From Edaphobacter bradus (GTDB lineage: Bacteria; Acidobacteriota; Terriglobia; Terriglobales; Acidobacteriaceae), in NCBI RefSeq assembly GCF_025685645.1, contig NZ_JAGSYF010000005.1:62001-126000 (forward strand): a DNA stretch of 64,000 bases, given 5' to 3'. Every line of letters starts with the position of its first letter. The stretch's first letter is position 1. Shown here piece by piece: positions 1-64,000 of this stretch. The translations under genes were made by a program, and so were the position numbers. Under the pieces are notes generated by a model. It had not been told where the DNA came from. It was given only the letters and a program-made list of their open reading frames with translations, and searched no databases.

Positions 1-457
1 ATTGGGCGATACGGAGTGTGAAGACTTTGAGCGTGCACTCGCGACGAATGTCCTCGGCCCTTTTCGGCTGACGAAGGCGCTGCTTGGCTCGCTGGGTGCG
101 TCCGCGCGGGAGGGCCGCGGAGCGGTAGTGGTAAACGTGTCGAGCGATGCCGCGGCGAACGCTTACCAGCGCTGGGGGGCTTATGGCGCGAGCAAGGCAG
201 CACTACTTCATTTGAGCCGCATCTGGGACGAAGAACTCCGTTTGGAGGGAGTCCGCGTTCTCTCAATCGATCCAGGCGACATGGACACACCCTTGCACGC
301 TGCTGCGGTGCCGGATGCGGACCGCTCAACGTTGAAGCGTCCGGAGGTGGCAGCCCGCGAACTCGCTGACGCGGTCGCTGCCGTGCTGTCGCGGCGTGTC
401 TCGGATTTGGACTCGGATTCGGATTCTGAGGCGATAGCACAAGAGGCAACGGGATGA
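1..457 (+). CDS. SDR-family oxidoreductase, C-terminal part (5' end outside window)
   Basis: This is the last ~151 residues of a short-chain dehydrogenase/reductase. Visible family features are the Asn region (NVLGPF), the catalytic Ser strand (NVSSDAA), the Tyr-x-x-x-Lys pair in YGASKAA, and a PGDMDTP segment after the active site. The Rossmann glycine motif lies outside the window. The substrate cannot be told. The C-terminus is an unusual run of Asp/Ser (SDLDSDSDSE). The stop overlaps the start of the next gene by 4 bp (ATGA at 454-457), so the two are translationally coupled and probably work together. It lies inside the region read here as an integrated island. Confidence 0.85.
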   Translation, partial: LGDTECEDFERALATNVLGPFRLTKALLGSLGASAREGRGAVVVNVSSDAAANAYQRWGAYGASKAALLHLSRIWDEELRLEGVRVLSIDPGDMDTPLHAAAVPDADRSTLKRPEVAARELADAVAAVLSRRVSDLDSDSDSEAIAQEATG

Positions 458-1527
458 TTGCCGCCAATCTTCCAGTCCAGCGCCCGTCCAACGCGAAGGT
501 ACTGATCGTTGACCGTCGAGGTCATATCAAGCATCAGGCCCGGTCCGAGTTCGTGAACCTATTGCGCCGCAGCGATGTGGTGGTTGCGAATGACGCTGCT
601 ACCTTGCCGGCGAGTCTTTTCGGACAGCATAGCCGCACCGGCCGCCAGATTGAAGTACGTCTTGCGGGCCGTGACTCACTCGATGAGGTCGGGCAGTTTT
701 CTGCTGTCGTCTTCGGGGAGGGTGACTTCCGCACGCGCACAGAGAGTCGGTTGAAACCCCCAGCCTTGATTCCCGGCGACCGACTGGAGTTAGGGCGGCT
801 ACGGGCGACTGTCGCACGATTGCTGAATCATCCGCGCTTGATTTTGTTGCAATTCGAGGGCTCGCCACAGGAGATCTGGGAGGGGTTGGCCCGGCACGGG
901 CGACCTGTCCAATATGCCCACCTTCCGACCCCACTTGCCATTTGGGAAACTTGGACATCAATAGCCGGTCCACCAGTCGCCTTCGAGCCGCCTTCAGCTG
1001 GATTTGTTCTTGACTGGAGCATGCTCGCATCCATGAGCGCACGGAAAATCCGGTTCGGAACAATCACGCATGCAGCTGGGCTTTCTTCGACCGGCGATCC
1101 GGAGCTGGATGCGCTCCTGCCATTCGCCGAGCCGTACCGGATTCCCCGATCAACTGCGTTGATGATCAAGCAGGCTCAGGCGTCACACGGACGCATCATT
1201 GCCATCGGGACTACGGTTGTCCGGGCACTGGAACATACGGCTGCAATGTTTGGCGGCGTCGTGCCATCCGGCGAGCGGTTGGCGACCCAGAGACTCGGCG
1301 CCTCCAGCAAGCTGTGTATCGTCGATGCAATTCTCTCCGGCACCCACGAGCGGGGCACCAGTCATTACGAACTGCTGCGCGCCTTCGTCGATGATGAAAT
1401 ACTGGGCCGCATTGACCAGGAACTGAATGCTCGCGACTATCGCACACACGAGTTTGGCGATTCAGTGTTCCTCGAAAGAGCCGCCAACCGAACGTGCCAC
1501 TCAGCGCAGCCATCTGTCGCCGCATGA
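454..1527 (+). CDS. QueA-like S-adenosylmethionine:tRNA ribosyltransferase-isomerase paralogue
   Basis: The 357-residue length fits QueA, which transfers the ribosyl part of SAM to 7-aminomethyl-deazaguanine in tRNA to make epoxyqueuosine. Homology is clearest at IGTTVVRALEH (QueA usually GTTSVRTLE), YRIPRSTALM and the C-terminal FGDSVFLE. The segment that normally reads AAPTAGLHF is EPPSAGFVLD here, and the LHVGLGTF-like strand is ITHAAGLSST, so substrate-binding residues have changed. It is coupled to the upstream SDR gene by a 4-bp overlap. Family membership is well supported. Canonical queuosine synthesis is doubtful; a derived role on another substrate is an inference. Confidence 0.8.
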   Translation: MIAANLPVQRPSNAKVLIVDRRGHIKHQARSEFVNLLRRSDVVVANDAATLPASLFGQHSRTGRQIEVRLAGRDSLDEVGQFSAVVFGEGDFRTRTESRLKPPALIPGDRLELGRLRATVARLLNHPRLILLQFEGSPQEIWEGLARHGRPVQYAHLPTPLAIWETWTSIAGPPVAFEPPSAGFVLDWSMLASMSARKIRFGTITHAAGLSSTGDPELDALLPFAEPYRIPRSTALMIKQAQASHGRIIAIGTTVVRALEHTAAMFGGVVPSGERLATQRLGASSKLCIVDAILSGTHERGTSHYELLRAFVDDEILGRIDQELNARDYRTHEFGDSVFLERAANRTCHSAQPSVAA

Positions 1528-1934
1528 CTGCATGTGACACCTCAAGCGCTCCGTCAGCCTCCACGAAATAGTGCGCTTAGGCTGATTGGTCCCGAGTGAC
1601 GGGCAAACCGGAAGTTTCCTGGAACCGGGGTCGAAATGTCCGTATTGCCGACCACCGGGAGCCATCGCAGAGCGGCTCGAATCCCTAATGCCAAGTCCGC
1701 CCACCTCTTCGAGCAGCGCTCACCTAGCCGTTACTGCCGATGAAACATGAGATCAAAAGCATGCTAATATCCCCGTCAATATGACTGCGAGCCCACCCCT
1801 CATTATTCACTCGGCAGCACGGGCGCGCTGACGAAGTTCCCTAACAGTCAGCAGACGTAGCAGTAGTTGTCTTTAGGTGAAGTCACTCTCGCAGGAAAAA
1901 GAGAAGGCGTTAATGGAACCTCAAGCGAGTGACG
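1528..1934. other. Intergenic, no gene recognised
   Basis: About 400 bp after the QueA-like gene. I see no convincing coding frame, tRNA or clear hairpin terminator. Given the gene fragments on the right, it is probably decayed island DNA. Confidence 0.4.
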
Positions 1935-2448
1935 TGATCGCGGCATCGGCGTGATCGGCGACGGATCAGCCAATTACGCTATCACAGGTCTCTGGTCCGC
2001 GGCGCACTATCGTGTGCCCGCCACTTTCGTGATCCTGCGCAACGACGAGTACGGCGTGCTGAAGTGGTTCGCCGGCGCCCTGAAGGCAACTGGCCTGCCC
2101 GGCATGGACTTGCCGGACATCGACTACTGCGCCATTGCACGGGGCTTTGGCGTACGAGCCGTTCGCATCGACATAAGCGATCAGCCGGTGACCATCAACG
2201 ACACTAGCAGACTTCGCCCAGGCGATGTGCCTCTGCCGCACGGTCCAGATCTTGGCCCTTCAATCGTGTGGCCTGCTGGCGGGGCTGGTGACTCGTATGT
2301 TCGCAAGTTTGAGCTGGCCTATCTTTACGATTTAAGCGCGCCCGGCAGGTACACCGCCTACGCGGAGGTTATGGACCCGTCATCCCATCGATGGCTGCGT
2401 ACCAAAACGGTGACCTTCGAGATGACGGCGGTACGGAATAATCTCTAA
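1935..2448 (+). pseudogene. Chimeric remnant: ThDP-dependent decarboxylase fragment joined to an unrelated C-terminal fragment
   Basis: The first ~75 residues match the ThDP-binding region of benzoylformate decarboxylase-like enzymes: the GDGSANYAI motif (the GDG...N cofactor signature) followed by a TFVILRNDEYGVLKWF segment. The rest of such an enzyme (over 500 residues) is missing, and a stop lies just upstream in frame. From about position 2190 the frame continues into a different sequence containing FELAYLYDLSAPGRYTAYAE, which resembles the end of an exported beta-sandwich protein and not a decarboxylase. Two broken genes therefore seem to have been joined in frame. An ORF from GTG 1951 could in principle be translated, but a functional product is unlikely. 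Confidence 0.65.
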
Positions 2449-2720
2449 ATAGAGTGCGCCGGACGTATCACCGGCAATCCGGAAGTAATTCTCATTTGGC
2501 GATATCAAGGGCGATGCACTCATTGAGCTTAGCGAATCGACAGCGATCCGACGTCTACACTATGAGGTCTCAAGCCGTCCGCGTTTTTTGTCGGTCATGT
2601 TGCGTTGTCATCGGAGGGACTTATTAACCGGTCCAACTTGGGTCCAACTTGGGTCCAATAAGGATTTCTACCGATTGTTTTCGGTTCGAAACCGTTGTGT
2701 CTTGCACATCTAAGTTATTG
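2449..2720. other. Island edge with short direct repeats, no gene
   Basis: No coding frame is convincing. At 2631-2660 the unit GGTCCAACTT / GGTCCAA occurs three times in a row. Short direct repeats next to an attachment site are typical arm-type binding sites of tyrosine integrases, but that role is inferred here; no integrase gene is visible in the window. Confidence 0.4.
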
Positions 2721-2742
2721 AAAATGCGTGCTATAGCATTTT
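2721..2742. repeat. Inverted repeat beside the tRNA fragment
   Basis: AAAATGC (2721-2727) and GCATTTT (2736-2742) are inverted copies, and the centre holds the perfect 10-bp palindrome TGCTATAGCA (2729-2738). It stops 8 bp before the tRNA 3' fragment. The position suits a recombinase core or accessory site, but a chance hairpin cannot be excluded. Confidence 0.4.
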
Positions 2743-2750
2743 CGCAACGA

Positions 2751-2785
2751 GGAGGTCAGCGGTTCGATCCCGCTCAGCTCCACCA
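2751..2785 (+). other. Partial tRNA-Ala 3' end, probable attachment site (att) of an integrated element
   Basis: The sequence carries a perfect T arm (AGCGG, loop TTCGATC, CCGCT at 2758-2774), the 3' acceptor strand CAGCTCC (2775-2781), discriminator A and CCA (2783-2785). This matches the 3' part of bacterial tRNA-Ala. The acceptor 5' strand, D arm and anticodon arm are absent: the preceding bases do not fold as a tRNA. A 3' tRNA fragment of this kind is the hallmark left when an integrase uses a tRNA gene as its target. The intact tRNA-Ala should then lie to the left of the window, with the island between. Confidence 0.7.
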
Positions 2786-2805
2786 GAGATGAGATTTATC
2801 CGTCG

Positions 2806-2833
2806 GCCGAACGCTTTTGCGTTCGGCTTTTTC
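2806..2833 (+). terminator. Rho-independent terminator after the tRNA fragment
   Basis: A 9-bp stem GCCGAACGC (2806-2814), loop TTTT and GCGTTCGGC (2819-2827) is followed by a T run. It is placed as the original terminator of the tRNA gene whose 3' end precedes it, which supports the att-site reading. It touches the 3' end of the converging VWFA-related gene. Confidence 0.75.
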
Positions 2834-3911
2834 ATCGAGCGACGGTCTGCGCGTCTGGCGCGGGGAAGGTCGCCGTTGAGACCTGCGCCTGTTGGAGGCG
2901 GTATCCATCCCGCGTGCGCACGCGGTATTTCTGCAGACGATCGCCGACGAGCTTGACGGAGATCGAGCGCCAGCCATGATTGGCGTTCGGCTGCGGGTAG
3001 TAGCTGAGCGAGTAGAGGTGCGCGAGATCGTCACGGATCGAGGAGAAGGCCTTGGTTTCATCGCCCCAGCTTCTGGAGAAGTAGGCCTTGCCGCCGGTGG
3101 CTTTGCTCATGCGTTCAAATACGGCTGATGAGACCGGTTCAGTTTCCGCGGCACGTGTGCTGACCATGTAGATGATCGTTCCCGTGGACTGGGCCAGCTC
3201 CGCTACGTCTTCCGGGGGGACCAGGCTGGCATTGTCGGGACCGTTGGAGAAGACGACGATCGCCTTCTTGCCGGTGAACTGGGCCGCGTCTTTGACCGTC
3301 ATCAGGAGGGAGTTATAGAGAGCGGCGTCGTCCCCGGCGACCGTGCTGCGGACGCCTCGCAGGACCTGTGAGCGGTCAGGAGTGAGCGAGACGGCACGCG
3401 AGAGGTTGCGGCTATAGGAGTAGAAGGCCAGTTTGCTTGCGTCTTCAAGCTGGCGGATAAAGTCGGCGATGGCGTCCTGCGCGAAGACAAATCCGCGGTA
3501 CATATAGTTGCTGGTGTCGAAGAGGATGAAGACACTGGCTCCGGTGATTGCCGGGCGTGAGATTTCGCTTAATACTTTGTCCTCGACCGCCCGGAGCCCA
3601 TCTTTGGGCGGTGTTTTGCCTTTGGAGGATGTGTTGTCGATCAGCATGCGTGTGGGCTCGTTGCCCTCCTCGAATGTGGCGATCTTTTCGGGGATCTTAT
3701 CCTCGGTGATGGCGAAGTCTTCCGGGCGAAGGCCGCTGATGTAGTTTCCGTTGCGGTCGGTCACGGCGACGTTCAACTGCACGAGAACGACGTTCACGAA
3801 GATTCGCGAATCGTCCTGGGCCACAGTCCCGTGTGTGCCACTGTAAGAGAGGGTCAGAAACAGAGGGAGCAATAAGAGTTTCTTCGTCATTGTTTTGCCA
3901 TGGGTTCTCAT
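2832..3911 (-). CDS. Exported VWFA-related protein (acidobacterial type)
   Basis: This 359-residue protein begins with a positively charged, hydrophobic signal peptide, followed by an N-terminal beta domain (VTDRNGNYISGLRPEDFAI) and a von Willebrand factor A domain. This two-part layout is that of the VWFA-related domain family expanded in Acidobacteria. The metal-site motif DxSxS is imperfect (FDTSNY, last Ser replaced by Tyr). The VNVVLVQLNVAVTDRNG stretch is typical of the family. Function is unknown; adhesion or periplasmic complex assembly is usually proposed. The start overlaps the stop of the upstream 1,044-residue protein by 4 bp (ATGA), with a good GGTGAG site before it, so the two are co-translated. 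Confidence 0.85.
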   Translation of the reverse strand: MRTHGKTMTKKLLLLPLFLTLSYSGTHGTVAQDDSRIFVNVVLVQLNVAVTDRNGNYISGLRPEDFAITEDKIPEKIATFEEGNEPTRMLIDNTSSKGKTPPKDGLRAVEDKVLSEISRPAITGASVFILFDTSNYMYRGFVFAQDAIADFIRQLEDASKLAFYSYSRNLSRAVSLTPDRSQVLRGVRSTVAGDDAALYNSLLMTVKDAAQFTGKKAIVVFSNGPDNASLVPPEDVAELAQSTGTIIYMVSTRAAETEPVSSAVFERMSKATGGKAYFSRSWGDETKAFSSIRDDLAHLYSLSYYPQPNANHGWRSISVKLVGDRLQKYRVRTRDGYRLQQAQVSTATFPAPDAQTVAR

Positions 3912-6900
3912 TTCTCACCACCACTTTCGACTTGTGCGGTCGCTTTTGTCGCTGGTTGCAAGGCGAACTTGCCTTGCCGAAACTCGTCTCCTGTCTCTTC
4001 CATGGCGCGCTCCACTGCAGGCCAGTCCTCGAGCTCAGTGGCGAAGATCTTCGCGGCCATGCGATGCGTCAGTTGAGGGGCAAAATGATTGAGCATCACG
4101 GGGGAATAGCCCATCTCATCGACCAGGCGGGCCCAGTAGAGATTTGTGGACTCCCATGACTCGCCGAAGAGGCGGCTGGAGTCTCCTCCAAAGGAGGGGA
4201 ATGGCTTCACGTTCAGGAGTGTAGAAGCGTAGGTTCGCGCAAGGACTGGATGAGGCACGCCAAAGTCCTTCGCGAGTTGCTCCACACTGGTCTCAGCCGG
4301 GTCGGTGCGGGAGAGGGCCTCCAGTTGCTGATTCGCTGTCCCTAGAGAGGCGGCCTCTCCGGGATACATTTTGCGGTACTCGACTGCGAGGAAGAAGGTG
4401 TCTGTGGGCATCAGGTGATAGAGGATTGCCACCGGATCCTCTGCATTGACCAGCGCCTGCTGGAGATGCTCCATCCGCTGTGGGCTCATTCGCGCCGAGA
4501 GAATGGCGGTCACCTTGCCGCGCAGTTCGGGGTTCTTCGTCGATGCGACGAGGATCTCCTCCCCCGATCGCTGATATAGTGCGACGGCGTGAAGCTCGTT
4601 GGGGCTGATGTCCCACCACCGCGGCACTGTGGCGCTTACCAGAAGGGCAGGCACCAGCTCTTTCCAGATGAGGGCTTGAACGTTCTCCGGAACAATGAAA
4701 TCCTCCTCGGTCATGGCGAGGGCATGTGGCAGGTCAGATAAGGAACCCATCAGATAGGCGCCGCCGCCGGCGGGGGTGCCTATGCCGAACAACTGCGGAA
4801 CCTGCCAGTAGCCTTCAGGACCGATGATGGAGATCCCTGAGAAGTCATGGGAGCGGACGAAGAGCGAGTTGTTGTGCAGGACCTGAGCTCCCGGCGGTTC
4901 GTAGTAAGCGTAGTTGAGGCCGACAAGGGTGTCCCTGAGAAAGGGGGCGAGCTGGCCACGGGCTGCGTCGAGTTGCGCCGGTGTGCCCGGTCCTTTGATG
5001 ACCTTGGTCAGGTCTGTGCGAATCTGCAACTCGGCGTGATGGGTGACGTAAATTCTTGGCGCCCAGGAGATCTTTTCGCTACTCGTAAAGATCGGGCGAG
5101 GCATCTCAAATTCGCGAAGTTCTCCTGCTAGAGCCAGTGCGTTTGGAGGGGCATGGGCCCCCTTCGCCATGGCTTGCAGGTCATCGGCGAGAGCGAAGAG
5201 CGTATCGAGTGAGACGAGGCGCTGGTCTTCGAGCACAGTATGGATTCTGGCAGCCAGCTCCGCGTGCATGGCCTGGCCGTCGGCTGTCTTCTGAGGCGGT
5301 CCTGCCAGCAGGTCGACGATTCCGCCCTCGGTTGGCTTCGGCATGCCGCAAGCCGCCGTGATCGCGGTAAGCGAGGCACGGGAGGCGTCGAAGAGTTGGA
5401 TCGAAGAGGAGACCTTGGCATAGGGAGCAATCATCTTCTGCCATGACGCGTTCATTTGATCGGCAGGAATTTCCCCCTGCCGCGCGAGGACCTGCCACAA
5501 TCCGATGTTTGCCTGAAGGGCACCGAGAGCATTTCCACGGAGCGCCTGGTTTGAGATCCCATCGGTTGCATCGGCAGCGGCCATGAACTGCGCGATGGAT
5601 TCGTCGCTCAGCTGCGGGAACTCCGAGAAGACCAGGTACCAGCTGCCGAACTGAGAGAAGCGATCCGCCAGCAGGCGCACGGTCGCCGGCGACAGGCGGC
5701 TCTGGGGGGATTTTCCGCTGTCGATTGCACTGAGCATGAGGTAGCTCTGAAGCGGTCCGCTGTCGGTCTCGACACGCGACAGGGAGACCATGGCCTCAAG
5801 CAATTGCTCAGGGCTGTCCAGGTTGTGACCATGCTTGCCGAGATTGCGAAGAACCTTGGAATCGGCCTTGTCGCTGAGAATCCCCTTCCATGTGGCGAGA
5901 TCGCCCGGGACAAGTGGTTCGCCGTTTGGCTCCCACTCGACGCGGGTTAACAAGACGAGGAGACCGGGCGCCCGGCGGAAGATGCCTGTGCCCGCGCTGG
6001 CGTCAGGGAATGGCTCCTTGAACGCTTCGTAGAGGCGTTTGAAGCGAGGGCTTTCCAGGAGGTGCTTCTGCTGCTCCGGACTGACGCGCGCCATGGCATC
6101 GAAATAGGCGGCGAGCCAGCCATTGTCCTTGGAGAACAGATGGCTTGCGAACTCCCCGGAGGATTCCGGGCTCGCCCCTACCAAGTCTTTCCAGGCTGGC
6201 TCGGCGGCGGCTCCACCGGGTACAGCCACGTGCCCTGAAGAGATGCTGAGCTCGCTGCCGTAAAAGTTGAGAATGGCGCTGGACGGAAGCAGTTTGGGAA
6301 GCCCGGGCGAGCGCTCGAGCGAGCGGGCAGTGTCGTCGTCGATCTTCGCCATCGCCCAGTAAAGACGCGCCACGTCCGGATTGCGCACCATGAGCTCTAC
6401 GAGGTTCCCAGATGCGTGTTTCTTCCCGGCACCTAGGGGCAACCAATTGCTCTCTCGGAACAACACAGGCACACGAGTGGAAGGGTATGAGTAGTCGAAC
6501 GGAATTCCCTTCTGTAGGTCCTCCTCGAATTCAGAGAGGGGAAAACCTGAATCGATCGTGAGGAAGGCTCGCTCGGCGTTGGCCGTCGAGAGGACGATCT
6601 TCTTCTTGTCCTCGCAGCCTTGAAGCAATCGGTATCCGAGGATTTGAAGCAGCGTGCCTGAATCGTCACAGTTCGACACGTGAATGGTGTTGCGTGAGCC
6701 TGCCAGGATCTGAAGCTCCCGCGCCTGCTGCACGTAACGATCGAGCAAGAGAAGAAACTCGGTTGGCTTGCCGACCTGATAGCCCTCGATGTAGACGTTG
6801 CGAGCGAGGAGGGGAAGCACGTCCTCCGGCGACACTTTCTGGCTGATGCCTGCCATGCGAAGGAATGACCGGAGGGGGCCGGGGATAAAAACGCCTTCTC

Positions 6901-7042
6901 CCGCAGGAGATCGCGATGGACGCGCCTCCGGCTGATGGGATAACGATGGTGCCGATTGAGGCAGGGCAGCAGGCGGATAGAGGCACAAAGACACAATGCC
7001 TGCCGCGGCCACGACGACGAGCGGACGAAGAGGAGACGTCAT
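3908..7042 (-). CDS. Large exported protein of unknown function
   Basis: A 1,044-residue protein starting at an ATG with a GGAGAGG site; the frame extends further upstream but without a good start. It begins with a signal peptide (hydrophobic stretch about residues 8-27), then a Pro/Ser-rich linker, then a mostly helical soluble body with few Cys and no membrane segment. I recognise no domain or catalytic motif. It is co-translated with the VWFA-related protein downstream (4-bp overlap), which suggests a shared periplasmic or surface role. It has the look of a long lineage-specific acidobacterial protein. Reading-frame integrity is good throughout. Confidence 0.75.
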   Translation of the reverse strand: MTSPLRPLVVVAAAGIVSLCLYPPAALPQSAPSLSHQPEARPSRSPAGEGVFIPGPLRSFLRMAGISQKVSPEDVLPLLARNVYIEGYQVGKPTEFLLLLDRYVQQARELQILAGSRNTIHVSNCDDSGTLLQILGYRLLQGCEDKKKIVLSTANAERAFLTIDSGFPLSEFEEDLQKGIPFDYSYPSTRVPVLFRESNWLPLGAGKKHASGNLVELMVRNPDVARLYWAMAKIDDDTARSLERSPGLPKLLPSSAILNFYGSELSISSGHVAVPGGAAAEPAWKDLVGASPESSGEFASHLFSKDNGWLAAYFDAMARVSPEQQKHLLESPRFKRLYEAFKEPFPDASAGTGIFRRAPGLLVLLTRVEWEPNGEPLVPGDLATWKGILSDKADSKVLRNLGKHGHNLDSPEQLLEAMVSLSRVETDSGPLQSYLMLSAIDSGKSPQSRLSPATVRLLADRFSQFGSWYLVFSEFPQLSDESIAQFMAAADATDGISNQALRGNALGALQANIGLWQVLARQGEIPADQMNASWQKMIAPYAKVSSSIQLFDASRASLTAITAACGMPKPTEGGIVDLLAGPPQKTADGQAMHAELAARIHTVLEDQRLVSLDTLFALADDLQAMAKGAHAPPNALALAGELREFEMPRPIFTSSEKISWAPRIYVTHHAELQIRTDLTKVIKGPGTPAQLDAARGQLAPFLRDTLVGLNYAYYEPPGAQVLHNNSLFVRSHDFSGISIIGPEGYWQVPQLFGIGTPAGGGAYLMGSLSDLPHALAMTEEDFIVPENVQALIWKELVPALLVSATVPRWWDISPNELHAVALYQRSGEEILVASTKNPELRGKVTAILSARMSPQRMEHLQQALVNAEDPVAILYHLMPTDTFFLAVEYRKMYPGEAASLGTANQQLEALSRTDPAETSVEQLAKDFGVPHPVLARTYASTLLNVKPFPSFGGDSSRLFGESWESTNLYWARLVDEMGYSPVMLNHFAPQLTHRMAAKIFATELEDWPAVERAMEETGDEFRQGKFALQPATKATAQVESGGEK

Positions 7043-7645
7043 GAGGGAACACCTCTCCAGAACCTTCTGAGCGACGGCATAGCGACCCGAAATTGCACCA
7101 GGCGCGGCGTCACGATGCCGCACTCAATCTATACCTGGCCTACAAAGATACCGCTCTACCGTCGTGTCTTTCCGGTTCCTTTTGCCTTTGGTCGGAAAAT
7201 ATATACCAACTGAATCCCAATGCCAGACTATTTGGTCAAGCTGATGTAAAAGATTTCCTGATCGGCCATCCGCCACGTACTGTACTCTCCCCGTGGAAAG
7301 ATTTGCCAGCGTATGTTGATCGCATCCAATGCGGTTTTGTGCCGCCGTAAGCGCGATTGTGGTTTGCCAAGTTCCGGGGGCATGGAAGGCTTTGCTATCA
7401 ATGCGGGAGGGCCTTGGCGAGCAGCTGGGCCGAATTGCCGCAGGGTGTCTTGCCCCACCTTTTCGTTTGAAGTGCAGCGCTTGCTCGCCAACCGCCAACA
7501 AGGTTTAGGGCCGCCCGGCCCCCTGGCCCCGACGGGGCCGTCCCCGGAGGGCTGTCAGGAGCCATGTGGAGGCATCCCCTCGGGGGGAGAAGCGCTCGAT
7601 GCAGTCCATGTGCTGTTGCAGAACCGTTTAGGGCGAAAACATGCG
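7043..7645. other. Intergenic between two minus-strand units, no gene recognised
   Basis: About 600 bp. Short open frames occur on both strands, but none has a recognisable protein or consistent ribosome site. The stretch 7505-7570 is very GC-rich with runs of C and G (for example GGCCCCGACGGGGCC) that can form a strong hairpin downstream of the minus-strand NusG-like gene. It lacks a T tract, so it is only a possible end of transcription. Confidence 0.4.
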
Positions 7646-8167
7646 TCAACTGGCTAATTGCGCCTCTGCAGCATCCATCTCGAGCAGCATCGCGCTCTGG
7701 ATCAGGTCCAACGTGACAAGCAACCGCATCTTTCCCTTGCGCTGAAGGATTTTACCCTCCAGCCCAGCAAAAGGTCCGGACGTAATCCGCACGTGTTTGC
7801 CGGCAGTTAAGTAGGGGTATGGCTTTGCTTTCCAGGTTGACAAGGATGACTGAAGTCTTTCAATCTCCTCATCTGGGAGAACTGCTGGACCGCCGTCAAA
7901 GCTCACCAGCCGAATTATTCCGGGGCGTGAGAGGACCCGTACCCGGTCGGACAGAAGCATCCTGACGAACACATATCCTGGAAAAAGGGGAAGCTGCACT
8001 TCGACTCGGCGATGATTCCAGTGGCGCACAGAGGAGTAGAGAGGCAAATACGACTCGACTTTCTGACTAGCGAGTCTGTGTGCGACAGCTTTTTCGTGTC
8101 GAGGCACAGTGTAGGCAGCATACCAGCGTGGTCTCAAATCATTTTCCACCAGGTGTGTTGTTTCCAT
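7646..8167 (-). CDS. NusG-paralogue transcription antiterminator (UpxY/RfaH-like)
   Basis: This 173-residue protein has an N-terminal NGN domain (RWYAAYTVPRHEKAVAHRL near residues 14-32; LFPGYVF about 61-67) and a C-terminal KOW motif (HVRITSGPFAGLEGKIL). The size and sequence fit specialised NusG paralogues that bind RNA polymerase and let it read through long polysaccharide operons (UpxY, RfaH, LoaP). The ATG at 8167 is preferred over an upstream TTG because a GAGG site precedes it. Unlike typical cases it is not the first gene of the operon: it is transcribed away from the polysaccharide locus, which begins 2.3 kb away on the other strand, so it would have to act in trans. The family is clear; the target is inferred. 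Confidence 0.88.
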   Translation of the reverse strand: METTHLVENDLRPRWYAAYTVPRHEKAVAHRLASQKVESYLPLYSSVRHWNHRRVEVQLPLFPGYVFVRMLLSDRVRVLSRPGIIRLVSFDGGPAVLPDEEIERLQSSLSTWKAKPYPYLTAGKHVRITSGPFAGLEGKILQRKGKMRLLVTLDLIQSAMLLEMDAAEAQLAS

Positions 8168-8514
8168 GGCCTCGCCCTTTCTCAATCCTGCTGCCAGAAC
8201 TCCGGCAAGCCAATATTGCTCAGCGAGTTAGATATTAGCTATTAGAGAATAGCTATGACTTGTTTCAATCTAGCAGTGGACCTATTTCCTCCTACCGCCC
8301 CGAGATAACGTGTCCTCAGATTATTCGCATATCCACAATGTCCGTCAGTGTGGTAGCGCACATGGCGACGAGAATTAATGGGAGTAACCCGAATTTCCAC
8401 TTCTTGTGTAATTCAATGCACAGACGGCGATGTAGATGAGTTGGTATATGAACGACTCTGAGGAATTTATCTCAGGAAGGACATTGACCGCATCGAAGAC
8501 AGGATGAAGCGATT
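8168..8514. promoter_or_regulatory. Divergent promoter region with an 8-bp inverted repeat
   Basis: This region separates the antiterminator (minus) from the receiver-domain gene (plus) and is AT-richer than its surroundings. It contains a perfect inverted repeat, TAGCTATT (8236-8243), 4-bp spacer, AATAGCTA (8248-8255), about 70 bp upstream of the antiterminator start. This is a likely operator, but the binding protein is unknown; the nearby Crp/Fnr regulator is one candidate. No other gene is visible. Confidence 0.5.
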
Positions 8515-8910
8515 ATGACCTTTGAACAGCCACAGCTCCCGATCGTCCTGGTACTGGAAGATGTAGACGAGACACGTTACTTAATTGAGAAAATGCTGGT
8601 AGGAAGTGGTTACTGTGTAGCTCTAGCGAGGAACGAGGACGATGCCATTGTGATGGCCAGATCCCACACTCCCGATCTGATCCTGATGAGTCTGGGCCTT
8701 GGAACCGATCGGCTCATTGCAGCCGCCCATCGTATTCGCCAACAAGCCGCCCTCAGCGAAGAGGTTGGGGTCGTCATTTTTTATGTTCCGACCATTCCAG
8801 AAGGGGCTGAGATGGAGGTTGATAAGAATGTTTACCTGACTCGGCCGGACAACTTTAATCAAGTTAGAGATCTCCTCCAAAGGCTTCTCTGTAAAGCCTC
8901 CTGCCGCTGA
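8515..8910 (+). CDS. Stand-alone receiver domain with a degenerate active site
   Basis: The 131-residue protein is a single CheY-like receiver domain. The acidic pair is present (E15, D16 in VLVLEDVDET). The position expected to carry the phospho-acceptor Asp, after PDLILM, is Ser59. The conserved Lys is Arg110 (YLTRP), and the switch Thr/Ser strand is IFYVP with no Thr/Ser at the expected place. Three active-site positions are thus altered, so normal phosphorylation is unlikely and the protein may act as a pseudo-receiver through constitutive partner binding. Its 3' end overlaps the converging Crp/Fnr gene by 52 bp. No output domain or kinase is nearby. Confidence 0.82.
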   Translation: MTFEQPQLPIVLVLEDVDETRYLIEKMLVGSGYCVALARNEDDAIVMARSHTPDLILMSLGLGTDRLIAAAHRIRQQAALSEEVGVVIFYVPTIPEGAEMEVDKNVYLTRPDNFNQVRDLLQRLLCKASCR

Positions 8911-9635
8911 GGTTGCTTCCTTTGACAAGCCCCGACCAAGCGATCCATCTCGTCTTCGACGATGCTATAGCATTCACAAACCGTCGCTTCCAGGCCTTTC
9001 CGGTCGAGGACCTTGATATGGCCGCGGGAATAGTGGATCAGGCCAGCGTCCTGCAGTCGCCCAGCTGCTACGGTCACGCTCTCCCGTCGTCCGCCTACTA
9101 AATTGGCGATGAACTCCTGCGTCATTAGGATCTCGGAGCCATAGACGCGGTTATGGCACAATAGCAGCCATCGGCAGAGACGCTGCTCTATAGGGTGCAG
9201 CCGGTTGCAAACAGCCGTTTGTGAGATCTGTGTAATGAGCGCCTGAGTGTAGCGGAGCAGGGTGCGTTGAAATGTACCACCACGCGCAAACTCCTCTTGC
9301 AGTACCTTTGCAGGCATTTTCAGAGCATGGCCGCCGATCTGCGCCACTGCACGATGTGGGATATTACCGCCGCCAAGGAATAGGGCGACGCCGATGACTC
9401 CTTCATTTCCCGCGAGAGCCATCTCAGCGGTTGAACCATCTTGCATTGTGTAGAGACACGAGACGACACAGGTCGTCGGAAAGTAAGCGTAATCGATCCG
9501 CTCACCGCACTCATATAGCACTTGTCCGAGCTTAAGAGTCGCGTGCTCGAGGTGAAGGCGGACATATTCCTCTTCTGAAAGAGACCACAGAAGACGGTTT
9601 CCTATAGGGTCTTGCGTTCCCAAGGCTCTGAACAT
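8859..9635 (-). CDS. Crp/Fnr-family transcription regulator
   Basis: The 258-residue protein has an N-terminal cyclic-nucleotide-binding-like beta barrel (about residues 20-120) and a C-terminal winged helix. The recognition helix is near MTQEFIANLVGGRRESVTVAAGRL, the usual HTH_Crp pattern of this group. It lacks the Cys cluster of Fnr. The sequence resembles the acidobacterial and rhizobial Crp/Fnr branch with PTTCVVSCLYTMQDGSTAE. The ATG at 9635 has GGAG six bases upstream; the frame also has a TTG 24 bp earlier. It is divergent from the polysaccharide locus and converges with the pseudo-receiver gene, so it is a candidate regulator of either. The ligand is unknown. Confidence 0.87.
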   Translation of the reverse strand: MFRALGTQDPIGNRLLWSLSEEEYVRLHLEHATLKLGQVLYECGERIDYAYFPTTCVVSCLYTMQDGSTAEMALAGNEGVIGVALFLGGGNIPHRAVAQIGGHALKMPAKVLQEEFARGGTFQRTLLRYTQALITQISQTAVCNRLHPIEQRLCRWLLLCHNRVYGSEILMTQEFIANLVGGRRESVTVAAGRLQDAGLIHYSRGHIKVLDRKGLEATVCECYSIVEDEMDRLVGACQRKQPQRQEALQRSLWRRSLT

Positions 9636-10433
9636 CGAAGACTCCAAGCTGATCGACAACCTCGACTCTTGTTTCTAGTGATCGGCCCGGGTTCCAATAA
9701 AAGGTCAGTCAATCCAGCCAGTAAATTTGACGACGCTGTATCCCATTTGCGAGTCCGTCCCGTATCCCACCTGCGAGTCCGCCGCTGTATCCCACCTGCG
9801 AGTCCTTACTCTATCCCAAGTTAGAGATCTTGACTAGTGGTTAAGGTCAGAGGAAACAGATATGCGGAGCATAACTACAGTTCGAGTAAGTCCTATGAAG
9901 GTTACCACCGTAATGTGCGGCGCTTTCTGAAGCACAGCTGCACAAAGTTGCTGCGACAAATTGAGGGATAGAGAGTTTTTCCGTCATCTGTACGCTGCCA
10001 CACCGACACCTTGCCCGTGAACCGCTAGTTTGTTTTCCAGTCTCAAAAATAGGTCTAGTGAGCGGGCATTGGAAGACTCGCTCTGAGTCAATAGGGCATG
10101 GCAGCAACAAACAGATTCGTCAGGATGACGCTGTTGAATATATTTTGCTAAGCGACTGATTCGAGAAGCATAAGCAAGATATCCACAGCGGTTCAGGATG
10201 GCGGAGCCATGCTCCACGGCGCATACCGGAAGGACTACGCTGAGACGCAACACATATTTTCGAGCCGTTTTCACGCAACTCGACCATCTCCCGCAACAAA
10301 TGGCCGAACACCAATGATGGTTGCCTTTGCAGCGAGGACAGGATGAACCATTGAGAAACTCTATCTCCAGCTTTTGCTTACAGCTACATCATTCTGCTCG
10401 ATCCTATTCTTCAATGTGACAGGAGAAATCCAC
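9636..10433. promoter_or_regulatory. Long leader/promoter region of the polysaccharide locus
   Basis: About 800 bp between the Crp/Fnr gene (minus) and the first polysaccharide gene (plus). Short open frames here have no family signature. It must hold the promoter of the plus-strand locus and possibly the RNA target of the NusG-like antiterminator, but I cannot point to a convincing -35/-10 pair or hairpin. The left part holds a 24-bp tandem repeat, listed separately. Confidence 0.45.
9735..9820. repeat. 24-25-bp tandem repeat, three copies plus a partial fourth
   Basis: The core TATCCCACCTGCGAGTCC starts at 9763 and 9788. A two-mismatch copy (TATCCCATTTGCGAGTCC) starts at 9739, and a truncated TATCCCA at 9812. 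Spacing is 24, 25 and 24 bp. The regular phase suggests protein-binding sites or the multiple terminal repeats of a lost insertion element (IS21-type ends carry such repeats). Neither is proven. It is too short and has no spacer variety, so it is not a CRISPR array. Confidence 0.6.
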
Positions 10434-11618
10434 GTGGCCACCAGTGCTCCGGCTCGATCCGACTCTCCGGCTTTAGTAGAGCCGCCATTTGCAAGCATTC
10501 CATTGCTGGATCTCAAGGCACAGTACGCTGGGATTCGCGGCGAGCTCACCGACGCGGTTACTCGAGTTTTTGAATCTCAGCACTTTATCCTGGGACCTGA
10601 AGTTGAAGCGTTGGAGCGTGAAATAGCCGAGTACGTAGGCGTGGAATTCGCGATCGGATGCGCATCTGGTTCCGACGCGCTCCTTCTGGCACAAATGGCT
10701 ATTGGCATTGAATCTGGAGACGAGATAATTACTTCTACATTCACTTTTGGTGCAACCGCGGGTTCGATCGCACGATTGAAGGCTCGCCCGGTGTTTGTAG
10801 ATATCCGACCGGATACATTCAACATCGACGAGCGGCAACTCGAGGCTGCGATTACGCCGCGCACTCGAGCCATTATGCCGGTTCATCTATTCGGTTTGTC
10901 GGCCGACATGGATTCAATTCTGGAGATAGCGCACAAGCATCATGTGCCCGTAATCGAAGATGCTGCCCAAGCCATCGGCGCACGATGGAAGGGGGAGGGC
11001 GTTGGGAGCCTTGGGGCTTTTGGGTGCTTTAGCTTCTTTCCATCAAAGAATCTTGGTGGGGCGGGCGATGGCGGGATGATTACAACAAATGATCCGCAGC
11101 TGGCTCAGCGCCTGCGCATACTGCGGGCTCATGGTGCTCGGAAGAAATATCAATACGAGTTGCTGGGGATCAACAGTCGGATCGATGCACTTCAGGCCGC
11201 TATTCTGAGGGTGAAGCTCGGGTATTTGGAAAGCTGGACCGCAGGCCGTCGACGAAATGCAGAGAACTACCGCGCGTTGTTCGCCGAATACCACCTGACA
11301 GAACTGCTGACGTTGCCTTTTTCGCCGGAAACAAGCTTCCACGTGTACAACCAGTATTCGATTCGCGCTCCGCACCGGGACGAACTACAGAGGTATCTGT
11401 CCGACCGGGGAATTTCGACCGAGGTCTACTATCCGAGCCCTCTTCATGTTGAGCCAGCATTTGCTTATCTCGGCTATCGCGCCGGAGATTTTCCCAACGC
11501 TGAGGTTACGTGTCGTGAGGTACTGTCACTACCAATTTATGCCGAGCTTACTATGGACCAGCAGAGGGTAATAGTTACTACTATCGCGAACTTCTACGCC
11601 AGACTAGCTCATCAATAA
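10434..11618 (+). CDS. DegT/DnrJ/EryC1 (WlbC/WbpE-like) sugar aminotransferase
   Basis: The 394-residue PLP enzyme begins at GTG 10434, which has an AGGAGA site seven bases upstream. The PLP-binding Lys lies in [14 protein letters not shown], and the fold-I signatures [10 protein letters not shown] and [11 protein letters not shown] are present. It is followed at once by an oxidoreductase-acetyltransferase fusion of the WlbA/WlbB type, so it most likely transaminates UDP-2-acetamido-2-deoxy-3-oxo-glucuronate at C3. That specific substrate is inferred from this neighbour. It is the first gene of the polysaccharide locus and is followed by a strong AAAGGAGGAG site for the next gene. Confidence 0.88.
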
Positions 11619-11641
11619 GGTCCGGAGTAAAAGGAGGAGTA

Positions 11642-13219
11642 ATGCTCCCAAAGATTGCTGTGATTGGAAACGGGTACTGGGGGACAAACCTAGTGCGCAA
11701 TTTTCACGCTCTTGGAGTACTGAAATGCGTTTGTGATTCTCGAGCCGAATCGCGGCAAGAAGCACAGGCACAGTTTGGTGTAGACACCTGCTCTTCAGTC
11801 TCGGCGCTCCTCAATGACCCTGAAATCCAAGGCGTGGTGATCGCGGCACCTGCTGCTCAGCACTACGAGCTGGCCAAGAACTGCTTGTTCGCAGGGAAGG
11901 ATGTCTATGTAGAGAAGCCACTGGCGATGCGGGTCGAAGAGGGGCGGGAACTCGTAGCAATCGCGGAGACGCGACGGCGGGTACTTATGGTTGGGCATAT
12001 TCTCCAATATCACCCCGCGATTCTGAAGCTCAAAGAGTTGATTGACTCTGGCGAACTTGGCCGTATCCAGTACATTTACTCGTCACGTCTCAACTGGGGC
12101 AAGCTTCGGTCAGAAGAAAACATTCTGTGGAGCTTCGCCCCACATGACATCTCTGCCATTCTCTACCTTCTAGAAGAAACACCGGTTACTGTTACAGCAA
12201 CGGGTGGGTCATTTGTAAATCCTCACATTTATGACACCACACTAACAGCCTGCGAGTTTCAAAGCGGCGTGAAGGCGCACATATTTGTAAGTTGGCTCCA
12301 CCCGTTCAAAGAGCAACGATTAGTCGTCGTTGGTGCTCAAAAAATGGCTGTATTCGATGACGTAGAAAAAGAGCGCAAACTTACGATCTACTCGCACAGC
12401 ATTGATTGGCTAAATCGCCTTCCGATTGCGCATAAAGGCGAAGGCCAGCCGGTGCCTCTTCCAGTTGAGGAGCCTCTCAGGAACGAATGTGAACACTTCA
12501 TTGAGAGCCTTGTTACCCGAAGAATGCCACGGACCGACGGCAATAATGGAGTGAAAGTGCTTGAGATTCTGGATGCCTGTGAGCGATCGCTGCATGCGCA
12601 GGCCGCATCTGTTAAGGTCCATGGAGAAACGACAAAGTATTTCGCCGACCCTACAGCAGTTATCGACAGTGGTAGCGAAATTGGCGAGGGTACCAAGATC
12701 TGGCATTTCAGCCATGTGATGCCTCGCTCCCGGATCGGAAATAATTGCAATTTGGGTCAGAATGTTGTGGTAGGTCCAGATGTCAGGATCGGCGATAGAG
12801 TAAAAATTCAGAATAACGTTTCAGTGTATACCGGAGTGGAGCTTGAGGACGACGTCTTCTGCGGGCCGTCCATGGTGTTCACAAATGTGATCAATCCGCG
12901 CAGCCACGTCGAACGGAAGCACGAGTATCGACGAACGCTCGTGAAACAGGGCGCTTCGATCGGAGCAAATGCAACCATCCTCTGCGGGGTCACACTAGGT
13001 CGGTATTGTTTTGTGGCCGCTGGCGCGGTCGTCACCAGCGATGTTCCCGACTACGCGCTCGTGATGGGGGTTCCGGCAATCCAGACTGGTTGGATGTGTG
13101 TGTGCGGAGTTCGGCTGCCTGCTGCAAGTAACTCAAGCTGCAGCGAGTGTGGGCGCACTTACCTTATCGAGGACGGTTATTGTCGAGAGACAACCCAAAC
13201 CTCTGCTATAGCAGCGTAA
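11642..13219 (+). CDS. Fusion of Gfo/Idh/MocA oxidoreductase (WlbA-like) and hexapeptide N-acetyltransferase (WlbB-like)
   Basis: This 525-residue protein has two parts. Residues 1-320 are an NAD-dependent oxidoreductase ([13 protein letters not shown] Rossmann start; VEKPLA, the family signature Lys). Residues ~335-480 are a left-handed beta-helix acyltransferase with hexapeptide repeats ([33 protein letters not shown]). The C-terminus carries CVCG...CSECG, a likely zinc ribbon. In the UDP-2,3-diacetamido-2,3-dideoxy-glucuronate pathway these steps are the C3 oxidation and the final N-acetylation, done by separate proteins in Pseudomonas and Bordetella; here they are joined. With the preceding aminotransferase all three later steps are covered. 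The UDP-GlcNAc 6-dehydrogenase (WbpA/WlbA-preceding step) is not in the window. Confidence 0.9.
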
Positions 13220-13365
13220 CCTTATCATTGATCACTTCTATCTCATGCAGCGCTCTGATTTCCCCTAGCGGAGAGTGGATCACTTAGGTCTCCAGGCTCA
13301 TCGCAGTCTGTAGTCATATGAAGCTCGTTTCATTCCGCACCAACAACCTATAGGAGCGGATCGCC

Positions 13366-15345
13366 GTGACCTCTCTGCTGAACTACAGAAAGACGCTCAT
13401 CCTGACGTCGCAGATCTTCCTATTAGCCATGAGCTATTACGGAAGTTTTATGCTTCGATTCGACTTTCGCCCGGAAGTGAGCTATCAGCTGCTTTTCGTG
13501 CGGACACTACCCGTGGTTCTTGCGGCCGAGTTGCTCGCGTTTTACACGTTTGGGCTTCTCCGTGGATGGTGGCGTTACGCGGGAATGAGCGACGCGCTGG
13601 ACATTTGCGAGGCTACGTTTGCTAGCGCTGTGATCCTTTATTTGCTGATCGAGGTGGTTCTTCGAGTGGATGGGTACCCCCGATCGGTGCTTGCGATTAA
13701 CTTGGTCCTTACTGTGCTCGTTGTGGGAGGAACGCGCTTTGCGGTTCGCGCCTACACGGAAGGCGCGCAGCACAGTGCCGCTGAACTTAACACTTTGATT
13801 GTTGGGGCCGGCAGGGCAGGGAGCACCATTGCGCGCGAACTGAAGCGTAATTCGGGGCTAAACCTGAAGCCGGTTGGATTCGTTGACGACGATCCCAGCA
13901 AGCACGGTATTCGTATTCACGGCCTGAAGGTGCTGGGATCAACTGACTGCATGTCGGAGATCCTTAGCCGGATGAACATACGGTGTGTGTTGATCGCGAT
14001 CCCTTCGGCCAGAGGAAGTCAAGTGGAACAGATCATTGCGAAGTGTCGCCAGTGCAAAGTGGATTTTAAAATCCTTCCTTCTCTTAGCCGGCATGTTAAC
14101 GGGGGAGTCTCGTCAATTGCCGACTTGCGCAATGCGCGGCCTGAAGATTTGTTAGGTAGGCAGCCTGTCCAGATCGACCTGGCGAGTATACGAAGACAGC
14201 TCGAAGGCAAAGTGCTGCTGATTACAGGAGCCGGCGGGTCGATAGGCGCAGAGTTGAGTCGCCAGGTATGTGACTTTGCGCCACGCGAGTTGATTGTGGT
14301 GGATCGTTCAGAGAATTGTTTGTTCAATCTGGGACTGGATCTCGGCACAAACAGACCGCAACAGCATTTTATTCCTGTGATTGCGGACATACAGGATGTT
14401 GGTGCTATGCGTGAGATCTTCGCTCTGCACCGCCCCGACATGGTGTTTCATGCTGCTGCATACAAGCACGTACCTCTGATGGAGCAGAGTTGTTTTCAGG
14501 CGGTGACCAACAATATTTTCGGCACTTACAATGTTGCTCTTGTCGCACGCCAGTTTGGGTGCAAAGCCTTTGTCATGATCTCCTCCGACAAGGCCGTAAA
14601 CCCGACCAACGTCATGGGAGTAACAAAGCGAATTGCCGAGTTGATCATCCTGGGCTTGCAACACGAGCATACACGCTACGTTGCGGTGCGGTTCGGAAAC
14701 GTCTTGGGCAGTAACGGCAGCGTAGTCCCTATCTTTCAACAGCAGATCGCCGGCGGCGGTCCCGTCACTGTGACGCATCCTGAGGCGAAGCGCTATTTCA
14801 TGACCATCCCGGAGGCGGTTCAACTCGTATTGCAGGCTTCGACCATGGGGGTTGCCAGCGACATTTTTGTACTCGAAATGGGCCAGCAGATCCGCATTGC
14901 GGATCTGGCGCGCAATCTGATCCGGCTATCGGGTTTGGAGCCAGACCGGGACATTCCCGTTATTTACACTGGCCTGCGTCCCGGCGAGAAATTATTTGAA
15001 GAACTCATGTTGGATGGTGAGGGGATGAAACCGACTTCACACCCAAAGATTCGCGTGCTCGATGGTGGGCCCATCAGCTTTGAACAGGTGCATCTCTGGT
15101 TAGATGAACTGTCCGCGTTAGTGGAAGCAAAGAACGTGTACGGTTTGGTGCAGACTTTCCAGCGTATCGTGCCGGAATACAAGCCCAGTAACGAACTACT
15201 CGCTATGAGTGAAGTCGATCGTCACGACATGGCTCTCAAATACCGTCGGGCCCGAGGGCAACTGTGGCACTCAGTAGACAGCATGCCTAATGTTCCCACC
15301 GAACACTTAGTCATGCCGAAAAGAAACTATGAACAGCCTCACTAA
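13366..15345 (+). CDS. PglF/WbpM-like UDP-N-acetylhexosamine 4,6-dehydratase
   Basis: A 659-residue inner-membrane enzyme. About four transmembrane helices occupy residues 10-125, followed by a CoA-binding-like Rossmann region (IVGAGRAGSTIARELK) and the catalytic SDR domain from ~residue 280 (LITGAGGSIGAELSRQ). The motif SSDKAVNPTNVMGVTKR has the Met-x-x-x-Lys arrangement typical of this long membrane-bound class in place of Tyr-x-x-x-Lys. The reaction is NAD-dependent conversion of UDP-GlcNAc to the 4-keto-6-deoxy sugar, the entry to bacillosamine, QuiNAc or FucNAc. The GTG start has AGGAG upstream. The PglD-like and PglC-like proteins further down fit a bacillosamine-type primer sugar. Confidence 0.93.
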   Translation: MTSLLNYRKTLILTSQIFLLAMSYYGSFMLRFDFRPEVSYQLLFVRTLPVVLAAELLAFYTFGLLRGWWRYAGMSDALDICEATFASAVILYLLIEVVLRVDGYPRSVLAINLVLTVLVVGGTRFAVRAYTEGAQHSAAELNTLIVGAGRAGSTIARELKRNSGLNLKPVGFVDDDPSKHGIRIHGLKVLGSTDCMSEILSRMNIRCVLIAIPSARGSQVEQIIAKCRQCKVDFKILPSLSRHVNGGVSSIADLRNARPEDLLGRQPVQIDLASIRRQLEGKVLLITGAGGSIGAELSRQVCDFAPRELIVVDRSENCLFNLGLDLGTNRPQQHFIPVIADIQDVGAMREIFALHRPDMVFHAAAYKHVPLMEQSCFQAVTNNIFGTYNVALVARQFGCKAFVMISSDKAVNPTNVMGVTKRIAELIILGLQHEHTRYVAVRFGNVLGSNGSVVPIFQQQIAGGGPVTVTHPEAKRYFMTIPEAVQLVLQASTMGVASDIFVLEMGQQIRIADLARNLIRLSGLEPDRDIPVIYTGLRPGEKLFEELMLDGEGMKPTSHPKIRVLDGGPISFEQVHLWLDELSALVEAKNVYGLVQTFQRIVPEYKPSNELLAMSEVDRHDMALKYRRARGQLWHSVDSMPNVPTEHLVMPKRNYEQPH

Positions 15346-15392
15346 ATCTATTTGCAGCGTTGTGGAAGGGTAGCGGGAAGGACGGGGAGACA

Positions 15393-17684
15393 ATGAGCTT
15401 TGAACCATTCTCGCGGGACGAACAATGGGATGCCATGAGCTTGCGAAGAGCCGAAGCAATGAATCGGCACCTTGGGCTAACAACCGAGCAAGGACCAGGT
15501 CCGCAGCACACGACTGAGTCCGACCGAACAGCCTACCCCTTTCGGAGCCGCCCGGTCGACGCCGAGGCGGAAGGCACAGGCTGGCTACGAGGTGTAGGTA
15601 TTGTCAGGGAGCACTGGCGCCTATCGGCGCTGTTTACCCTCGTCGTCGTGGCGAGCGTGACTGCGGCCACACTGATGATGAAGCCGGTTTATGAGCCTCA
15701 GGCACGTGTACAAGTTGACCCGCCCGGCGCTGAGGTGTTCTCTCTTCAGGGCAATAATAGTAGCGGAGCCGCGACCGATTACCTCGCGACACAAGCGCAG
15801 AATCTGCAAAACGATGAGCTGACGCTGGATGTCATTCGTAAGCTCCATCTTGATCAGAGCCCTTTTTCCGGAGGCGCCCCGGGGGCAATTAGTGGCACGC
15901 CGAGTCTGGCCACGGAGATTGTTGTTCCCTTGACACCTGCGGAAGAGAAAGCGTTGATCGTTTTCAAACAGTCTAGAAAGATCACGCGTGACGTAGCAAG
16001 TCGGCTAATCACCGTCAGCGTGTCGGCGCACAATCCAGTGGTGGCAGCAGCAGTGACGAACACGCTGGTAAACATGTTTATTGAACGGGATTACAAGCTG
16101 CGAAACGATGCTATCTTGCAGTCGTCGGAATGGCTGCAGAGGCAGCTGGAAGATATTCGCCAGCGAATGGATGATTCCAACCTTGCGCTCAACAATTTCG
16201 AGAAAGCCAACGGAGTTGATGCGATCGGGGACAATCAGAATAGATTTTCTGAGCAGATGGTAGAGCTCAGCCGACAATTGATGCAGGCGCAGGCCGACCG
16301 TATTCAGTTGCAGTCATACTTGAACGATCTGAACGGCGCTAAAGACAGTTCGCTGCCCCAGATCAGTAGCAACCCCGTGGTGCAGGAGTTGACGAAGAAA
16401 CTGGCCGAAGTCAGGGCCGAGATCGCCGAAACCCGGGCGGTATACGGTGCGAGCCATCCAAATACCAAAAAACTTCAGAACGAGGCGGATGAGCTTCAGT
16501 CGCAGTTGAACACAGAGCGGTCAGAGATTCTTCGAGATATGAAGACGAGCTACACAGCTGCACAAGCCCGCGAACATTTGATGCAATCGCAAATGCAGGG
16601 AGCCAGCAAGCAGATGGTTGTGCTGGCGCAATATAACGCCCTTAAGAAGGAATCGGACGCAAACACGCAGCTCTATCAGGCGCTGTACCAGAAGATCAAG
16701 GAAGCGGCTATCGCCGCGGAGACCAAGTCGAGCAATATCCGTGTCGTCGATCGGGCACGCGTACTGGATCGGCCTACGCGACCGTATCGTAGCCAAAACA
16801 TCGCTTTAGGTCTGCTTGTTGGCCTGATAGGCGGAGTGATTGTGGCATTCTTGCGCGAGGCTATGGATACACGCATCCACACGCCCGAGGACATCAAGAA
16901 GTGCCTGGGGGCGGAATCGGTCTCAGTAGTCCCTGTAATTGGCAACGGCGAACCGGCAGCGCAGGCTCGTTCACGGTCTCGACTGCAGCAACATACACCG
17001 CAGCGCAATCCATACTTGTTTCAGGTTGATAGGCCGAACTCACTTGAGGGAGAGGCGCTTCGAGGCATTGGCGTAACAGTTCGTCTATCTCGTCAGAATG
17101 GCTGCACGCCGCAAGTAATCCTCGTTGTTTCGCCGCTCACGGGCGAGGGCAAGACTACCCTTTCCATCAACCTTGCGCTCACGCTCGCCCGGCACGGAAG
17201 AACATGCATCGTGGATGCGGATCTCCGCAAGGAAGGCGTCGCGCCTGCGCTGGGAGTTGTCGCTAAATACGGGCTCAGGGAAGTGTTATCGGAGAGCATG
17301 GGAGTCGACCAAGCGCTCGTGTCGGCAGTGCAGTTGCCTAACTTGTCGCTTCTTGCGTCGGGTACTGCGCCCGGTGACCCGAGCGCACTGATCTCCTCCA
17401 CTAGAATGTCGGGTCTGGTCGGGAAATTGAGACAGAGGTTTGAATTTATAGTGATTGATTCACCACCGATGCTTCTGTTCTCCGATGGGCGGGCACTGTC
17501 CGTCCTGGCAGACGGGATCATCGTAGTCGGACGATCCGGCGTGACCACGCGCGAGACTCTGAAACGTGTCATAGAACTGCTGGATGGGGTGCGATCGGCT
17601 CCAATCGTCGAACTGGTCCTCAACGCCGCAGAATCTCCTATTACGGACTACCACTATTACCGCCGCTACGACATGGCAAGTTGA
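15393..17684 (+). CDS. Wzc-like polysaccharide co-polymerase / tyrosine autokinase
   Basis: The 763-residue protein has a Wzz domain between two membrane helices (about residues 75-95 and 470-492), with a long coiled-coil periplasmic part. It is followed by a cytoplasmic BY-kinase: Walker A in SPLTGEGKTTLSINLAL, A' in CIVDADLRK, Walker B in FIVIDSPPM. The C-terminal tail has a Tyr cluster (DYHYYRRY), the usual autophosphorylation site. It controls chain length and export with Wza. The ATG at 15393 has GGGGAG five bases upstream, better than the frame's earlier start. It sits early in the operon, whereas the Wza partner is 7 kb downstream. Confidence 0.93.
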   Translation: MSFEPFSRDEQWDAMSLRRAEAMNRHLGLTTEQGPGPQHTTESDRTAYPFRSRPVDAEAEGTGWLRGVGIVREHWRLSALFTLVVVASVTAATLMMKPVYEPQARVQVDPPGAEVFSLQGNNSSGAATDYLATQAQNLQNDELTLDVIRKLHLDQSPFSGGAPGAISGTPSLATEIVVPLTPAEEKALIVFKQSRKITRDVASRLITVSVSAHNPVVAAAVTNTLVNMFIERDYKLRNDAILQSSEWLQRQLEDIRQRMDDSNLALNNFEKANGVDAIGDNQNRFSEQMVELSRQLMQAQADRIQLQSYLNDLNGAKDSSLPQISSNPVVQELTKKLAEVRAEIAETRAVYGASHPNTKKLQNEADELQSQLNTERSEILRDMKTSYTAAQAREHLMQSQMQGASKQMVVLAQYNALKKESDANTQLYQALYQKIKEAAIAAETKSSNIRVVDRARVLDRPTRPYRSQNIALGLLVGLIGGVIVAFLREAMDTRIHTPEDIKKCLGAESVSVVPVIGNGEPAAQARSRSRLQQHTPQRNPYLFQVDRPNSLEGEALRGIGVTVRLSRQNGCTPQVILVVSPLTGEGKTTLSINLALTLARHGRTCIVDADLRKEGVAPALGVVAKYGLREVLSESMGVDQALVSAVQLPNLSLLASGTAPGDPSALISSTRMSGLVGKLRQRFEFIVIDSPPMLLFSDGRALSVLADGIIVVGRSGVTTRETLKRVIELLDGVRSAPIVELVLNAAESPITDYHYYRRYDMAS

Positions 17685-17743
17685 CATAGATCAGGCTTGC
17701 AACTCAACGGAAGCGTAGTTTCCCTCAGTTTAGGAAGGTGCTC

Positions 17744-19003
17744 TTGACAACAATTCTCCTTGATGCAGACATGCAAGAGGGGCGGCGCACGAGCAACTTA
17801 GCCATCGATGGCGGTCAATCCGTGCGAACCCGCAAATTTGCGCATTGGCCGTCACTGTCGGAGGACGAAGTCGAAGCAGCGAGCGCTGTCTTGCGGTCGG
17901 GCAAACTCAACTACTGGACCGGTGAGGAGGGGCGACTGTTCGAGAAAGAGTTCGCGGCATTTGCAGGCTGTCAACATGCAGTTGCCGTTGCGAACGGAAC
18001 CGTTGCGCTCGAACTGGCGCTTTACGCACTGGGAATTGGACAAGGGGACGAGGTGATCGTCCCGAGTCGCACCTTCGTTGCCTCAGCTAGTTGCGTCATC
18101 ATGAGAGGCGCGAGGCCGGTATTTGCGGACGTAGATCCAGTTAGTCAAACGCTTACAGCAGACAGTATTCGCGAGGTGTTGTCCCCAGACGTTAAGGCCA
18201 TCATCGCTGTTCACCTGGCAGGTTGGCCCTGCGATATGGATCCGATTCTCGAGTTAGCTCGCGAACACGGGCTGAAAGTTATTGAGGATTGCGCCCAGGC
18301 ACATGGTGCAACGTACAAGGGACAACCAGTTGGGTGCCTAGGTGATGCGGCGGCCTTCTCTTTTTGCCAGGACAAGATCATGTCAACAGGCGGCGAAGGC
18401 GGTATGCTCACCACCAATCACGATGAACTGTGGAAACGGGCTTGGAGCTTCAAGGACCATGGCAAGGCATATGATGCTGCGCATACGTTTAGACAGGAAG
18501 CCCATTCAGGGTTCCGTTGGCTGCACGACTCTTTCGGCACGAATTGGCGCCTCACTGAAATGCAGGCAGCCATCGGCCGCAGTCTCCTCGCGAAACTTCC
18601 AAAACACCTTGAGTGTCGCCGTAGGAACGCCAGGGTGCTCAGTCAGAGCTTCGGCAATATTCCTGCCCTTCGAGTTACAACTCCTCCCGAACAGATCGGC
18701 CATGCGTACTACAAGTACTATGTCTTTCTTCGTCCAGAACGGCTACGGGAGGGATGGAGCCGGGATCATTTGCTCAAGGCCCTACTTGCAGAGGGGATTC
18801 CATGCTTTAGCGGGAGTTGCAGTGAAGTCTATCTTGAAAAAGCCTTCCCCGAGAGTATGCGGCCTGCTCGGAGATTGCAGGTAGCGCAGCAATTAGGCGA
18901 GACAAGCCTCATGTTTCTTGTCCACCCGACGCTCTCTGAACCGGACATGCTGGATATAGTTAGCGCGGTCGAGAAGTTGCTGCTAGTCGCGGCTGCCCAG
19001 TAG
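17744..19003 (+). CDS. DegT/DnrJ/EryC1 aminotransferase (second copy)
   Basis: A 419-residue PLP-dependent sugar aminotransferase with VANGTVALELALYALG, VIEDCAQAHGA and the PLP Lys in SFCQDKIMSTGGEGG. It differs clearly from the first aminotransferase of the locus, so a different sugar is expected. A 4-keto sugar from the PglF-like dehydratase is the natural candidate, which would make it the PglE-like step; this is inference. Start choice: TTG 17744 lies five bases after AGGAAGG. GTG 17738 lies inside that site, and ATG 17771 is a possible alternative. Confidence 0.87.
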   Translation: MTTILLDADMQEGRRTSNLAIDGGQSVRTRKFAHWPSLSEDEVEAASAVLRSGKLNYWTGEEGRLFEKEFAAFAGCQHAVAVANGTVALELALYALGIGQGDEVIVPSRTFVASASCVIMRGARPVFADVDPVSQTLTADSIREVLSPDVKAIIAVHLAGWPCDMDPILELAREHGLKVIEDCAQAHGATYKGQPVGCLGDAAAFSFCQDKIMSTGGEGGMLTTNHDELWKRAWSFKDHGKAYDAAHTFRQEAHSGFRWLHDSFGTNWRLTEMQAAIGRSLLAKLPKHLECRRRNARVLSQSFGNIPALRVTTPPEQIGHAYYKYYVFLRPERLREGWSRDHLLKALLAEGIPCFSGSCSEVYLEKAFPESMRPARRLQVAQQLGETSLMFLVHPTLSEPDMLDIVSAVEKLLLVAAAQ

Positions 19004-19079
19004 CCAAATTCGCCGACCACCTGAAGGCAGCGAGGCACGACGTGAGATATTCGCTGATTGGGAGAAGAGTCCACCATCC

Positions 19080-20627
19080 ATGTTAGCCGGTCTCAGTTCG
19101 TCGGACAGAAGACCAAGCAGCGACTCTGTAGGTGTCGCGCGCGACCAGATTCGTGGCTCCAGCTTGTTCATGGTCGGAAACGTGTTCTCCCTGGCGATCA
19201 CGTTTCTTCCTCATCTGGTGCTGGTACGCTACCTGACTACTGAAGCGTTTGGTCACTGGGCTTATGCATTGTCTCTGGTAACGGTAGGCAAGACATACGC
19301 ACTTGGATTCAATGAAGCGATGAGTCGCTTCGTGCCCATATATCATGCAAAACAAGAGTCGTCGAAGGCGCTCGGCAGTATCGTTGTGGTTTTTGCAGTG
19401 ACGCTTCTGATCAGCTGCTCTCTGATTACAATCTTCGCTGTGGCGTCCCACCCGATTCTGGAGATTCTTACAAAAGGCAGAGAGCCGGTCGGCCTGCTGT
19501 TGATCCTGATGATTCTGATTCCGCTAGAAACCACGGATCTTTTGATCATGAACTTGTTCGCTTGCTTCGCTCGGACTCGGGAGGTCTTCTGGGGGCGATA
19601 CATTCTCCCGCCTGTGCTGCGGGCGACCGTGATCGCGTTGACGGTGTTTCGGCATGAGGGGCTGTCGTTCCTTGCGTATGGCTATCTACTGGTCGAGTTC
19701 CTCACTATTGTTTCGTTTGGCGCGCTGCTCGTTCGCGAATTGCGCCGGCAGAAGATGCTTCAACATCTAAAGTGCGTCAGGTTTCCGGTTCGCGAGATCT
19801 TCGGATTTAGTGTGCCACTGATGGGCTCGAACGTGATCGGCATGATTGGTGGCTCAATCCCAGTGTTACTTCTTGGGTACTTCCATCCAATCTCAACGGT
19901 TGCCTACTACCGCGTCGTGCTGCCTGCTGCAGGTCTGAGCGGTATGATTCCGGGGAATTTCATGCCGCTCTATATGCCATCAGCCTCGCGTCTATTCGCT
20001 AAGGGCGATACCCGTGGGATCAACCACCTCTTTTGGGAAACCTCGCTTTGGATGAGCGCGCTGGCATTTCCGATCTTCCTTATCACTTGCTGCTCTGCAC
20101 GAACGCTAACAAGCTTTCTCTATGGCGCACGGTATGCGCCTTCGGCCTCAATTCTGGCGATCCTCTCGCTTGGCTATTTCTCCAACGTTATTTTCGCCTT
20201 CAGCGGCGTGACCTTGAAAGTTCTTGGCAAGGTCCGCTTGATGGTGATCCTGAATATTGTGACTCCGATCATCATCGTAGTACTGAACCTGTTGTTCATT
20301 CCGCGCTACGGAGCTATCGGCGCTGCGGTCGCAACAGCATCAGGCCTGATTGTGCAGAATATCCTCCGGCAGCTGGGGTTGTGGCTAGGAGGTGAGGGCA
20401 TCAGCTTCTTTGAAAAACGGTATGCCTCGTTCTTTCTAGTGCTTGCGGCGAGCTTCCTTGGTCTGTATTTTATCCAACTCTTCACTCCCAATAATATCTA
20501 CGTCGCGCTGTCGCTTGCGCTCGCTGTTTCGGGAGTGGTGTTGTGCCTGATTAAGAAGCAGCTTAACGTTGCAGACACGTTCCCGGAAATTCTCCGACTT
20601 CCGATCGTTGGCAAGCTTTTCGCTTGA
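19080..20627 (+). CDS. Wzx-like oligosaccharide flippase
   Basis: A 515-residue integral membrane protein with about 14 hydrophobic helices, of the polysaccharide transporter (MOP/Wzx) family. The first helices carry the typical SLFMVGNVFSLAITFLP and LTTEAFGHWAYALSL pattern (NAG/ FG-x-W/Y motif after helix 1). It flips undecaprenyl-linked repeat units to the periplasmic side. It lies directly between an aminotransferase and a GT4 glycosyltransferase and, with the polymerase-like protein at 21978, defines a Wzx/Wzy-dependent system. Confidence 0.88.
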   Translation: MLAGLSSSDRRPSSDSVGVARDQIRGSSLFMVGNVFSLAITFLPHLVLVRYLTTEAFGHWAYALSLVTVGKTYALGFNEAMSRFVPIYHAKQESSKALGSIVVVFAVTLLISCSLITIFAVASHPILEILTKGREPVGLLLILMILIPLETTDLLIMNLFACFARTREVFWGRYILPPVLRATVIALTVFRHEGLSFLAYGYLLVEFLTIVSFGALLVRELRRQKMLQHLKCVRFPVREIFGFSVPLMGSNVIGMIGGSIPVLLLGYFHPISTVAYYRVVLPAAGLSGMIPGNFMPLYMPSASRLFAKGDTRGINHLFWETSLWMSALAFPIFLITCCSARTLTSFLYGARYAPSASILAILSLGYFSNVIFAFSGVTLKVLGKVRLMVILNIVTPIIIVVLNLLFIPRYGAIGAAVATASGLIVQNILRQLGLWLGGEGISFFEKRYASFFLVLAASFLGLYFIQLFTPNNIYVALSLALAVSGVVLCLIKKQLNVADTFPEILRLPIVGKLFA

Positions 20628-20662
20628 TTGTGTAGTCGGATCTCACCCACGAGGCTGGTGAA

Positions 20663-21877
20663 ATGGCCGGTACAGCGCAAACTCCTTTGGACAAGCAGAT
20701 AGCCAAAACGCCAAGTCGCGCTAATCCGCAGCATCGCGGATGGAGTCGTACTTCCATTTGTCACGTTTGTGAGGGCGGCGCCTGGGCTGGGGCCGAAGTG
20801 CAGGCCTCTACGCTATTGCGAGCGCTCGCAAAACATCCTGAAGTCAGCCTCCAGGCAATCATCCTTAAGGAGGGCCGGCTAGCTCACGAATTGCGTAGTG
20901 ACGGAGTCGTGGTGCAAGTCGTCGACGAAGAGGGGAAGAGCTTCCCGCGGATGATCTCCGAATGCTCAGAGTTTGTGAAGAGCAGAAATATACAGATTCT
21001 GCACTCTCACAGCTACAAGGAGAACCTTGTGGCGCTAATGCTCTCTCGCATTTGTAGAGTGCCGTATCTGGTCCGGACCGAGCATGGCCATCCTGAGCCG
21101 TATTCAGTCGTTCGCAATCTGAAGCACTGGTGCGTTCTGGCAGCAGATCGTCTGGGAGCCAACACGGCGGACCAACTTGTCAGCGTCAGTTCAGACCTGG
21201 GCGAATATTGGAAGCGGCATGTAAATCCGCAAAAGGTGACTGTCATTCGGAATGGAGTAGATCCGGAGCGCGTGAGTTCCAGGTTTAGACCTGACGAAGC
21301 AAAGCAGCGGCTGGGCATCCCAGGCGACAGCTTTGTCGTGGGGACTGTTGCTCGACTGGAATGCATAAAACGGCATGATCTCTTCGTGATGACGGCAGGC
21401 TATCTTGCAGAGAAGATTCCGAACGGGAATTTCCTCATTGTCGGCGGAGGACGTCAGAAGGACTCTTTGCAGCGGTTGATTCACGATTTCCGCCTGCAGG
21501 AACGCGTCTCTCTGCTTGGCGAGCGCGATGACGTTTATGACGTGCTGCGTGCGATGGATGTTCTGCTAATTTGCTCCGACCATGAAGGCATCCCCATGGT
21601 CATGCTGGAGGCAATGGCATTGGGAGTCGCGGTGGTTTCACGCAGGGTAGGTGGCGTGTCCGAAGTGATTCAGGATGGAGTGAATGGAATATTGGTCCCA
21701 TCTGATGATCCAAGGGAGCTAGGTCGAGCTTGTATGTCCATCTACAATAAGCCCCGCTTGCGGAAAGAACTTACTCAAGTTGCCTGCGATGAGGTACACC
21801 GCAAGTATTCAGCGGAAAAGAATGCCGAGACCATGGTGGAGTTATACCAATCCATCTGTTACGCGCGTGCGCAGTAG
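20663..21877 (+). CDS. GT4-family glycosyltransferase
   Basis: A 404-residue cytoplasmic GT-B enzyme. The C-terminal donor domain shows VGTVARLECIKRHDLF and the retaining-GT4 E-x7-E motif (DHEGIPMVMLEAMALG). The N-terminal domain has GGAWAGAEVQ. It should add one sugar of the repeat unit to the lipid carrier; donor and acceptor cannot be read from sequence. The ATG is preceded by GAGG eight bases upstream. Confidence 0.9.
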   Translation: MAGTAQTPLDKQIAKTPSRANPQHRGWSRTSICHVCEGGAWAGAEVQASTLLRALAKHPEVSLQAIILKEGRLAHELRSDGVVVQVVDEEGKSFPRMISECSEFVKSRNIQILHSHSYKENLVALMLSRICRVPYLVRTEHGHPEPYSVVRNLKHWCVLAADRLGANTADQLVSVSSDLGEYWKRHVNPQKVTVIRNGVDPERVSSRFRPDEAKQRLGIPGDSFVVGTVARLECIKRHDLFVMTAGYLAEKIPNGNFLIVGGGRQKDSLQRLIHDFRLQERVSLLGERDDVYDVLRAMDVLLICSDHEGIPMVMLEAMALGVAVVSRRVGGVSEVIQDGVNGILVPSDDPRELGRACMSIYNKPRLRKELTQVACDEVHRKYSAEKNAETMVELYQSICYARAQ

Positions 21878-21977
21878 CGTTGTGAAACTCATAGTTCTGG
21901 CAGAAGACAGATGCGTGGAGCGCATGTCCCGAAGTGTGTTAGCGAAGAGGCGCTCAACCAGAGAGTAAGGTTTTAGC

Positions 21978-23363
21978 ATGTTTCCCACGATCATACGCAA
22001 CACGCAGGAGCACCGGCCCATGGGGCTGCTGCTGGCCGCCGTATTGGCGACCGCATGTACTCTAGGGTTGATGGTTGCGTCCGACAACTGGATTGTTGTC
22101 GCGGCCATATGTGGCCTCTTGTTATTGCTCGCACGCCCGATTGAAGTAGCTTTAGGACTCTATGCTTTCCTGATACCCTTCGAATCCATGACGACGATAG
22201 ACAACAGCGATGGTCCAACCCCTACTCTGCTGAGGTATGTGGGCTTGGTTGCGCTCCTCGCAACTGTGGGTGCCGGCTGGCTAAGCGAGCGCATCACCCG
22301 GCCTCCAAAGACCGCGCTGTTCTGGTCGTTGTTTATTCTCTGGTGCGCAGTTTCCACGCTATGGGCAATTGATCCAGAGATGGCGCTTCATCGGCTTCCA
22401 ACTGTGTTGGGCCTGTGGTTGCTCTACATGGCTGTAGTCTCGGTGCGAATGACGGCCAAGGAATTGGCCTGGATTACACTGCTGACAATTCTGGGCGGAT
22501 GCAGTGCGTCTGTCTATTCTGCCTATATGTTCTTCCAGGCTGGTGACGCTGTCGGCCGTGCCTCGCTCGGAGAAGGATCAACTCTGTCGGATCCGAACTT
22601 CTTTGCGATCGCTCTTCTGTTGCCTCTGTCGCTAGCAGTCAGCGAGGTACTCACAAGCCGGACCTGGTCGCGCCGAGTATTCGTTTTGTCTGGGACTGGC
22701 GTGATTGCGCTTGCTGTGTTCCTGACGATGTCGCGAGGTGCGCTCGCCGCGGTGGCAGCGATTGCGTTTGTGTTTTTGTTTCGGTTACGTCTGGACCGTC
22801 GCCTGCTTCTTCCGGTGGTAGCGACGGGTGGGGCATTGTTGTTCATGCCCGCGTTATTTTTTGAACGTATGCACGAAGCTTCAGCCAGCAGGATTTCAGG
22901 GCGACAGGATATTTGGCTCATCGGGATCCATTCCCTAAAGAGTTACGGAGCATTCGGAGCAGGCCTCGACAATTTCCCTAATGCCTTTGAGAGGTACGCT
23001 GGAACGTCGCTCTTCTTTGCAGGAGACCAGCGCTCTTCTCACAACATCTATCTGACCGCCTCTGTCGAATTAGGAGTTGTGGGGATACTGTTTCTATTTG
23101 CGGCGTTGCGTTCACATATGAAGGCATTCAGACCTCTTACGAGAATGTCCCCGGCTTCAGCTAACATCGTAGCGTTCGAGGCGGCTTGTTGGGGGATGCT
23201 GATAGCGGGCTTTACCCTCGACATACTGTGGCGAAAGGCGTTCTGGTTCGTCTGGGCCCTTTCGGTTGTAGCGATTCAGGTCGTTCAACAGAACAAACAG
23301 CGCATTGATACTGATTCACTAGAGATGCAGAAGTCTTATCCCAGACGTGCTCGTTTTAATTAG
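21978..23363 (+). CDS. O-antigen ligase/polymerase family membrane protein (Wzy-like)
   Basis: A 461-residue protein with roughly 10-12 membrane helices and one large periplasmic loop (about residues 285-350). The loop holds ISGRQDIWLIGIHSLKSYGAFGAGLDNF and a SSHNIYLTASVELG segment, the conserved His-containing loop of the O-antigen ligase/polymerase (Wzy_C) superfamily. In a locus with Wzx, Wza and Wzc, the polymerase role is more likely than a ligase. It is followed after only 6 bp by the next gene. Confidence 0.85.
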   Translation: MFPTIIRNTQEHRPMGLLLAAVLATACTLGLMVASDNWIVVAAICGLLLLLARPIEVALGLYAFLIPFESMTTIDNSDGPTPTLLRYVGLVALLATVGAGWLSERITRPPKTALFWSLFILWCAVSTLWAIDPEMALHRLPTVLGLWLLYMAVVSVRMTAKELAWITLLTILGGCSASVYSAYMFFQAGDAVGRASLGEGSTLSDPNFFAIALLLPLSLAVSEVLTSRTWSRRVFVLSGTGVIALAVFLTMSRGALAAVAAIAFVFLFRLRLDRRLLLPVVATGGALLFMPALFFERMHEASASRISGRQDIWLIGIHSLKSYGAFGAGLDNFPNAFERYAGTSLFFAGDQRSSHNIYLTASVELGVVGILFLFAALRSHMKAFRPLTRMSPASANIVAFEAACWGMLIAGFTLDILWRKAFWFVWALSVVAIQVVQQNKQRIDTDSLEMQKSYPRRARFN

Positions 23364-23369
23364 GCTGCA

Positions 23370-25097
23370 ATGTCCTCCGTCCCTGTCACTGCCGCCACTG
23401 GCGGCATAACCCAACCGTCTCCTGTCCCGCTGAAGGTGGGTGTGGTACTGCGCTCGTCTCAGGTGCCAGGCTGGGTCTACTATCTTCTCGGGAAGCTGAT
23501 TGGCTACAAGGCGGTCGAACTTGTCCTCGTCGTTGTGGATGATGACTCGAAGGTGGCAGTGGGGGCAGGCCGCGGTCCTATTCTATTTCGATTCTGGGCC
23601 GGGTTCGATCGCTGGTTCCGTCGAACCAGAACCGATGCTCTCCGGTTGCGGGATTGGCACGAATTGAGGAGCGACTCTGTCACCGTTGTGATGCTCCGAG
23701 CGAGTAACACCGCCGCCCAATCGGAGCTCGACATTGCTGCTCTAAAGGAAGCCAGTCCCGGCTTGCTGCTGTATTTCGGTGACGATGCTCTCGGAGCTGA
23801 AGTTGCAGCGTGCGCACGACAGGGCATGTGGTCAGTGCAACAAGTAGGTCCGTGCGGAACGGCGGCGATTCCAAGTCAGTTCTGGGATATGTATGAAGGC
23901 AATTGCATCTCTCGATATGGGCCGCAGGTAGTTGAGCAAACGCAGAATCGAACACGAATTCTGTATCGCCCCTCACCTCTTACAAATTTCCTCTCCCTCG
24001 CTTTGAATCAGAACGCGGCTTTCTGGGAAGTCGCTGATTTTCTAGCCACCCAACTCAACGATGCTGCGCGGCTGCAGACGGATACGCAATTGTGCCCCGA
24101 GGTAAATGCGAGCCAGCACTTATTTCCTCGCACTATGGGCAATATGCGCATGGCGGGTTTCCTGATGCAGTGGGCCAGGCGAATCCTGCGCCACGAATTC
24201 AAAAGGCGCCTGTTTCGTGAGCAATGGACAATTGCCCTGCAACCGAAGAGTGGCATGTCGACGGTCAATTGCGAGCACGGCTTTAGAATTGTTCGCCCCC
24301 CTCGGGATCGTTTCTACGCCGATCCGTTCCTAGTCGAAAGGAATGGACGTAATTACGTTTTCTTTGAAGACTACAAATTCGCTTCTCGAAAAGGCTTGAT
24401 TTCGTGCTGCGAGCTGGACGCTGAGGGCAACTGCAGCAAACCGCGAGTGGTGCTGGAACGCAAATACCATCTCTCGTATCCGTTCCTCTTCACCTGGCAA
24501 GGAAATCTATACATGATTCCCGAAACTCGTGACAATAGGACAATTGAAATGTATCGAGCGAGCGACTTCCCGTATTCATGGGTTCACGAAGCAGTCCTCA
24601 TGTCGGACGTGGCGGCGACGGACTCCACGCTGCTGTACTACCACGAGAAGTGGTGGCTGTTTACGGCGGGCGTGCTCGATCATGCTTCACCCCACGAAAG
24701 GTTGTTCCTGTTCTTCGCTGAGTCTCCGTTGGGGCCTTGGACGGCCCATCCGAAGAACCCTATCGTTTCCGACGCTCGCCACGCGCGTCCCGCAGGGTGC
24801 CTATATTTCGACAACGGACAACTCATCAGACCGGGGCAGGATTGCTCAAAGGGTTATGGCTACGCGACCCAACTGCACCAGGTGAGTGTGCTCTCAGAGA
24901 CGGATTATCATGAGACGCTGCTCACGAGCATTCCTCCTGACCGGATCCCAGGAAGCATCGGTATCCATACGTTCAATCAGAATGATGAGTTTCGAGTAAT
25001 CGACTGCAACTTTCTGATTCCGCGTTTCGACTTCAACTCATTCGCCTCCGCCTTTCATAGGGTTGGAGGCTCAGTGCGACAACTTGGTCGCTCGTGA
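23370..25097 (+). CDS. Two-domain protein: formyltransferase-like N-terminus and GINT1-like beta-propeller
   Basis: The 575-residue protein starts with a Rossmann-like domain resembling formyl transferases (about residues 20-200: KVGVVLRSSQVPGWVYYLL, and LLYFGDDALGAEV where such enzymes place their Asn/His/Asp segment). The C-terminal half (about 285-560) has repeated propeller blades: RFYADPFLVERNGRNYVFFE, YHLSYPFLFTWQGNLYMIPE, TLLYYHEKWWLF. This resembles the N-terminal domain of plant glucosamine inositolphosphorylceramide transferase and glycosidase-like propellers. The usual formyltransferase catalytic residues are not evident. Function is unproven; transfer or modification of an amino sugar is a fair guess. 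It is translated right after the polymerase gene. Confidence 0.7.
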   Translation: MSSVPVTAATGGITQPSPVPLKVGVVLRSSQVPGWVYYLLGKLIGYKAVELVLVVVDDDSKVAVGAGRGPILFRFWAGFDRWFRRTRTDALRLRDWHELRSDSVTVVMLRASNTAAQSELDIAALKEASPGLLLYFGDDALGAEVAACARQGMWSVQQVGPCGTAAIPSQFWDMYEGNCISRYGPQVVEQTQNRTRILYRPSPLTNFLSLALNQNAAFWEVADFLATQLNDAARLQTDTQLCPEVNASQHLFPRTMGNMRMAGFLMQWARRILRHEFKRRLFREQWTIALQPKSGMSTVNCEHGFRIVRPPRDRFYADPFLVERNGRNYVFFEDYKFASRKGLISCCELDAEGNCSKPRVVLERKYHLSYPFLFTWQGNLYMIPETRDNRTIEMYRASDFPYSWVHEAVLMSDVAATDSTLLYYHEKWWLFTAGVLDHASPHERLFLFFAESPLGPWTAHPKNPIVSDARHARPAGCLYFDNGQLIRPGQDCSKGYGYATQLHQVSVLSETDYHETLLTSIPPDRIPGSIGIHTFNQNDEFRVIDCNFLIPRFDFNSFASAFHRVGGSVRQLGRS

Positions 25098-25121
25098 TTC
25101 TGCAACGTATTCGAGGTGAAT

Positions 25122-26228
25122 ATGCCCTACCTCGCAGGAGTAACAACCCACGTCGTTCGCTACAGCGTGACTCTTTTGTTGCTTGTGGCTGCCCAAGCTG
25201 GTCTTCCCCAAGCACCTGTCTCACCAGTGAGAGTCGCACCCGTGCCGACTCCGACTGTTCCTGGCCAGAACGGGGCAGTACATGTGATAAAGCCGGAGGG
25301 TTCAGGTGGTGGCGGTCAGACAGATTCCATCCCGAGCGCAAAGGGCGATGCCACTGCTCCGGAAAAGACGGCAGCACTCTCGCCGCCGGCTGGAGACGGG
25401 GATCCCGGCTTCGAAATTCTGATTGGGCCCGGCGATTTGATTGAGGTCAGTGTGTACGGTGCTCCGGACTACATCAAGGACGTGCGAGTGCGGTCAACAG
25501 GTGAGATCACGCTTCCCCTGGCGGGAACTGTGAAAGTCGGCGGACTCACACCCGCACAGGCTGAGGCGCTCATCGCAAAGCGTCTAAGTGATGGCAACTT
25601 CTTCAATGATCCGCGAGTTTCTGTCCTCGAAAAGGAATTTGTCACCCAGGGGGTTTCCGTGTTGGGCGAAGTGCAGAAGCCAGGGGTTTACCCGATGCCT
25701 GGGCCGCGGAGACTGTTCGATGCGATTTCTGCCGCTGGCGGTACCACGCCTCGAGCCGGCAACACCGTGACAATCCTGCATCGAGCCAACTCACAACATC
25801 CGGAAAGTGTCGTCCTGTCCTACAATGGCAAGTCTTCCAGTCAAAGCAACATCTATGTGTATCCCGGCGATACGGTCGTGGTCTCTAAAGCAGGAGTTGT
25901 CTACGTCGTTGGAGACGTTCGCTTGCCTGGTGGGTTTGTGATGGAAAACTCGCATATGACGATTCTCCAGGCCTTTGCGATGGCACAGGGGGCCAACGCA
26001 ACTGCCGCACTTGACAGGGCCCAGTTGATCCACAAAGCAGGACCGGAAGACCACCCACAGCAGAAAATCATCTCTCTCAAGAAGATTCTGTCCGCCCAGT
26101 CGCCGGACATAAATTTACAACCGGACGACATTGTCTTTGTTCCTACCAGTCGTGCTAAGGCGGCTGGCCGGAAAACTCTTGAAGCCATTGTGCAGACAGC
26201 TTCCGGCATCGCGATTTATAGGCCATAG
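25122..26228 (+). CDS. Wza-like polysaccharide export protein
   Basis: The 368-residue exported protein has a signal peptide, then a Pro/Gly-rich linker of ~70 residues, a polysaccharide-export (Poly_export) domain (IGPGDLIEVSVYGAPDYIKD, residues ~110-195) and SLBB-type beta-grasp repeats (VSVLGEVQKPGVYPMPG and VYVVGDVRLPGGFVM). It forms the outer-membrane channel working with Wzc. The classical lipobox Cys is not obvious at the signal-peptide end, so anchoring may differ from E. coli Wza. The ATG at 25122 with GAGG five bases upstream is chosen over an overlapping GTG. Confidence 0.92.
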   Translation: MPYLAGVTTHVVRYSVTLLLLVAAQAGLPQAPVSPVRVAPVPTPTVPGQNGAVHVIKPEGSGGGGQTDSIPSAKGDATAPEKTAALSPPAGDGDPGFEILIGPGDLIEVSVYGAPDYIKDVRVRSTGEITLPLAGTVKVGGLTPAQAEALIAKRLSDGNFFNDPRVSVLEKEFVTQGVSVLGEVQKPGVYPMPGPRRLFDAISAAGGTTPRAGNTVTILHRANSQHPESVVLSYNGKSSSQSNIYVYPGDTVVVSKAGVVYVVGDVRLPGGFVMENSHMTILQAFAMAQGANATAALDRAQLIHKAGPEDHPQQKIISLKKILSAQSPDINLQPDDIVFVPTSRAKAAGRKTLEAIVQTASGIAIYRP

Positions 26229-26243
26229 CTCGATGGTCCGGCG

Positions 26244-27506
26244 ATGAAAATTCTGTGGATATTTCCCGAACTGCCTTACCCACTGACAAGTGGGTTATTG
26301 CGGGGCTTCCATCTCTTACGGCTATTAGGGCAGCGCCACGCCGTTAGCTTCCTGTCTCTTACCGACCAGAAGCAGATCCCACCGGACACTATCGTGGCGC
26401 TGAAACCATATACGGAGCGGATTATGACCTTCAGTCGCTGCTCCGCTCAGGCTCCTAGCTGGCTCACCGCGCTTGCACGTTTGCCTATTCTGGGCTCGCG
26501 AGTGCGTACGTCGTGGGACACACGGTCGGCGGTGAAGGAGATGAAGGAGGCAGCGCACAGTCTGCTGGAGCAGGAGGCATTCGATATTCTGCTGTTTCAG
26601 GGGCGCGAAGCACTTCCCGTGTTGGAAGGAGTAAAAATTCCGATTGTAGTTGAGTGTGGTGATACTCATTGCACGCGCATCCTCCAGCAGATGCGTTACG
26701 CCCGACTGTTGCTTCGACCGAGATTGTTCCTCCACTATATGCGGATGAGACGATCTGAAGAACGACTTGCGCGGAAAACTCCGTATCGGTACTTCATCTC
26801 GGAGCGAGATCGAGAGAACCTCCTCGGACCTTACGACCGAAGTGAAATCGTGCCACAGGGCATCGACTATGCCTACTGGAAACGAACCTCGCCGCGGCCA
26901 GGAAGAAACTGCATCGTGTTCTCAGGAGTTATGAATTATCCTCCGAATGCTGACGCAGCGATATTTCTCCTAAAATTGATTCTCCCCGCCGTAAGACGAG
27001 TAGCTCCTGAGCTGGAAGTTCTGATCGTTGGCCGTGAGCCTGCACCGGAATTGGTGAATCTGGCCCGGCACTATCACGATGTAACCGTTACCGGAGCGGT
27101 CGATGACATTAGGCCATATTTGGAGCGAGCTGACGTATTCGTTGCCCCACTCCGCTTCGCGTCTGGAGTTCAAAACAAAGTGCTTGAAGCGATGGCAATG
27201 GAGATACCGGTTGTCACGACTCCGGTAGTTGCTTCCGGCCTGCGTGCGGAAAATATAGAGCCACAGTTAGTGCTAGGTTGCAGTGCAGAGGAGATTGCTG
27301 CAGGCATCATCTACCTGTTGAGTCACGCTGATGAGCAGGCGAGTCGTGCCGCAGAAGGCCGTCGCTTTGTCGAAGCTCACTGCTCATGGTCGCACAGCGC
27401 AGAGAAGCTCGAGAAGCTCTGTCTGGCAGCGGCGGCTGGACGCGGGGCGGAGTCCCATCAGCCTGGTAGTGCCTTCCACGGGATTATTGCTGGGAGTTCG
27501 AGATGA
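26244..27506 (+). CDS. GT4-family glycosyltransferase (TIGR03087-like)
   Basis: A 420-residue GT-B enzyme. Several segments resemble the sugar transferases first defined next to exosortase/PEP-CTERM systems: RYFISERDRENL, VPQGIDYAYW, FSGVMNYPPNADA, APLRFASGVQNKVLEAMAM. The donor-domain Glu motif is QNKVLEAMAMEIP. No exosortase gene is in the window. It begins 15 bp after the export-protein gene and ends 22 bp before the epimerase start, so it belongs to the same transcript. The sugar specificity is unknown. Confidence 0.88.
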   Translation: MKILWIFPELPYPLTSGLLRGFHLLRLLGQRHAVSFLSLTDQKQIPPDTIVALKPYTERIMTFSRCSAQAPSWLTALARLPILGSRVRTSWDTRSAVKEMKEAAHSLLEQEAFDILLFQGREALPVLEGVKIPIVVECGDTHCTRILQQMRYARLLLRPRLFLHYMRMRRSEERLARKTPYRYFISERDRENLLGPYDRSEIVPQGIDYAYWKRTSPRPGRNCIVFSGVMNYPPNADAAIFLLKLILPAVRRVAPELEVLIVGREPAPELVNLARHYHDVTVTGAVDDIRPYLERADVFVAPLRFASGVQNKVLEAMAMEIPVVTTPVVASGLRAENIEPQLVLGCSAEEIAAGIIYLLSHADEQASRAAEGRRFVEAHCSWSHSAEKLEKLCLAAAAGRGAESHQPGSAFHGIIAGSSR

Positions 27507-27528
27507 AGAGTCGAATGAGAGGTATAGC

Positions 27529-28569
27529 ATGCGAGTCTTAATTACTGGCGGATCAGGGTTTATCGGTTCGCACCTTACGGAAGCGCTACTGGAGCGAGGT
27601 GACGAGGTTCTAATTTTGGATGACCTCTCTACCGGCAGTGTGGAAAACATTCGTCACCTTAAGCATGTACCCAGGCTGCACTATTGGATTGATTCATTGA
27701 TGAACAGAGCTCTATTGGCTGAGCTAGTCGATGAGAGCGATCTGGTCGTGCACCTGGCAGCAGCTGTCGGAGTCCGTCTAATCGTCGAGAGCCCGGTTCG
27801 CACGATTGAAACGAATATAACCGGAACGGAGGTTGTACTCGAGGCGGCACGCAAAAAGAAGAAGAAGGTGTTTATCGCTTCAACCTCGGAGGTCTATGGC
27901 AAGAGTACGGACTTTCCCTTTCGCGAAGAGGGCGATCTGGTTCTGGGAGCGACTAATAAGGGACGGTGGAGTTATGCCGCGTCGAAAGCCCTGGATGAAT
28001 TTCTGGCACTAGCGTACTGGAAAGAAAGAAAGCTGCCAGTCGTGATAGGACGGTTCTTCAATACGATCGGTCCCCGTCAAACGGGACAGTATGGGATGGT
28101 TGTGCCCAACTTCGTTCAACAGGCACTGGAAGACCAGCCAATCACAGTATTTGGCAGTGGCAAACAAAGCCGATGCTTCTGCTATGTAGGAGATACGGTA
28201 GCGGCTATGCTGAAGCTATTGGACGCTCCCGCGGCCGTTGGTCAGGTGTTCAATATTGGTAGCACCGAGGAGATTTCCATCGAGAATCTCGCTAGCCTCA
28301 TCAGAGCAAAACTCAACAGTAGTTCGCCGATTCGCTATATTCCCTATGACCAGGCGTATGAGGATGGATTCGAGGACATGCCGCGTCGAGTACCCTCGAC
28401 CGCTAAGATCGAACACTGTACAGGATGGCGCCCAACTACTTCGCTGGACACTACGATTGACCTGATTGCACAATACTTCCGGCAGAAGCAGAAGACGCTA
28501 GCGTATGGCTCGACCACGGAACAATATAGCACAAATCAGCAACTGGAAAGCACCGACGCTGCAGCCTAA
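27529..28569 (+). CDS. NAD-dependent sugar epimerase/dehydratase (extended SDR)
   Basis: The 346-residue enzyme starts MRVLITGGSGFIGSHL, the NAD-binding glycine motif. It carries the catalytic Ser/Thr (FIASTSEVYG) and YAASKALDE with the Tyr-x-x-x-Lys pair, and RFFNTIGPRQTGQYGMV. The family includes UDP-glucose/uronate 4-epimerases and UDP-glucuronate decarboxylases; the exact reaction cannot be fixed. The open frame begins 198 bp earlier inside the previous gene, but ATG 27529 (GAGAGG site before it) opens the conserved domain and is the right start. The last ~30 residues are a low-conservation tail. Confidence 0.9.
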   Translation: MRVLITGGSGFIGSHLTEALLERGDEVLILDDLSTGSVENIRHLKHVPRLHYWIDSLMNRALLAELVDESDLVVHLAAAVGVRLIVESPVRTIETNITGTEVVLEAARKKKKKVFIASTSEVYGKSTDFPFREEGDLVLGATNKGRWSYAASKALDEFLALAYWKERKLPVVIGRFFNTIGPRQTGQYGMVVPNFVQQALEDQPITVFGSGKQSRCFCYVGDTVAAMLKLLDAPAAVGQVFNIGSTEEISIENLASLIRAKLNSSSPIRYIPYDQAYEDGFEDMPRRVPSTAKIEHCTGWRPTTSLDTTIDLIAQYFRQKQKTLAYGSTTEQYSTNQQLESTDAAA

Positions 28570-28669
28570 GCCAACGCGGCCCAGATGGAGAGACCCGCGC
28601 GAGTCGTCAAGACGTTCCATTCCCACTATGTGAATACAGGCCTAATAGCGGCACAAGGGTATCACTCAG

Positions 28670-29854
28670 ATGAAAACAGCACACATTGTGCATCTCAGCA
28701 CGTATCCCGTCGACGATATACGTATTTTTCAGAAGGCGTGTAAGTCGGAGGTGGCAGAGGGGTACCGAGTTACGCAGATTGTCTGCCATGAGTGCGATGG
28801 ATTCGTCGATGGCGTCGCGATACGATCAGTGGCTCCATCCACGGGACGACTCTCGCGCGTGTTCGGTCTTTCCTGGAAGATGTACCGGGAGGCCAGACGG
28901 CTAGACGCCGACATATACCAGTTTCACCATCCTGATCTAGTTCCAGCAGGACTTCTGCTCAAACTCTCCGGCAAGAAGGTGATCTACGATACCCGCGAAT
29001 GTTATCCGGACAAGATCCTGTCTATGCGATGGATTCCCGTTAAGTTGCGACATCCGATAAGCGCAGCCTTCGCACTCTATGAACGGATTACAAGCGCAGT
29101 GTGGGATCATGTGCTTGTGGCTGATCGCTACTCGGCGCGAGCGTTCTCAGGTCGCCCTGTCAGTGTGGTGCCCAATTATCCGCTACTCGCTTCTGTGAAG
29201 CGCCCCGAGGTCAGGCAACATGACAAGCACACGCTGATCTACGTAGGTGGGTTGACTAAAGAACGCGGCCTCTTGGTTATGCTGAAGATTGCGGAACTGC
29301 TCCGAGACCGCAATGTGGAATTACAACTCATGGGGGGGTGCTTCTTCGCGGAGGATGAAGAACGCATCCGCGCCGTGCCTAATGTTCAATACCTCGGGAA
29401 TCAGAACCTGCAGGCTGTATACCAGCGCATTGCTGAAGCGGACCTTGGACTATTGCTTCTGCAGCCAGTGCCAGCCTATTCGTACGCGGGAGAAAACACG
29501 CTAAAGCTATTCGAGTATATGTGGTGCGAACTTCCGCTGGTGTCCTCCGATTTTCCGAATCTGAGGCAAATCATCGGGGGAGCACAGTGTGGAATCTGCA
29601 TCGATCCATGCAATGCAGAGCGAGCCGCCGCGGCCATCATGAACTTGCTTGAGCAGCCAACGCTACGCCATCAAATGGGACGGAACGGCCGTGACGCAGT
29701 CCTTCAAGCCTATAACTGGCCGGCGGCGAGCAAGGTCCTGAGTCAGGCATATAAGAAGGTGCTCAGTAACAACCGCTCCTCGGGCGAACCCTTGCCTCTC
29801 TGGATCAGAGAGCCGGTTCAGGCTGTTCCATACAGCGTCAACGGCGTTCGATAG
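28670..29854 (+). CDS. GT4-family glycosyltransferase
   Basis: A 394-residue GT-B fold enzyme: FHHPDLVPAGLLLKL and YDTRECYPD in the acceptor domain, LIYVGGLTKERGLLVMLK and the ENTLKLFEYMWCELP Glu motif in the donor domain. It follows the epimerase after 100 bp and precedes a PIG-L deacetylase. This may mark the start of the modification half of the locus. Confidence 0.88.
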   Translation: MKTAHIVHLSTYPVDDIRIFQKACKSEVAEGYRVTQIVCHECDGFVDGVAIRSVAPSTGRLSRVFGLSWKMYREARRLDADIYQFHHPDLVPAGLLLKLSGKKVIYDTRECYPDKILSMRWIPVKLRHPISAAFALYERITSAVWDHVLVADRYSARAFSGRPVSVVPNYPLLASVKRPEVRQHDKHTLIYVGGLTKERGLLVMLKIAELLRDRNVELQLMGGCFFAEDEERIRAVPNVQYLGNQNLQAVYQRIAEADLGLLLLQPVPAYSYAGENTLKLFEYMWCELPLVSSDFPNLRQIIGGAQCGICIDPCNAERAAAAIMNLLEQPTLRHQMGRNGRDAVLQAYNWPAASKVLSQAYKKVLSNNRSSGEPLPLWIREPVQAVPYSVNGVR

Positions 29855-29930
29855 TTGCGTATATCTCTTTGGTCTGCGGGAAAGGGCGTGGTGTGAAGAT
29901 GGCTGGAATTAATAACACAAAGGTCAACAT

Positions 29931-30587
29931 ATGGTAAGCAAACTAATGAGTTCCATGCAGGAGCGAGTCTTGATTCTTGCTCCGCACACGGACGACGCCG
30001 AGTTAGGATGCGGCGGGACCATTGCGAGAATGCTTAAGGATGGCGTGGACATTTCCGTGGCGGCCTTTTCCACGGCTGAAGACTCTCTCCCCCCCGGAGC
30101 GGTGCCTACCCAACTCCGCGATGAGTTTCTATCTGCCATGCAGACGTTGGGCGTTCCACAGGACAAGACATTTGTATTTGGATATCCGGTTCGCCGCCTG
30201 TCCTATCACCGCCAGGAACTGCTGGAAGAGTTGGTGAAATTGCGCCACCAGATTATGCCACATATGGTGTTTCTTCCCTCCGCCAGCGACCTGCATCAGG
30301 ATCATCAGGTACTTAACGCCGAGGGTTTACGCTGCTTCAAAGACATGACCATCTGGGGTTACGAACTACCTTGGAACACCATTAGGTTTTCTGCACAGGC
30401 GTTTGTCACTCTGGAGCCCTGCGAGCTACAGGCGAAGTGGAAGGCACTCCAGGCATACAAGTCACAGTTTGATCTTTCCCGTCCCTACTTTTCCTGGGAG
30501 TTTATTGAGGGTTTGGCCCGTGTTCGCGGTGTGCAGGTGAAGGCGCCTTACGCGGAGGCCTTCGAGGTGATGAGGATCAAATGGTAG
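29931..30587 (+). CDS. PIG-L/LmbE-family deacetylase
   Basis: The 218-residue protein has the zinc motif as APHTDDAELGCGGT (family: A/HPDDE) and a distal SDLHQDHQ metal/His segment. These enzymes remove N-acetyl groups from GlcNAc-type sugars, here probably from the growing or lipid-linked polysaccharide. The open frame has two in-frame ATGs (29931 and 29949); AAAGG lies seven bases before the first. Its 3' end overlaps the WbqC gene by 7 bp, a pairing that suggests the two act on the same product. Confidence 0.9.
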   Translation: MVSKLMSSMQERVLILAPHTDDAELGCGGTIARMLKDGVDISVAAFSTAEDSLPPGAVPTQLRDEFLSAMQTLGVPQDKTFVFGYPVRRLSYHRQELLEELVKLRHQIMPHMVFLPSASDLHQDHQVLNAEGLRCFKDMTIWGYELPWNTIRFSAQAFVTLEPCELQAKWKALQAYKSQFDLSRPYFSWEFIEGLARVRGVQVKAPYAEAFEVMRIKW

Positions 30588-31360
30588 ATAGTCCGGAACC
30601 AATCAACCCGTCACAGCATTCGGCAATCTGCGGAGTAACCGCAGCTGGAGGAACGATTGCAGCCAGTCACCAACCCAATTACATACCTTGGCTTGGTTAC
30701 TTCTTCAAGGTTGCCCTAGTGGATAAGTTCGTCTTTGTGGACACCGTGGCTTATTCATGTGGCAGCTTCACCAATCGGAATTCCATAAAGACGCCAAACG
30801 GTCCGGCATGGCTAACGATCCCGGTACTTAAGAGCGGTCGAACTGGCCAACTCATCATGGAGGTACAAACCGATAATATCCAACCCTGGGTGCGGCGGCA
30901 CGTGATGGCGCTCCAGAGTAATTATGGCAAGGCGCCATACTTCAAGGAGATATTTGCGCTACTGGAGCCACACTATGGCGCGGTGGACGGCAGCACCAAT
31001 TCGCTCGCCGAGTTCAACATCGGCCTGATCCGTGCAATCGCCGCTTATCTTGGCATCGACACGCAGTGGATACGAGCTAGCGAATTAGGCGTTGCGGGGG
31101 CGAAGACCGACCTGGTTGCGAGTATCTGCACCGCCGTGGGCGCTGACACCTATGTAGCAGGGATGGGAGCCAAAGCGTATATGGAGAGCGATAAATTGGA
31201 AAACGCCGGGGTCGCTCTTGCATATTCCTCCTTCTCTCAAACACGTTACCCCCAACTGTCTGGTGAATTTGTCTCGAATCTATCCATCGTTGACGTTTTG
31301 ATGAATTGCGGTGCTAGGGGAACTAGACGATTGTTAGGCATCGAATCCGACCCGGTCTGA
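30581..31360 (+). CDS. WbqC-like family protein
   Basis: A 259-residue protein of the WbqC family: ASHQPNYIPWLGYFFKVALVD is the family's opening signature, with RNSIKTPNGPAWLTIPV and YVAGMGAKAYM further on. The biochemistry is poorly known. Members sit in O-antigen loci and are suspected of acyl- or aminoacyl-type sugar modification. It is translationally coupled to the PIG-L deacetylase (7-bp overlap), which would expose a free amine, so an amine-modifying role is a reasonable inference. Confidence 0.85.
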   Translation: MVDSPEPINPSQHSAICGVTAAGGTIAASHQPNYIPWLGYFFKVALVDKFVFVDTVAYSCGSFTNRNSIKTPNGPAWLTIPVLKSGRTGQLIMEVQTDNIQPWVRRHVMALQSNYGKAPYFKEIFALLEPHYGAVDGSTNSLAEFNIGLIRAIAAYLGIDTQWIRASELGVAGAKTDLVASICTAVGADTYVAGMGAKAYMESDKLENAGVALAYSSFSQTRYPQLSGEFVSNLSIVDVLMNCGARGTRRLLGIESDPV

Positions 31361-31444
31361 TAACGGTCCGATCGCTCATCGCAAGAACAGTACGGCAGGG
31401 AGTCAGTGCCGTCCAGTGTCGTCAATGTTACGAGGTATCTCGAA

Positions 31445-32698
31445 ATGCGCGTATGGTTGGTAAATCACTACGCTCTTACGCCTTCCGAACCTGGGGGGAC
31501 ACGGCATTATGCTCTCGCCCGATATTTGATTCGGAGTGGACACGATGTCACGATCATCGCGTCCAGCTTCAATCATGCCACGCGCAGGCAGCGGAGCTGC
31601 ATATCTGGAAAATTGTGCGCGTTCGAGCAATACAACGAGGTGCCTTTTCTGTGGTTACGCGTACCGGGTTATCGCAGCAACGTGGCCAGGCTTTGGAACA
31701 TGTTTGTTTTCGCTTTCGAAGTGTGGTGGGGCCTGGGAACCCGGGGAATGAACAAGCCGGACATAGTGGTCGGCTCATCGCTTACCTTGTTTGCCGCCTT
31801 TGCTGCAGCGCGACTCGCTAGACGACTACGTGTTCCTTTCGTCCTGGAGATACGCGATCTCTGGCCGCAGACACTCATTGATATGGGGGTGAGTCCCCAC
31901 CACCCGGCCGTAGTCGGGTTCGGGATGATAGAGCGTTATCTGTATCGCAAAGCGGACAAGATCGTCACACTTTTGCCCAACGCTTCAGACCACATGATTG
32001 CCAAGGGAGCGCAGCCGAACGATATTACATGGATTCCAAACGGCATAGACACGGAACTCATGCCGGCTCCACACGATCCGGCGCCGCACGATGTATTCAC
32101 AGTGATGTACGCAGGGTCCCACGGTGTATCCGACGCTTTGGACCCAGTGCTTGATGCAGCGGCAATTCTGAACAAGGAAGCCCCAGGGAGGTACTGTTTC
32201 CGGTTCGTGGGAGATGGCCCGAAAAAAGCGGGACTGCGCCGGAGAGCAGAAACTGAGAACATCGCCAACGTGGTGTTTGAGGATCCGGTGTCGAAGCGAG
32301 ATATTTTCTCAGTATTGCAGGAAGCTGACGCTTTCATTCTTAGCGCCAAGAACACCACTCTATACCACCACGGTATAAGTCCGAACAAGCTTCACGAATA
32401 TATGGCCGCCGCGCGTCCCACCATCTTCGCAGGAAACTCGCATAACAATCCTATCGCCGAGGCGACAGGAGGCCTTACCGTCGCTCCAGAGGATTCCGGG
32501 GCCATTGCCGCGGCGGTTGAAGCACTGGCTGCCATGTCGATCTCAGAACGATTGAACATGGGGCTGCGAGCACGGCAATACGTAGAAGAGCATCATGATC
32601 TCACGAGGCTTGCTCGTCGTCTCGAGCGAGTGCTGCAAAGCGCCTTCGCTTCTCGCGAGGAAGTAAGGAACGAGCCACAAGTATTGATTCAGAGGTGA
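31445..32698 (+). CDS. GT4-family glycosyltransferase (WbuB/FnlA-locus type)
   Basis: A 417-residue enzyme opening MRVWLVNHYALTPSEPGGTR, typical of WbuB-like transferases. It has LEIRDLWPQTLIDMG in the acceptor domain, VMYAGSHGVSDALD and a SPNKLHEYMAAARPTIF Glu motif in the donor domain. ATG 31445 is chosen because it opens the conserved sequence, although the frame has a GTG at 31406. WbuB relatives often transfer FucNAc-type sugars, consistent with the 4,6-dehydratase branch; this is inference. Confidence 0.9.
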   Translation: MRVWLVNHYALTPSEPGGTRHYALARYLIRSGHDVTIIASSFNHATRRQRSCISGKLCAFEQYNEVPFLWLRVPGYRSNVARLWNMFVFAFEVWWGLGTRGMNKPDIVVGSSLTLFAAFAAARLARRLRVPFVLEIRDLWPQTLIDMGVSPHHPAVVGFGMIERYLYRKADKIVTLLPNASDHMIAKGAQPNDITWIPNGIDTELMPAPHDPAPHDVFTVMYAGSHGVSDALDPVLDAAAILNKEAPGRYCFRFVGDGPKKAGLRRRAETENIANVVFEDPVSKRDIFSVLQEADAFILSAKNTTLYHHGISPNKLHEYMAAARPTIFAGNSHNNPIAEATGGLTVAPEDSGAIAAAVEALAAMSISERLNMGLRARQYVEEHHDLTRLARRLERVLQSAFASREEVRNEPQVLIQR

Positions 32699-32701
32699 AA
32701 G

Positions 32702-33448
32702 GTGTTTGCTGCTAATAGACCTCGGAAGATCATCGTAAACGCGGACGACTTCGGGATGAGCGCGGAAACGAATCGGGCGATCGTAGAAGCATTCGGCGAG
32801 CATGTGATCTCGAGTGCCACCCTGATGGCCAATATGCCGGGTTTCGACGAGGCCTGCGAAATGGTGCATCGCCATGGGCTTCTGGGGAAGATCGGAGTGC
32901 ACCTGAACCTCACCTCGGGACATCCATTGTCATCTCCCATTCAACGATGCACGCGGCTTTGCGATGACAGGGGGATGTTTCGGATGCGGCACACTCGGTT
33001 TCGGTTGTCGAAGGACGAGAGGCTTGCCGTGGAAACGGAGATCGCTGCACAGATACAAGCGTGCCTGGACCGTGGGCTTGTTCCGACGCACATGGATTCA
33101 CACCATCATGTCCACACGGAATGGGCGATTGGAGCGGCAGTCATCTCTGTTGCACGCAAGTATGGGATAAAGGCTATCCGATTGACACGCAACTGTGGCC
33201 CTGGGATCAGTTTTGCACACAAGCTCTACAAATTGGCGTACAACACCAGGCTGCGGATGTATGGCCTGGCGAAGACCGACTATTTTGGCTCCTTCGCAGA
33301 CGTGCAGGAGATCCTTGCAACTGCATCGTGTGACGTTGAGGTAATGGTGCATCTTCCTTCCGATGGTGCCGAAAGCATTCTCGATCCCAGCGAAGGCCCA
33401 AGAATGGAGCGCTGGTTTCGCGCGTATCAGCTTGCGAGCTATTCCTGA
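32702..33448 (+). CDS. ChbG/HpnK (YdjC)-family carbohydrate deacetylase
   Basis: The 248-residue protein has the metal-binding motifs IVNADDFGMS (Asp-Asp) and THMDSHHHVHT (His ligands), plus VEVMVHLPSDG, where the final catalytic-region His sits. Relatives deacetylate chitobiose (ChbG) or hopanoid GlcNAc (HpnK). It is the second deacetylase of the locus, with the PIG-L protein. The GTG start lies 3 bp after the previous stop with GAGGTG upstream. Confidence 0.88.
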   Translation: MFAANRPRKIIVNADDFGMSAETNRAIVEAFGEHVISSATLMANMPGFDEACEMVHRHGLLGKIGVHLNLTSGHPLSSPIQRCTRLCDDRGMFRMRHTRFRLSKDERLAVETEIAAQIQACLDRGLVPTHMDSHHHVHTEWAIGAAVISVARKYGIKAIRLTRNCGPGISFAHKLYKLAYNTRLRMYGLAKTDYFGSFADVQEILATASCDVEVMVHLPSDGAESILDPSEGPRMERWFRAYQLASYS

Positions 33449-33572
33449 TCGGCAGGGGATCAACGGGCATTTTCAGGAGGTGATTGCAGGGCGGTAGCAC
33501 ACGTTAAGGAAAGTGATAGATAAGAACAAGATTGAATCAGGCAGACGAAATGTACCAGGAGGTCGAAGCTCT

Positions 33573-34256
33573 ATGAAACGCATCGCAATCATAGGTGCGG
33601 GTGGATATGCCCGCGAAGTGGCGTGGCTGCTCGAAGATATCTCCGCGGCGACTAATCCAGAGGCGGGGTATGCAACGGTCGGTTTTCTGGTAAGCGACAC
33701 AAGTAGAATCGGGCCTCATGACAGCCCCATCTTAGGAGATTTCTCGTGGCTTGAATCAAATCATGTTGATGCTCTTGCCATGGGAATTGGCACTCCTGCA
33801 GCAAGGCTCACACTCTCCGAGAATCTAAGGGAGAGATTCCCACACATCGCATGGCCGGCGCTGATCCATCCCAGTGTCAAATGGCAGCAGCGAACGATGC
33901 AGGTTGGAGAAGGGGTGATTCTCTGTGCTGGCAGCATCGCCACCGTGAACGTTCGATTTGAGCCATTCTGCATGATCAACTTGTCTTGCACTATCGGCCA
34001 TGAGGCTGTGATCGGCCGCGGTTGTGTGCTCAATCCAACGGTCAACATCTCGGGTGGCGTCGAACTGGGAAGCGGAGTGCTCGTCGGAACCGGCGCGCAG
34101 ATTATGCAGTACGTTAAGGTTGGCAATGGTGCTCGGATTGGCTCAGGAGCGGTAGTGAATAAGGACGTCAATGCGGATACGACCGTGGTTGGAATTCCTG
34201 CCAAAGAATTGATCAAGAAATCACCGATTGAAGCCGTGGCAGCCACGGCCGCCTAG
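33573..34256 (+). CDS. PglD/NeuD-like sugar O/N-acetyltransferase
   Basis: The 227-residue protein combines an N-terminal PglD-type nucleotide-sugar-binding domain (IAIIGAGGYAREVAWLL) with a C-terminal left-handed beta-helix of hexapeptide repeats (VGEGVILCAGSIATVNV, VVGIPAKEL at the end). PglD acetylates the 4-amino group of UDP-4-amino-bacillosamine precursors. With the PglF-like dehydratase and the PglC-like transferase directly downstream, a diacetamido-trideoxyhexose primer is likely. ATG 33573 follows AGGAGG at ten bases; the frame extends 60 bp upstream. Confidence 0.87.
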   Translation: MKRIAIIGAGGYAREVAWLLEDISAATNPEAGYATVGFLVSDTSRIGPHDSPILGDFSWLESNHVDALAMGIGTPAARLTLSENLRERFPHIAWPALIHPSVKWQQRTMQVGEGVILCAGSIATVNVRFEPFCMINLSCTIGHEAVIGRGCVLNPTVNISGGVELGSGVLVGTGAQIMQYVKVGNGARIGSGAVVNKDVNADTTVVGIPAKELIKKSPIEAVAATAA

Positions 34257-34994
34257 GTGAAAAGTGGCACAGATATCACCATGGCTCCTTCGCCAGAACT
34301 CGTTCTAAGCTACAAGCTGAAACGGCTGTTCGATTTGTGTGCTGGGGTTGTGGCCCTCGTTCTGATGTCACCGCTCATGCTGTTGATTGGGTTACTGGTA
34401 GCAGTGTTCCTGGGGAAGCCGGTCGTATTTCGGCAGCAACGCCCTGGGTTGCACGGACAACTGTTTACTCTGTTGAAGTTTCGGACGATGGCAGAAAACG
34501 ACAGGGAAACAGGAAAGCCGGTTCCGGACAGCGAACGCATGACGGCATTTGGGCGCTTTCTTCGCAGCACGAGTCTTGACGAGCTACCAGAGCTGATCAA
34601 CGTGCTGCGCGGCGAAATGAGTATCGTCGGTCCTCGGCCGCTATTGGTGTCTTACCTTATGCGGTACTCTCCTTTCCAGATGCGCCGGCACCAGGTGCTT
34701 CCTGGTATCACGGGGTGGGCGCAAGTCAACGGTAGGAACGCTGTAAGTTGGGAGCGCAAATTCGCAATGGATGTCTGGTATGTCGATCATCAGTCCTTGT
34801 TGCTTGACCTCAAGATCATTGCCCTGACTTTGTGGAGTATCACAAGGCGAGATGGAATCGACCAGCCCGGCCTGGTTGGGGCAGCCGAGTTTATGGGCAG
34901 CGGTGACGTAGAAGCTATTCCTGTAGCGGATGCGACTGTGCGTTGTCACGCCGTCACGCCCAGCATTGAAGAAGCCGACTCATGTCGGCAATAG
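34257..34994 (+). CDS. PglC/WcaJ-type initiating phosphoglycosyltransferase
   Basis: This 245-residue monotopic membrane enzyme transfers the first sugar-phosphate to undecaprenyl phosphate. Signatures are KRLFDLCAGVVALV (re-entrant membrane helix), FRQQRPGLHGQLFTLLKFRTM, RSTSLDELPELINVLRG (catalytic Asp-Glu) and MSIVGPRPLL...ITGWAQVNGRN. It lacks the extra membrane domain of WbaP and so is the short PglC form. GTG 34257 abuts the previous stop; ATG 34281 is an alternative. The last ~40 residues are unconserved. Confidence 0.92.
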   Translation: MKSGTDITMAPSPELVLSYKLKRLFDLCAGVVALVLMSPLMLLIGLLVAVFLGKPVVFRQQRPGLHGQLFTLLKFRTMAENDRETGKPVPDSERMTAFGRFLRSTSLDELPELINVLRGEMSIVGPRPLLVSYLMRYSPFQMRRHQVLPGITGWAQVNGRNAVSWERKFAMDVWYVDHQSLLLDLKIIALTLWSITRRDGIDQPGLVGAAEFMGSGDVEAIPVADATVRCHAVTPSIEEADSCRQ

Positions 34995-35055
34995 GCACGA
35001 CCGCAGAGAGAGCCTTACACGCAGCGGTCGAAACTACTCACGAGAAGGAGGCAGT

Positions 35056-35799
35056 ATGGAAAGCAAAGCCACTAAACCTATCTCTGCGGAAATGTTCCCA
35101 GGGCCAGGCTTTCGCGTGAACGAGGATGTTCGTCGTTTGGATCCAGCTCTGATGAGCGAATTTACAGAGTTTGCCACCCCGGATATTTCTGACATGCTCA
35201 ATCGTCTGTACGCGGTCGATCCGGGAATCGCCCGCCTGACAAGTAACGAGCACAAGCTGTGCGGACCGGCCTGCACTGTCAAGGTCTTCCCAGGTGACAA
35301 TCTGATGGTACACAAAAGTCTAGACGTGGCCAGGCCAGGAGACATTGTGGTCATCGATGCTCATGCGTCGTCCATGAATGCGGTATTGGGTGATTTGGTT
35401 TCAACCAAGGCGAAACATCGTGGCATCGCCGGCTTCATCGTAGATGGATTTGTTCGTGACTTACCCGGCATCATGGAATTGGATTTTCCCATATTTGCTC
35501 GCGGCACTACATCTATCGGCCCACTTCATCGCGGGCCAGGCGAGATAAACTACCCAATCTGCTGCGGCGGCATTGTGGTGAACCCCGGCGACGTCATTGT
35601 TGCAGATGGTGCAGGCATTGTCGTTATTCCGCAAGAAGTGGCGTCCGACCTGCTGAAGAGGTTACGCAACCATAAGGTCAGCATGGCGGCTTACCTGGCA
35701 GGTGTAAAGCGCGGTGACTTTTCCAACGCGTGGGTAGACAGAATTCTGTCAGAGGCAGGATGCGCTGTCAGTACTGCAAGTGAAACGGTAGCCGCATAA
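35056..35799 (+). CDS. RraA-like / class II pyruvate-aldolase family protein
   Basis: The 247-residue protein belongs to the RraA-like family, which includes 4-hydroxy-4-methyl-2-oxoglutarate aldolases and oxaloacetate decarboxylases. Signatures are ATPDISDMLNR, CGPACTVKVFPGDNLMVH, VIDAHASSMNAVLGDLVS, and FIVDGFVRDLPGI, which holds the Arg-Asp pair that binds substrate and metal in the aldolases. It starts at ATG 35056 after a clear AAGGAGG and opens a five-gene cassette. An aldol or retro-aldol/decarboxylation step on a 2-oxo acid is the family's known chemistry; use here is inferred. True RraA (RNase E inhibitor) lacks this context. Confidence 0.85.
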   Translation: MESKATKPISAEMFPGPGFRVNEDVRRLDPALMSEFTEFATPDISDMLNRLYAVDPGIARLTSNEHKLCGPACTVKVFPGDNLMVHKSLDVARPGDIVVIDAHASSMNAVLGDLVSTKAKHRGIAGFIVDGFVRDLPGIMELDFPIFARGTTSIGPLHRGPGEINYPICCGGIVVNPGDVIVADGAGIVVIPQEVASDLLKRLRNHKVSMAAYLAGVKRGDFSNAWVDRILSEAGCAVSTASETVAA

Positions 35800-35818
35800 A
35801 GTGTACGGAGGTTCTCTG

Positions 35819-36907
35819 GTGTATCCGCTGATGTGCCGACCGGGCGTGGCCACAATCCTTTACATCGGGTATCGCATAAAAGAAGCGTATCGTGTGCGTC
35901 ACCCGGCCACTCGGCTTGCCCTTGAACATCGATCGCAGTTCTATACAGAACTATGGTGTGATGCTGCAAAGCAACTTGGAGCTAGCATCGAAGCGTTGGG
36001 AAGTGAGATTCTCGAAATTCGACTTGGTCAGAACTCCACACGTGTTCGACAGACCACGACTTGTTGCGATTCTGCAATCGCTGGTGTAGTGGCTGGATAC
36101 AAGCCTGTAGTGCACCGTTTATTAGCAAGGCGGCAATTGCGAACGCCCACGTATTGCGAATTCACCCTGAACGAGATTACCAAAGCCGCCGCTTTTGTCG
36201 AAAGCTCCGCAAGTAAATGTGTTGTAAAACCTGCCAATGGCGGAGCCGGCGAAGGTGTGACGACTGGTGTCATTGGCAGTTTCGACTTGGTTCTTGCAGC
36301 TGCAAACGCGGCAGTCCACGGTCCCAATCTTATAGTTGAGCGGCAGGTCCCAGGCGATGTCTATAGGCTTCTCTACTTCGACGGTGTGTTGATGGATGCG
36401 GTCCTACGAAGACCTTCTACTGTAGTAGCCGACGGCAAATCCACCGTTCGGGAATTGATTCGCCTTGAAAACGAAGCCAGGTTGAACGCAGGGCCGAACC
36501 TTGCAAACGCACTTATTGTGATTGACATGGACGTGCGAAGGACGCTCGCGAACCAGGGTTTGACACTTTCTTCTGTGCCAGTGCAGGGAATCGCAGTAAC
36601 CCTAAAAACCGTCATTAACGACAACTCACAACGCGACAATTTCTCGGCAAAGCATCTGTTGTGCAAGTCAATCATTGAAGATGGCGCAGCGGCCGCGGAG
36701 GCTGTCGGCGTACGACTCGCTGGCGTCGACGTGATCACGCCTGACCCCAGTGTGCCCCTGGCTGAGTCGGGCGGCGTCATCCTGGAGGTCAATACAACGC
36801 CCTCGTACCATCACCACTACTACAAGCGGGACGGGAGTTATCCCGTCGCCGTCCATCTATTGCCCTTTCTGCTCGCTAACGGCGTGGCGGAACAATTTAC
36901 TGCCTGA
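35819..36907 (+). CDS. ATP-grasp ligase resembling the central domain of cyanophycin synthetase
   Basis: The 362-residue protein has the ATP-grasp pattern of cyanophycin synthetase: KCVVKPANGGAGEGVTTGV (phosphate loop), IVERQVPGDVYRLLYFDG, RRPSTVVADGKSTVREL, and metal ligands near ILEVNTTPSYHHHY. It lacks the Mur-ligase half that cyanophycin synthetase carries, so it should form just one kind of carboxylate-amine or amide bond. GTG 35819 with GGAGG seven bases upstream is preferred to the GTG at 35801. It follows the RraA-like gene by 19 bp. The substrate is unknown. Confidence 0.82.
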   Translation: MYPLMCRPGVATILYIGYRIKEAYRVRHPATRLALEHRSQFYTELWCDAAKQLGASIEALGSEILEIRLGQNSTRVRQTTTCCDSAIAGVVAGYKPVVHRLLARRQLRTPTYCEFTLNEITKAAAFVESSASKCVVKPANGGAGEGVTTGVIGSFDLVLAAANAAVHGPNLIVERQVPGDVYRLLYFDGVLMDAVLRRPSTVVADGKSTVRELIRLENEARLNAGPNLANALIVIDMDVRRTLANQGLTLSSVPVQGIAVTLKTVINDNSQRDNFSAKHLLCKSIIEDGAAAAEAVGVRLAGVDVITPDPSVPLAESGGVILEVNTTPSYHHHYYKRDGSYPVAVHLLPFLLANGVAEQFTA

Positions 36908-36923
36908 AGACAGGAGATGCTCG

Positions 36924-37949
36924 ATGACTAAAATGTTCACCTTCGACGCGGATAATTATGCGGACGTATTTGCGAACAATGGCTACGTACACATCCCGGA
37001 GGGCTTGTCCGAAGAGTTCCACGCCCGCCTGGTTAAATATGTCGAGGATTCATTTGACAAGAAGCATTTGAAAGACTTCGCTCGCGGCGACAAGCAGCAA
37101 GCGTTGTTCGAATTCCTTGAGCCGGAACACTATGATGAACTGCGCGAGGTCGTCGCGGCAATCTGCGGGGTGGAAGCGAGCAGTCTTACCTTATCAGAAC
37201 GCCACATCAAAGAGTACGAGCCCGGTGCTGCTCCTTATCCCCTGGCGCATAAGGACCGCTTTGGCTCCGAAATTGCCGTCGGATTCTCCATCCGCGTTCC
37301 GGTGGGATCAACGCTGGTGATTTATCCAGAGCATGACCTAAGCGCCAACCCATTTAACTCCACAGCCGAGCTACGCTCCAGCTTTTCCGCAAACGCGCAT
37401 CCAGAGGCGGGGTTGAAGCATGCGCTTCGGGTAGAAATACAGGATCAGCCGCGTGGTGTGCAGTTGTTTAGGGGAAATATGATGTGGCATCTGCGCGAGC
37501 ACGGCGCGGGTACCACAGTGCTGTATTTGAAGTTAAACACCTACAACTGCGACACACTGGGTGAAGATCCTCACAGCGTGGAGGTCCGGCAGCGCACACT
37601 ATCCATTGTGGACTCTTCCCCCTTCGAGTGGGCGGCTAGCATACCGGTCATTGCCAGGCGCGTCGATTACATCCAGCGCCGCTATAACCGCGATTGGAAC
37701 GAAGTGTTCGGTGTGGTCATCTACGGGCAGCCACATACGACTATCACTGAAGCCGAATTCGAAGCGCTGCGGTTGATGGATGGACAGCGAACAGTGACTG
37801 AAATCTCCCAGAGAACGGAACAATTATGCAAAGGCAGAGACGTGCGTGAGGCCATTCGTCTGTTAGCCCAGCGTGGCATTGTCGACCTGCTTACAAAGCC
37901 ACTCGCAATGGGGCAAGTCCGCCACATGGCCCTTCGTGAAGTGGCCTGA
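36924..37949 (+). CDS. Fe(II)/2-oxoglutarate oxygenase-like protein with PqqD-like C-terminal domain
   Basis: This 341-residue protein has two regions. Residues ~10-210 resemble phytanoyl-CoA/2OG oxygenases: NGYVHIPEGL at the N-terminus, His109-Lys-Asp111 as an HxD pair, and a distal WHLREHGAGT segment (His189) for the third iron ligand and 2OG contact. Residues ~265-325 (FEALRLMDGQRTVTEISQR then REAIRLLAQRGIVDLL) follow the winged-helix pattern of PqqD/RiPP recognition elements. This fusion is unusual. The likely role is hydroxylation of a carrier- or peptide-bound intermediate, but neither activity nor a precursor peptide is proven. ATG 36924 has AGGAG upstream and lies 16 bp after the previous gene. 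Confidence 0.6.
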   Translation: MTKMFTFDADNYADVFANNGYVHIPEGLSEEFHARLVKYVEDSFDKKHLKDFARGDKQQALFEFLEPEHYDELREVVAAICGVEASSLTLSERHIKEYEPGAAPYPLAHKDRFGSEIAVGFSIRVPVGSTLVIYPEHDLSANPFNSTAELRSSFSANAHPEAGLKHALRVEIQDQPRGVQLFRGNMMWHLREHGAGTTVLYLKLNTYNCDTLGEDPHSVEVRQRTLSIVDSSPFEWAASIPVIARRVDYIQRRYNRDWNEVFGVVIYGQPHTTITEAEFEALRLMDGQRTVTEISQRTEQLCKGRDVREAIRLLAQRGIVDLLTKPLAMGQVRHMALREVA

Positions 37950-37985
37950 CCGCTGCAATCCGCAACTGACACGGGAGGTATCACA

Positions 37986-39326
37986 TTGCTAAATAGTAAG
38001 CTGCCGCCTGCTCTTATTGTTGGAGGGGACCATGGAGCTCTTTCAGCCGCCAGGAGCCTGGCGGCCGTTTCGATAAAGGTCTATGCGATCAACCATCCGC
38101 TGGCAGATGTTCGGTACTCTCGGTTCTGTACCTGGATCGACCTATCGGCACGTACGGCAAATGCACCAGAAGCCTGGGCGACGTACCTTCTCGGGCGTGA
38201 GTCTGATCATCTCCGAGGGGCAGTTCTGCTGGCGGCGAGCGATGAAGCAATTGAGCTCATCGCCGAGCACCGCGAGCTACTCTCTGAAAGGTTCAGGCTC
38301 GACTTGTCGAACCCAGCAGCCCAGCTCTGCATGCTCGATAAGCTAGGCACGTACCGCGCTGCACAGGCAGCGGGTATACCCACTCCAAAATTCTGGGTGG
38401 CCGATACGCGCAAGCAGGTCGAAGGGTTGGAGCACGAGTTAGTGTTTCCTCTTGTCCTCAAACCGATCCTCGGCCACAAGTTTCGCAGGAAATTCTCAGG
38501 ATCCTACACTGTCACTTACAACATGAAAGAGTTGCTGAACGCTTTTGATACGGTCTGTTGCGCAGGCATCCGGACCTTTCTTGTCGAGATGATTCCCGGA
38601 CCGGACGATAAACTATGCAGCTATTACACCTACCTGGATGCGAATGGGAATAATCTCATCGATTTCACTAAGAGGGTTATTCGTAGATATCCCATGAACA
38701 TGGGTGGAGCAAGTTACCACATAACTGACCACGTACCAGATATTCAAGAGCTGGCATTGGCACTATTCCAGAAGGTTGGGTTGCGTGGCGTGGCGAACGC
38801 CGAGTTCAAGATGGATGAGAGGGATGGCAAGCTTAAACTGATTGAATGCAATGCGCGCTTTACTGCCGCGGATTGTTTGCTCGTCGCCAGTGGATTGAAT
38901 TTACCTTTGTTTGTATATAACAGGCTGACTGGCCGCGCACAGGCGGCGCCGTCCAGTTACCGCATGGGGATGCGGCTATGGAATCCAGTCGGAGATTTTG
39001 CGGCTTACCGGCAACTGAACAAAATGAGGTTGTTGACTTTCAAGGCATGGATACGCAGCATCATGCACCGAAATCTCTTTCCCGTCTTCCGGTGGAGTGA
39101 TCCGCTCCCTGCAATCGTTGGCAGCATCCGGCTGGTTCTTTATGCCTGGTCTCGCGCCACCTCAAAAGTAGGCAACGGAAATCGTACCGCACACCTGCGC
39201 CTGCCGAGCGTGCAGCAATCGTCACAACCTTTGACCACAACAATTGCGCCAGATATCCCCAGGCATCAGGAACCAACGATTGGGCTGTCCCAGAAACAAA
39301 CGTTCGACCGGTGTCGCAATGGATAA
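37986..39326 (+). CDS. Second ATP-grasp enzyme (carboxylate-amine ligase-like)
   Basis: A 446-residue protein. It has an N-terminal Rossmann-like domain (ALIVGGDHGALSAARSL), a lid region (KLGTYRAAQAAGIPTPKFWV), FPLVLKPILGHKFRRKFSG for ATP binding, and LKLIECNARFTAADCLL with the metal-binding Glu and Asn. The layout is that of ATP-grasp enzymes which join a carboxylate to an amine (as in carbamoyl-phosphate-synthase-like ligases of surface-sugar loci). The C-terminal ~90 residues are poorly conserved and may associate with membrane. The TTG start has GGGAGG seven bases upstream. The stop overlaps the next gene's ATG by 8 bp. Confidence 0.82.
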   Translation: MLNSKLPPALIVGGDHGALSAARSLAAVSIKVYAINHPLADVRYSRFCTWIDLSARTANAPEAWATYLLGRESDHLRGAVLLAASDEAIELIAEHRELLSERFRLDLSNPAAQLCMLDKLGTYRAAQAAGIPTPKFWVADTRKQVEGLEHELVFPLVLKPILGHKFRRKFSGSYTVTYNMKELLNAFDTVCCAGIRTFLVEMIPGPDDKLCSYYTYLDANGNNLIDFTKRVIRRYPMNMGGASYHITDHVPDIQELALALFQKVGLRGVANAEFKMDERDGKLKLIECNARFTAADCLLVASGLNLPLFVYNRLTGRAQAAPSSYRMGMRLWNPVGDFAAYRQLNKMRLLTFKAWIRSIMHRNLFPVFRWSDPLPAIVGSIRLVLYAWSRATSKVGNGNRTAHLRLPSVQQSSQPLTTTIAPDIPRHQEPTIGLSQKQTFDRCRNG

Positions 39327-40293
39327 TTACTCACATCAAACCACAATCGGGATTCTGTACCCAGGTGAAATGGGAGCCACCTTCGGAAAGTTACTGTGCG
39401 GGGTTGGCTTTCGAGTGGTGACGACCGTCGAGGGCAGAAGTCTTCGTACCCACCGCCTTTGTCAGGAGGCCGGTCTGAGCGTGGTTGATTCTCTTGGCGA
39501 AGTTCTTGCGCATTCCGATGTTGTGATATCGCTTGTTTCACCTAGCGCAGCGTTTCCCGTAGCCAGAGACGTTGCTGCGCACTTAGAGCGCTCGCCCCGA
39601 AGCTTGTTGTATGTTGACGCGAACTCCATCTCCCCCATGACTGTGGCACGAATCTCTGAGGTATTGTGTCGCGTACCCGTTGATTTCGTCGACGCGTCGA
39701 TCGTTGGTGTAGCTTCCCAACTTCGGCAGAGGGGGACCTTATACCTCAGCGGATCGCGTGCAAAAGAACTTTCAGGTCAATTCGAGCCCATCGTGCGTAT
39801 CAAGAACATCGGGGAGATGCCCGGCCAAGCGTCGGCTCTCAGAATGATTCTCTCGGGGATAACGAAAGGCTTGCCGGGGTTGTTTATAGAGACAATGCTG
39901 TTTGCCCAGGACATGCATCTACTCAACGAGGCGATTGAAACCTGCGATGAGCTTTACCCCGGCATGATGGAATTGATCAGACGGTGGGTGCCCACGTATC
40001 CAGAGCATGCCGCGAGACGGTGCGAAGAATTACAGGAAGTTGAAGAGACAATGTTGATCAGTGGTTCGACACCTCGAATCGTACGTGCTGTCCGGGAAGT
40101 CATATCCGCTTTGGCCAGTATCGGCTGGCCAGACGACGAACCGCAGCAGTGGACCATTGTCGATATCATCAGGGAGATCCAAAGGCAGGGCACACTACAG
40201 GCGTCAGAGTCTCACTCCGATCAATTCCCAGAACACAAGAATGGGTCGGGACCTGGTGACCAGCCGATTACCGTCGGAAGCCGATCTCCCTAA
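39319..40293 (+). CDS. 6-phosphogluconate dehydrogenase-like / 3-hydroxyisobutyrate dehydrogenase-family protein with DUF1932-like C-terminus
   Basis: The 324-residue protein has an NAD(P)-binding start (IGILYPGEMGATFGKLL), VVISLVSPSAAF and VDFVDASIVG as in beta-hydroxyacid dehydrogenases. Its C-terminal helical domain matches the DUF1932 type (LSGITKGLPGLFIETMLFA, where the catalytic Lys of the superfamily is expected). It should oxidise or reduce a 3-hydroxy acid or related compound. ATG 39319 overlaps the preceding ATP-grasp stop by 8 bp, so they are coupled. It ends the five-gene cassette. Together with the RraA-like aldolase it suggests handling of a small hydroxy-dicarboxylic acid; this is inference. 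Confidence 0.8.
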   Translation: MDNYSHQTTIGILYPGEMGATFGKLLCGVGFRVVTTVEGRSLRTHRLCQEAGLSVVDSLGEVLAHSDVVISLVSPSAAFPVARDVAAHLERSPRSLLYVDANSISPMTVARISEVLCRVPVDFVDASIVGVASQLRQRGTLYLSGSRAKELSGQFEPIVRIKNIGEMPGQASALRMILSGITKGLPGLFIETMLFAQDMHLLNEAIETCDELYPGMMELIRRWVPTYPEHAARRCEELQEVEETMLISGSTPRIVRAVREVISALASIGWPDDEPQQWTIVDIIREIQRQGTLQASESHSDQFPEHKNGSGPGDQPITVGSRSP

Positions 40294-40405
40294 TGATCCG
40301 AAGAACAAAACGAATATCGCCTCGAACCTTTCGTCGGGATCTAGCAACGATTTCAATGAGGTCTGCAAAGAAATGACTTATCTAACTGTTGATTAACAAA
40401 AAACC

Positions 40406-41548
40406 ATGGTCACCATACAAGGCAATCCGGCTCGCTCGGTCCTATCTGCTCTCCGTCGGTATCGGCCGGCTGCCGCACTGGTGACCGCCCTGAGTCTGAC
40501 CCTTCTTGTGCAAGGAAGTGGCGCCGGCAAGACTTACTACGTTTCGCCCATGGGCAGCGATTCCAACGCATGCACCCAGGCCAGGCCCTGCGCGAAGCCT
40601 GACTATGTCTTCAATAAAAAGGCGTCCGCTGGCGATACGGTTCGGGTTGCACCAGGCACGTATGATTACGGGACCGATGCGGCGGCCCAGTTTCTTAAGT
40701 CAGGAACGGCTGTCAACTACATCACCGTTACCTGCGCCACCCGAGGCGCGTGCAAGATTCAGAACTCCATAACTGGTAATCGCACGGTGGTTGTGCTGGG
40801 AGGCAGCTACATTACCTTCGACGGTTTCGAGGTGACGAATAACAGTTCGGCAGGTAACAACCTCGGTCTCTATGTGACCGGTTCGTTCGTGAACATCACC
40901 CACAACACCATCCACCACATCGAGACCGATTGCAGCGAGAACGGCGGCGGCGGTATCCAACTCGCAGGCAGCGGAAGACAGAGCGGCACCGGCCACCACA
41001 TCGTCATTGACTCCAACCGGATTTATGACATCAGTTGGACGAGCTGCCAAAACTCGTCTTCGCGGCAGACAGACGGTATCCTAGCGGAGACCGCAGGCGG
41101 CGGCATTACCATCACCAACAACATCGTCTACCACGTTGCCGGTGGCTGGGGCATTATGATGGGAAATGGTAGAGGCAGTGCCGCTCCAATGGTGGTCCAA
41201 TACAACACTGTCTTTAGTAACGGGAACGGCGGTATCACGCTCGTCGGCGGTACGGTACCACCCATCATCACGAATAACATCGTGTTGAACAATGGCCTTA
41301 TCAATCCGAGATGCGGCATCAATCTGCCACATGGCCTTTCGGGCACAGTTGGTCACAACGACCTATGGAACAACGCCGGAGGCAATTACTGCGTTGAATG
41401 GGGCAGCAGCGATCAAAGAGTTCATGCGGACGATATCTCCGTGGATCCTGCTTTGGGAACTACGTTTATCAACTGGCAAGCGGATGGTTCTGGAGACTAT
41501 CGCCTGAAGGCGGACAGCCTCAAAATGGGCGCAGGCTCAAGAGACTAG
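40406..41548 (+). CDS. Secreted right-handed parallel beta-helix protein, C-terminus truncated
   Basis: A 380-residue exported protein with a signal peptide (hydrophobic stretch ~25-40), then TYYVSPMGSDSNACTQARPC and a pectate-lyase-like beta-helix with repeated NNIV/HNTIHHIE rungs. It is strikingly similar, at protein and DNA level, to the C-terminal half of the lipoprotein encoded at 43485-45782 on the other strand. Compared with that protein it ends early: after GDYRLKADS the last ~30 residues (DFDGKTRS...DIGAHQY in the paralogue) are replaced by a short unrelated end, next to an IS3 remnant. It may still fold, since the beta-helix core is intact. Polysaccharide binding or cleavage is a possible role; no catalytic residues can be assigned. 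Confidence 0.82.
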   Translation: MVTIQGNPARSVLSALRRYRPAAALVTALSLTLLVQGSGAGKTYYVSPMGSDSNACTQARPCAKPDYVFNKKASAGDTVRVAPGTYDYGTDAAAQFLKSGTAVNYITVTCATRGACKIQNSITGNRTVVVLGGSYITFDGFEVTNNSSAGNNLGLYVTGSFVNITHNTIHHIETDCSENGGGGIQLAGSGRQSGTGHHIVIDSNRIYDISWTSCQNSSSRQTDGILAETAGGGITITNNIVYHVAGGWGIMMGNGRGSAAPMVVQYNTVFSNGNGGITLVGGTVPPIITNNIVLNNGLINPRCGINLPHGLSGTVGHNDLWNNAGGNYCVEWGSSDQRVHADDISVDPALGTTFINWQADGSGDYRLKADSLKMGAGSRD

Positions 41549-41619
41549 ATGCGTCGCCTGATAAGTGGATGGTTCTCGTGATAACCACCAGAAGGTGGCT
41601 CCGGACTGGGCGTAGGTTC

Positions 41620-41710
41620 CGGCGAAGATACTCGACGCTGGATTACGTGAGCCCGTTGCAGTACGAAGAATGGCCAGGGAAAGCGCAGCAGTCGCAAACT
41701 GGGAAACGCA
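41620..41710 (+). mobile_element. IS3-family transposase C-terminal remnant
   Basis: Translation in the frame running into the next gene gives RRRYSTLDYVSPLQYEEW, the characteristic end of the IS3 OrfB transposase (usually R-R-x-H-S-x-L-G-Y-x-S-P-x-x-Y/F-E). No other part of the transposase and no inverted repeats are visible. It lies just after the shortened end of the beta-helix gene, so an IS insertion followed by decay probably caused that truncation. The coding frame is open through to the membrane protein but this part is not likely to be its N-terminus. Confidence 0.65.
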
Positions 41711-41727
41711 TTCTGAGGGCAAGGTCA

Positions 41728-43263
41728 ATGGGAGTTCATTGGAGGACAATACGACGGTTCACAAGTGACAGAGGCCCTCTGCTCACGTTAGCGGTGGCGT
41801 TCTCCGTGGTTTGCTCATGCGTGCTCGTAACCTCTGGATTCATCAGAGGCACCGACCAGTTCTGGTATGTTGCCGACGTGGAGTCGCTTGTCCATGGCCA
41901 ACACGTCACAAACAACATATTCCCAGCAAACCTGGCCACGCCCGGACCGCTGCCCCGCTCGTTCGTACACAACAACCTCACGCTTTACGTCGTCGTTCCC
42001 CTAGCACGGCTCTTGGGTGGGCAGGCAGGTTGGCTCGCGACGAACCTCGCATGCACTGGTGGTTCTGCGCTGCTTGTTTTTCTGTCATTACGGAGAACAT
42101 CTGCCAGGGCCGCCGCTCTGGCGGCATCATTCCTTCTGCTCTTGCCGCTAACCATCTGGGTAACATGCAACGCACTTTCAGAGCCAATTTACGTCTTCCT
42201 TACCACGCTATGTTTATTCGTATGGCTCCGCGCCAGGCACCCACTGAGCCAAGCACTCTTCGTGATCGCTGCAGTCGCTGCCGCCCTCGCAAAAGAGAAT
42301 CTCGTGGTCCTGTTGCTGGTGCCTATTTTGAGTCTCTGTCTCTGGCGGGGCGAATGGCGCAGCAACTTCCGGGGCTCGTCGTACCTCGTATGTATTTCTC
42401 TGTTCGGCTTAGCGCTGTTTGCCATTCTCCGGAACATGGTCTTCGCCGAAAATATTCATTACTCGTTGGCCGCCCGACTGATTACCACCCTCCCGCCGAA
42501 AAATGACAATATGGCCCCATATTTTCTCTCCACTCCCCCCGACTTCAATTGGGCACTGTTCTGGGAGAAGGCTGCGCGGAACGTACCTGCGCTGGTCAGA
42601 TTCGCGCCTACGGAGGCACCATTTTTAGTACCATTTTATGCTCTATTGGGACTCTTTCTCTGGTGTCTTGCCTCGAATTGGAGAACGCTTTCGATTGACT
42701 GTAAAGCGTCAAGGGCCTGCGTCGTGACGATCATGCTCATTGCGTCTTATTGCGCAACCGTCCTGCTCTTTCAGAACGAATCGCGCTATGTCTGTTTCCT
42801 AATTCCCTCTTTGCTTGTCTCCACGTCATTTTTGGTAAGTTGGACGGAGCGAAGGATCCGAATTCTTGAGGTCTGCCTTCTATGCCTGCTACCTGTCGCA
42901 CCTGTCCTAGCGTTCCGGGTTCGCAAAGAAGGTATGCAACAGTCTGTGGAGACAAAGAAGATCCAGCAGTTTGTCGACTCCCATTTGGGGGAGGGAATCC
43001 CACTGTTGGTAGTACGCGATTCAGGCGATGGATCTCGTTTTATTGAGGTGACGTTCGCGGTTCGGCCCAGGGCTACTCTGGTTATTGAAGAGCCGAACTT
43101 TTGCGGCCAATTGAATCGGTATCGCAAACGGTTCGACGTCCGGTACGCCTTCGGACAGGCATCGTTTCTTGCGTCCATGAGCAAGCATGTCGCCGACATT
43201 GAGCGCGATGCAGGTCGCTACGCCGGCTATGGCGTGTTTGACATCCAAACTAGCTGTCAATGA
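41728..43263 (+). CDS. GT-C-type membrane glycosyltransferase-like protein
   Basis: The 511-residue polytopic membrane protein has about 10-12 hydrophobic helices. Its first periplasmic loop carries an acidic residue (FIRGTDQFWYVADVESL), as in polyprenyl-phosphate-dependent GT-C enzymes (PMT/ArnT-like). A soluble C-terminal region starts near residue 405. The frame is open 330 bp further upstream, but that part holds the transposase remnant, so ATG 41728 (AAGG just before) is chosen. It probably transfers a lipid-linked sugar at the outer face of the inner membrane. It is flanked by the two beta-helix paralogues. Confidence 0.72.
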   Translation: MGVHWRTIRRFTSDRGPLLTLAVAFSVVCSCVLVTSGFIRGTDQFWYVADVESLVHGQHVTNNIFPANLATPGPLPRSFVHNNLTLYVVVPLARLLGGQAGWLATNLACTGGSALLVFLSLRRTSARAAALAASFLLLLPLTIWVTCNALSEPIYVFLTTLCLFVWLRARHPLSQALFVIAAVAAALAKENLVVLLLVPILSLCLWRGEWRSNFRGSSYLVCISLFGLALFAILRNMVFAENIHYSLAARLITTLPPKNDNMAPYFLSTPPDFNWALFWEKAARNVPALVRFAPTEAPFLVPFYALLGLFLWCLASNWRTLSIDCKASRACVVTIMLIASYCATVLLFQNESRYVCFLIPSLLVSTSFLVSWTERRIRILEVCLLCLLPVAPVLAFRVRKEGMQQSVETKKIQQFVDSHLGEGIPLLVVRDSGDGSRFIEVTFAVRPRATLVIEEPNFCGQLNRYRKRFDVRYAFGQASFLASMSKHVADIERDAGRYAGYGVFDIQTSCQ

Positions 43264-43423
43264 GGGTGCGCGAGCGCATACGTCGCCACAAATCCGCGAA
43301 GAGCGGGGCATTGATTGGTGCTTAGGGCTCTGTAGGAGCGAAACGTCCGAGTGACAACTCGATTGGAGGGCTGCAGGTCTGCCGGGATTTGGCCATTCGA
43401 GATAGTTCGTGCTGATAAAAAAT

Positions 43424-43463
43424 AACCCCATCCCACGAGGAAAACTCCTCGCAGAATGGGGTT
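43424..43463 (-). terminator. Rho-independent terminator of the minus-strand lipoprotein gene
   Basis: AACCCCAT (43424-43431) pairs with ATGGGGTT (43456-43463), with an inner CGAGG/CCTCG stem. Read on the minus strand the hairpin is followed by ATTTTTTAT. It lies 22 bp past the lipoprotein stop and separates it from the converging polysaccharide locus; it probably stops both. Confidence 0.85.
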
Positions 43464-43484
43464 GTGTTGTGTCGAGTCCTTCCG

Positions 43485-45782
43485 TTAGTTGTACTGGTGC
43501 GCTCCGATGTCGTATGGTACCGACCTCGTCTTGCCGTCGAAGTCGGTGGCTGGAGGGGCTCCTAGAGTGGAATTACCAGTGCCAATCGTAGGCGAACCTG
43601 ACTTCTCGTGATAATCGCCGGAACCATCCGCTTGCCAGTTGACAAATGTCGTCCCCTGCGCCGGGTCCACGGAGATATCCCCGCTTCCAGGATCGGAAAT
43701 GGGAGTTCCCCACTGATGGCAATAGTCAGCACCGCGGTTGCCATGTACATCGTTATGAGCCACCGTCACGCTGTTGCCGGGTGCCAACATAATGCCACAC
43801 TGCCCACTGACGAGACCGGTGTTGAACACCATGTTATTGGTGATATAGCCGTTGTTGAGCCCGTCGAGGATACCGCCGTTCGAGGTGGAGAACACAAGAT
43901 TATTGGCAACGGTAGCGCCGTCTGACGCTATCAGGATTCCCCAACCACCGCCCGTATGGTGGACGATATTGTTGGTCACTACGATGTTGGCACCGCCTGT
44001 TTCCGAAAGAATGCCATCGCTCTGCACGGTAGAGGCACTGCATTTCCAGCCACTTTGTGGCGTGTAATTGATATCGTAGATCAGATTGGAATCCATCGTG
44101 ATGTTATGCCCGGCCCCGAGTGACGAGCCGCTACCGGCGATCTGGATGCCGCCGCCGCCGTTCGAGCCGCAGTCGGTTTCGATGTGGTGGATGGTGTTAC
44201 GGGTGATGTTCACGAACGAACCGGTCACATAGAGACCGAGGTTGTTACCTGCCGAACTGGTATTCGTCACCTCGAATCCGTCGAAGGTAAGGTAGTTGCC
44301 TCCCAGATAGACCACTGTGGAATTGCCGGTCACGGAGTTCTGAATCTTGCACGCTCCTCGCGTGGCGCAGGTAACAGTGATATATTTTCCCGCAGTTCCC
44401 GACTTCGTAAATGATGCTGCACCACTTCCGTAATCATACGTACCTGCTGCGACCTGCACGGTTTCGCCAGGCGACGCAAGATTGAAAGCATGATCGGGGG
44501 TAGCGCAGGGGCTGCTTTGACTGCACGAGTTGGAATTGCTGCCCGATGGCGAGACATAGTAATTGGCACTGGTGCCCGGGCTGCTTGTTGCCGCGGCAAT
44601 GGTGAGACTCAGCGTAGCCGAGGCAGTCTGGCCCGTAGCATCGCTTACTCCGACACTGTAGGTGCTCGTTCCTGAAACAGATGGCGTGCCGGAGAGAACG
44701 CCAGCGTGGCTCAAGGTAAGGCTCGGATTGCAGGACCCTGAACAGCCTTTTACTACCCATGTATAGGGAGTAGTCCCACCGGTCGCAGTGAGGGTGGTGC
44801 TGTAAGAGGTAGATACAGTGCCACTCGCAAGTGTGCTGGAGGTAATAGCGAGAGGAGAAGGGGTGGCTGCTCCGGCCGCGATGGTGATGTTGGCGGGCGC
44901 CGAGGCAGTCTGCCCCTTCGCATCGGTTACTTTGACAGTGAAGGTGGAGGTTCCGGTATTAGCTGGTGTGCCAGACCATACTCCAGACTGACTGAGGGCA
45001 AGGCCTGCATTGCAGGCTCCAGAACAGGTCGTAACTGCCCACGTATAAGGAGTCGTTCCTCCGGTAGCGGTCTCTGAAGCGCGGTAGGCGGAGCCCACAA
45101 CGCCACTCGGAAGTGTGCTGGAGGTAATAGCGAGAGGAGAAGGGGTGGCTGTTGCGGCCGCGATGTTGATGATGGCGGGCGCGGAGGCAGTCTGCCCCTT
45201 CGCATCGGTTACTTTGACAGTGAAGGTGGTGGTTCCGGTATTAGCTGGAGTGCCAGACCATGCTCCAGACTGACTGAAGGCAAGGCCTGTATTGCAGGCT
45301 CCAGAACAGGCCGTAACTGCCCACGTATAAGGAGTCGTTCCTCCGGTAGCGGTCTCTGAAGCGCGGTAGGGGGAGCCCACAACGCCACTCGGAAGTGTGC
45401 TGGAGGTAATAGCGAGAGGAGAGGTGGTAGCTGATTTGGCCGCGATGGTGATGATGGCGGGCGTGGAGGCAGTCTGCCCCGTCGCATCGGTTACTTTGAC
45501 AGTGAAGGTGGTGGTTCCGGTATTAGCTGGTGTGCCAGACCATACTCCAGAATGGCTGAAGGCAAGGCCTGTATTGCAGGCTCCAGAACAGGCCGTAACT
45601 GCCCACGTATAAGGAGCCGTCCCACCAGTAGCGGACTGTGAAGCGCTGTAGGCGGAACCCACAACGCCGGTGGGAAGGGTGCTGGAGGTAGGAGTGAGAG
45701 GGGAGTTAATGGTTGAACCGCACGCCGTGACGGTAGCCAGTGCCGCTAAAAATAGTAGGGCAAAGATTCTTTTGATAAACAT
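43485..45782 (-). CDS. Lipoprotein with four Ig-like repeats and a parallel beta-helix domain
   Basis: A 765-residue protein. The signal peptide ends in a lipobox (VTAC, Cys near residue 21). Then come four tandem Ig-like domains of the putative He_PIG type, about 94 residues each, with TATGGTTPYTWAV and GVWSGTPANTGTTTFTVKV in each. After them a C-terminal right-handed beta-helix (~360 residues) opens YYVSPSGSNSNSCSQSSPC and closes with DFDGKTRSVPYDIGAHQY. The beta-helix half is a close paralogue of the protein at 40406-41548. It is probably a cell-surface protein that binds or cleaves polysaccharide. ATG 45782 is chosen because GAGG lies six bases upstream; an in-frame ATG is 12 bp earlier. 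Confidence 0.88.
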   Translation of the reverse strand: MFIKRIFALLFLAALATVTACGSTINSPLTPTSSTLPTGVVGSAYSASQSATGGTAPYTWAVTACSGACNTGLAFSHSGVWSGTPANTGTTTFTVKVTDATGQTASTPAIITIAAKSATTSPLAITSSTLPSGVVGSPYRASETATGGTTPYTWAVTACSGACNTGLAFSQSGAWSGTPANTGTTTFTVKVTDAKGQTASAPAIINIAAATATPSPLAITSSTLPSGVVGSAYRASETATGGTTPYTWAVTTCSGACNAGLALSQSGVWSGTPANTGTSTFTVKVTDAKGQTASAPANITIAAGAATPSPLAITSSTLASGTVSTSYSTTLTATGGTTPYTWVVKGCSGSCNPSLTLSHAGVLSGTPSVSGTSTYSVGVSDATGQTASATLSLTIAAATSSPGTSANYYVSPSGSNSNSCSQSSPCATPDHAFNLASPGETVQVAAGTYDYGSGAASFTKSGTAGKYITVTCATRGACKIQNSVTGNSTVVYLGGNYLTFDGFEVTNTSSAGNNLGLYVTGSFVNITRNTIHHIETDCGSNGGGGIQIAGSGSSLGAGHNITMDSNLIYDINYTPQSGWKCSASTVQSDGILSETGGANIVVTNNIVHHTGGGWGILIASDGATVANNLVFSTSNGGILDGLNNGYITNNMVFNTGLVSGQCGIMLAPGNSVTVAHNDVHGNRGADYCHQWGTPISDPGSGDISVDPAQGTTFVNWQADGSGDYHEKSGSPTIGTGNSTLGAPPATDFDGKTRSVPYDIGAHQYN
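44577..45704 (-). repeat. Four 282-bp tandem repeats encoding Ig-like domains
   Basis: Repeats run 45704-45423, 45422-45141, 45140-44859 and 44858-44577. Copies 2 and 3 are nearly identical at DNA level, copy 1 is close, and copy 4 (next to the beta-helix) has diverged most. The gradient suggests recent duplication by unequal crossing-over at the N-terminal side. Confidence 0.85.
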
Positions 45783-46524
45783 CAGGGTCCTCATTCATAT
45801 AAAAAGATTGAGCGCCAATTAGCGGGCAGCTTCGCCGGAAGCTAAAGGCACAGTTCTGCTGATCCCTGTGAGGAGCAAGGCTGTCCGAGGTTCAGCCTTG
45901 GCGCACAGAGTCAAAGTTCCAGGTTTTTAGTTTGTTCCTTGCACAGTCGTACGAAGACTTCGACGCTTATCTAGACGCGTCGAGAGTCGTGTCGCCAACG
46001 ATGCGAGGGGTATTACTGGATTCAGCTGCGAATGGCCAGGCTGGGCCGAAGCCAACGCATTCGAAGGAGCACGCCCATACAGTGCGAGCGGCTCTCGGGA
46101 CAAGTTTGTCCCGGAAAAAGAGAAGAGTTGCTTCAAAATAAATACACCTCAAGTTAAATTGCTGACTTATTTAGCTGAGGGCAGGAAGACAACAGGTACA
46201 ACAGAAAGTTGCATTTCGGAAGGGAGATACTACTCTATATATACCCACCGATGATCTGGTGCGCATTCGCGCTTGCCACCGGGCTATACCGAAATCTGCA
46301 CTTCTCAATCCCGAACCTATGAGGAATGGGATGACTTCTTAACTATAATTGCAATGAGCGTGCGGCGCAATGCAACTTATGTGTAAAAGTGAGGTGAAAA
46401 TGCAATATTTTGCTGTTATAATATATCGCCTTTAGAATGATGGCGAAATTAGCATGAGTTGAGAAGTACACCTGCGTAAATTCATGCGCCCACCAGAGCA
46501 GCTCCCGCGAGTTCAGGATGTGGC
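45783..46524. other. Intergenic, AT-rich in its right half, no clear gene
   Basis: About 740 bp between the lipoprotein start and tRNA-Gly. A 69-codon open frame at 45932-46141 has no family signature and no good ribosome site. The part 46140-46470 is distinctly AT-rich, with several TATAAT-like boxes (for example around 46420), and may be foreign or a promoter zone. It presumably also holds the lipoprotein promoter. I see no other RNA gene. Confidence 0.4.
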
Positions 46525-46530
46525 TATAAT
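46525..46530 (+). promoter_or_regulatory. -10 box of tRNA-Gly
   Basis: A perfect TATAAT ends 12 bp before the tRNA 5' end. A matching -35 box is not obvious at 17 bp. Confidence 0.6.
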
Positions 46531-46542
46531 GGCAATGTACGA

Positions 46543-46617
46543 GCGGGAGTAGTTCAGTGGCAGAACGTCAGCTTCCCAAGCTGAATGTCGCCGGTTCGAT
46601 CCCGGTCTCCCGCTCCA
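46543..46617 (+). tRNA. tRNA-Gly (anticodon CCC)
   Basis: A full cloverleaf is present: acceptor GCGGGAG / CTCCCGC, anticodon stem TCAGC / GCTGA with loop TTCCCAA (anticodon CCC), T arm with GGTTCGATCC, discriminator T and an encoded CCA. It is followed 36 bp later by a strong terminator. Confidence 0.95.
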
Positions 46618-46652
46618 GATTTCAGTAGAAAATGACGAAGGTCGCGTAAGAG

Positions 46653-46690
46653 AAAACGCCCGCGAGTGTCACTCGCGGGCGTTTTCCTTT
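46653..46690. terminator. Strong hairpin terminator between tRNA-Gly and the processing protease
   Basis: A 15-bp stem (AAAACGCCCGCGAGT at 46653-46667, complement at 46671-46685) with a GTC loop is flanked by A and T runs on both sides. It can therefore stop the tRNA (plus) and the protease gene (minus). Confidence 0.88.
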
Positions 46691-46704
46691 CATTGGGAAA
46701 GGCG

Positions 46705-48333
46705 TCAGTGGCCACCAGGAGCCGCCTTTTGGGCCAGGGCAAGTTTCAGATGGTCCTGCAGGGTCTGGGCTTCGGGTAGGTAGGTGATTGCCTTCGCGAT
46801 CTGGGGATCCCATTCCGCCCGTACCTTTAGCCCTTCCAACTGGCCGAATTGTGAAGTGAACAGCTCACCCTTGATGTTCTCCTTGACCCAATCCTGCGCG
46901 CTGGCGATATCGGAATCGGTGTACTCAATATTTTGCGACTTGAGGAATGCCTTGAACTCCTGCAGCGTAGCGTCATCCACGGCAAAGTCTTTGGGGACTG
47001 AGTTGTGGACTGCCATGTAGTGCTTGCTGAAGTTGAAGAACGCGTAGTGCTGGAGCAGGGAATCCTGAAAGTGGTTCGTCTTCAGGTTGTCGATCTTCTC
47101 GTCGGGCGTAATGCCTCCGCCGCCGTATACAGTACGGCCGGAGTCGGTCAGCTTCACCTCGAGGTTGGTCTTGTCCTTGGGCTGCGTGTCGGAGTCGCGC
47201 ACGTAATAGTAGTCGTAGAGCGACACATTATTGTAGTTGCGCTGAATAAGCCTTCCGGACGGGGTGTAGTAGTGATAGGTAGTCAGTGCAAGTCCGGTGT
47301 TTTCGGAGATTTGAAATACGGTCTGCACCAGACCTTTGCCGAAGGTAGTCTCGCCGACGATCAGAGCGCGATCGTGATCCTGAAGGGCACCCGAGACGAT
47401 CTCAGCCGCTGAAGCGGTGTTGCGGTTCACCAGAACGACGATCGGGTACTTCGTATCCGAGCCGTGAGAGGCTCGGTAGACCTGGTCCGGGAAGGCCCTT
47501 CCGCGCTGCGAGACGACGATCTGCCCTTTCTGTAGGAACTTGTCCGACATATTGACGGCTTCGTTGAGCAGTCCTCCGGGGTTGCCGCGGAGGTCGATGA
47601 CCAGGCCGTTGATGTCGCCGAACTTATCGAGCGCGTCACCGACCTCCCGGCTCGTTGTCTCGATGAAGTTGCTGACGTGAATGTAGGCGATGCCCGGCCG
47701 AACAAGGAAGGCCAGGTCGACTGAGGGGCGCGAGACCTCGTCACGCACGAGGTCGAAGACCAGGGGCTTGGGTGAGCCTTCACGGCTCATCTCCACAGAG
47801 ACATGGGTGTTGCGAGGTCCCTTGAGCAGGGAAGCGACGGCCGCGGAATCCATGCCCTCGGTGCTCTTGCCGTCAACCGAGAGAATGACGTCGCCGGGAC
47901 GGACGCCAGCTTTGTAAGAAGGCGTGCCTTCAAAGGGGTACAGTACGACGATCTTCGTGCCGCCCTTGGCCGTCGGGTCGGGCTGAGGCTGGATCGTCAT
48001 GCCGACCCCGTAGTAGCGGCCGTGCTGGTCCTCGCGCATCTGCGCGTAGGCCTTCGGGTCATAGAAGTTGGAGTGCGGATCGAGGACGTGCAGCATGCCT
48101 GGAATCGCGCCGTCGTAGATCGCCTTGTCGGTCTTGTCCGTGGTCAGCGGTTCGGCATAGTTCTTCTCGACGAGCGCGTAGACGTCGGTAAACGTATGCA
48201 GGTTGTCCCTTAGCACGGACTCATCGGTTGCCGATTGGGCGGCGACCTTCCGGTTGATGAAAGATCCCAGCACTCCACAAGTGGCCAGGAAGACGGTGAC
48301 GGAGAAGAGGGCGCGGCGGGTGCGGGGAGCCAT
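46705..48333 (-). CDS. Carboxyl-terminal processing protease (S41 family)
   Basis: The 542-residue exported protease has an N-terminal signal/anchor helix, a PDZ domain (about 110-195, with YYGVGMTIQ and AGVRPGDVILSVDGK) and a catalytic tail-specific protease core. The catalytic Ser is in NRNTASAAEIVSGAL and the Lys in GETTFGKGLVQ. It degrades or trims periplasmic proteins at their C-termini. The ATG at 48333 is chosen over a TTG 24 bp earlier because it opens the Arg-rich signal-peptide start. The family is certain; the targets are unknown. Confidence 0.93.
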   Translation of the reverse strand: MAPRTRRALFSVTVFLATCGVLGSFINRKVAAQSATDESVLRDNLHTFTDVYALVEKNYAEPLTTDKTDKAIYDGAIPGMLHVLDPHSNFYDPKAYAQMREDQHGRYYGVGMTIQPQPDPTAKGGTKIVVLYPFEGTPSYKAGVRPGDVILSVDGKSTEGMDSAAVASLLKGPRNTHVSVEMSREGSPKPLVFDLVRDEVSRPSVDLAFLVRPGIAYIHVSNFIETTSREVGDALDKFGDINGLVIDLRGNPGGLLNEAVNMSDKFLQKGQIVVSQRGRAFPDQVYRASHGSDTKYPIVVLVNRNTASAAEIVSGALQDHDRALIVGETTFGKGLVQTVFQISENTGLALTTYHYYTPSGRLIQRNYNNVSLYDYYYVRDSDTQPKDKTNLEVKLTDSGRTVYGGGGITPDEKIDNLKTNHFQDSLLQHYAFFNFSKHYMAVHNSVPKDFAVDDATLQEFKAFLKSQNIEYTDSDIASAQDWVKENIKGELFTSQFGQLEGLKVRAEWDPQIAKAITYLPEAQTLQDHLKLALAQKAAPGGH

Positions 48334-48603
48334 CGGCTGGGTTACCTCGAATAGCAAAGCTGCGCGGGGACCTGCGCTGAACGCCCTACAAAAGGCCGTA
48401 TCCCCATTGGACGGAGTATAGCATCGGAGCGTTAGCCGTTGCCTGATTTGCTGGGGATTTTGATCGATTCGCCTCCAGCGTCTTCTGACGGTAGAATTGT
48501 GGGACGGATTACCCTCCGCCCATGTGCTGAGTCAAATCAGGCAGGGGCGAACGACCATGCGATCGTATCGGGATCGCGGATGCTGGCAGAGATACGAGTG
48601 ACA

Positions 48604-50496
48604 ATGATTTCGAGGATTTCGCAGTTTGCAGCCATGTGCGGGCTCGGCCTGCTGACGCTGCCTATCGCAGCGCTGGCACAGGCGCCGCGGTACCAGAGCC
48701 CTTTGACGGCACCCACGCCCCAGCAGACGGCGCTTCCGGTTCCCCCCGCGATCACTCCCAACGGCGAGGTTGTTGAGGACGTTATCGTTCGCGTCAACGA
48801 CCAGATCATCAACCGCAGCGATCTCGAGCGCGCCCAGCAGCAGCTGAACTATGAGAATCAGCAGGGCAATGCGAGCCCTGCCGATGCGGCCGAGCGGCAG
48901 AAGAACCTTCTGCGCGACATGATTGACCAGCAGCTTCTGCTCTCGCGGGGCAAGGAACTCGGCATCAATGCCGATGCCGAGGTGATTCGCCGCCTCGATG
49001 AGATCCGCAAGCAGAACCATCTGGATACGATGGAAGACCTCGAGAAGGCCGCCCGCCAGCAGGGAGTCTCGTTCGAGGACTTCAAGGCCAACATCCGCAA
49101 CAACATCATCACGCAGCAGGTCGTTCGCGACGAGGTCGGCCGCCGCATCCAGATGACGCAGGCGCAGGAGCAGGCCTACTACGATGCGCACAAGAATGAG
49201 TTTACCCAGCCTGAACAGGTTCGACTGAGTGAGATCCTTGTGCCCACCGCTGCCGATGCCAACGATGCTGCGGTGGCACAGGCGCAGGCCAAGGCTGACG
49301 AAATCTCCGCAAAGATCAAGGCGGGAGACAAGTTCGATGAGCTGGCCAAGACCTACTCCGGCGGGCCAACGGCTTCGCAGGGAGGCGATCTTGGTCTTTT
49401 CAAGCGCGGCGCGCTGGCCAAGGTCCTCGAGGACCAGACCTTCGGCCTTCCCGCCGGCGGCGTGACCAACCCCATCCGCACCCGTCAGGGCTACGTCATC
49501 CTCAAGGTCACCGAGCATCAGGCTTCCGGTGTTCCCCCGCTCAAGGAAATTGAGCCGCAGGTTCAGGAGGCGCTGTACATGCAGTCCATGCAGCCCGCTC
49601 TGCGCGCTTATCTGTCGAAGCTGCGTGAAGAGGCCTACATCGATATCAAGCCGGGCTTCGTGGACTCTGGTGCCAGCTCCAAGCAGACCAAGCCGGTCTT
49701 TACGGCTTACGCGCCTCCCGTTTCGAAGAAGAAGGCGCAGACAGAGAAGCAGCGGTTCGATCGCGGCGGCCGCTTTTCGACGGTGAGCAAGACGACGACC
49801 GCTCCGGTGGTTGCAACTCCCGCGGTTGCGACGGCACCTTCGGCTGCGGTCACAACGGCGACGACTTCAAAGACCTCGGCTCATCCCGCCAAGAAGAAGA
49901 TCAAGCGCGAGAAGATTCGCTATGGGCAGGCTCCGCGCAATGCGCTTCCTCCGGGACCGCAGGAGACCTCTGTGGGCGCCGGAGCGGGCGTGGCTTCGTC
50001 GACCCTGACCGCCGACGCTGGAGCGGCCGTTGCTCCGGGAACGGCGATAGCTCCAACTGAGAGCAAGACGCAGTTCTCTACGACCTCTGATCCCGATCCG
50101 CTCGCCCCGAAGGCTGTGGTCACCGGTAAGACGCGTTACAGCTACCGCGCCAAGACGGAGGCCGCCGAGAAGGCCGCCAAACAGGCTGCTCGCCAGAAGG
50201 AGAAGATTGCTGCAACTCCGGCCGCTCCGGCGACTGATGAGCTGGTCAGTGAGAAAGTTCAGGCGGCTCCGCTCGGTCTGAACGGAGACACCGGCAAGCA
50301 GAAGAAGCCGAAGAAGCAGAAGGGAGCTCCCAAGGAGAGGCTGCAGAACAAGGAGACAAAGCCTCCTGTCGAGGCTCCTCCGCCGGCTCCAACGGTGAAC
50401 CCTGCGCTGGGAGCGACGCCGACAGGCCTCACACCCACGACTCCGGCTGCTCCGGCCCCGGCACCTCCGACGCCCACGACTCCTCCGTCGAACTAG
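48604..50496 (+). CDS. SurA-like periplasmic peptidyl-prolyl cis-trans isomerase
   Basis: The ~630-residue exported chaperone has a signal peptide (MISRISQFAAM...), a SurA N-terminal helical domain (EDVIVRVNDQIINRSDLER), one parvulin domain (VRLSEILVPT ... SQGGDLGLFKRGALAKVLED ... GYVILKV, residues ~210-310) and a long, low-complexity Ala/Pro/Lys-rich tail of ~270 residues. That tail is far longer than in SurA and probably disordered. It assists outer-membrane protein folding. The start is uncertain: ATG 48604 begins the signal peptide directly, ATG 48580 is in frame, and the frame is open back to 48439. It is divergent from the processing protease, another envelope quality-control gene. Confidence 0.9.
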   Translation: MISRISQFAAMCGLGLLTLPIAALAQAPRYQSPLTAPTPQQTALPVPPAITPNGEVVEDVIVRVNDQIINRSDLERAQQQLNYENQQGNASPADAAERQKNLLRDMIDQQLLLSRGKELGINADAEVIRRLDEIRKQNHLDTMEDLEKAARQQGVSFEDFKANIRNNIITQQVVRDEVGRRIQMTQAQEQAYYDAHKNEFTQPEQVRLSEILVPTAADANDAAVAQAQAKADEISAKIKAGDKFDELAKTYSGGPTASQGGDLGLFKRGALAKVLEDQTFGLPAGGVTNPIRTRQGYVILKVTEHQASGVPPLKEIEPQVQEALYMQSMQPALRAYLSKLREEAYIDIKPGFVDSGASSKQTKPVFTAYAPPVSKKKAQTEKQRFDRGGRFSTVSKTTTAPVVATPAVATAPSAAVTTATTSKTSAHPAKKKIKREKIRYGQAPRNALPPGPQETSVGAGAGVASSTLTADAGAAVAPGTAIAPTESKTQFSTTSDPDPLAPKAVVTGKTRYSYRAKTEAAEKAAKQAARQKEKIAATPAAPATDELVSEKVQAAPLGLNGDTGKQKKPKKQKGAPKERLQNKETKPPVEAPPPAPTVNPALGATPTGLTPTTPAAPAPAPPTPTTPPSN

Positions 50497-50956
50497 GGGT
50501 GTCTGGTCTTCCCCTGGGGGGTACCCCCTCCCCCCTCATTTGGGCTAAGCCCTCTTATTTCAGCGGCTTAGCGGAAATGATTTTCGATAAAATATTGAAA
50601 ACAAATGGGTTATGGGTCAAAATATTGATTTTGAAGGGGATGGCGCCCGGCCTTATCTGTCTTTTAGCTCTAGTTCTATTTTAGTGAATTGAGGGAAACT
50701 ACTCTGCCACTTTCCCCAGGTTTATTTCCTGGCTTCAAGTCGTTCATTTTGTGTTGCGTGAAGGCGTTGTGCAGCCTCTGGGAGCGGATTGTGGGCTTGA
50801 CAGATATCTGCGGTGAAGTCGAAGCAATGCATCGGGAGTTGTCGTAGGAAACGGCAAACGGCAAACGCAGAGGACGCAAAGGAACCGCAAAGGTCGCCGA
50901 GGTAATGCCAAGGCAGGCAATGGGCCTTCGGTCAGGTCCGGGGTATTCTGGTTGCG
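50497..50956. other. Intergenic, short repeats, no gene recognised
   Basis: 460 bp. GGGGGTACCCCC at about 50517 can form a hairpin after the PPIase gene, but no T tract follows. AAAATATTGA occurs twice (about 50588 and 50620). At 50850-50900 there are short ACGGCAA / CGCAAAGG repeats, a kind of dispersed simple repeat. No coding frame is convincing. Confidence 0.4.
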
Positions 50957-51940
50957 ATGAAAGATTTCTTTGTTGCGGATGCTCCTCGTTTTGAGAACTC
51001 CGTAGTTACGTCGTACTTCGTTCTCTCCTCGTTTCAGGTGCGTGACAGAAAGCAGGGCGGCCAGTTTGTCTCGGCCATCCTCACGGACAAGACCGGATCG
51101 CTGCCCGCGGTGATGTGGGACGATTTTGCAGATGCCGTGGCGGTCTGCACGGAAGGCTGTTACGTCAAGGCCCAGGGGCAGATTGCCCGCTACCAGGGGC
51201 GGTTCCAGATGGGGTTGCAACGGCTCCGTCCGGCCGCCGAGAGTGAGGTCGACGCGGCAGACTTTCTTCCGGTTACCCGCTTCGATGTGGAGGAGATGTG
51301 GACTGAGCTGCGGGGCTACGTCTCGCGCTTCACGAATCCTGATCTGCAACGGCTGGTGTTTGCGTTTCTGGACGATCCTGAGATTGCCCAGGCCTATCGG
51401 ACGGCTCCTGCCGCCAAGATGCTGCACCATGCGTGGATCGGGGGACTGCTGGAGCATGTGCTTACGCTGGTTCGCGTGTGTCTCGCTACGGCGCCGTTTT
51501 ATCCGGAGGTCGATGCCGATCTGCTGGTTTCGGGAGCAGTCCTGCACGATATTGGCAAGATCCGCGAGCTGTACTGGAAGACGAGCTTTGGCTACACCCT
51601 CGAGGGGCAACTTGTGGGCCACATCAGCATCGCGCAGCGGATGCTGCAGGAGAAGGTCCGAGGGATCGAGCCGTTTCCCGAGAAGCTGCGCCTGCTTGTC
51701 GAGCACATGATTCTTTCGCATCACGGCAAGTACGAGTTCGGGTCTCCGAAGCTTCCGATGACGCCGGAGGCGCTGCTGCTGAACACTCTCGACGACCTTG
51801 AGGCCAAGATGCAGACGCTGCGTAACGCCTTCGACGCCGCCACGGAGCAGGGCAAAGGACCGACGGAAGTGACCGACTGGGTACGATCGATGGAGCGTCC
51901 GCTGTTCAACTCGCAGGCGTACCTCAAGGACAGCGAGTAG
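50957..51940 (+). CDS. HD-domain 3'-5' exoribonuclease, YhaM-like
   Basis: The 327-residue protein has an N-terminal OB-fold (residues ~15-90: GGQFVSAILTDKTGSLPAVMWD) and a C-terminal HD phosphohydrolase domain with the metal motif VLHDIGKIREL and a further His pair at MILSHHGKYEFG. This order is that of YhaM/CbfA exoribonucleases. It should trim RNA or single-stranded DNA ends. The ATG follows a short gap from the repeat-containing region; no operon partner is obvious, and aroC starts 194 bp later. Confidence 0.9.
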   Translation: MKDFFVADAPRFENSVVTSYFVLSSFQVRDRKQGGQFVSAILTDKTGSLPAVMWDDFADAVAVCTEGCYVKAQGQIARYQGRFQMGLQRLRPAAESEVDAADFLPVTRFDVEEMWTELRGYVSRFTNPDLQRLVFAFLDDPEIAQAYRTAPAAKMLHHAWIGGLLEHVLTLVRVCLATAPFYPEVDADLLVSGAVLHDIGKIRELYWKTSFGYTLEGQLVGHISIAQRMLQEKVRGIEPFPEKLRLLVEHMILSHHGKYEFGSPKLPMTPEALLLNTLDDLEAKMQTLRNAFDAATEQGKGPTEVTDWVRSMERPLFNSQAYLKDSE

Positions 51941-51965
51941 CGCGCCTGAATCTGAGTGGAAGGCC

Positions 51966-52012
51966 GAAAGCAGATCCCTCCACTCCGCTTCGCTCCGGTC
52001 GGGATGACAGGT
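51966..52012. repeat. Putative REP-like dispersed repeat
   Basis: The stretch containing CCTCCACTCCGCTTCGCTCC and GGTCGGGATGACAG has the form of short dispersed intergenic repeats seen in many acidobacterial genomes. I recognise the type from general knowledge; only one copy is in this window, so the assignment needs a genome-wide count. Confidence 0.4.
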
Positions 52013-52134
52013 TTATGTAAGGAGTAAATGACTCGTGAACTAGTCACACGCACTCGAGTCCGTCTGTTGCGGTTGCGTTGCTACAATTAAGCTTTCGGCA
52101 ATCACGTCGAGAGAGCGCAGGGTAAGCGAGGGAG

Positions 52135-53310
52135 ATGCTTCGATTTTCCACAGCAGGTGAGAGCCACGGTGAGAGCCTTGTGGCTATGGTCAGCGGTCTT
52201 CCGGCGGGTGTCCCGGTCGATCAGGAGTTCATCAACCGGGAGCTTTGGCGGCGGCAAAAGGGCTATGGCCGGGGCGGACGCATGCGGATTGAGCGTGACA
52301 CGGCCCACATCCTCTCGGGTGTACGTCACGGCAAGACGATCGGCTCGCCGGTTGCGCTGACGATCGCCAACAATGACTGGAAGAACTGGACCGAGATTCT
52401 CCCGGTGGAGGAGGGCGATCCCGCGAAACACAAGGCGGTGGCTTCGCCGCGTCCGGGGCACGCCGATCTTGCCGGAGCTATCAAGTACGACTTCAAAGAT
52501 GCCCGTTATGTACTTGAAAGAGCGAGTGCTCGTGAGAGTACGGCACGTGTCGCCTCGGGCGCCTTTGCCAAGCTTCTGCTGCGTGCGCTTGGCGTCGAGG
52601 TGCTGAGCCATGTGATTCGCGTTGGCAAGGCTGAACTTTCGCGACCTGCGCAGTGGGATGAGATCGTCGCGCTGTCGCATAAGGATGAGGTTCTGTTGAA
52701 CTGCGTCGATCCCGAGAGCGAGGCGCGGATGAAGGCCGAGGTGGATGCTGTCCTGCGCACCGGCGATACGGTTGGCGGCGTCTTCGAGGTGATTGTTCAC
52801 GGGCTCCCGCCTGGAATTGGGACGCATGCGAACTGGGACGAGCGTCTGGACGGACTGCTGGCCCAGACGGTGATGAGCCTGCAGGCGGTGAAGGCGGTGG
52901 AGATTGGCCGCGGCGTTACGGCGGCGGAGTCGCTTGGCTCCGCGGTCCATGATGCGATCGGCTACGAGGGCTCCAGCGTCGACTTTACGAAGTTCTCTCG
53001 CGACCACAACAATGCAGGCGGCATCGAGGGTGGTATCTCCAATGGTGAGGATGTTGTGGTTCGGGGATACCTGAAGCCGATCTCCACGTTGCGGCGGCCG
53101 CTGGGCAGCGTCAGCTTTGAGACTCGCGAGCCGGTCAAGGCGGCTTATGAGCGCAGTGACGTTTGTGTGGTTCCGGCTGCGGGAGTTGCGGCGGAGGCGA
53201 TGGTTGCTCTGACGATCGCGCGGCTGGTGATTGAGAAGTTCGGCGGCGACTCGCTGCGTGAGCTGGAGCGCAACTACAAGGGCTATCTGGAGCAGATCAA
53301 GGCGTATTAA
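52135..53310 (+). CDS. aroC: Chorismate synthase
   Basis: The 391-residue enzyme makes chorismate from 5-enolpyruvylshikimate 3-phosphate with reduced FMN, the last shikimate-pathway step. Signatures are STAGESHGESL at the N-terminus, ASPRPGHADLAGAIKY, ERASARESTARVASGA and GIEGGISNGEDVVVR. The length is normal. The stop is immediately followed by the def start (1-bp gap), so the two are co-transcribed. Confidence 0.97.
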   Translation: MLRFSTAGESHGESLVAMVSGLPAGVPVDQEFINRELWRRQKGYGRGGRMRIERDTAHILSGVRHGKTIGSPVALTIANNDWKNWTEILPVEEGDPAKHKAVASPRPGHADLAGAIKYDFKDARYVLERASARESTARVASGAFAKLLLRALGVEVLSHVIRVGKAELSRPAQWDEIVALSHKDEVLLNCVDPESEARMKAEVDAVLRTGDTVGGVFEVIVHGLPPGIGTHANWDERLDGLLAQTVMSLQAVKAVEIGRGVTAAESLGSAVHDAIGYEGSSVDFTKFSRDHNNAGGIEGGISNGEDVVVRGYLKPISTLRRPLGSVSFETREPVKAAYERSDVCVVPAAGVAAEAMVALTIARLVIEKFGGDSLRELERNYKGYLEQIKAY

Positions 53311-53311
53311 C

Positions 53312-53836
53312 GTGCAAAAAACGATCAAAGTTTATGACATCGTCAAGTATCCTGACCCCATTCTGTCGAAGCGCGGCGAGCCGGTGACGGTCTTTGACGA
53401 GAAGCTGAAGACGCTGGTGGAGGAGATGTTCGAGTCGATGTATGCCGCGCATGGCATCGGCCTGGCGGCGCCGCAGATCGGGCTGTCGCAACGGCTTACG
53501 GTCATCGACATCAGCTTCAAGAAGAACCCTGAGGAGAAGATCGTCCTCATCAATCCGGTGATCGTGGCGCGCGAAGGCAAGCAGTTTGAGGAGGAGGGAT
53601 GCCTCAGCCTGCCGGAGATCCGCGAGAAGGTGCGCCGCGCCGCGTGGGTCAAGGTTCGCGCGCAGGATGTCGAGGGAAACTGGTTCGAGGTTGAGGGCGA
53701 TGAACTGCTCGCGCGTGCGTTCCAGCACGAGATCGATCATCTGGATGGCATTCTCTTCATCGATCACCTGAGCCGGCTGAAACGGGACCTCGTTCGCAGC
53801 AGGATCAAGAAGATGCAGAAGAATGGTGAGTGGTAG
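53312..53836 (+). CDS. def: Peptide deformylase
   Basis: The 174-residue enzyme removes the formyl group from nascent proteins. All three metal/active-site motifs are present: GIGLAAPQIG, EEGCLSLP (Cys ligand) and QHEIDHLDG (two His and the catalytic Glu). The start is GTG 53312, right after the aroC stop, with AAGG about nine bases upstream; the frame is open further into aroC but without homology. Confidence 0.96.
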   Translation: MQKTIKVYDIVKYPDPILSKRGEPVTVFDEKLKTLVEEMFESMYAAHGIGLAAPQIGLSQRLTVIDISFKKNPEEKIVLINPVIVAREGKQFEEEGCLSLPEIREKVRRAAWVKVRAQDVEGNWFEVEGDELLARAFQHEIDHLDGILFIDHLSRLKRDLVRSRIKKMQKNGEW

Positions 53837-53934
53837 CGCGGCGCGGGGAAACGGCTCACCACAGGGGTTCAGACTGAATCGCGGTTCAGGCAGGAAACAT
53901 AGGCATTTTGCGGGGAGACGGTTACCATAGAGGT

Positions 53935-55110
53935 ATGAGCGAGGTTCTGGAGCAGGAAGCGAAGGCTTCGACCGGGCATGCGTCGAAGTACACGAGGAAC
54001 AACCCTTATTTGTCTACAGTCAGCGTGAACTATCTGCTGACGGGCCAGGGGTCGGAGAAAGAGACGCGTCACGTTGAGCTGACGCTTGAAGAGGGCATGA
54101 CGTACACGCCCGGGGATGCGGTCGGGATCATCCCGGAGAACCGCCCCGAGGCCGTTGCGGATGTGCTGAAGGCGCTCGGCTATAGGGGCGACGAGCGCGT
54201 TTTGGACCACTACAAGGTCGAGATCAGCCTGGAAGAGGCGCTGCGTACGCGGTTGGGCATCGGTAAGCTGGCGCGCGGCAGCGTGGGGCAGTACGCCAAG
54301 CTGGTGCCGGAACTGGACGGGCTGAAGGTTCTGGTTGGGCCGGAGAACAAGGCGCGCGCCGAGGAGTACTGCTGGGGACGCGAGTTTGTGGATCTGGCGA
54401 CGGATTTTCCGGGCGTCATTACCGAGCCGCAGCAGTTGTTCAATGTGCTGCAGCGCCTGACGCCTCGCATGTACTCGATTGCTTCGAGCCAGAAGCAGCA
54501 TCCGGACTCGGTGCACACGACGGTGCGGGTCATCCGTTACGACTCGCACGGACGCAGCCGGCAGGGTGTGGCGAGCGGCCACATCGGCGACCGCGCCGGC
54601 GAAGGCATGAAGATTCCGATCTTCCTGCACTCCAATGCCAACTTCAGGCTGCCGGAGGACACGACGGCTCCGGTCATCATGATCGGCCCCGGTACGGGGA
54701 TTGCGCCGTTCCGGGCGTTTCTGGAGGAGCGGCAGGCGACCGGGCAGACGGGCGACAACTGGCTGTTCTTTGGAGAGCAGCGCGAGAAGATGGACTTCCT
54801 GTACAAAGACCAGCTGCTGGGCATGGTGAAGGAAGGGGTGCTTAAGCGGCTGGATACGGCGTTCTCGCGCGATCAGGCTTGCAAGGTCTATGTTCAGGAC
54901 CGCATGCAGGAGAACGCTAAGGAGCTGTTCGAGTGGCTTGAACGGGGTGCGTACTTCTATGTCTGCGGCGATGCGACCCGCATGGCCAAGGACGTCGAGA
55001 CGGCGCTTCTGGATGTCATCGCCAGGGGCTCGAACGGGACACTGGAGCATGCCGCGGAGTATCTAGCCGCGATGAAGAAGCAGAAGCGGTACCAGCGGGA
55101 CGTTTACTAG
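53935..55110 (+). CDS. CysJ-like flavoprotein NADPH reductase without flavodoxin domain
   Basis: The 391-residue protein is of the ferredoxin-NADP reductase superfamily. It has an FAD-binding domain with a connecting insert (YTPGDAVGIIPEN; RMYSIASSQ binds FAD) and an NADPH domain (MIGPGTGIAPFRAFLEER; YFYVCGDATRMAKDVE), ending in an aromatic Tyr. This matches the C-terminal two thirds of sulfite reductase flavoprotein (CysJ), but the N-terminal FMN-binding flavodoxin domain is missing. It must pass electrons to a separate carrier or directly to a sulfite reductase hemoprotein. No sulfite reductase is adjacent. Confidence 0.9.
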   Translation: MSEVLEQEAKASTGHASKYTRNNPYLSTVSVNYLLTGQGSEKETRHVELTLEEGMTYTPGDAVGIIPENRPEAVADVLKALGYRGDERVLDHYKVEISLEEALRTRLGIGKLARGSVGQYAKLVPELDGLKVLVGPENKARAEEYCWGREFVDLATDFPGVITEPQQLFNVLQRLTPRMYSIASSQKQHPDSVHTTVRVIRYDSHGRSRQGVASGHIGDRAGEGMKIPIFLHSNANFRLPEDTTAPVIMIGPGTGIAPFRAFLEERQATGQTGDNWLFFGEQREKMDFLYKDQLLGMVKEGVLKRLDTAFSRDQACKVYVQDRMQENAKELFEWLERGAYFYVCGDATRMAKDVETALLDVIARGSNGTLEHAAEYLAAMKKQKRYQRDVY

Positions 55111-55145
55111 TCTGGAGTCATTGGGTTAGTGACGGAGGTGGCAGA

Positions 55146-55175
55146 GGGACGGCGCATGGGCGCCGTCCCTTTGTA
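55146..55175. terminator. Hairpin terminator after the CysJ-like gene
   Basis: A 10-bp GC stem, GGGACGGCGC (55146-55155), loop ATGG, GCGCCGTCCC (55160-55169), is followed by TTTGTATTT. It lies 35 bp after the reductase stop and between two converging genes, so it may serve both. Confidence 0.8.
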
Positions 55176-55184
55176 TTTGAGGGA

Positions 55185-55625
55185 CTAGACGCGGTGGTAG
55201 TCGGCGCGCCAGTTGGTGATGGACTCCTTGATGGCCTTGGGTTCGAGGCCCTGGGTGAGGGTCTTGTGAACGAGGGCAGGGATCTCGGCGTCGGAGGCGA
55301 AGCGGAGAGCGATGAGCTGCTGGCAGGTGAGCTCGCCGACGTGAGCAAGATCGGCGGCGGGGAGCAACGCCGCGAGGCGGAGGCGCTCTTCAAGGCGAAT
55401 GACGCGGTCCTGCAGCTTGAGGTCTTGAGCGCGGGTCCTGATGACGAAGACCGTAAGGGCGATGGAGATGACGATCCACCAGAGGTGCAGGTGAGGGTGC
55501 TCGGGCCAGTGCCGGATGGTGGTGTAGATGGCAAAGATGAAATTGAGCACAAAGAGCGGGAAGATGACAAAGTGCGTCGCGGGGTCGAGACGTCCGTGAT
55601 TCTTGAAGTTTTGTTCAGCGGCCAT
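55185..55625 (-). CDS. DUF6526-like membrane protein
   Basis: The 146-residue protein begins AAEQNFKNHGRLDP, then has two membrane helices (about residues 18-38 and 47-67: VIFPLFVLNFIFAIY and LWWIVISIALTVFVI) and a soluble helical C-terminus. The sequence matches a small family of unknown function common in Acidobacteria and Bacteroidetes (DUF6526 from memory). ATG 55625 has AAAGGAA upstream; the frame extends 120 bp further without homology. Function is unknown. Confidence 0.78.
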   Translation of the reverse strand: MAAEQNFKNHGRLDPATHFVIFPLFVLNFIFAIYTTIRHWPEHPHLHLWWIVISIALTVFVIRTRAQDLKLQDRVIRLEERLRLAALLPAADLAHVGELTCQQLIALRFASDAEIPALVHKTLTQGLEPKAIKESITNWRADYHRV

Positions 55626-55715
55626 GCAATTCCTTTCTGAGGTGGGAGCGGGAACAGCATAGCATTGCCGCCCACCGGTCCGGAGCAAACTTTGTTTTGC
55701 GATAGGCTGGAGCAT

Positions 55716-56582
55716 ATGGCTGTAGCGAAGAAGCGGATTGGTGTGCATGTAGGAACAGGCGGCGGGGTTTGGACGGCGGTGGAGCGGGCCGTGGAGGCCG
55801 GGGCGAATACTCTTCAGATATTTTCAGCGAGTCCAAGGATGTGGAAGGCGTCGCCGGTGAAGGCAACCGATGCGGCAAAGATGCAGGAGCTGCGGGCGAA
55901 GCATGATGTGGGGCCGGTGGCAGTGCATGCGAGCTACCTGATCAACCTGTGCAGCCAGACCGAGAGCGTACGGGCGAACTCGACGTCAGCGTTTCGCGGG
56001 GAGGTGGAGAGGGCTCTGGCGCTGGGAGCGGAGTTTCTGGTGCTGCATCCGGGAAGCTGGAAGGGGCTGACGCGGGAGCAGGGATTGACGCTAGCTGCTG
56101 AGTCGATTGAGAAGGCGATTGAAGGGATCGATTTTGCCGGGAAGAACTTCAGGATTCTGATTGAGAACACGGCCGGGGCGGAGTTTTCGCTGGGGGGCAA
56201 GCTGGAGCAGGTGGCGGAGCTGGTGGAGACGCTGAAGCCGTGCGCTCCGGTGGCGGTGTGCCTGGATACCTGCCACGTGCATGTCTCGGGGTACGACATC
56301 GTGACGGCGGATGGATACATCGAGACGATGAAGCTGGTGGAGTCGACGGTAGGGTTCGAGGCAGTGAAGGTGTGGCACTGCAACGACGCGAAGGCGGCGA
56401 TGGGGTCGAAGCTGGACCGGCATGAGCACATCGGGGAGGGGATGATCGGGGCGGAGGCGTTTCGGCGGCTGCTGCACGATAAGCGGTTTGCCCACGCGGC
56501 GTTTATTGCGGAGACTCCGGTGGATGCTCCGGGGGATGAGGCGAGGAATGTGGGGGTGTTGAGGACGCTGGCGGCTGGATGA
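55716..56582 (+). CDS. nfo: Endonuclease IV (AP endonuclease)
   Basis: The 288-residue TIM-barrel enzyme cleaves DNA at abasic sites. The zinc ligands are recognisable in VHASYLINL, LVLHPGSW, IENTAG, CLDTCHVHVSGYDI, HCNDAK and DRHEHIGEG. The start is ATG 55716 (GGAG just upstream). Its 3' end, from about 56498, exists in two more degenerate copies at 57927 and 59417 (see separate entries). Confidence 0.95.
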   Translation: MAVAKKRIGVHVGTGGGVWTAVERAVEAGANTLQIFSASPRMWKASPVKATDAAKMQELRAKHDVGPVAVHASYLINLCSQTESVRANSTSAFRGEVERALALGAEFLVLHPGSWKGLTREQGLTLAAESIEKAIEGIDFAGKNFRILIENTAGAEFSLGGKLEQVAELVETLKPCAPVAVCLDTCHVHVSGYDIVTADGYIETMKLVESTVGFEAVKVWHCNDAKAAMGSKLDRHEHIGEGMIGAEAFRRLLHDKRFAHAAFIAETPVDAPGDEARNVGVLRTLAAG

Positions 56583-56583
56583 G
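56498..56583 (+). repeat. nfo 3'-end repeat, copy A (functional)
   Basis: The genuine end of nfo, from GCGTTTATTGCGGAGACTCC through GAGGACGCTGGCGGC to the stop. It is the reference for the two partial copies downstream. Confidence 0.85.
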
Positions 56584-56628
56584 TAGTGAGGGACGAATAG
56601 AGGCGTTTCTTTTGCTACATTGGCTGTC

Positions 56629-57549
56629 ATGCGCAAACTGCTGCTCTATGTTTGCTTTGCGTTGACTATGGCGCGCTCGCCTCATCCAGTGTTTGCGCAG
56701 TTTTCGGATCCTCGCACGTATACCAACTCTCCGGTGGGTGTTAATCAGATCGAGCTGATGTACTCCTATGACCGATCCAATAGTTCGATCGACTCCTCGC
56801 TTATTGTGGGAGAGGCGAAGCTCAATCTGAATCAGGGAATCATCACCTACACACGCTATTTTGGCGTGCTTCATCGACTGACCTGGGTGGAACCCAGTTT
56901 TCCGATCGCCGGAGTTTCAGGTTCGATCGGCGGGACCAACATCAACGGGTCTGTGACCGGGACCGGCGATTCCAGCTATCAGATTGGCATGTTGCTGAAA
57001 GGTGGCCCAGCGCTCAGCGTGTCAGAATTCGAAAGCTATAAGCCCACGACCTCTGTTGGAGCGAGTCTTACCTTCACGGCGCCCACAGGGCAGTATGACC
57101 GTAACCAGCTTTTCAATCTTGGTTCCGATCGCTGGTCATTCAAGCCGGAGATTGGCATGTCACAGCCGTTTGGGCGGGAGCAGAAGTGGGTGATTGATGG
57201 GCATGTCAATTCTTATTTCTATACGGACAATCGTACGTATCGTGGTCTGGAGATACTCAAGCAGCGGGCACTGCCTGGAGTGGAGGCACACCTCAGCTAC
57301 TCGTTTAACGGCGCGGTGTGGGCTTCTCTGGATACTCGCTACTCTTTTCGCGGTGACACGTTGATCAACGGGGTGAACCAGAATGATGTGCAACAGAATT
57401 TCATAGGGGGTAGCGAGGTGAATGTTTCCCTGAATGCACGCAGCACGCTGATTTTTGTATTCGCCAGAGCATTGGTACACGAAAATGGGCCAAACAGCAC
57501 AGGTTTTGCCGTGAGATATGACTATGTCTGGGGCAAAGGCTACAGATGA
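56629..57549 (+). CDS. Outer-membrane beta-barrel protein of the MetA-pathway/transporter type
   Basis: The 306-residue exported protein has a signal peptide (ending near AQFSDPRTY). Alternating hydrophobic/polar strands throughout and a C-terminus ending in an aromatic-rich strand (FAVRYDYVWGKGY) are typical of an outer-membrane barrel. It resembles the putative MetA-pathway of phenol degradation family (PF13557), whose function is unknown. The ATG at 56629 opens the signal peptide; a TTG lies 9 bp earlier. It lies between the first and second copies of the nfo 3' sequence, so it may have been inserted. Confidence 0.7.
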   Translation: MRKLLLYVCFALTMARSPHPVFAQFSDPRTYTNSPVGVNQIELMYSYDRSNSSIDSSLIVGEAKLNLNQGIITYTRYFGVLHRLTWVEPSFPIAGVSGSIGGTNINGSVTGTGDSSYQIGMLLKGGPALSVSEFESYKPTTSVGASLTFTAPTGQYDRNQLFNLGSDRWSFKPEIGMSQPFGREQKWVIDGHVNSYFYTDNRTYRGLEILKQRALPGVEAHLSYSFNGAVWASLDTRYSFRGDTLINGVNQNDVQQNFIGGSEVNVSLNARSTLIFVFARALVHENGPNSTGFAVRYDYVWGKGYR

Positions 57550-57555
57550 GTCCCT

Positions 57556-57938
57556 TTAAGCGCCGAAGATTTCGGCGTCGATGAATTGATTGCGGAATTT
57601 GCCTTGTGGATCGTGCTAGGTGGCGAGGGCGCGGTAGTCGGGGAGTTTGGGGGTAGAGAGGTGGTTCAGGCGTGCGGGGGAGATGGTGTTGAGCTTCGCC
57701 CAGTGGGGACGGGCTTCGAACGGGGCGAGCTTTTCTTCGATGAGCGGAGGGACTTTCTGGACTTCGGGCCACTCGGGTTTCCGGGTGAAGTGGATGGCGA
57801 GCCCGGGGCGCTGGTAGCAGGGGCTTAGCCAGAGGTTGTCGGCGGCGATGGTGCGGAGTCCGGTGATGAAGAGGTGGGTGTGATGCGGTCGCGGAGCTGC
57901 TCGACGGCGAGGATGGCGGGGTCGCAGGGGACGAGGCG
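57556..57938 (-). pseudogene. FAD-linked lactone oxidase, C-terminal remnant
   Basis: Read on the minus strand, the segments LVPCDPAILAVEQLRDRI, then LRTIAADNLWLSPCYQRPG, LAIHFTRKPEWPEV, APFEARPHWAKLNTI and HDPQGKFRNQF give the C-terminal region of D-arabinono-1,4-lactone/xylitol oxidase-type FAD enzymes. A frameshift near 57870 and an in-frame stop (TAG in place of an amino-acid codon) near 57619 break it, and the N-terminal FAD domain is absent. The upstream edge coincides with a copy of the nfo 3' end. Confidence 0.75.
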
Positions 57939-58016
57939 CGGAATGTGGGTGTGCTGAGGACGCTGGCGGCGGGGTGAGGAATCCGGTCTGCGGTATTGTC
58001 GCGGGGTTCCCTGCAA
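57927..58016. repeat. nfo 3'-end repeat, copy B, with leuS-leader-like extension
   Basis: 57927-57978 repeats the last ~50 bp of nfo (GAGGACGCTGGCGGCGGGG) with few changes. It is followed by TCTGCGGTATTGTCG, which is also found just before leuS in copy C. It does not code here. Confidence 0.8.
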
Positions 58017-58034
58017 GCTGGTTCAGTAGGCCAG

Positions 58035-58607
58035 CTAGCGATTGTCTGTTGGGTAGATGTCGAATGTGACATCAAGAGCATCATGGACGCTTACCGACCC
58101 GCCGAAGACCTTGATTGGCGTTATTCCAAAGTCAGTCTGTTTTATATGAGTGGAGCCCGTATAGTGCCCGTTGCTATATGTCACGGGGAAGCGGACGGTT
58201 CTCTGTGCACCATGCAGCTTGAGGGTTCCCTCAACCAGGGAGTCGTTCTGCCGTGGCTCGATGTTCGTGGACGAGAAGGTAATCTCGGGATATCGGTGTG
58301 AGTCGAGCACTTGTTCGCTCAACATGACGGCTCTTATCTTCGCGCGCTCCGATTCGCTCGATCCCGGATCCAGAACCATCATCTTTTCGGTCTTGATATG
58401 AAAAGAGGCAATACGAGCATCGGCATCGATGCTTCCGCTCTCAATAGGCGCTGCGATCTCGTGGTTATGTCCCAGGCTTGAGAACAGACCTGATTTTGAG
58501 ACGTGCACCGTTATCTTCGATCGGGACGAATCGATGGGGACTTCCGCGGCGACCATGGAAGCTGTCCCGATTCCAGCAACAAAGAGCAGGAGCAGTATCT
58601 TGCGCAT
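58035..58607 (-). CDS. YceI-family periplasmic lipid-binding protein
   Basis: The 190-residue exported protein has a signal peptide followed by the YceI lipocalin-like barrel: DSSRSKITVHVSKSGLFSSLG, ARIASFHIKTEKM, YPEITFSS and TVRFPVTY strands. Family members bind polyisoprenoid or amide lipids. ATG 58607 has GGAGG six bases upstream; the frame is open 93 bp further. It shares orientation with the beta-barrel gene upstream (90-bp gap) and is probably co-transcribed with it. Confidence 0.85.
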   Translation of the reverse strand: MRKILLLLFVAGIGTASMVAAEVPIDSSRSKITVHVSKSGLFSSLGHNHEIAAPIESGSIDADARIASFHIKTEKMMVLDPGSSESERAKIRAVMLSEQVLDSHRYPEITFSSTNIEPRQNDSLVEGTLKLHGAQRTVRFPVTYSNGHYTGSTHIKQTDFGITPIKVFGGSVSVHDALDVTFDIYPTDNR

Positions 58608-58696
58608 GAAGACCTCCGCCGACCATCTGTTTAGAAGTGGATAACGAAACCGCCTGCGGCGACAACGTTGTTCTGGCTTCCCTGGCGAACCCCAAC

Positions 58697-59254
58697 TCAA
58701 AAGTTGGGAACGTTCAGTGTGTAATAGTCCCGAACCTCGATCCTCAGGCTGATAGGAAAGACGATGCGGATCGGAGTCCGGAAATCAACACCGCCGCCAA
58801 ATTGCGCGGTTGGTGTATTGCGGAACCGATTGGGATTTGCTTCACCGTTGTTGAGCGCTTTACTTCCTTCATAGAGGCCATACCCAAACCCGCTTGAGAG
58901 CCATGGCGAGATACGTTGTCCGTTGAGGAAGCGAACGCGCAGCGAGGGCGTGACATAGAGCCCCGCCAGACTGCTGATCGCACCGCGCTGTGCCGAATCA
59001 ATCTTGTGGCTGGGATCAGCCTCAAAGGGAATTTCAAGCTGCAACTCCGTTTTCCTGCCCGTCAGATGCCTGGCGTAGTTCACGGAGAAGGCAATGCTGC
59101 TCCCGGAGCTGAGAGGGAGACCAGTGGATGTGGATCCTCCGGGAATCTGCGTGTCGCCGAGTAAAAAACCTATTTCGCTCTTCTGCTGTTCTTGCGCGGA
59201 TCCAACGGCCGTGCAAAACAACACCAAACTTAGAAAACTGACCACGAATCTCAT
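58697..59254 (-). CDS. Small outer-membrane beta-barrel protein
   Basis: The 185-residue protein has a signal peptide (cleavage near GSAQEQQ) and about eight predicted beta strands ending in IRIVFPISLRIEVRDYYTL, an OmpA/OmpW-like barrel ending. The specific function is unknown; in related genomes such proteins sit near surface or lipid genes. It is probably in one transcript with the YceI gene downstream. Both are bracketed by copies B and C of the nfo 3' repeat. Confidence 0.75.
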   Translation of the reverse strand: MRFVVSFLSLVLFCTAVGSAQEQQKSEIGFLLGDTQIPGGSTSTGLPLSSGSSIAFSVNYARHLTGRKTELQLEIPFEADPSHKIDSAQRGAISSLAGLYVTPSLRVRFLNGQRISPWLSSGFGYGLYEGSKALNNGEANPNRFRNTPTAQFGGGVDFRTPIRIVFPISLRIEVRDYYTLNVPNF

Positions 59255-59416
59255 CGAATACCGTTCCTTTCATGCGCCGTTAGACTTCAAGTGGCTTTAG
59301 CCGGTTACAGAAAACAGCGATTCGCAGATGAGACAGTGACCACTATCAAAGCCGAGTAGTCAGATAGGAAGGTGCTTCTACGCGATGTGGTTTATTGCCT
59401 AAAGTTTCCGGAGTTT

Positions 59417-59540
59417 TTGCGCACATCGCGGAGTCGCCGGTGGACGCTCGGGGGATGAGGCGCGGAATTCGGGTGTGCTGACGACGCTGGCGGCTCGGTG
59501 GGGAACCCCATCTGCGGTATTGTCGCTGGTTTCTTTACAA
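59417..59540. repeat. nfo 3'-end repeat, copy C, joined to the leuS leader
   Basis: 59417-59503 matches the last ~85 bp of nfo with scattered changes and indels (no open frame is kept). It continues as CATCTGCGGTATTGTCG, the leader of leuS, shared with copy B. This suggests leuS once followed nfo directly. Confidence 0.78.
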
Positions 59541-59549
59541 TCGAAAGAT

Positions 59550-62120
59550 ATGGCTGAGATTGTGAAGAACGAGAGCGAGCGGCAGATGCGGTATAACCCG
59601 GCGGAGATTGAGCCGAAGTGGCAGGAGCGGTGGGACGCGGACCCTGCGTTGTACGCTGCGGAGGGGCATGACTCGGGTAAGCCGAAGTACTACTGCCTGG
59701 AGATGCTGCCGTATCCGAGCGGGCAGTTGCACATGGGGCATGTGCGGAACTACGCGATTGGCGATGCACTGGCGCGCTACATGTGGATGCGCGGGTTCAA
59801 CGTGCTGCACCCGATGGGGTGGGATGCCTTCGGCTTGCCGGCAGAGAACGCTGCGCTGAAGAACAACACACCGCCGCGGGAGTGGACGCTGGCCAACATC
59901 GACGCCATGAAGAAACAGATGCGGCGGATGGGGCTGAGCTACGACTGGTCGACCGAGGTGGCGACGTGCCTGCCGGAGTACTACCGGTGGAACCAGTGGT
60001 TCTTCGTGAAGATGTTTGAGAAGGGGCTGGCCTACCGGAAGAAGAGCAAGGTGAACTGGTGTCCCGACTGCCAGACCGTGCTTGCGAATGAGCAGGTGGT
60101 TGCGGGGCGGTGCTGGCGGCATGAGGATACGCTTGTCGAACAGCGCGATCTGACGCAGTGGTTTTTGCGGATTACGAAGTACGCCGATGAACTGCTGAAG
60201 GGACTGGATACGCTGGAAGGCTGGCCGGAGAAGGTCCGGACGATGCAGCGGAACTGGATTGGCCGCAGCGAAGGCGCGCTGGTGGATTTCGTGGTTGACG
60301 GCGAGGTGAAGGAGCAGGGATGCGCGAAGATCACGGTTTTTACGACTCGCGTGGATACGATCTTCGGTGCGACTTCGGTGCAGCTTGCTCCGGAGCATCC
60401 GGTGGCGAAGGCTTTTGCGGCTGAGGATGCGGAGCTGGCGGCGAAGATCGCGGGGCTGCTGGAGGAGCAGAAGAAGGCGCGCGAGTCGGATGACATCGGC
60501 GGGATAGAGAAGCACGGCGTGAATACCGGACGGTTCGCGGTGAATCCGTTCAACGGCGAGCGCGTGCCGGTATGGGTGGGGAACTACATTCTGGCAGAGT
60601 ATGGCACGGGCGCGATTATGAGCGTGCCGGCGCACGATGAGCGGGACTTTGAGTTCGCGGAGAAGTATGGGTTGGATATCCGTCAGGTGATTGCACCGAA
60701 GGACGGCAGCGAACCTGAGTTGCCCTACACGGCGGAAGAGGATGCTGTGTTGGTGGGCTCGGGGGAGTGGACCGGGCTGGGGTGTGCGGAGGCGCAGCAG
60801 AAGATGGCTGTCTTCGCGCAGGCGAAGGGATTTGGCGAGGCCACGGTGACGTATCGGCTGAAGGATTGGGGTGTGAGCCGGCAGCGGTATTGGGGAACTC
60901 CAATCCCGATGGTGTACTGCGAGAAGGGGCATGACAGCCCTGAGCCCGGAAGGCCCGCCGTTGAGCCGGGCGGGGTTGTCGCGCTGCCCGAGAGTGCGCT
61001 GCCTGTGGTTCTTCCTGCGCAGGTGAAGATTACGCAGGAGGGCGGTTCGCCGCTGGGGAAGATTGCAGAGTTCGTGAAGACGACGTGCCCGGTGTGCGGC
61101 GGCCCGGCGCGGCGCGAAACGGACACAATGGATACGTTCGTCGATTCGAGCTGGTACTTCTACCGTTACACGGATGCGGAGGATGACACGGTTCCGTTTG
61201 CGAGCGACAAAGCGAACTACTGGTTCCCGATCGATCAGTACATTGGCGGCGTGGAGCACGCGATTCTGCACCTCATCTATTCGCGGTTCTGGACGAAGGT
61301 GATGCGCGACCTTGGGATGATCAAAAACGATGAGCCTGCGGAGCGTCTGTTTACGCAGGGAATGGTGATCAAAGACGGCGCCAAGATGTCGAAGTCGAAG
61401 GGGAATGTGGTCTCTCCTGACGACATGATTGCGCGTTACGGCGCGGACGCGACGAGAATGTATGCACTGTTTGCAGCTCCTCCGGACAGAGACCTGGAGT
61501 GGCAGGAAGAAGGTGTTGCGGGCATCAGCCGGTTTCTTGGACGAGTGCATCGGCTGACGACGAAGTATGCCGCTGTGAGTCCAGCGAATGAGACGTCTTT
61601 CAACGAGGAGTCGGCCGCGGGGCAGGCGTTGCTGCGGAAGCTGCACCAGACGAACGCGAAGATGACGCACGACTTCAGCGGACGATGGCACTTCAACACG
61701 TCGATCGCGTCGATCATGATTCTGGTGAACGAGATCACCGCGAAAGAAGCCGCGATGGATGCGGGAGAGATTTCAGAGGCGACCATTGCGCAGGTCTTTC
61801 GTGGCCTGACGCTGCTGCTGGCGCCGTTTGCGCCGTTTCTGTCGTCGGAGTTGTGGGAGCAGATGGGTTGCAAGGGCGTGGTCTTCCGGACGTCGTGGCC
61901 TGAGGCCGACGAGAGGCTTGCGCAGGAAGACGAGATCGAGGTTCCCGTGCAGGTGAACGGCAAGCTCGTGAACGTCGTGAAGGTGCCGGCAGGCAGCGAC
62001 GAGGCTACGGTGAAGTCGGCGGCACTGGACGACGAGAAAGTGAAGGCCAGGAGCCAGGGGAAGACAGTGGTGAAGGTGATCATCGTGCCGGGCAAGCTGG
62101 TCAATCTTGTGGTGAAGTAG
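59550..62120 (+). CDS. leuS: Leucyl-tRNA synthetase
   Basis: The 856-residue class I synthetase has the HIGH-type motif as HMGH (PYPSGQLHMGHVRNY), a zinc-binding insert (NWCPDCQTVLANEQV), the CP1 editing domain (TTRVDTIFGATSVQLA; GTGAIMSVPAHDERD with its Asp) and KMSKS (GAKMSKSKGNVV). It is full-length for the bacterial enzyme. ATG 59550 is used; ATG 59586 is an alternative. The next gene starts at the stop codon. Confidence 0.97.
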   Translation: MAEIVKNESERQMRYNPAEIEPKWQERWDADPALYAAEGHDSGKPKYYCLEMLPYPSGQLHMGHVRNYAIGDALARYMWMRGFNVLHPMGWDAFGLPAENAALKNNTPPREWTLANIDAMKKQMRRMGLSYDWSTEVATCLPEYYRWNQWFFVKMFEKGLAYRKKSKVNWCPDCQTVLANEQVVAGRCWRHEDTLVEQRDLTQWFLRITKYADELLKGLDTLEGWPEKVRTMQRNWIGRSEGALVDFVVDGEVKEQGCAKITVFTTRVDTIFGATSVQLAPEHPVAKAFAAEDAELAAKIAGLLEEQKKARESDDIGGIEKHGVNTGRFAVNPFNGERVPVWVGNYILAEYGTGAIMSVPAHDERDFEFAEKYGLDIRQVIAPKDGSEPELPYTAEEDAVLVGSGEWTGLGCAEAQQKMAVFAQAKGFGEATVTYRLKDWGVSRQRYWGTPIPMVYCEKGHDSPEPGRPAVEPGGVVALPESALPVVLPAQVKITQEGGSPLGKIAEFVKTTCPVCGGPARRETDTMDTFVDSSWYFYRYTDAEDDTVPFASDKANYWFPIDQYIGGVEHAILHLIYSRFWTKVMRDLGMIKNDEPAERLFTQGMVIKDGAKMSKSKGNVVSPDDMIARYGADATRMYALFAAPPDRDLEWQEEGVAGISRFLGRVHRLTTKYAAVSPANETSFNEESAAGQALLRKLHQTNAKMTHDFSGRWHFNTSIASIMILVNEITAKEAAMDAGEISEATIAQVFRGLTLLLAPFAPFLSSELWEQMGCKGVVFRTSWPEADERLAQEDEIEVPVQVNGKLVNVVKVPAGSDEATVKSAALDDEKVKARSQGKTVVKVIIVPGKLVNLVVK

Positions 62121-63070
62121 TGCAGGGAACAGGGCATAAGGTGCACGATGCAGGCGGGCCGGTGGTGCGCGGGACGCAGTCGTTTGTTTACACGCTGTCG
62201 GAGTGCTGGCGGCGGCCCTCGCTGACGGCGCTTGAAGTTCTGTGGCGGTGGACCTTCGCGGTTCCGGTGCTTCTGCTTGTGTGGCATGAGGCGGTGCGGA
62301 TCCTGGGGGCGGCTCCGGTCGATGTTGACGCCTTGCAGCGGATGACGGTGCTGGATCCGCTGGCGGCTTCGCAGACGCTCGCGAAGGCGCTGGCGGTTCT
62401 GCTGCCTCCGGTGTGGCATGTGGTGCGGTGGATGGGGCCGCTGTTGCTGCTGGCGTGGGTTGTAGTTTCGTCGCTGGGGCGGACCGTGGTGCTGCGGCGG
62501 GTCAACGACAGGCTGCATGCGCGGGTCGGGACGCTGATGGCGCTTCAGGGGATTCGCGTCCTCGCACTGGCGGGAAGTTTTGCCGTGTGGTTCGAGTGCC
62601 TTGTGTGGGCGGCGCAGACGACGGTGACCGAACCGATGTCTCGCGGAGGCGACCCGAATCTGGTCGGTTATTGCTCGATGGCAATCATCGCGACGCTGGG
62701 GCTGTTTACCCTTTGGGCTGTGGTGAGCTGGGCGCTGGGCATCGCTCCGTTACTGGCAATGCTGCACGGGCTGGGCGTGGGGCAGAGCCTCGCGGCTGCG
62801 TTTCGGCTGGGGCCGCTCAAGGGAAAGCTGGTTGAGATCAACCTGGTTATGGGGATTGTGAAGATCGCGCTGATCGTACTTGCGATTGTGTTCTCAGCTA
62901 CTCCGCTGCCCTTCGAGAGTGTCACGTCGCAGGAGTTCCTGTTCCTGTGGTGGGCTGGGGTTGCGGTGTTTTACTGCCTTGCCTCGGACTTCTTCCATGT
63001 GGCGCGACTGGTGGGTTACCTAAATTTATGGAAGGCGTTGGGAGAGGGTCCTGCCGTGTCTCCGAGGTAA
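62120..63070 (+). CDS. Membrane protein of unknown function
   Basis: The 316-residue protein has about six hydrophobic segments (residues ~40-60, 95-120, 145-165, 180-205, 240-260, 270-290). GTG 62120 overlaps the leuS stop (TAGTG), so it is coupled to leuS. No domain recognised; the position beside leuS appears to be simple co-transcription. Sequence is GC-rich like its neighbours. Confidence 0.7.
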
Positions 63071-63074
63071 GAGG

Positions 63075-63200
63075 GAGGCGCTGGCGCTGCTGGATGCCTC
63101 CGATAGCGCGCTCTACTGCGCGAAGCGGCTGGGCCGGAACCGGGTCGAACCGAGTATTTCGCGGGCGGATTTTCTCAGCCAGGCTGCCGACGAGGCATGA
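63075..63200 (+). pseudogene. C-terminal tail of a GGDEF-domain (diguanylate cyclase) gene
   Basis: The frame reads [19 protein letters not shown] then RNRVEPS, the hallmark end of GGDEF domains (usually LL-x-x-A-D-x-A-L-Y-x-A-K-x-x-G-R-N), and stops at TGA 63198. The rest of the domain and the GGDEF motif are missing; the membrane-protein stop lies just before it. It is a gene remnant. Confidence 0.72.
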
Positions 63201-63237
63201 CGGGAGTGGGCGACCGGCTCGCGGTTACACTGGATGT

Positions 63238-64000
63238 GTGGACACTTCAACGATTGTCATCCTGGATTTTGGCTCGCAATATACGCAACTCATCGCGCGG
63301 CGCATTCGCGAATTCAATGTGTTTTCCGTGGTTTTGCCATGTACGGCATCGCTGGATAAGGTAAAGGAGCTCAACCCGAAGGGGGTGATTCTCTCCGGCG
63401 GGCCCTGTTCTGTCTATGACGCAGATGCTCCGGCGGCCGACCCCGCTGTGCTGGCCATGAATGTGCCGGTTTTGGGTATCTGCTATGGGCTGCAGTTTGT
63501 GGTGCACCACTTGGGCGGCAAGGTGGAGTCGGCGCCGGCGCGCGAGTACGGTCACGCGCAGGTGAGCGTCGTGGCGGAGTCGAAGCTGTTTCGCGGGTTG
63601 CCTCCGGCGATGAATGTGTGGATGTCTCACGGAGACGAGGCGAAGGAACTGCCCTCGGGTTTCCAGTTGACGGCGAAGACGTCGAATGCGGTGGCTGGAA
63701 TTGCCGATGAGGCACGGCGGATCTGGGCCGTCCAGTTTCATCCTGAGGTGGCGCACACGAAGCAGGGAATGGACCTGCTGAAGAACTTCTGTCTCGATAT
63801 CTGCGGGGCCGCTCAGGACTGGACGCCGGAGCACTTCATTCACTCGACCGTTGAGCGGATCAGGGAGCAGGTGGGAGATGGCCATGCGATCTGCGGATTG
63901 AGCGGCGGAGTGGACTCCTCCGTGGCGGCGGTCCTGGTCTCGCGGGCAATCGGCGACAGGCTGACCTGCATCTTCGTCAACAACGGTGTGCTGCGCAAGG
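63238..64000 (+). CDS. guaA: GMP synthase (glutamine-hydrolysing), N-terminal part; runs off the window
   Basis: 254 residues are visible. The glutamine amidotransferase domain has the catalytic Cys in LGICYGLQ and the His-Glu pair in [10 protein letters not shown]. The start of the ATP-pyrophosphatase domain has the PP-loop ([14 protein letters not shown]). It converts XMP to GMP. The GTG at 63238 opens the conserved [16 protein letters not shown] sequence. Confidence 0.96.

What the first reader, a model, noticed from the sequence alone, without database searches (positions are those of the whole stretch)
35056..40293. Five-gene RraA / ATP-grasp / oxygenase / ATP-grasp / dehydrogenase cassette inside a polysaccharide locus
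Seen: five genes in one direction with gaps of 19, 16, 36 and -8 bp, each with a good ribosome site, between the initiating transferase and a beta-helix protein. Known: RraA-like proteins do aldol/decarboxylation chemistry on 2-oxo acids, ATP-grasp enzymes form amide or related bonds, DUF1932-type dehydrogenases act on hydroxy acids, and 2OG oxygenases hydroxylate. Inference: the cassette makes a small hydroxy-dicarboxylic or amino acid unit and joins it, perhaps via two successive amide bonds, to amino sugars freed by the nearby deacetylases or to a peptide. I know of no described pathway with this set.
Basis: partly seen in the sequence, partly recalled or inferred. Interest (0 to 1): 0.82.

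Follow-up and report, generated by a model that had tools for sequence, protein, structure and literature searches.

The report
Two-ligase acid-attachment module in polysaccharide locus
A soil acidobacterium carries, inside a slime-polysaccharide gene cluster, a small conserved set of enzymes that probably makes an organic acid and joins it to the polymer; the same set minus one gene recurs in a different cluster of another genus, and the paper searches made here found no description of it.

Summary
The five genes exist at the stated coordinates with the stated gaps. Four are identified: an RraA-type aldolase, a stand-alone cyanophycin-synthetase-type ATP-grasp, a second ATP-grasp with the PurK / L-amino-acid-ligase fold, and a DUF1932 dehydrogenase. 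The fifth, called an oxygenase, matched no family above cut-off, and its HxD...H motif is what chance gives. Three other genomes of the genus carry the set inside the same polysaccharide locus. Another genus has RraA, both ATP-grasps and DH in the same order, 56-78% identical, WITHOUT the 'oxygenase', in an unrelated exosortase-linked glycan locus. So the unit is a four-gene core plus a genus-specific addition. RraA and DUF1932 genes also lie together in 7 of 11 other DUF1932 loci of the family sample, in the one scanned a gallate/protocatechuate-type operon, which points to hydroxy-oxo-acid chemistry. Best reading: RraA and DH make a small hydroxy (di)acid that two acyl-phosphate ligases join by amide bonds to the polysaccharide unit; substrates are inferred, not shown. 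Here the DH has arginine where all aligned relatives have the expected catalytic lysine.

The parts
35056..35799 (+). RraA-family metal-dependent pyruvate aldolase/decarboxylase (core gene 1)
   Evidence: PF03737 6.1e-47; PRK06201 223.9 bits, just under its cut-off 231; equivalents of 3NOJ N71, H75, D102, R123, D124 kept as N82, H86, D113, R134, D135; T145 and K147 replaced by P156 and H158 (alignment, roles)
35819..36907 (+). Stand-alone cyanophycin-synthetase-type ATP-grasp ligase (core gene 2), GTG start
   Evidence: TIGR02068 1.2e-40, PRK14016 5.4e-41 over the ATP-grasp part only; PDB 7lgm 2.1e-20; K137-P138, D304 and E323-x-N325 invariant in five orthologues
36924..37949 (+).
   Evidence: no Pfam, NCBIfam or PDB match of significance; H109-x-D111...H189 invariant in the three orthologues aligned but the pattern is not beyond chance; C-terminal part HTH_47 0.027, under cut-off
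37986..39326 (+). Second ATP-grasp ligase, PurK / L-amino-acid-ligase / PylC-like fold (core gene 3), TTG start
   Evidence: PRK12767.1-1 2.3e-14; AlphaFold model pLDDT 65.6, most ten-residue blocks of 61-290 at 72-94; VIA-align Z 21.9 to PurK 10bm, 20.8 to L-amino-acid ligase 3vot
39319..40293 (+). DUF1932 / beta-hydroxyacid-dehydrogenase-like NAD(P) enzyme (core gene 4)
   Evidence: PF09130 2.5e-10, PF03446 1.1e-5; PDB 4ezb, 1i36, 3qsg at 1e-20 to 2e-18
39841..39843 (+). Codon AGA = Arg175 where relatives carry the lysine expected to be catalytic
   Evidence: K in the other 8 of 9 sequences aligned, 3 module DH among them; K also in the G640 DH and in 4ezb, 1i36, 3qsg; codon
10374..34994 (+). 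Wzx/Wzy-type polysaccharide locus that hosts the cassette (two DegT, Wzc-like, Wzx-like, Wzy_C, Poly_export, GT4-type genes, PIG-L, WbqC, YdjC, PglD-like, initiating transferase)
   Evidence: Pfam scans of these genes; the part from 17738 on is syntenic in G034 and G196, from 26244 on in G640; 10374-17684 was not compared

Best explanation
The unit is a four-gene biosynthetic core, RraA - ATP-grasp 1 - ATP-grasp 2 - DUF1932 dehydrogenase, embedded in extracellular-glycan loci of one acidobacterial family. Proposed working: RraA forms (or trims by decarboxylation) a pyruvate-derived 4-hydroxy-2-oxo acid; the dehydrogenase traps it by reducing the oxo group to a hydroxy group, pulling an otherwise unfavourable aldol addition forward; the two ATP-grasp enzymes activate carboxylates as acyl phosphates and make two successive amide bonds, one probably joining the acid to an amino acid and one to an amino sugar (or both to one diacid) on a cytoplasmic glycan precursor before export. 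The extra protein at 36924 is a genus-specific tailoring or helper function. Shown: the four gene identities, the four-gene conservation and the two different contexts. Inferred: direction of the aldol step, the substrates, the amide linkage and the attachment to glycan.
For: Same four genes, same order, 56-78% identical, in a second genus inside a different glycan locus with exosortase, GT4, GT2, deacetylase and Acetyltransf_6 genes; the other genes there are at most 30% identical to the window's where they match at all. In 62 genomes of the genus, ATP-grasp 1, the 36924 protein and WbqC ring in exactly the same four genomes. RraA keeps the R123/D124 and N71/H75 equivalents. Both ligases keep residues of the ATP-grasp signature, the assignment of roles being recalled. 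An RraA-family gene lies one gene upstream of DUF1932 in 7 of 11 non-module DUF1932 loci of the family sample, 2 of the other 4 being cut by a contig end; in the one scanned by NCBIfam these are CHA aldolase and oxalomesaconate tautomerase genes. RraA is directly upstream of DUF1932 on an Azospirillum plasmid. A related pair of stand-alone ATP-grasps is adjacent in another acidobacterial family, and both kinds lie in one glycan locus in a third. Precedent: a TupA-like ATP-grasp domain amidates glucuronate in the Campylobacter capsule (PMC11800379, passages).
Against: No substrate or product evidence. Only one locus outside the genus carries the core. The window copy of DH has Arg for the expected catalytic Lys, so in this very genome the reduction step may be lost or altered. 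RraA lacks the T145/K147 equivalents of the known aldolase and falls below the CHA-aldolase model cut-off (128.9 against 304.5 bits), so its substrate probably differs. ATP-grasp enzymes also make free peptides. The 7 non-module DUF1932 loci opened from the phylum sample (G130 among them) had no RraA neighbour, so the RraA-DUF1932 link is not general.
Confidence: 0.45

Rival explanations
1. The core makes a free small molecule (a short peptide-like or N-acyl amino-acid metabolite) that is exported, and its place in glycan loci reflects shared regulation rather than attachment to the polymer.
For: ATP-grasp 2 has the fold of L-amino-acid dipeptide ligases (3vot Z 20.8, 4wd3 in the Foldseek list); ATP-grasp 1 belongs with ligases that make free or polymeric peptides (cyanophycin, NAGGN, GshAB).
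Against: Two different glycan contexts; no exporter gene of their own seen between or directly beside the four genes in either.
Confidence: 0.2
2. RraA and DH are a catabolic or salvage pair (hydroxy-oxo acid breakdown) and only the two ATP-grasps serve the polysaccharide.
For: The two families are catabolic together elsewhere; CHA aldolase cleaves aldols and decarboxylates oxaloacetate (PMC5065237 passages); pairs of ATP-grasps occur without them.
Against: The ligase genes lie between RraA and DH, closely spaced in both genera, with an overlapping DH start in the window; module RraA is only 24-28% identical to the acidobacterial CHA-aldolase-like proteins in full alignment.
Confidence: 0.15
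3. The ligases modify a protein or a surface anchor (for example an exosortase substrate) instead of the polysaccharide.
For: In G055 the core starts 241 bp after an exosortase/DUF3485 gene.
Against: No exosortase family match among the 27 locus proteins of the window scanned.
Confidence: 0.1
4. RraA is a regulator of RNA turnover and the set has no common pathway.
For: Family name; E. coli RraA binds and modulates the RNA degradosome (stated in PMC5065237, passage).
Against: Sequence is nearer to the aldolase (3noj 8.3e-29) than to E. coli-type RraA (1q5x 3.9e-9) and keeps the catalytic residues; conserved order in two contexts.
Confidence: 0.04

Closest known systems
Amide-forming ATP-grasp (TupA-like) domain Cj1438C in the Campylobacter jejuni capsule (PMC11800379, passages read)
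   Same: ATP-grasp ligase encoded in a polysaccharide locus; makes an amide on a glycan; works with auxiliary enzymes
   Different: one ligase, fused to a glycosyltransferase, joins an amine to a uronic acid; here two separate ligases of other subfamilies plus an aldolase and a dehydrogenase
Gallate / protocatechuate 4,5-cleavage operons (CHA aldolase, oxalomesaconate tautomerase)
   Same: RraA-family aldolase and a DUF1932 dehydrogenase encoded together
   Different: no ring-cleavage or tautomerase match among the 27 window locus proteins scanned; RraA 24-28% identical to the seven acidobacterial CHA-aldolase-like proteins aligned; two ligases added
Cyanophycin synthetase (CphA) and N-acetylglutaminylglutamine synthetase
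   Same: gene 2 aligns with their ATP-grasp part over most of its length
   Different: no Mur-ligase half and no further domain; 362 aa against 862 model positions
L-amino-acid ligases RizA (4wd3) and 3vot, PurK, PylC
   Same: overall fold of gene 3
   Different: about 12-18% identity; substrate unknown

Membership tests
CHA/HMG aldolase (TIGR02798) | score over curated cut-off 304.5 bits | tested here: not met
   128.9 bits
CHA/HMG aldolase (TIGR02798) | catalytic Arg123, metal ligand Asp124, pocket Asn71/His75 | tested here: met
   R134, D135, N82, H86 by the 3noj alignment; roles from PMC5065237 passages; the further metal ligand Glu199 lies beyond the alignment and was not tested
CHA/HMG aldolase (TIGR02798) | Thr145 and Lys147 of the active-site pocket | tested here: not met
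   Pro156 and His158
RraA subfamily PRK06201 | score over cut-off 231 bits | tested here: inconclusive
   window 223.9, G055 orthologue 234.2
RraA-like family (PF03737) | Pfam gathering score 24.5 | tested here: met
   160.1 bits
Cyanophycin synthetase (TIGR02068) | both ATP-grasp and Mur-ligase halves, cut-off 850 bits | tested here: not met
   139.3 bits, model positions 161-463 of 862 only
ATP-grasp superfamily (gene 3) | ATP-grasp fold | tested here: met
   993 of 999 chains aligned at Z >= 2; best Z 21.9, rmsd 4.2, 316 aligned
L-amino-acid ligases (RizA / 3vot type) | ligation of two amino acids | not testable with these tools
   fold only
2-oxoglutarate/Fe(II) oxygenases (PhyH and others) | profile similarity to a known family | tested here: inconclusive
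   up to E 10 only HTH_47 and HTH_9, both under cut-off; hhalign against 15 acidobacterial PhyH proteins probability 0.05%; model pLDDT 37.4, useless
2-oxoglutarate/Fe(II) oxygenases (PhyH and others) | HxD...H metal triad | tested here: inconclusive
   present (109, 111, 189), but the loose HxD/E...H pattern occurs in 83% of 5000 shuffles and in 18 of 29 window proteins
DUF1932 dehydrogenases | PF09130 gathering score 25 | tested here: met
   40.6 bits
beta-hydroxyacid dehydrogenases | catalytic lysine (role recalled) | tested here: not met
   Arg175 in the window copy; Lys in the other 8 of 9 aligned
Gallate/protocatechuate 4,5-cleavage pathway | ring-cleavage dioxygenase and oxalomesaconate tautomerase in the locus | tested here: not met
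   no such Pfam match among the 27 proteins scanned from 10374-45794

The most novel reading that the evidence does not exclude
A previously undescribed type of polysaccharide decoration: a branched hydroxy-dicarboxylic acid made by recruiting an aldolase/dehydrogenase pair of the kind used in aromatic catabolism, joined through two successive ATP-grasp amide bonds (acid-amino acid-sugar or a diacid cross-link), carried as a portable four-gene module between unrelated glycan loci.
Probability: 0.3. Interest if true: 0.72.

Novelty: new variant of a known kind. Interest (0 to 1): 0.5.

Why it matters
Acidobacteria are abundant in soil and their exopolysaccharides are chemically little known. 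A conserved four-enzyme set with recognisable chemistry and a defined accessory gene gives a concrete, deletable target for finding a new non-sugar substituent, and suggests how enzymes of a catabolic kind may have been recruited for surface polymer synthesis.

Tried and rejected
Oxygenase identity: hmmscan up to E 10, phmmer and profile search of PDB, tblastn of plasmids and phages, scans of viral and genome contigs, hhalign against 15 PhyH proteins and an AlphaFold model all failed to place the 36924 protein. The HxD...H motif was then tested against shuffles and found uninformative. The genome-contig scan used only two exact peptide patterns, so it finds close relatives only; its two loci have the contig lengths of the G196 and G640 contigs already in hand.

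Mobile five-gene cassette: rejected, because within the genus the host locus goes with it in the same four genomes (WbqC; 17738-40293 in G034 and G196; from 26244 on in G640).

ATP-grasp 1 as part of cyanophycin metabolism: rejected by length and missing Mur-ligase half. In the phylum sample 38 of 396 genomes rang; 31 of the 38 matches lie in frames over 800 aa and are read as full cyanophycin synthetases without further check. Of the three other frames under 800 aa outside the module, all were fetched; the third (G341) lies on a 3.5 kb contig and gave no neighbourhood.

Plasmid neighbourhoods of ATP-grasp 1, ATP-grasp 2 and DH: 6 opened. None of the 5 with annotation showed the core; the sixth has no annotation and was not read further. 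One had PIG-L, a glycosyltransferase and an ATP-grasp together; one had RraA next to DUF1932.

Literature (listings unless said otherwise): 'RraA' + 'ATP-grasp' + 'polysaccharide' 0 papers; 'DUF1932' 2, unrelated by title; 'WbqC' 12; six ATP-grasp/polysaccharide terms, 63 papers with five of them, 20 listed; 'amidoligases' + 'ATP-grasp' 34, 15 listed; 'Granulicella' + 'exopolysaccharide' 41, 12 listed; 'RraA' + 'aldolase' + 'biosynthetic gene cluster' 1, unrelated by title; CHA-aldolase terms 14; 'exosortase' + 'ATP-grasp' 1, both words in its reference list only; 'RraA' + 'exopolysaccharide' 15, 10 listed, the one opened uses rraA as a cluster boundary. Passages only were read of the papers opened. 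PMC3268129 (Iyer et al. 2009, amidoligases) and PMC9619395 (Riegert et al. 2022) are not held and were not read.

Rows left out: DUF1932 hit G616 in the genus was not opened. Of the 18 DUF1932 matches, seven in one genus (G348, G356, G364, G372, G394, G401, G450) were not opened. Overlapping shorter ORFs without a match were dropped from the gene maps, and ORFs under 120 aa were not listed.
Full report
Observation. The window lies in a genome of 13 contigs (G000, contig C5). Its genus, in the tool's grouping, includes genomes whose contigs have the lengths of records titled Granulicella sp. and Edaphobacter sp. (L011, L012), so it is acidobacterial. Four have Shine-Dalgarno-like sites; the fifth, which overlaps its predecessor, does not. 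GC of the five genes (0.534-0.546) is close to the window mean 0.563, so composition gives no sign of a recent foreign origin. Terminator-like sites in 33400-43600 are not in excess (8 found, 8.7 expected).

Identities. RraA: PF03737 at 6.1e-47; nearest solved structure the CHA aldolase 3noj at 8.3e-29. In that ungapped alignment N71, H75, D102, R123 and D124 are kept, while T145 is Pro and K147 is His. In the P. putida enzyme R123 stabilises the pyruvate enolate, D124 binds the metal, and T145A lowered kcat/Km about 100-fold without phosphate (passages of PMC5065237). So the protein is probably a working class II pyruvate aldolase/decarboxylase with another substrate. ATP-grasp 1: the ATP-grasp part of cyanophycin synthetase as a stand-alone 362-residue enzyme. 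ATP-grasp 2: sequence matches are weak, but a model from six sequences (pLDDT 65.6, C-terminal 85 residues under 50) aligns to PurK (Z 21.9, rmsd 4.2, 316 residues), L-amino-acid ligase 3vot (Z 20.8), PylC (Z 19.3) and carbamoyl-phosphate synthetase. DH: DUF1932, structural relatives 4ezb, 1i36 and 3qsg.

The 'oxygenase'. No search placed it, and the model was too poor to use (pLDDT 37.4; Foldseek nothing under E 0.001). The H109-x-D111...H189 pattern is invariant in the three orthologues aligned (76-78% identical), but a loose HxD/E...H pattern occurs in 83% of 5000 shuffles of the same protein and in 18 of 29 window proteins. I hold the oxygenase label as a plausible guess only.

Conservation in the genus. 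The 36924 protein, ATP-grasp 1 and WbqC each ring in the same 4 of 62 genomes of the genus (G000, G034, G196, G640). DH rings in those four and, far more weakly, in two others. In G034 and G196 the block from the second DegT gene (17738) to DH is syntenic, with protein identity of about 59-84% and one or two extra genes; G640 shows the same from 26244 on, split over two contigs. What lies upstream of 17738 was not compared. In this genus the set therefore travels with its locus. Outside it the 36924 protein was not found: 3 of 250 genomes rang in the family sample and 3 of 396 in the phylum sample, all of them in the genus.

The four-gene core. A DUF1932 search of 297 phylum genomes rang in 17. 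One, G055, in another genus of the family, carries RraA (78%), ATP-grasp 1 (56%), ATP-grasp 2 (63%) and DH (59%) in this order with gaps of 67, 25 and 8 bp by first start codon, so nothing lies between ATP-grasp 1 and 2. Its neighbours are an exosortase/DUF3485 gene upstream and a GT4 gene downstream, then on the other strand two GT4 genes, a polysaccharide deacetylase, two Acetyltransf_6 proteins and a GT2. None of these is more than 30% identical to the 29 window proteins compared. The seven other DUF1932 loci outside the module that I opened from that search (G513, G331, G494, G418 twice, G130, G442) had no RraA neighbour. A second search, with the module DH alignment over 378 family genomes, rang in 15: G000, G034, G196 and G055 with the module, and eleven others including G130.

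Link to catabolism. Of those eleven, seven have an RraA-family gene one gene upstream of DUF1932 on the same strand (G190, G205, G687, G710, G718, G745, G753). Two (G682, G736) end at a contig border just beyond the intervening gene, which has the same start sequence as in the seven. Two (G130; G042, on a 3.9 kb contig) have no such neighbour. In the one example scanned by NCBIfam (G190), the aldolase passes the CHA-aldolase cut-off (336 against 304.5), the gene between passes the 4-oxalomesaconate tautomerase cut-off (531.9 against 440), and a vanillate/3-O-methylgallate O-demethylase lies nearby. An Azospirillum plasmid has RraA directly before DUF1932 beside tripartite tricarboxylate transporter genes. 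The pairing is thus recurrent, though not general, and belongs to hydroxy-oxo-dicarboxylic acid chemistry. The module enzymes are distinct: RraA 24-28% identical to seven, and DH 23-27% identical to three, of the acidobacterial catabolic copies in full alignment.

A pair of ligases. ATP-grasp 1 over 396 phylum genomes rang in 38; 31 matches lie in frames over 800 residues, as in cyanophycin synthetase. Outside the module three lie in shorter frames. In G537 an ATP-grasp-1-like protein (32% identical) directly follows an ATP-grasp-2-like one (27%), in a context without obvious glycan genes. In G327 one (34%) lies with two deacetylase-like genes, a GT4 and, 4.6 kb upstream, another ATP-grasp protein (CPSase_L_D2 over its cut-off, ATPgrasp_Ter under it). 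The third, in G341, is on a contig too short to tell. This suggests that two such ligases can work together apart from RraA and DH.

How it may work. Inference from family chemistry: RraA makes or decarboxylates a 2-oxo acid, DH reduces it, and each ATP-grasp forms an acyl phosphate that is taken up by an amine. Two ligases and one acid-making pair fit an acid-amino acid-amino sugar or a diacid bridge. The locus offers amines: two DegT aminotransferases, PIG-L and YdjC-type proteins. A polysaccharide amide made by an ATP-grasp is known in Campylobacter (PMC11800379, passages). Published EPS of two Acidobacteria strains was analysed for neutral sugars and uronic acids, and no word beginning with 'amino' or 'acetyl' occurs in the main text held (PMC5259719, passages); so N-linked substituents seem not to have been looked for there.

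A caution for this genome. At the position of the conserved lysine (catalytic by family knowledge, recalled) the window DH has arginine (AGA at 39841-39843). The eight other sequences aligned, three module members among them, have lysine, and so does the fourth module member, G640. Either this strain has lost the reduction or the residue is tolerated.

Verdict. A real, conserved and, in the searches I made, undescribed enzyme set. It is best filed as a new variant of a known kind (non-sugar decoration of an extracellular polysaccharide by ATP-grasp ligases), with unknown product. The unit is four genes plus an optional fifth, not five.

Noticed in passing
39841-39843: DH carries Arg175 (AGA) where all relatives aligned carry the lysine expected to be catalytic; possible decay or change of function in this strain.
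   Followed up: partly
L120 7901-10304 (G537:C96): Adjacent pair of stand-alone ATP-grasps, like ATP-grasp 2 then ATP-grasp 1 of the window, without RraA or DH in the 14 kb read; a HipA-like gene lies nearby.
   Followed up: partly
L119 1906-8888 (G327:C67): Glycan locus with two deacetylase-like genes, GT4, a stand-alone cyanophycin-synthetase-type ATP-grasp and a second ATP-grasp protein.
   Followed up: partly
L124 1134-8299 and similar loci L125-L128, L130, L131: DUF1932 dehydrogenase of unknown role one gene after a CHA-aldolase-type gene in acidobacterial gallate/protocatechuate-type operons; in L124 a protein weakly like BshB1-type deacetylases precedes the aldolase.
   Followed up: partly
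23370-25097: 575-residue protein whose C-terminal part matches GINT1_N (PF24793, 8.1e-44), conserved in G034 and G196; role in this locus unknown.
   Followed up: no
40406-41548 and 43485-45794: Two related proteins; the second has Ig-like (He_PIG) repeats. G034 and G196 show no separate copy of the first next to DH but have a weakly similar 440-450 aa protein between YdjC and PglD.
   Followed up: partly
46543-46617: A tRNA-Gly (ccc) lies at the right flank of the polysaccharide locus, a possible insertion site.
   Followed up: no
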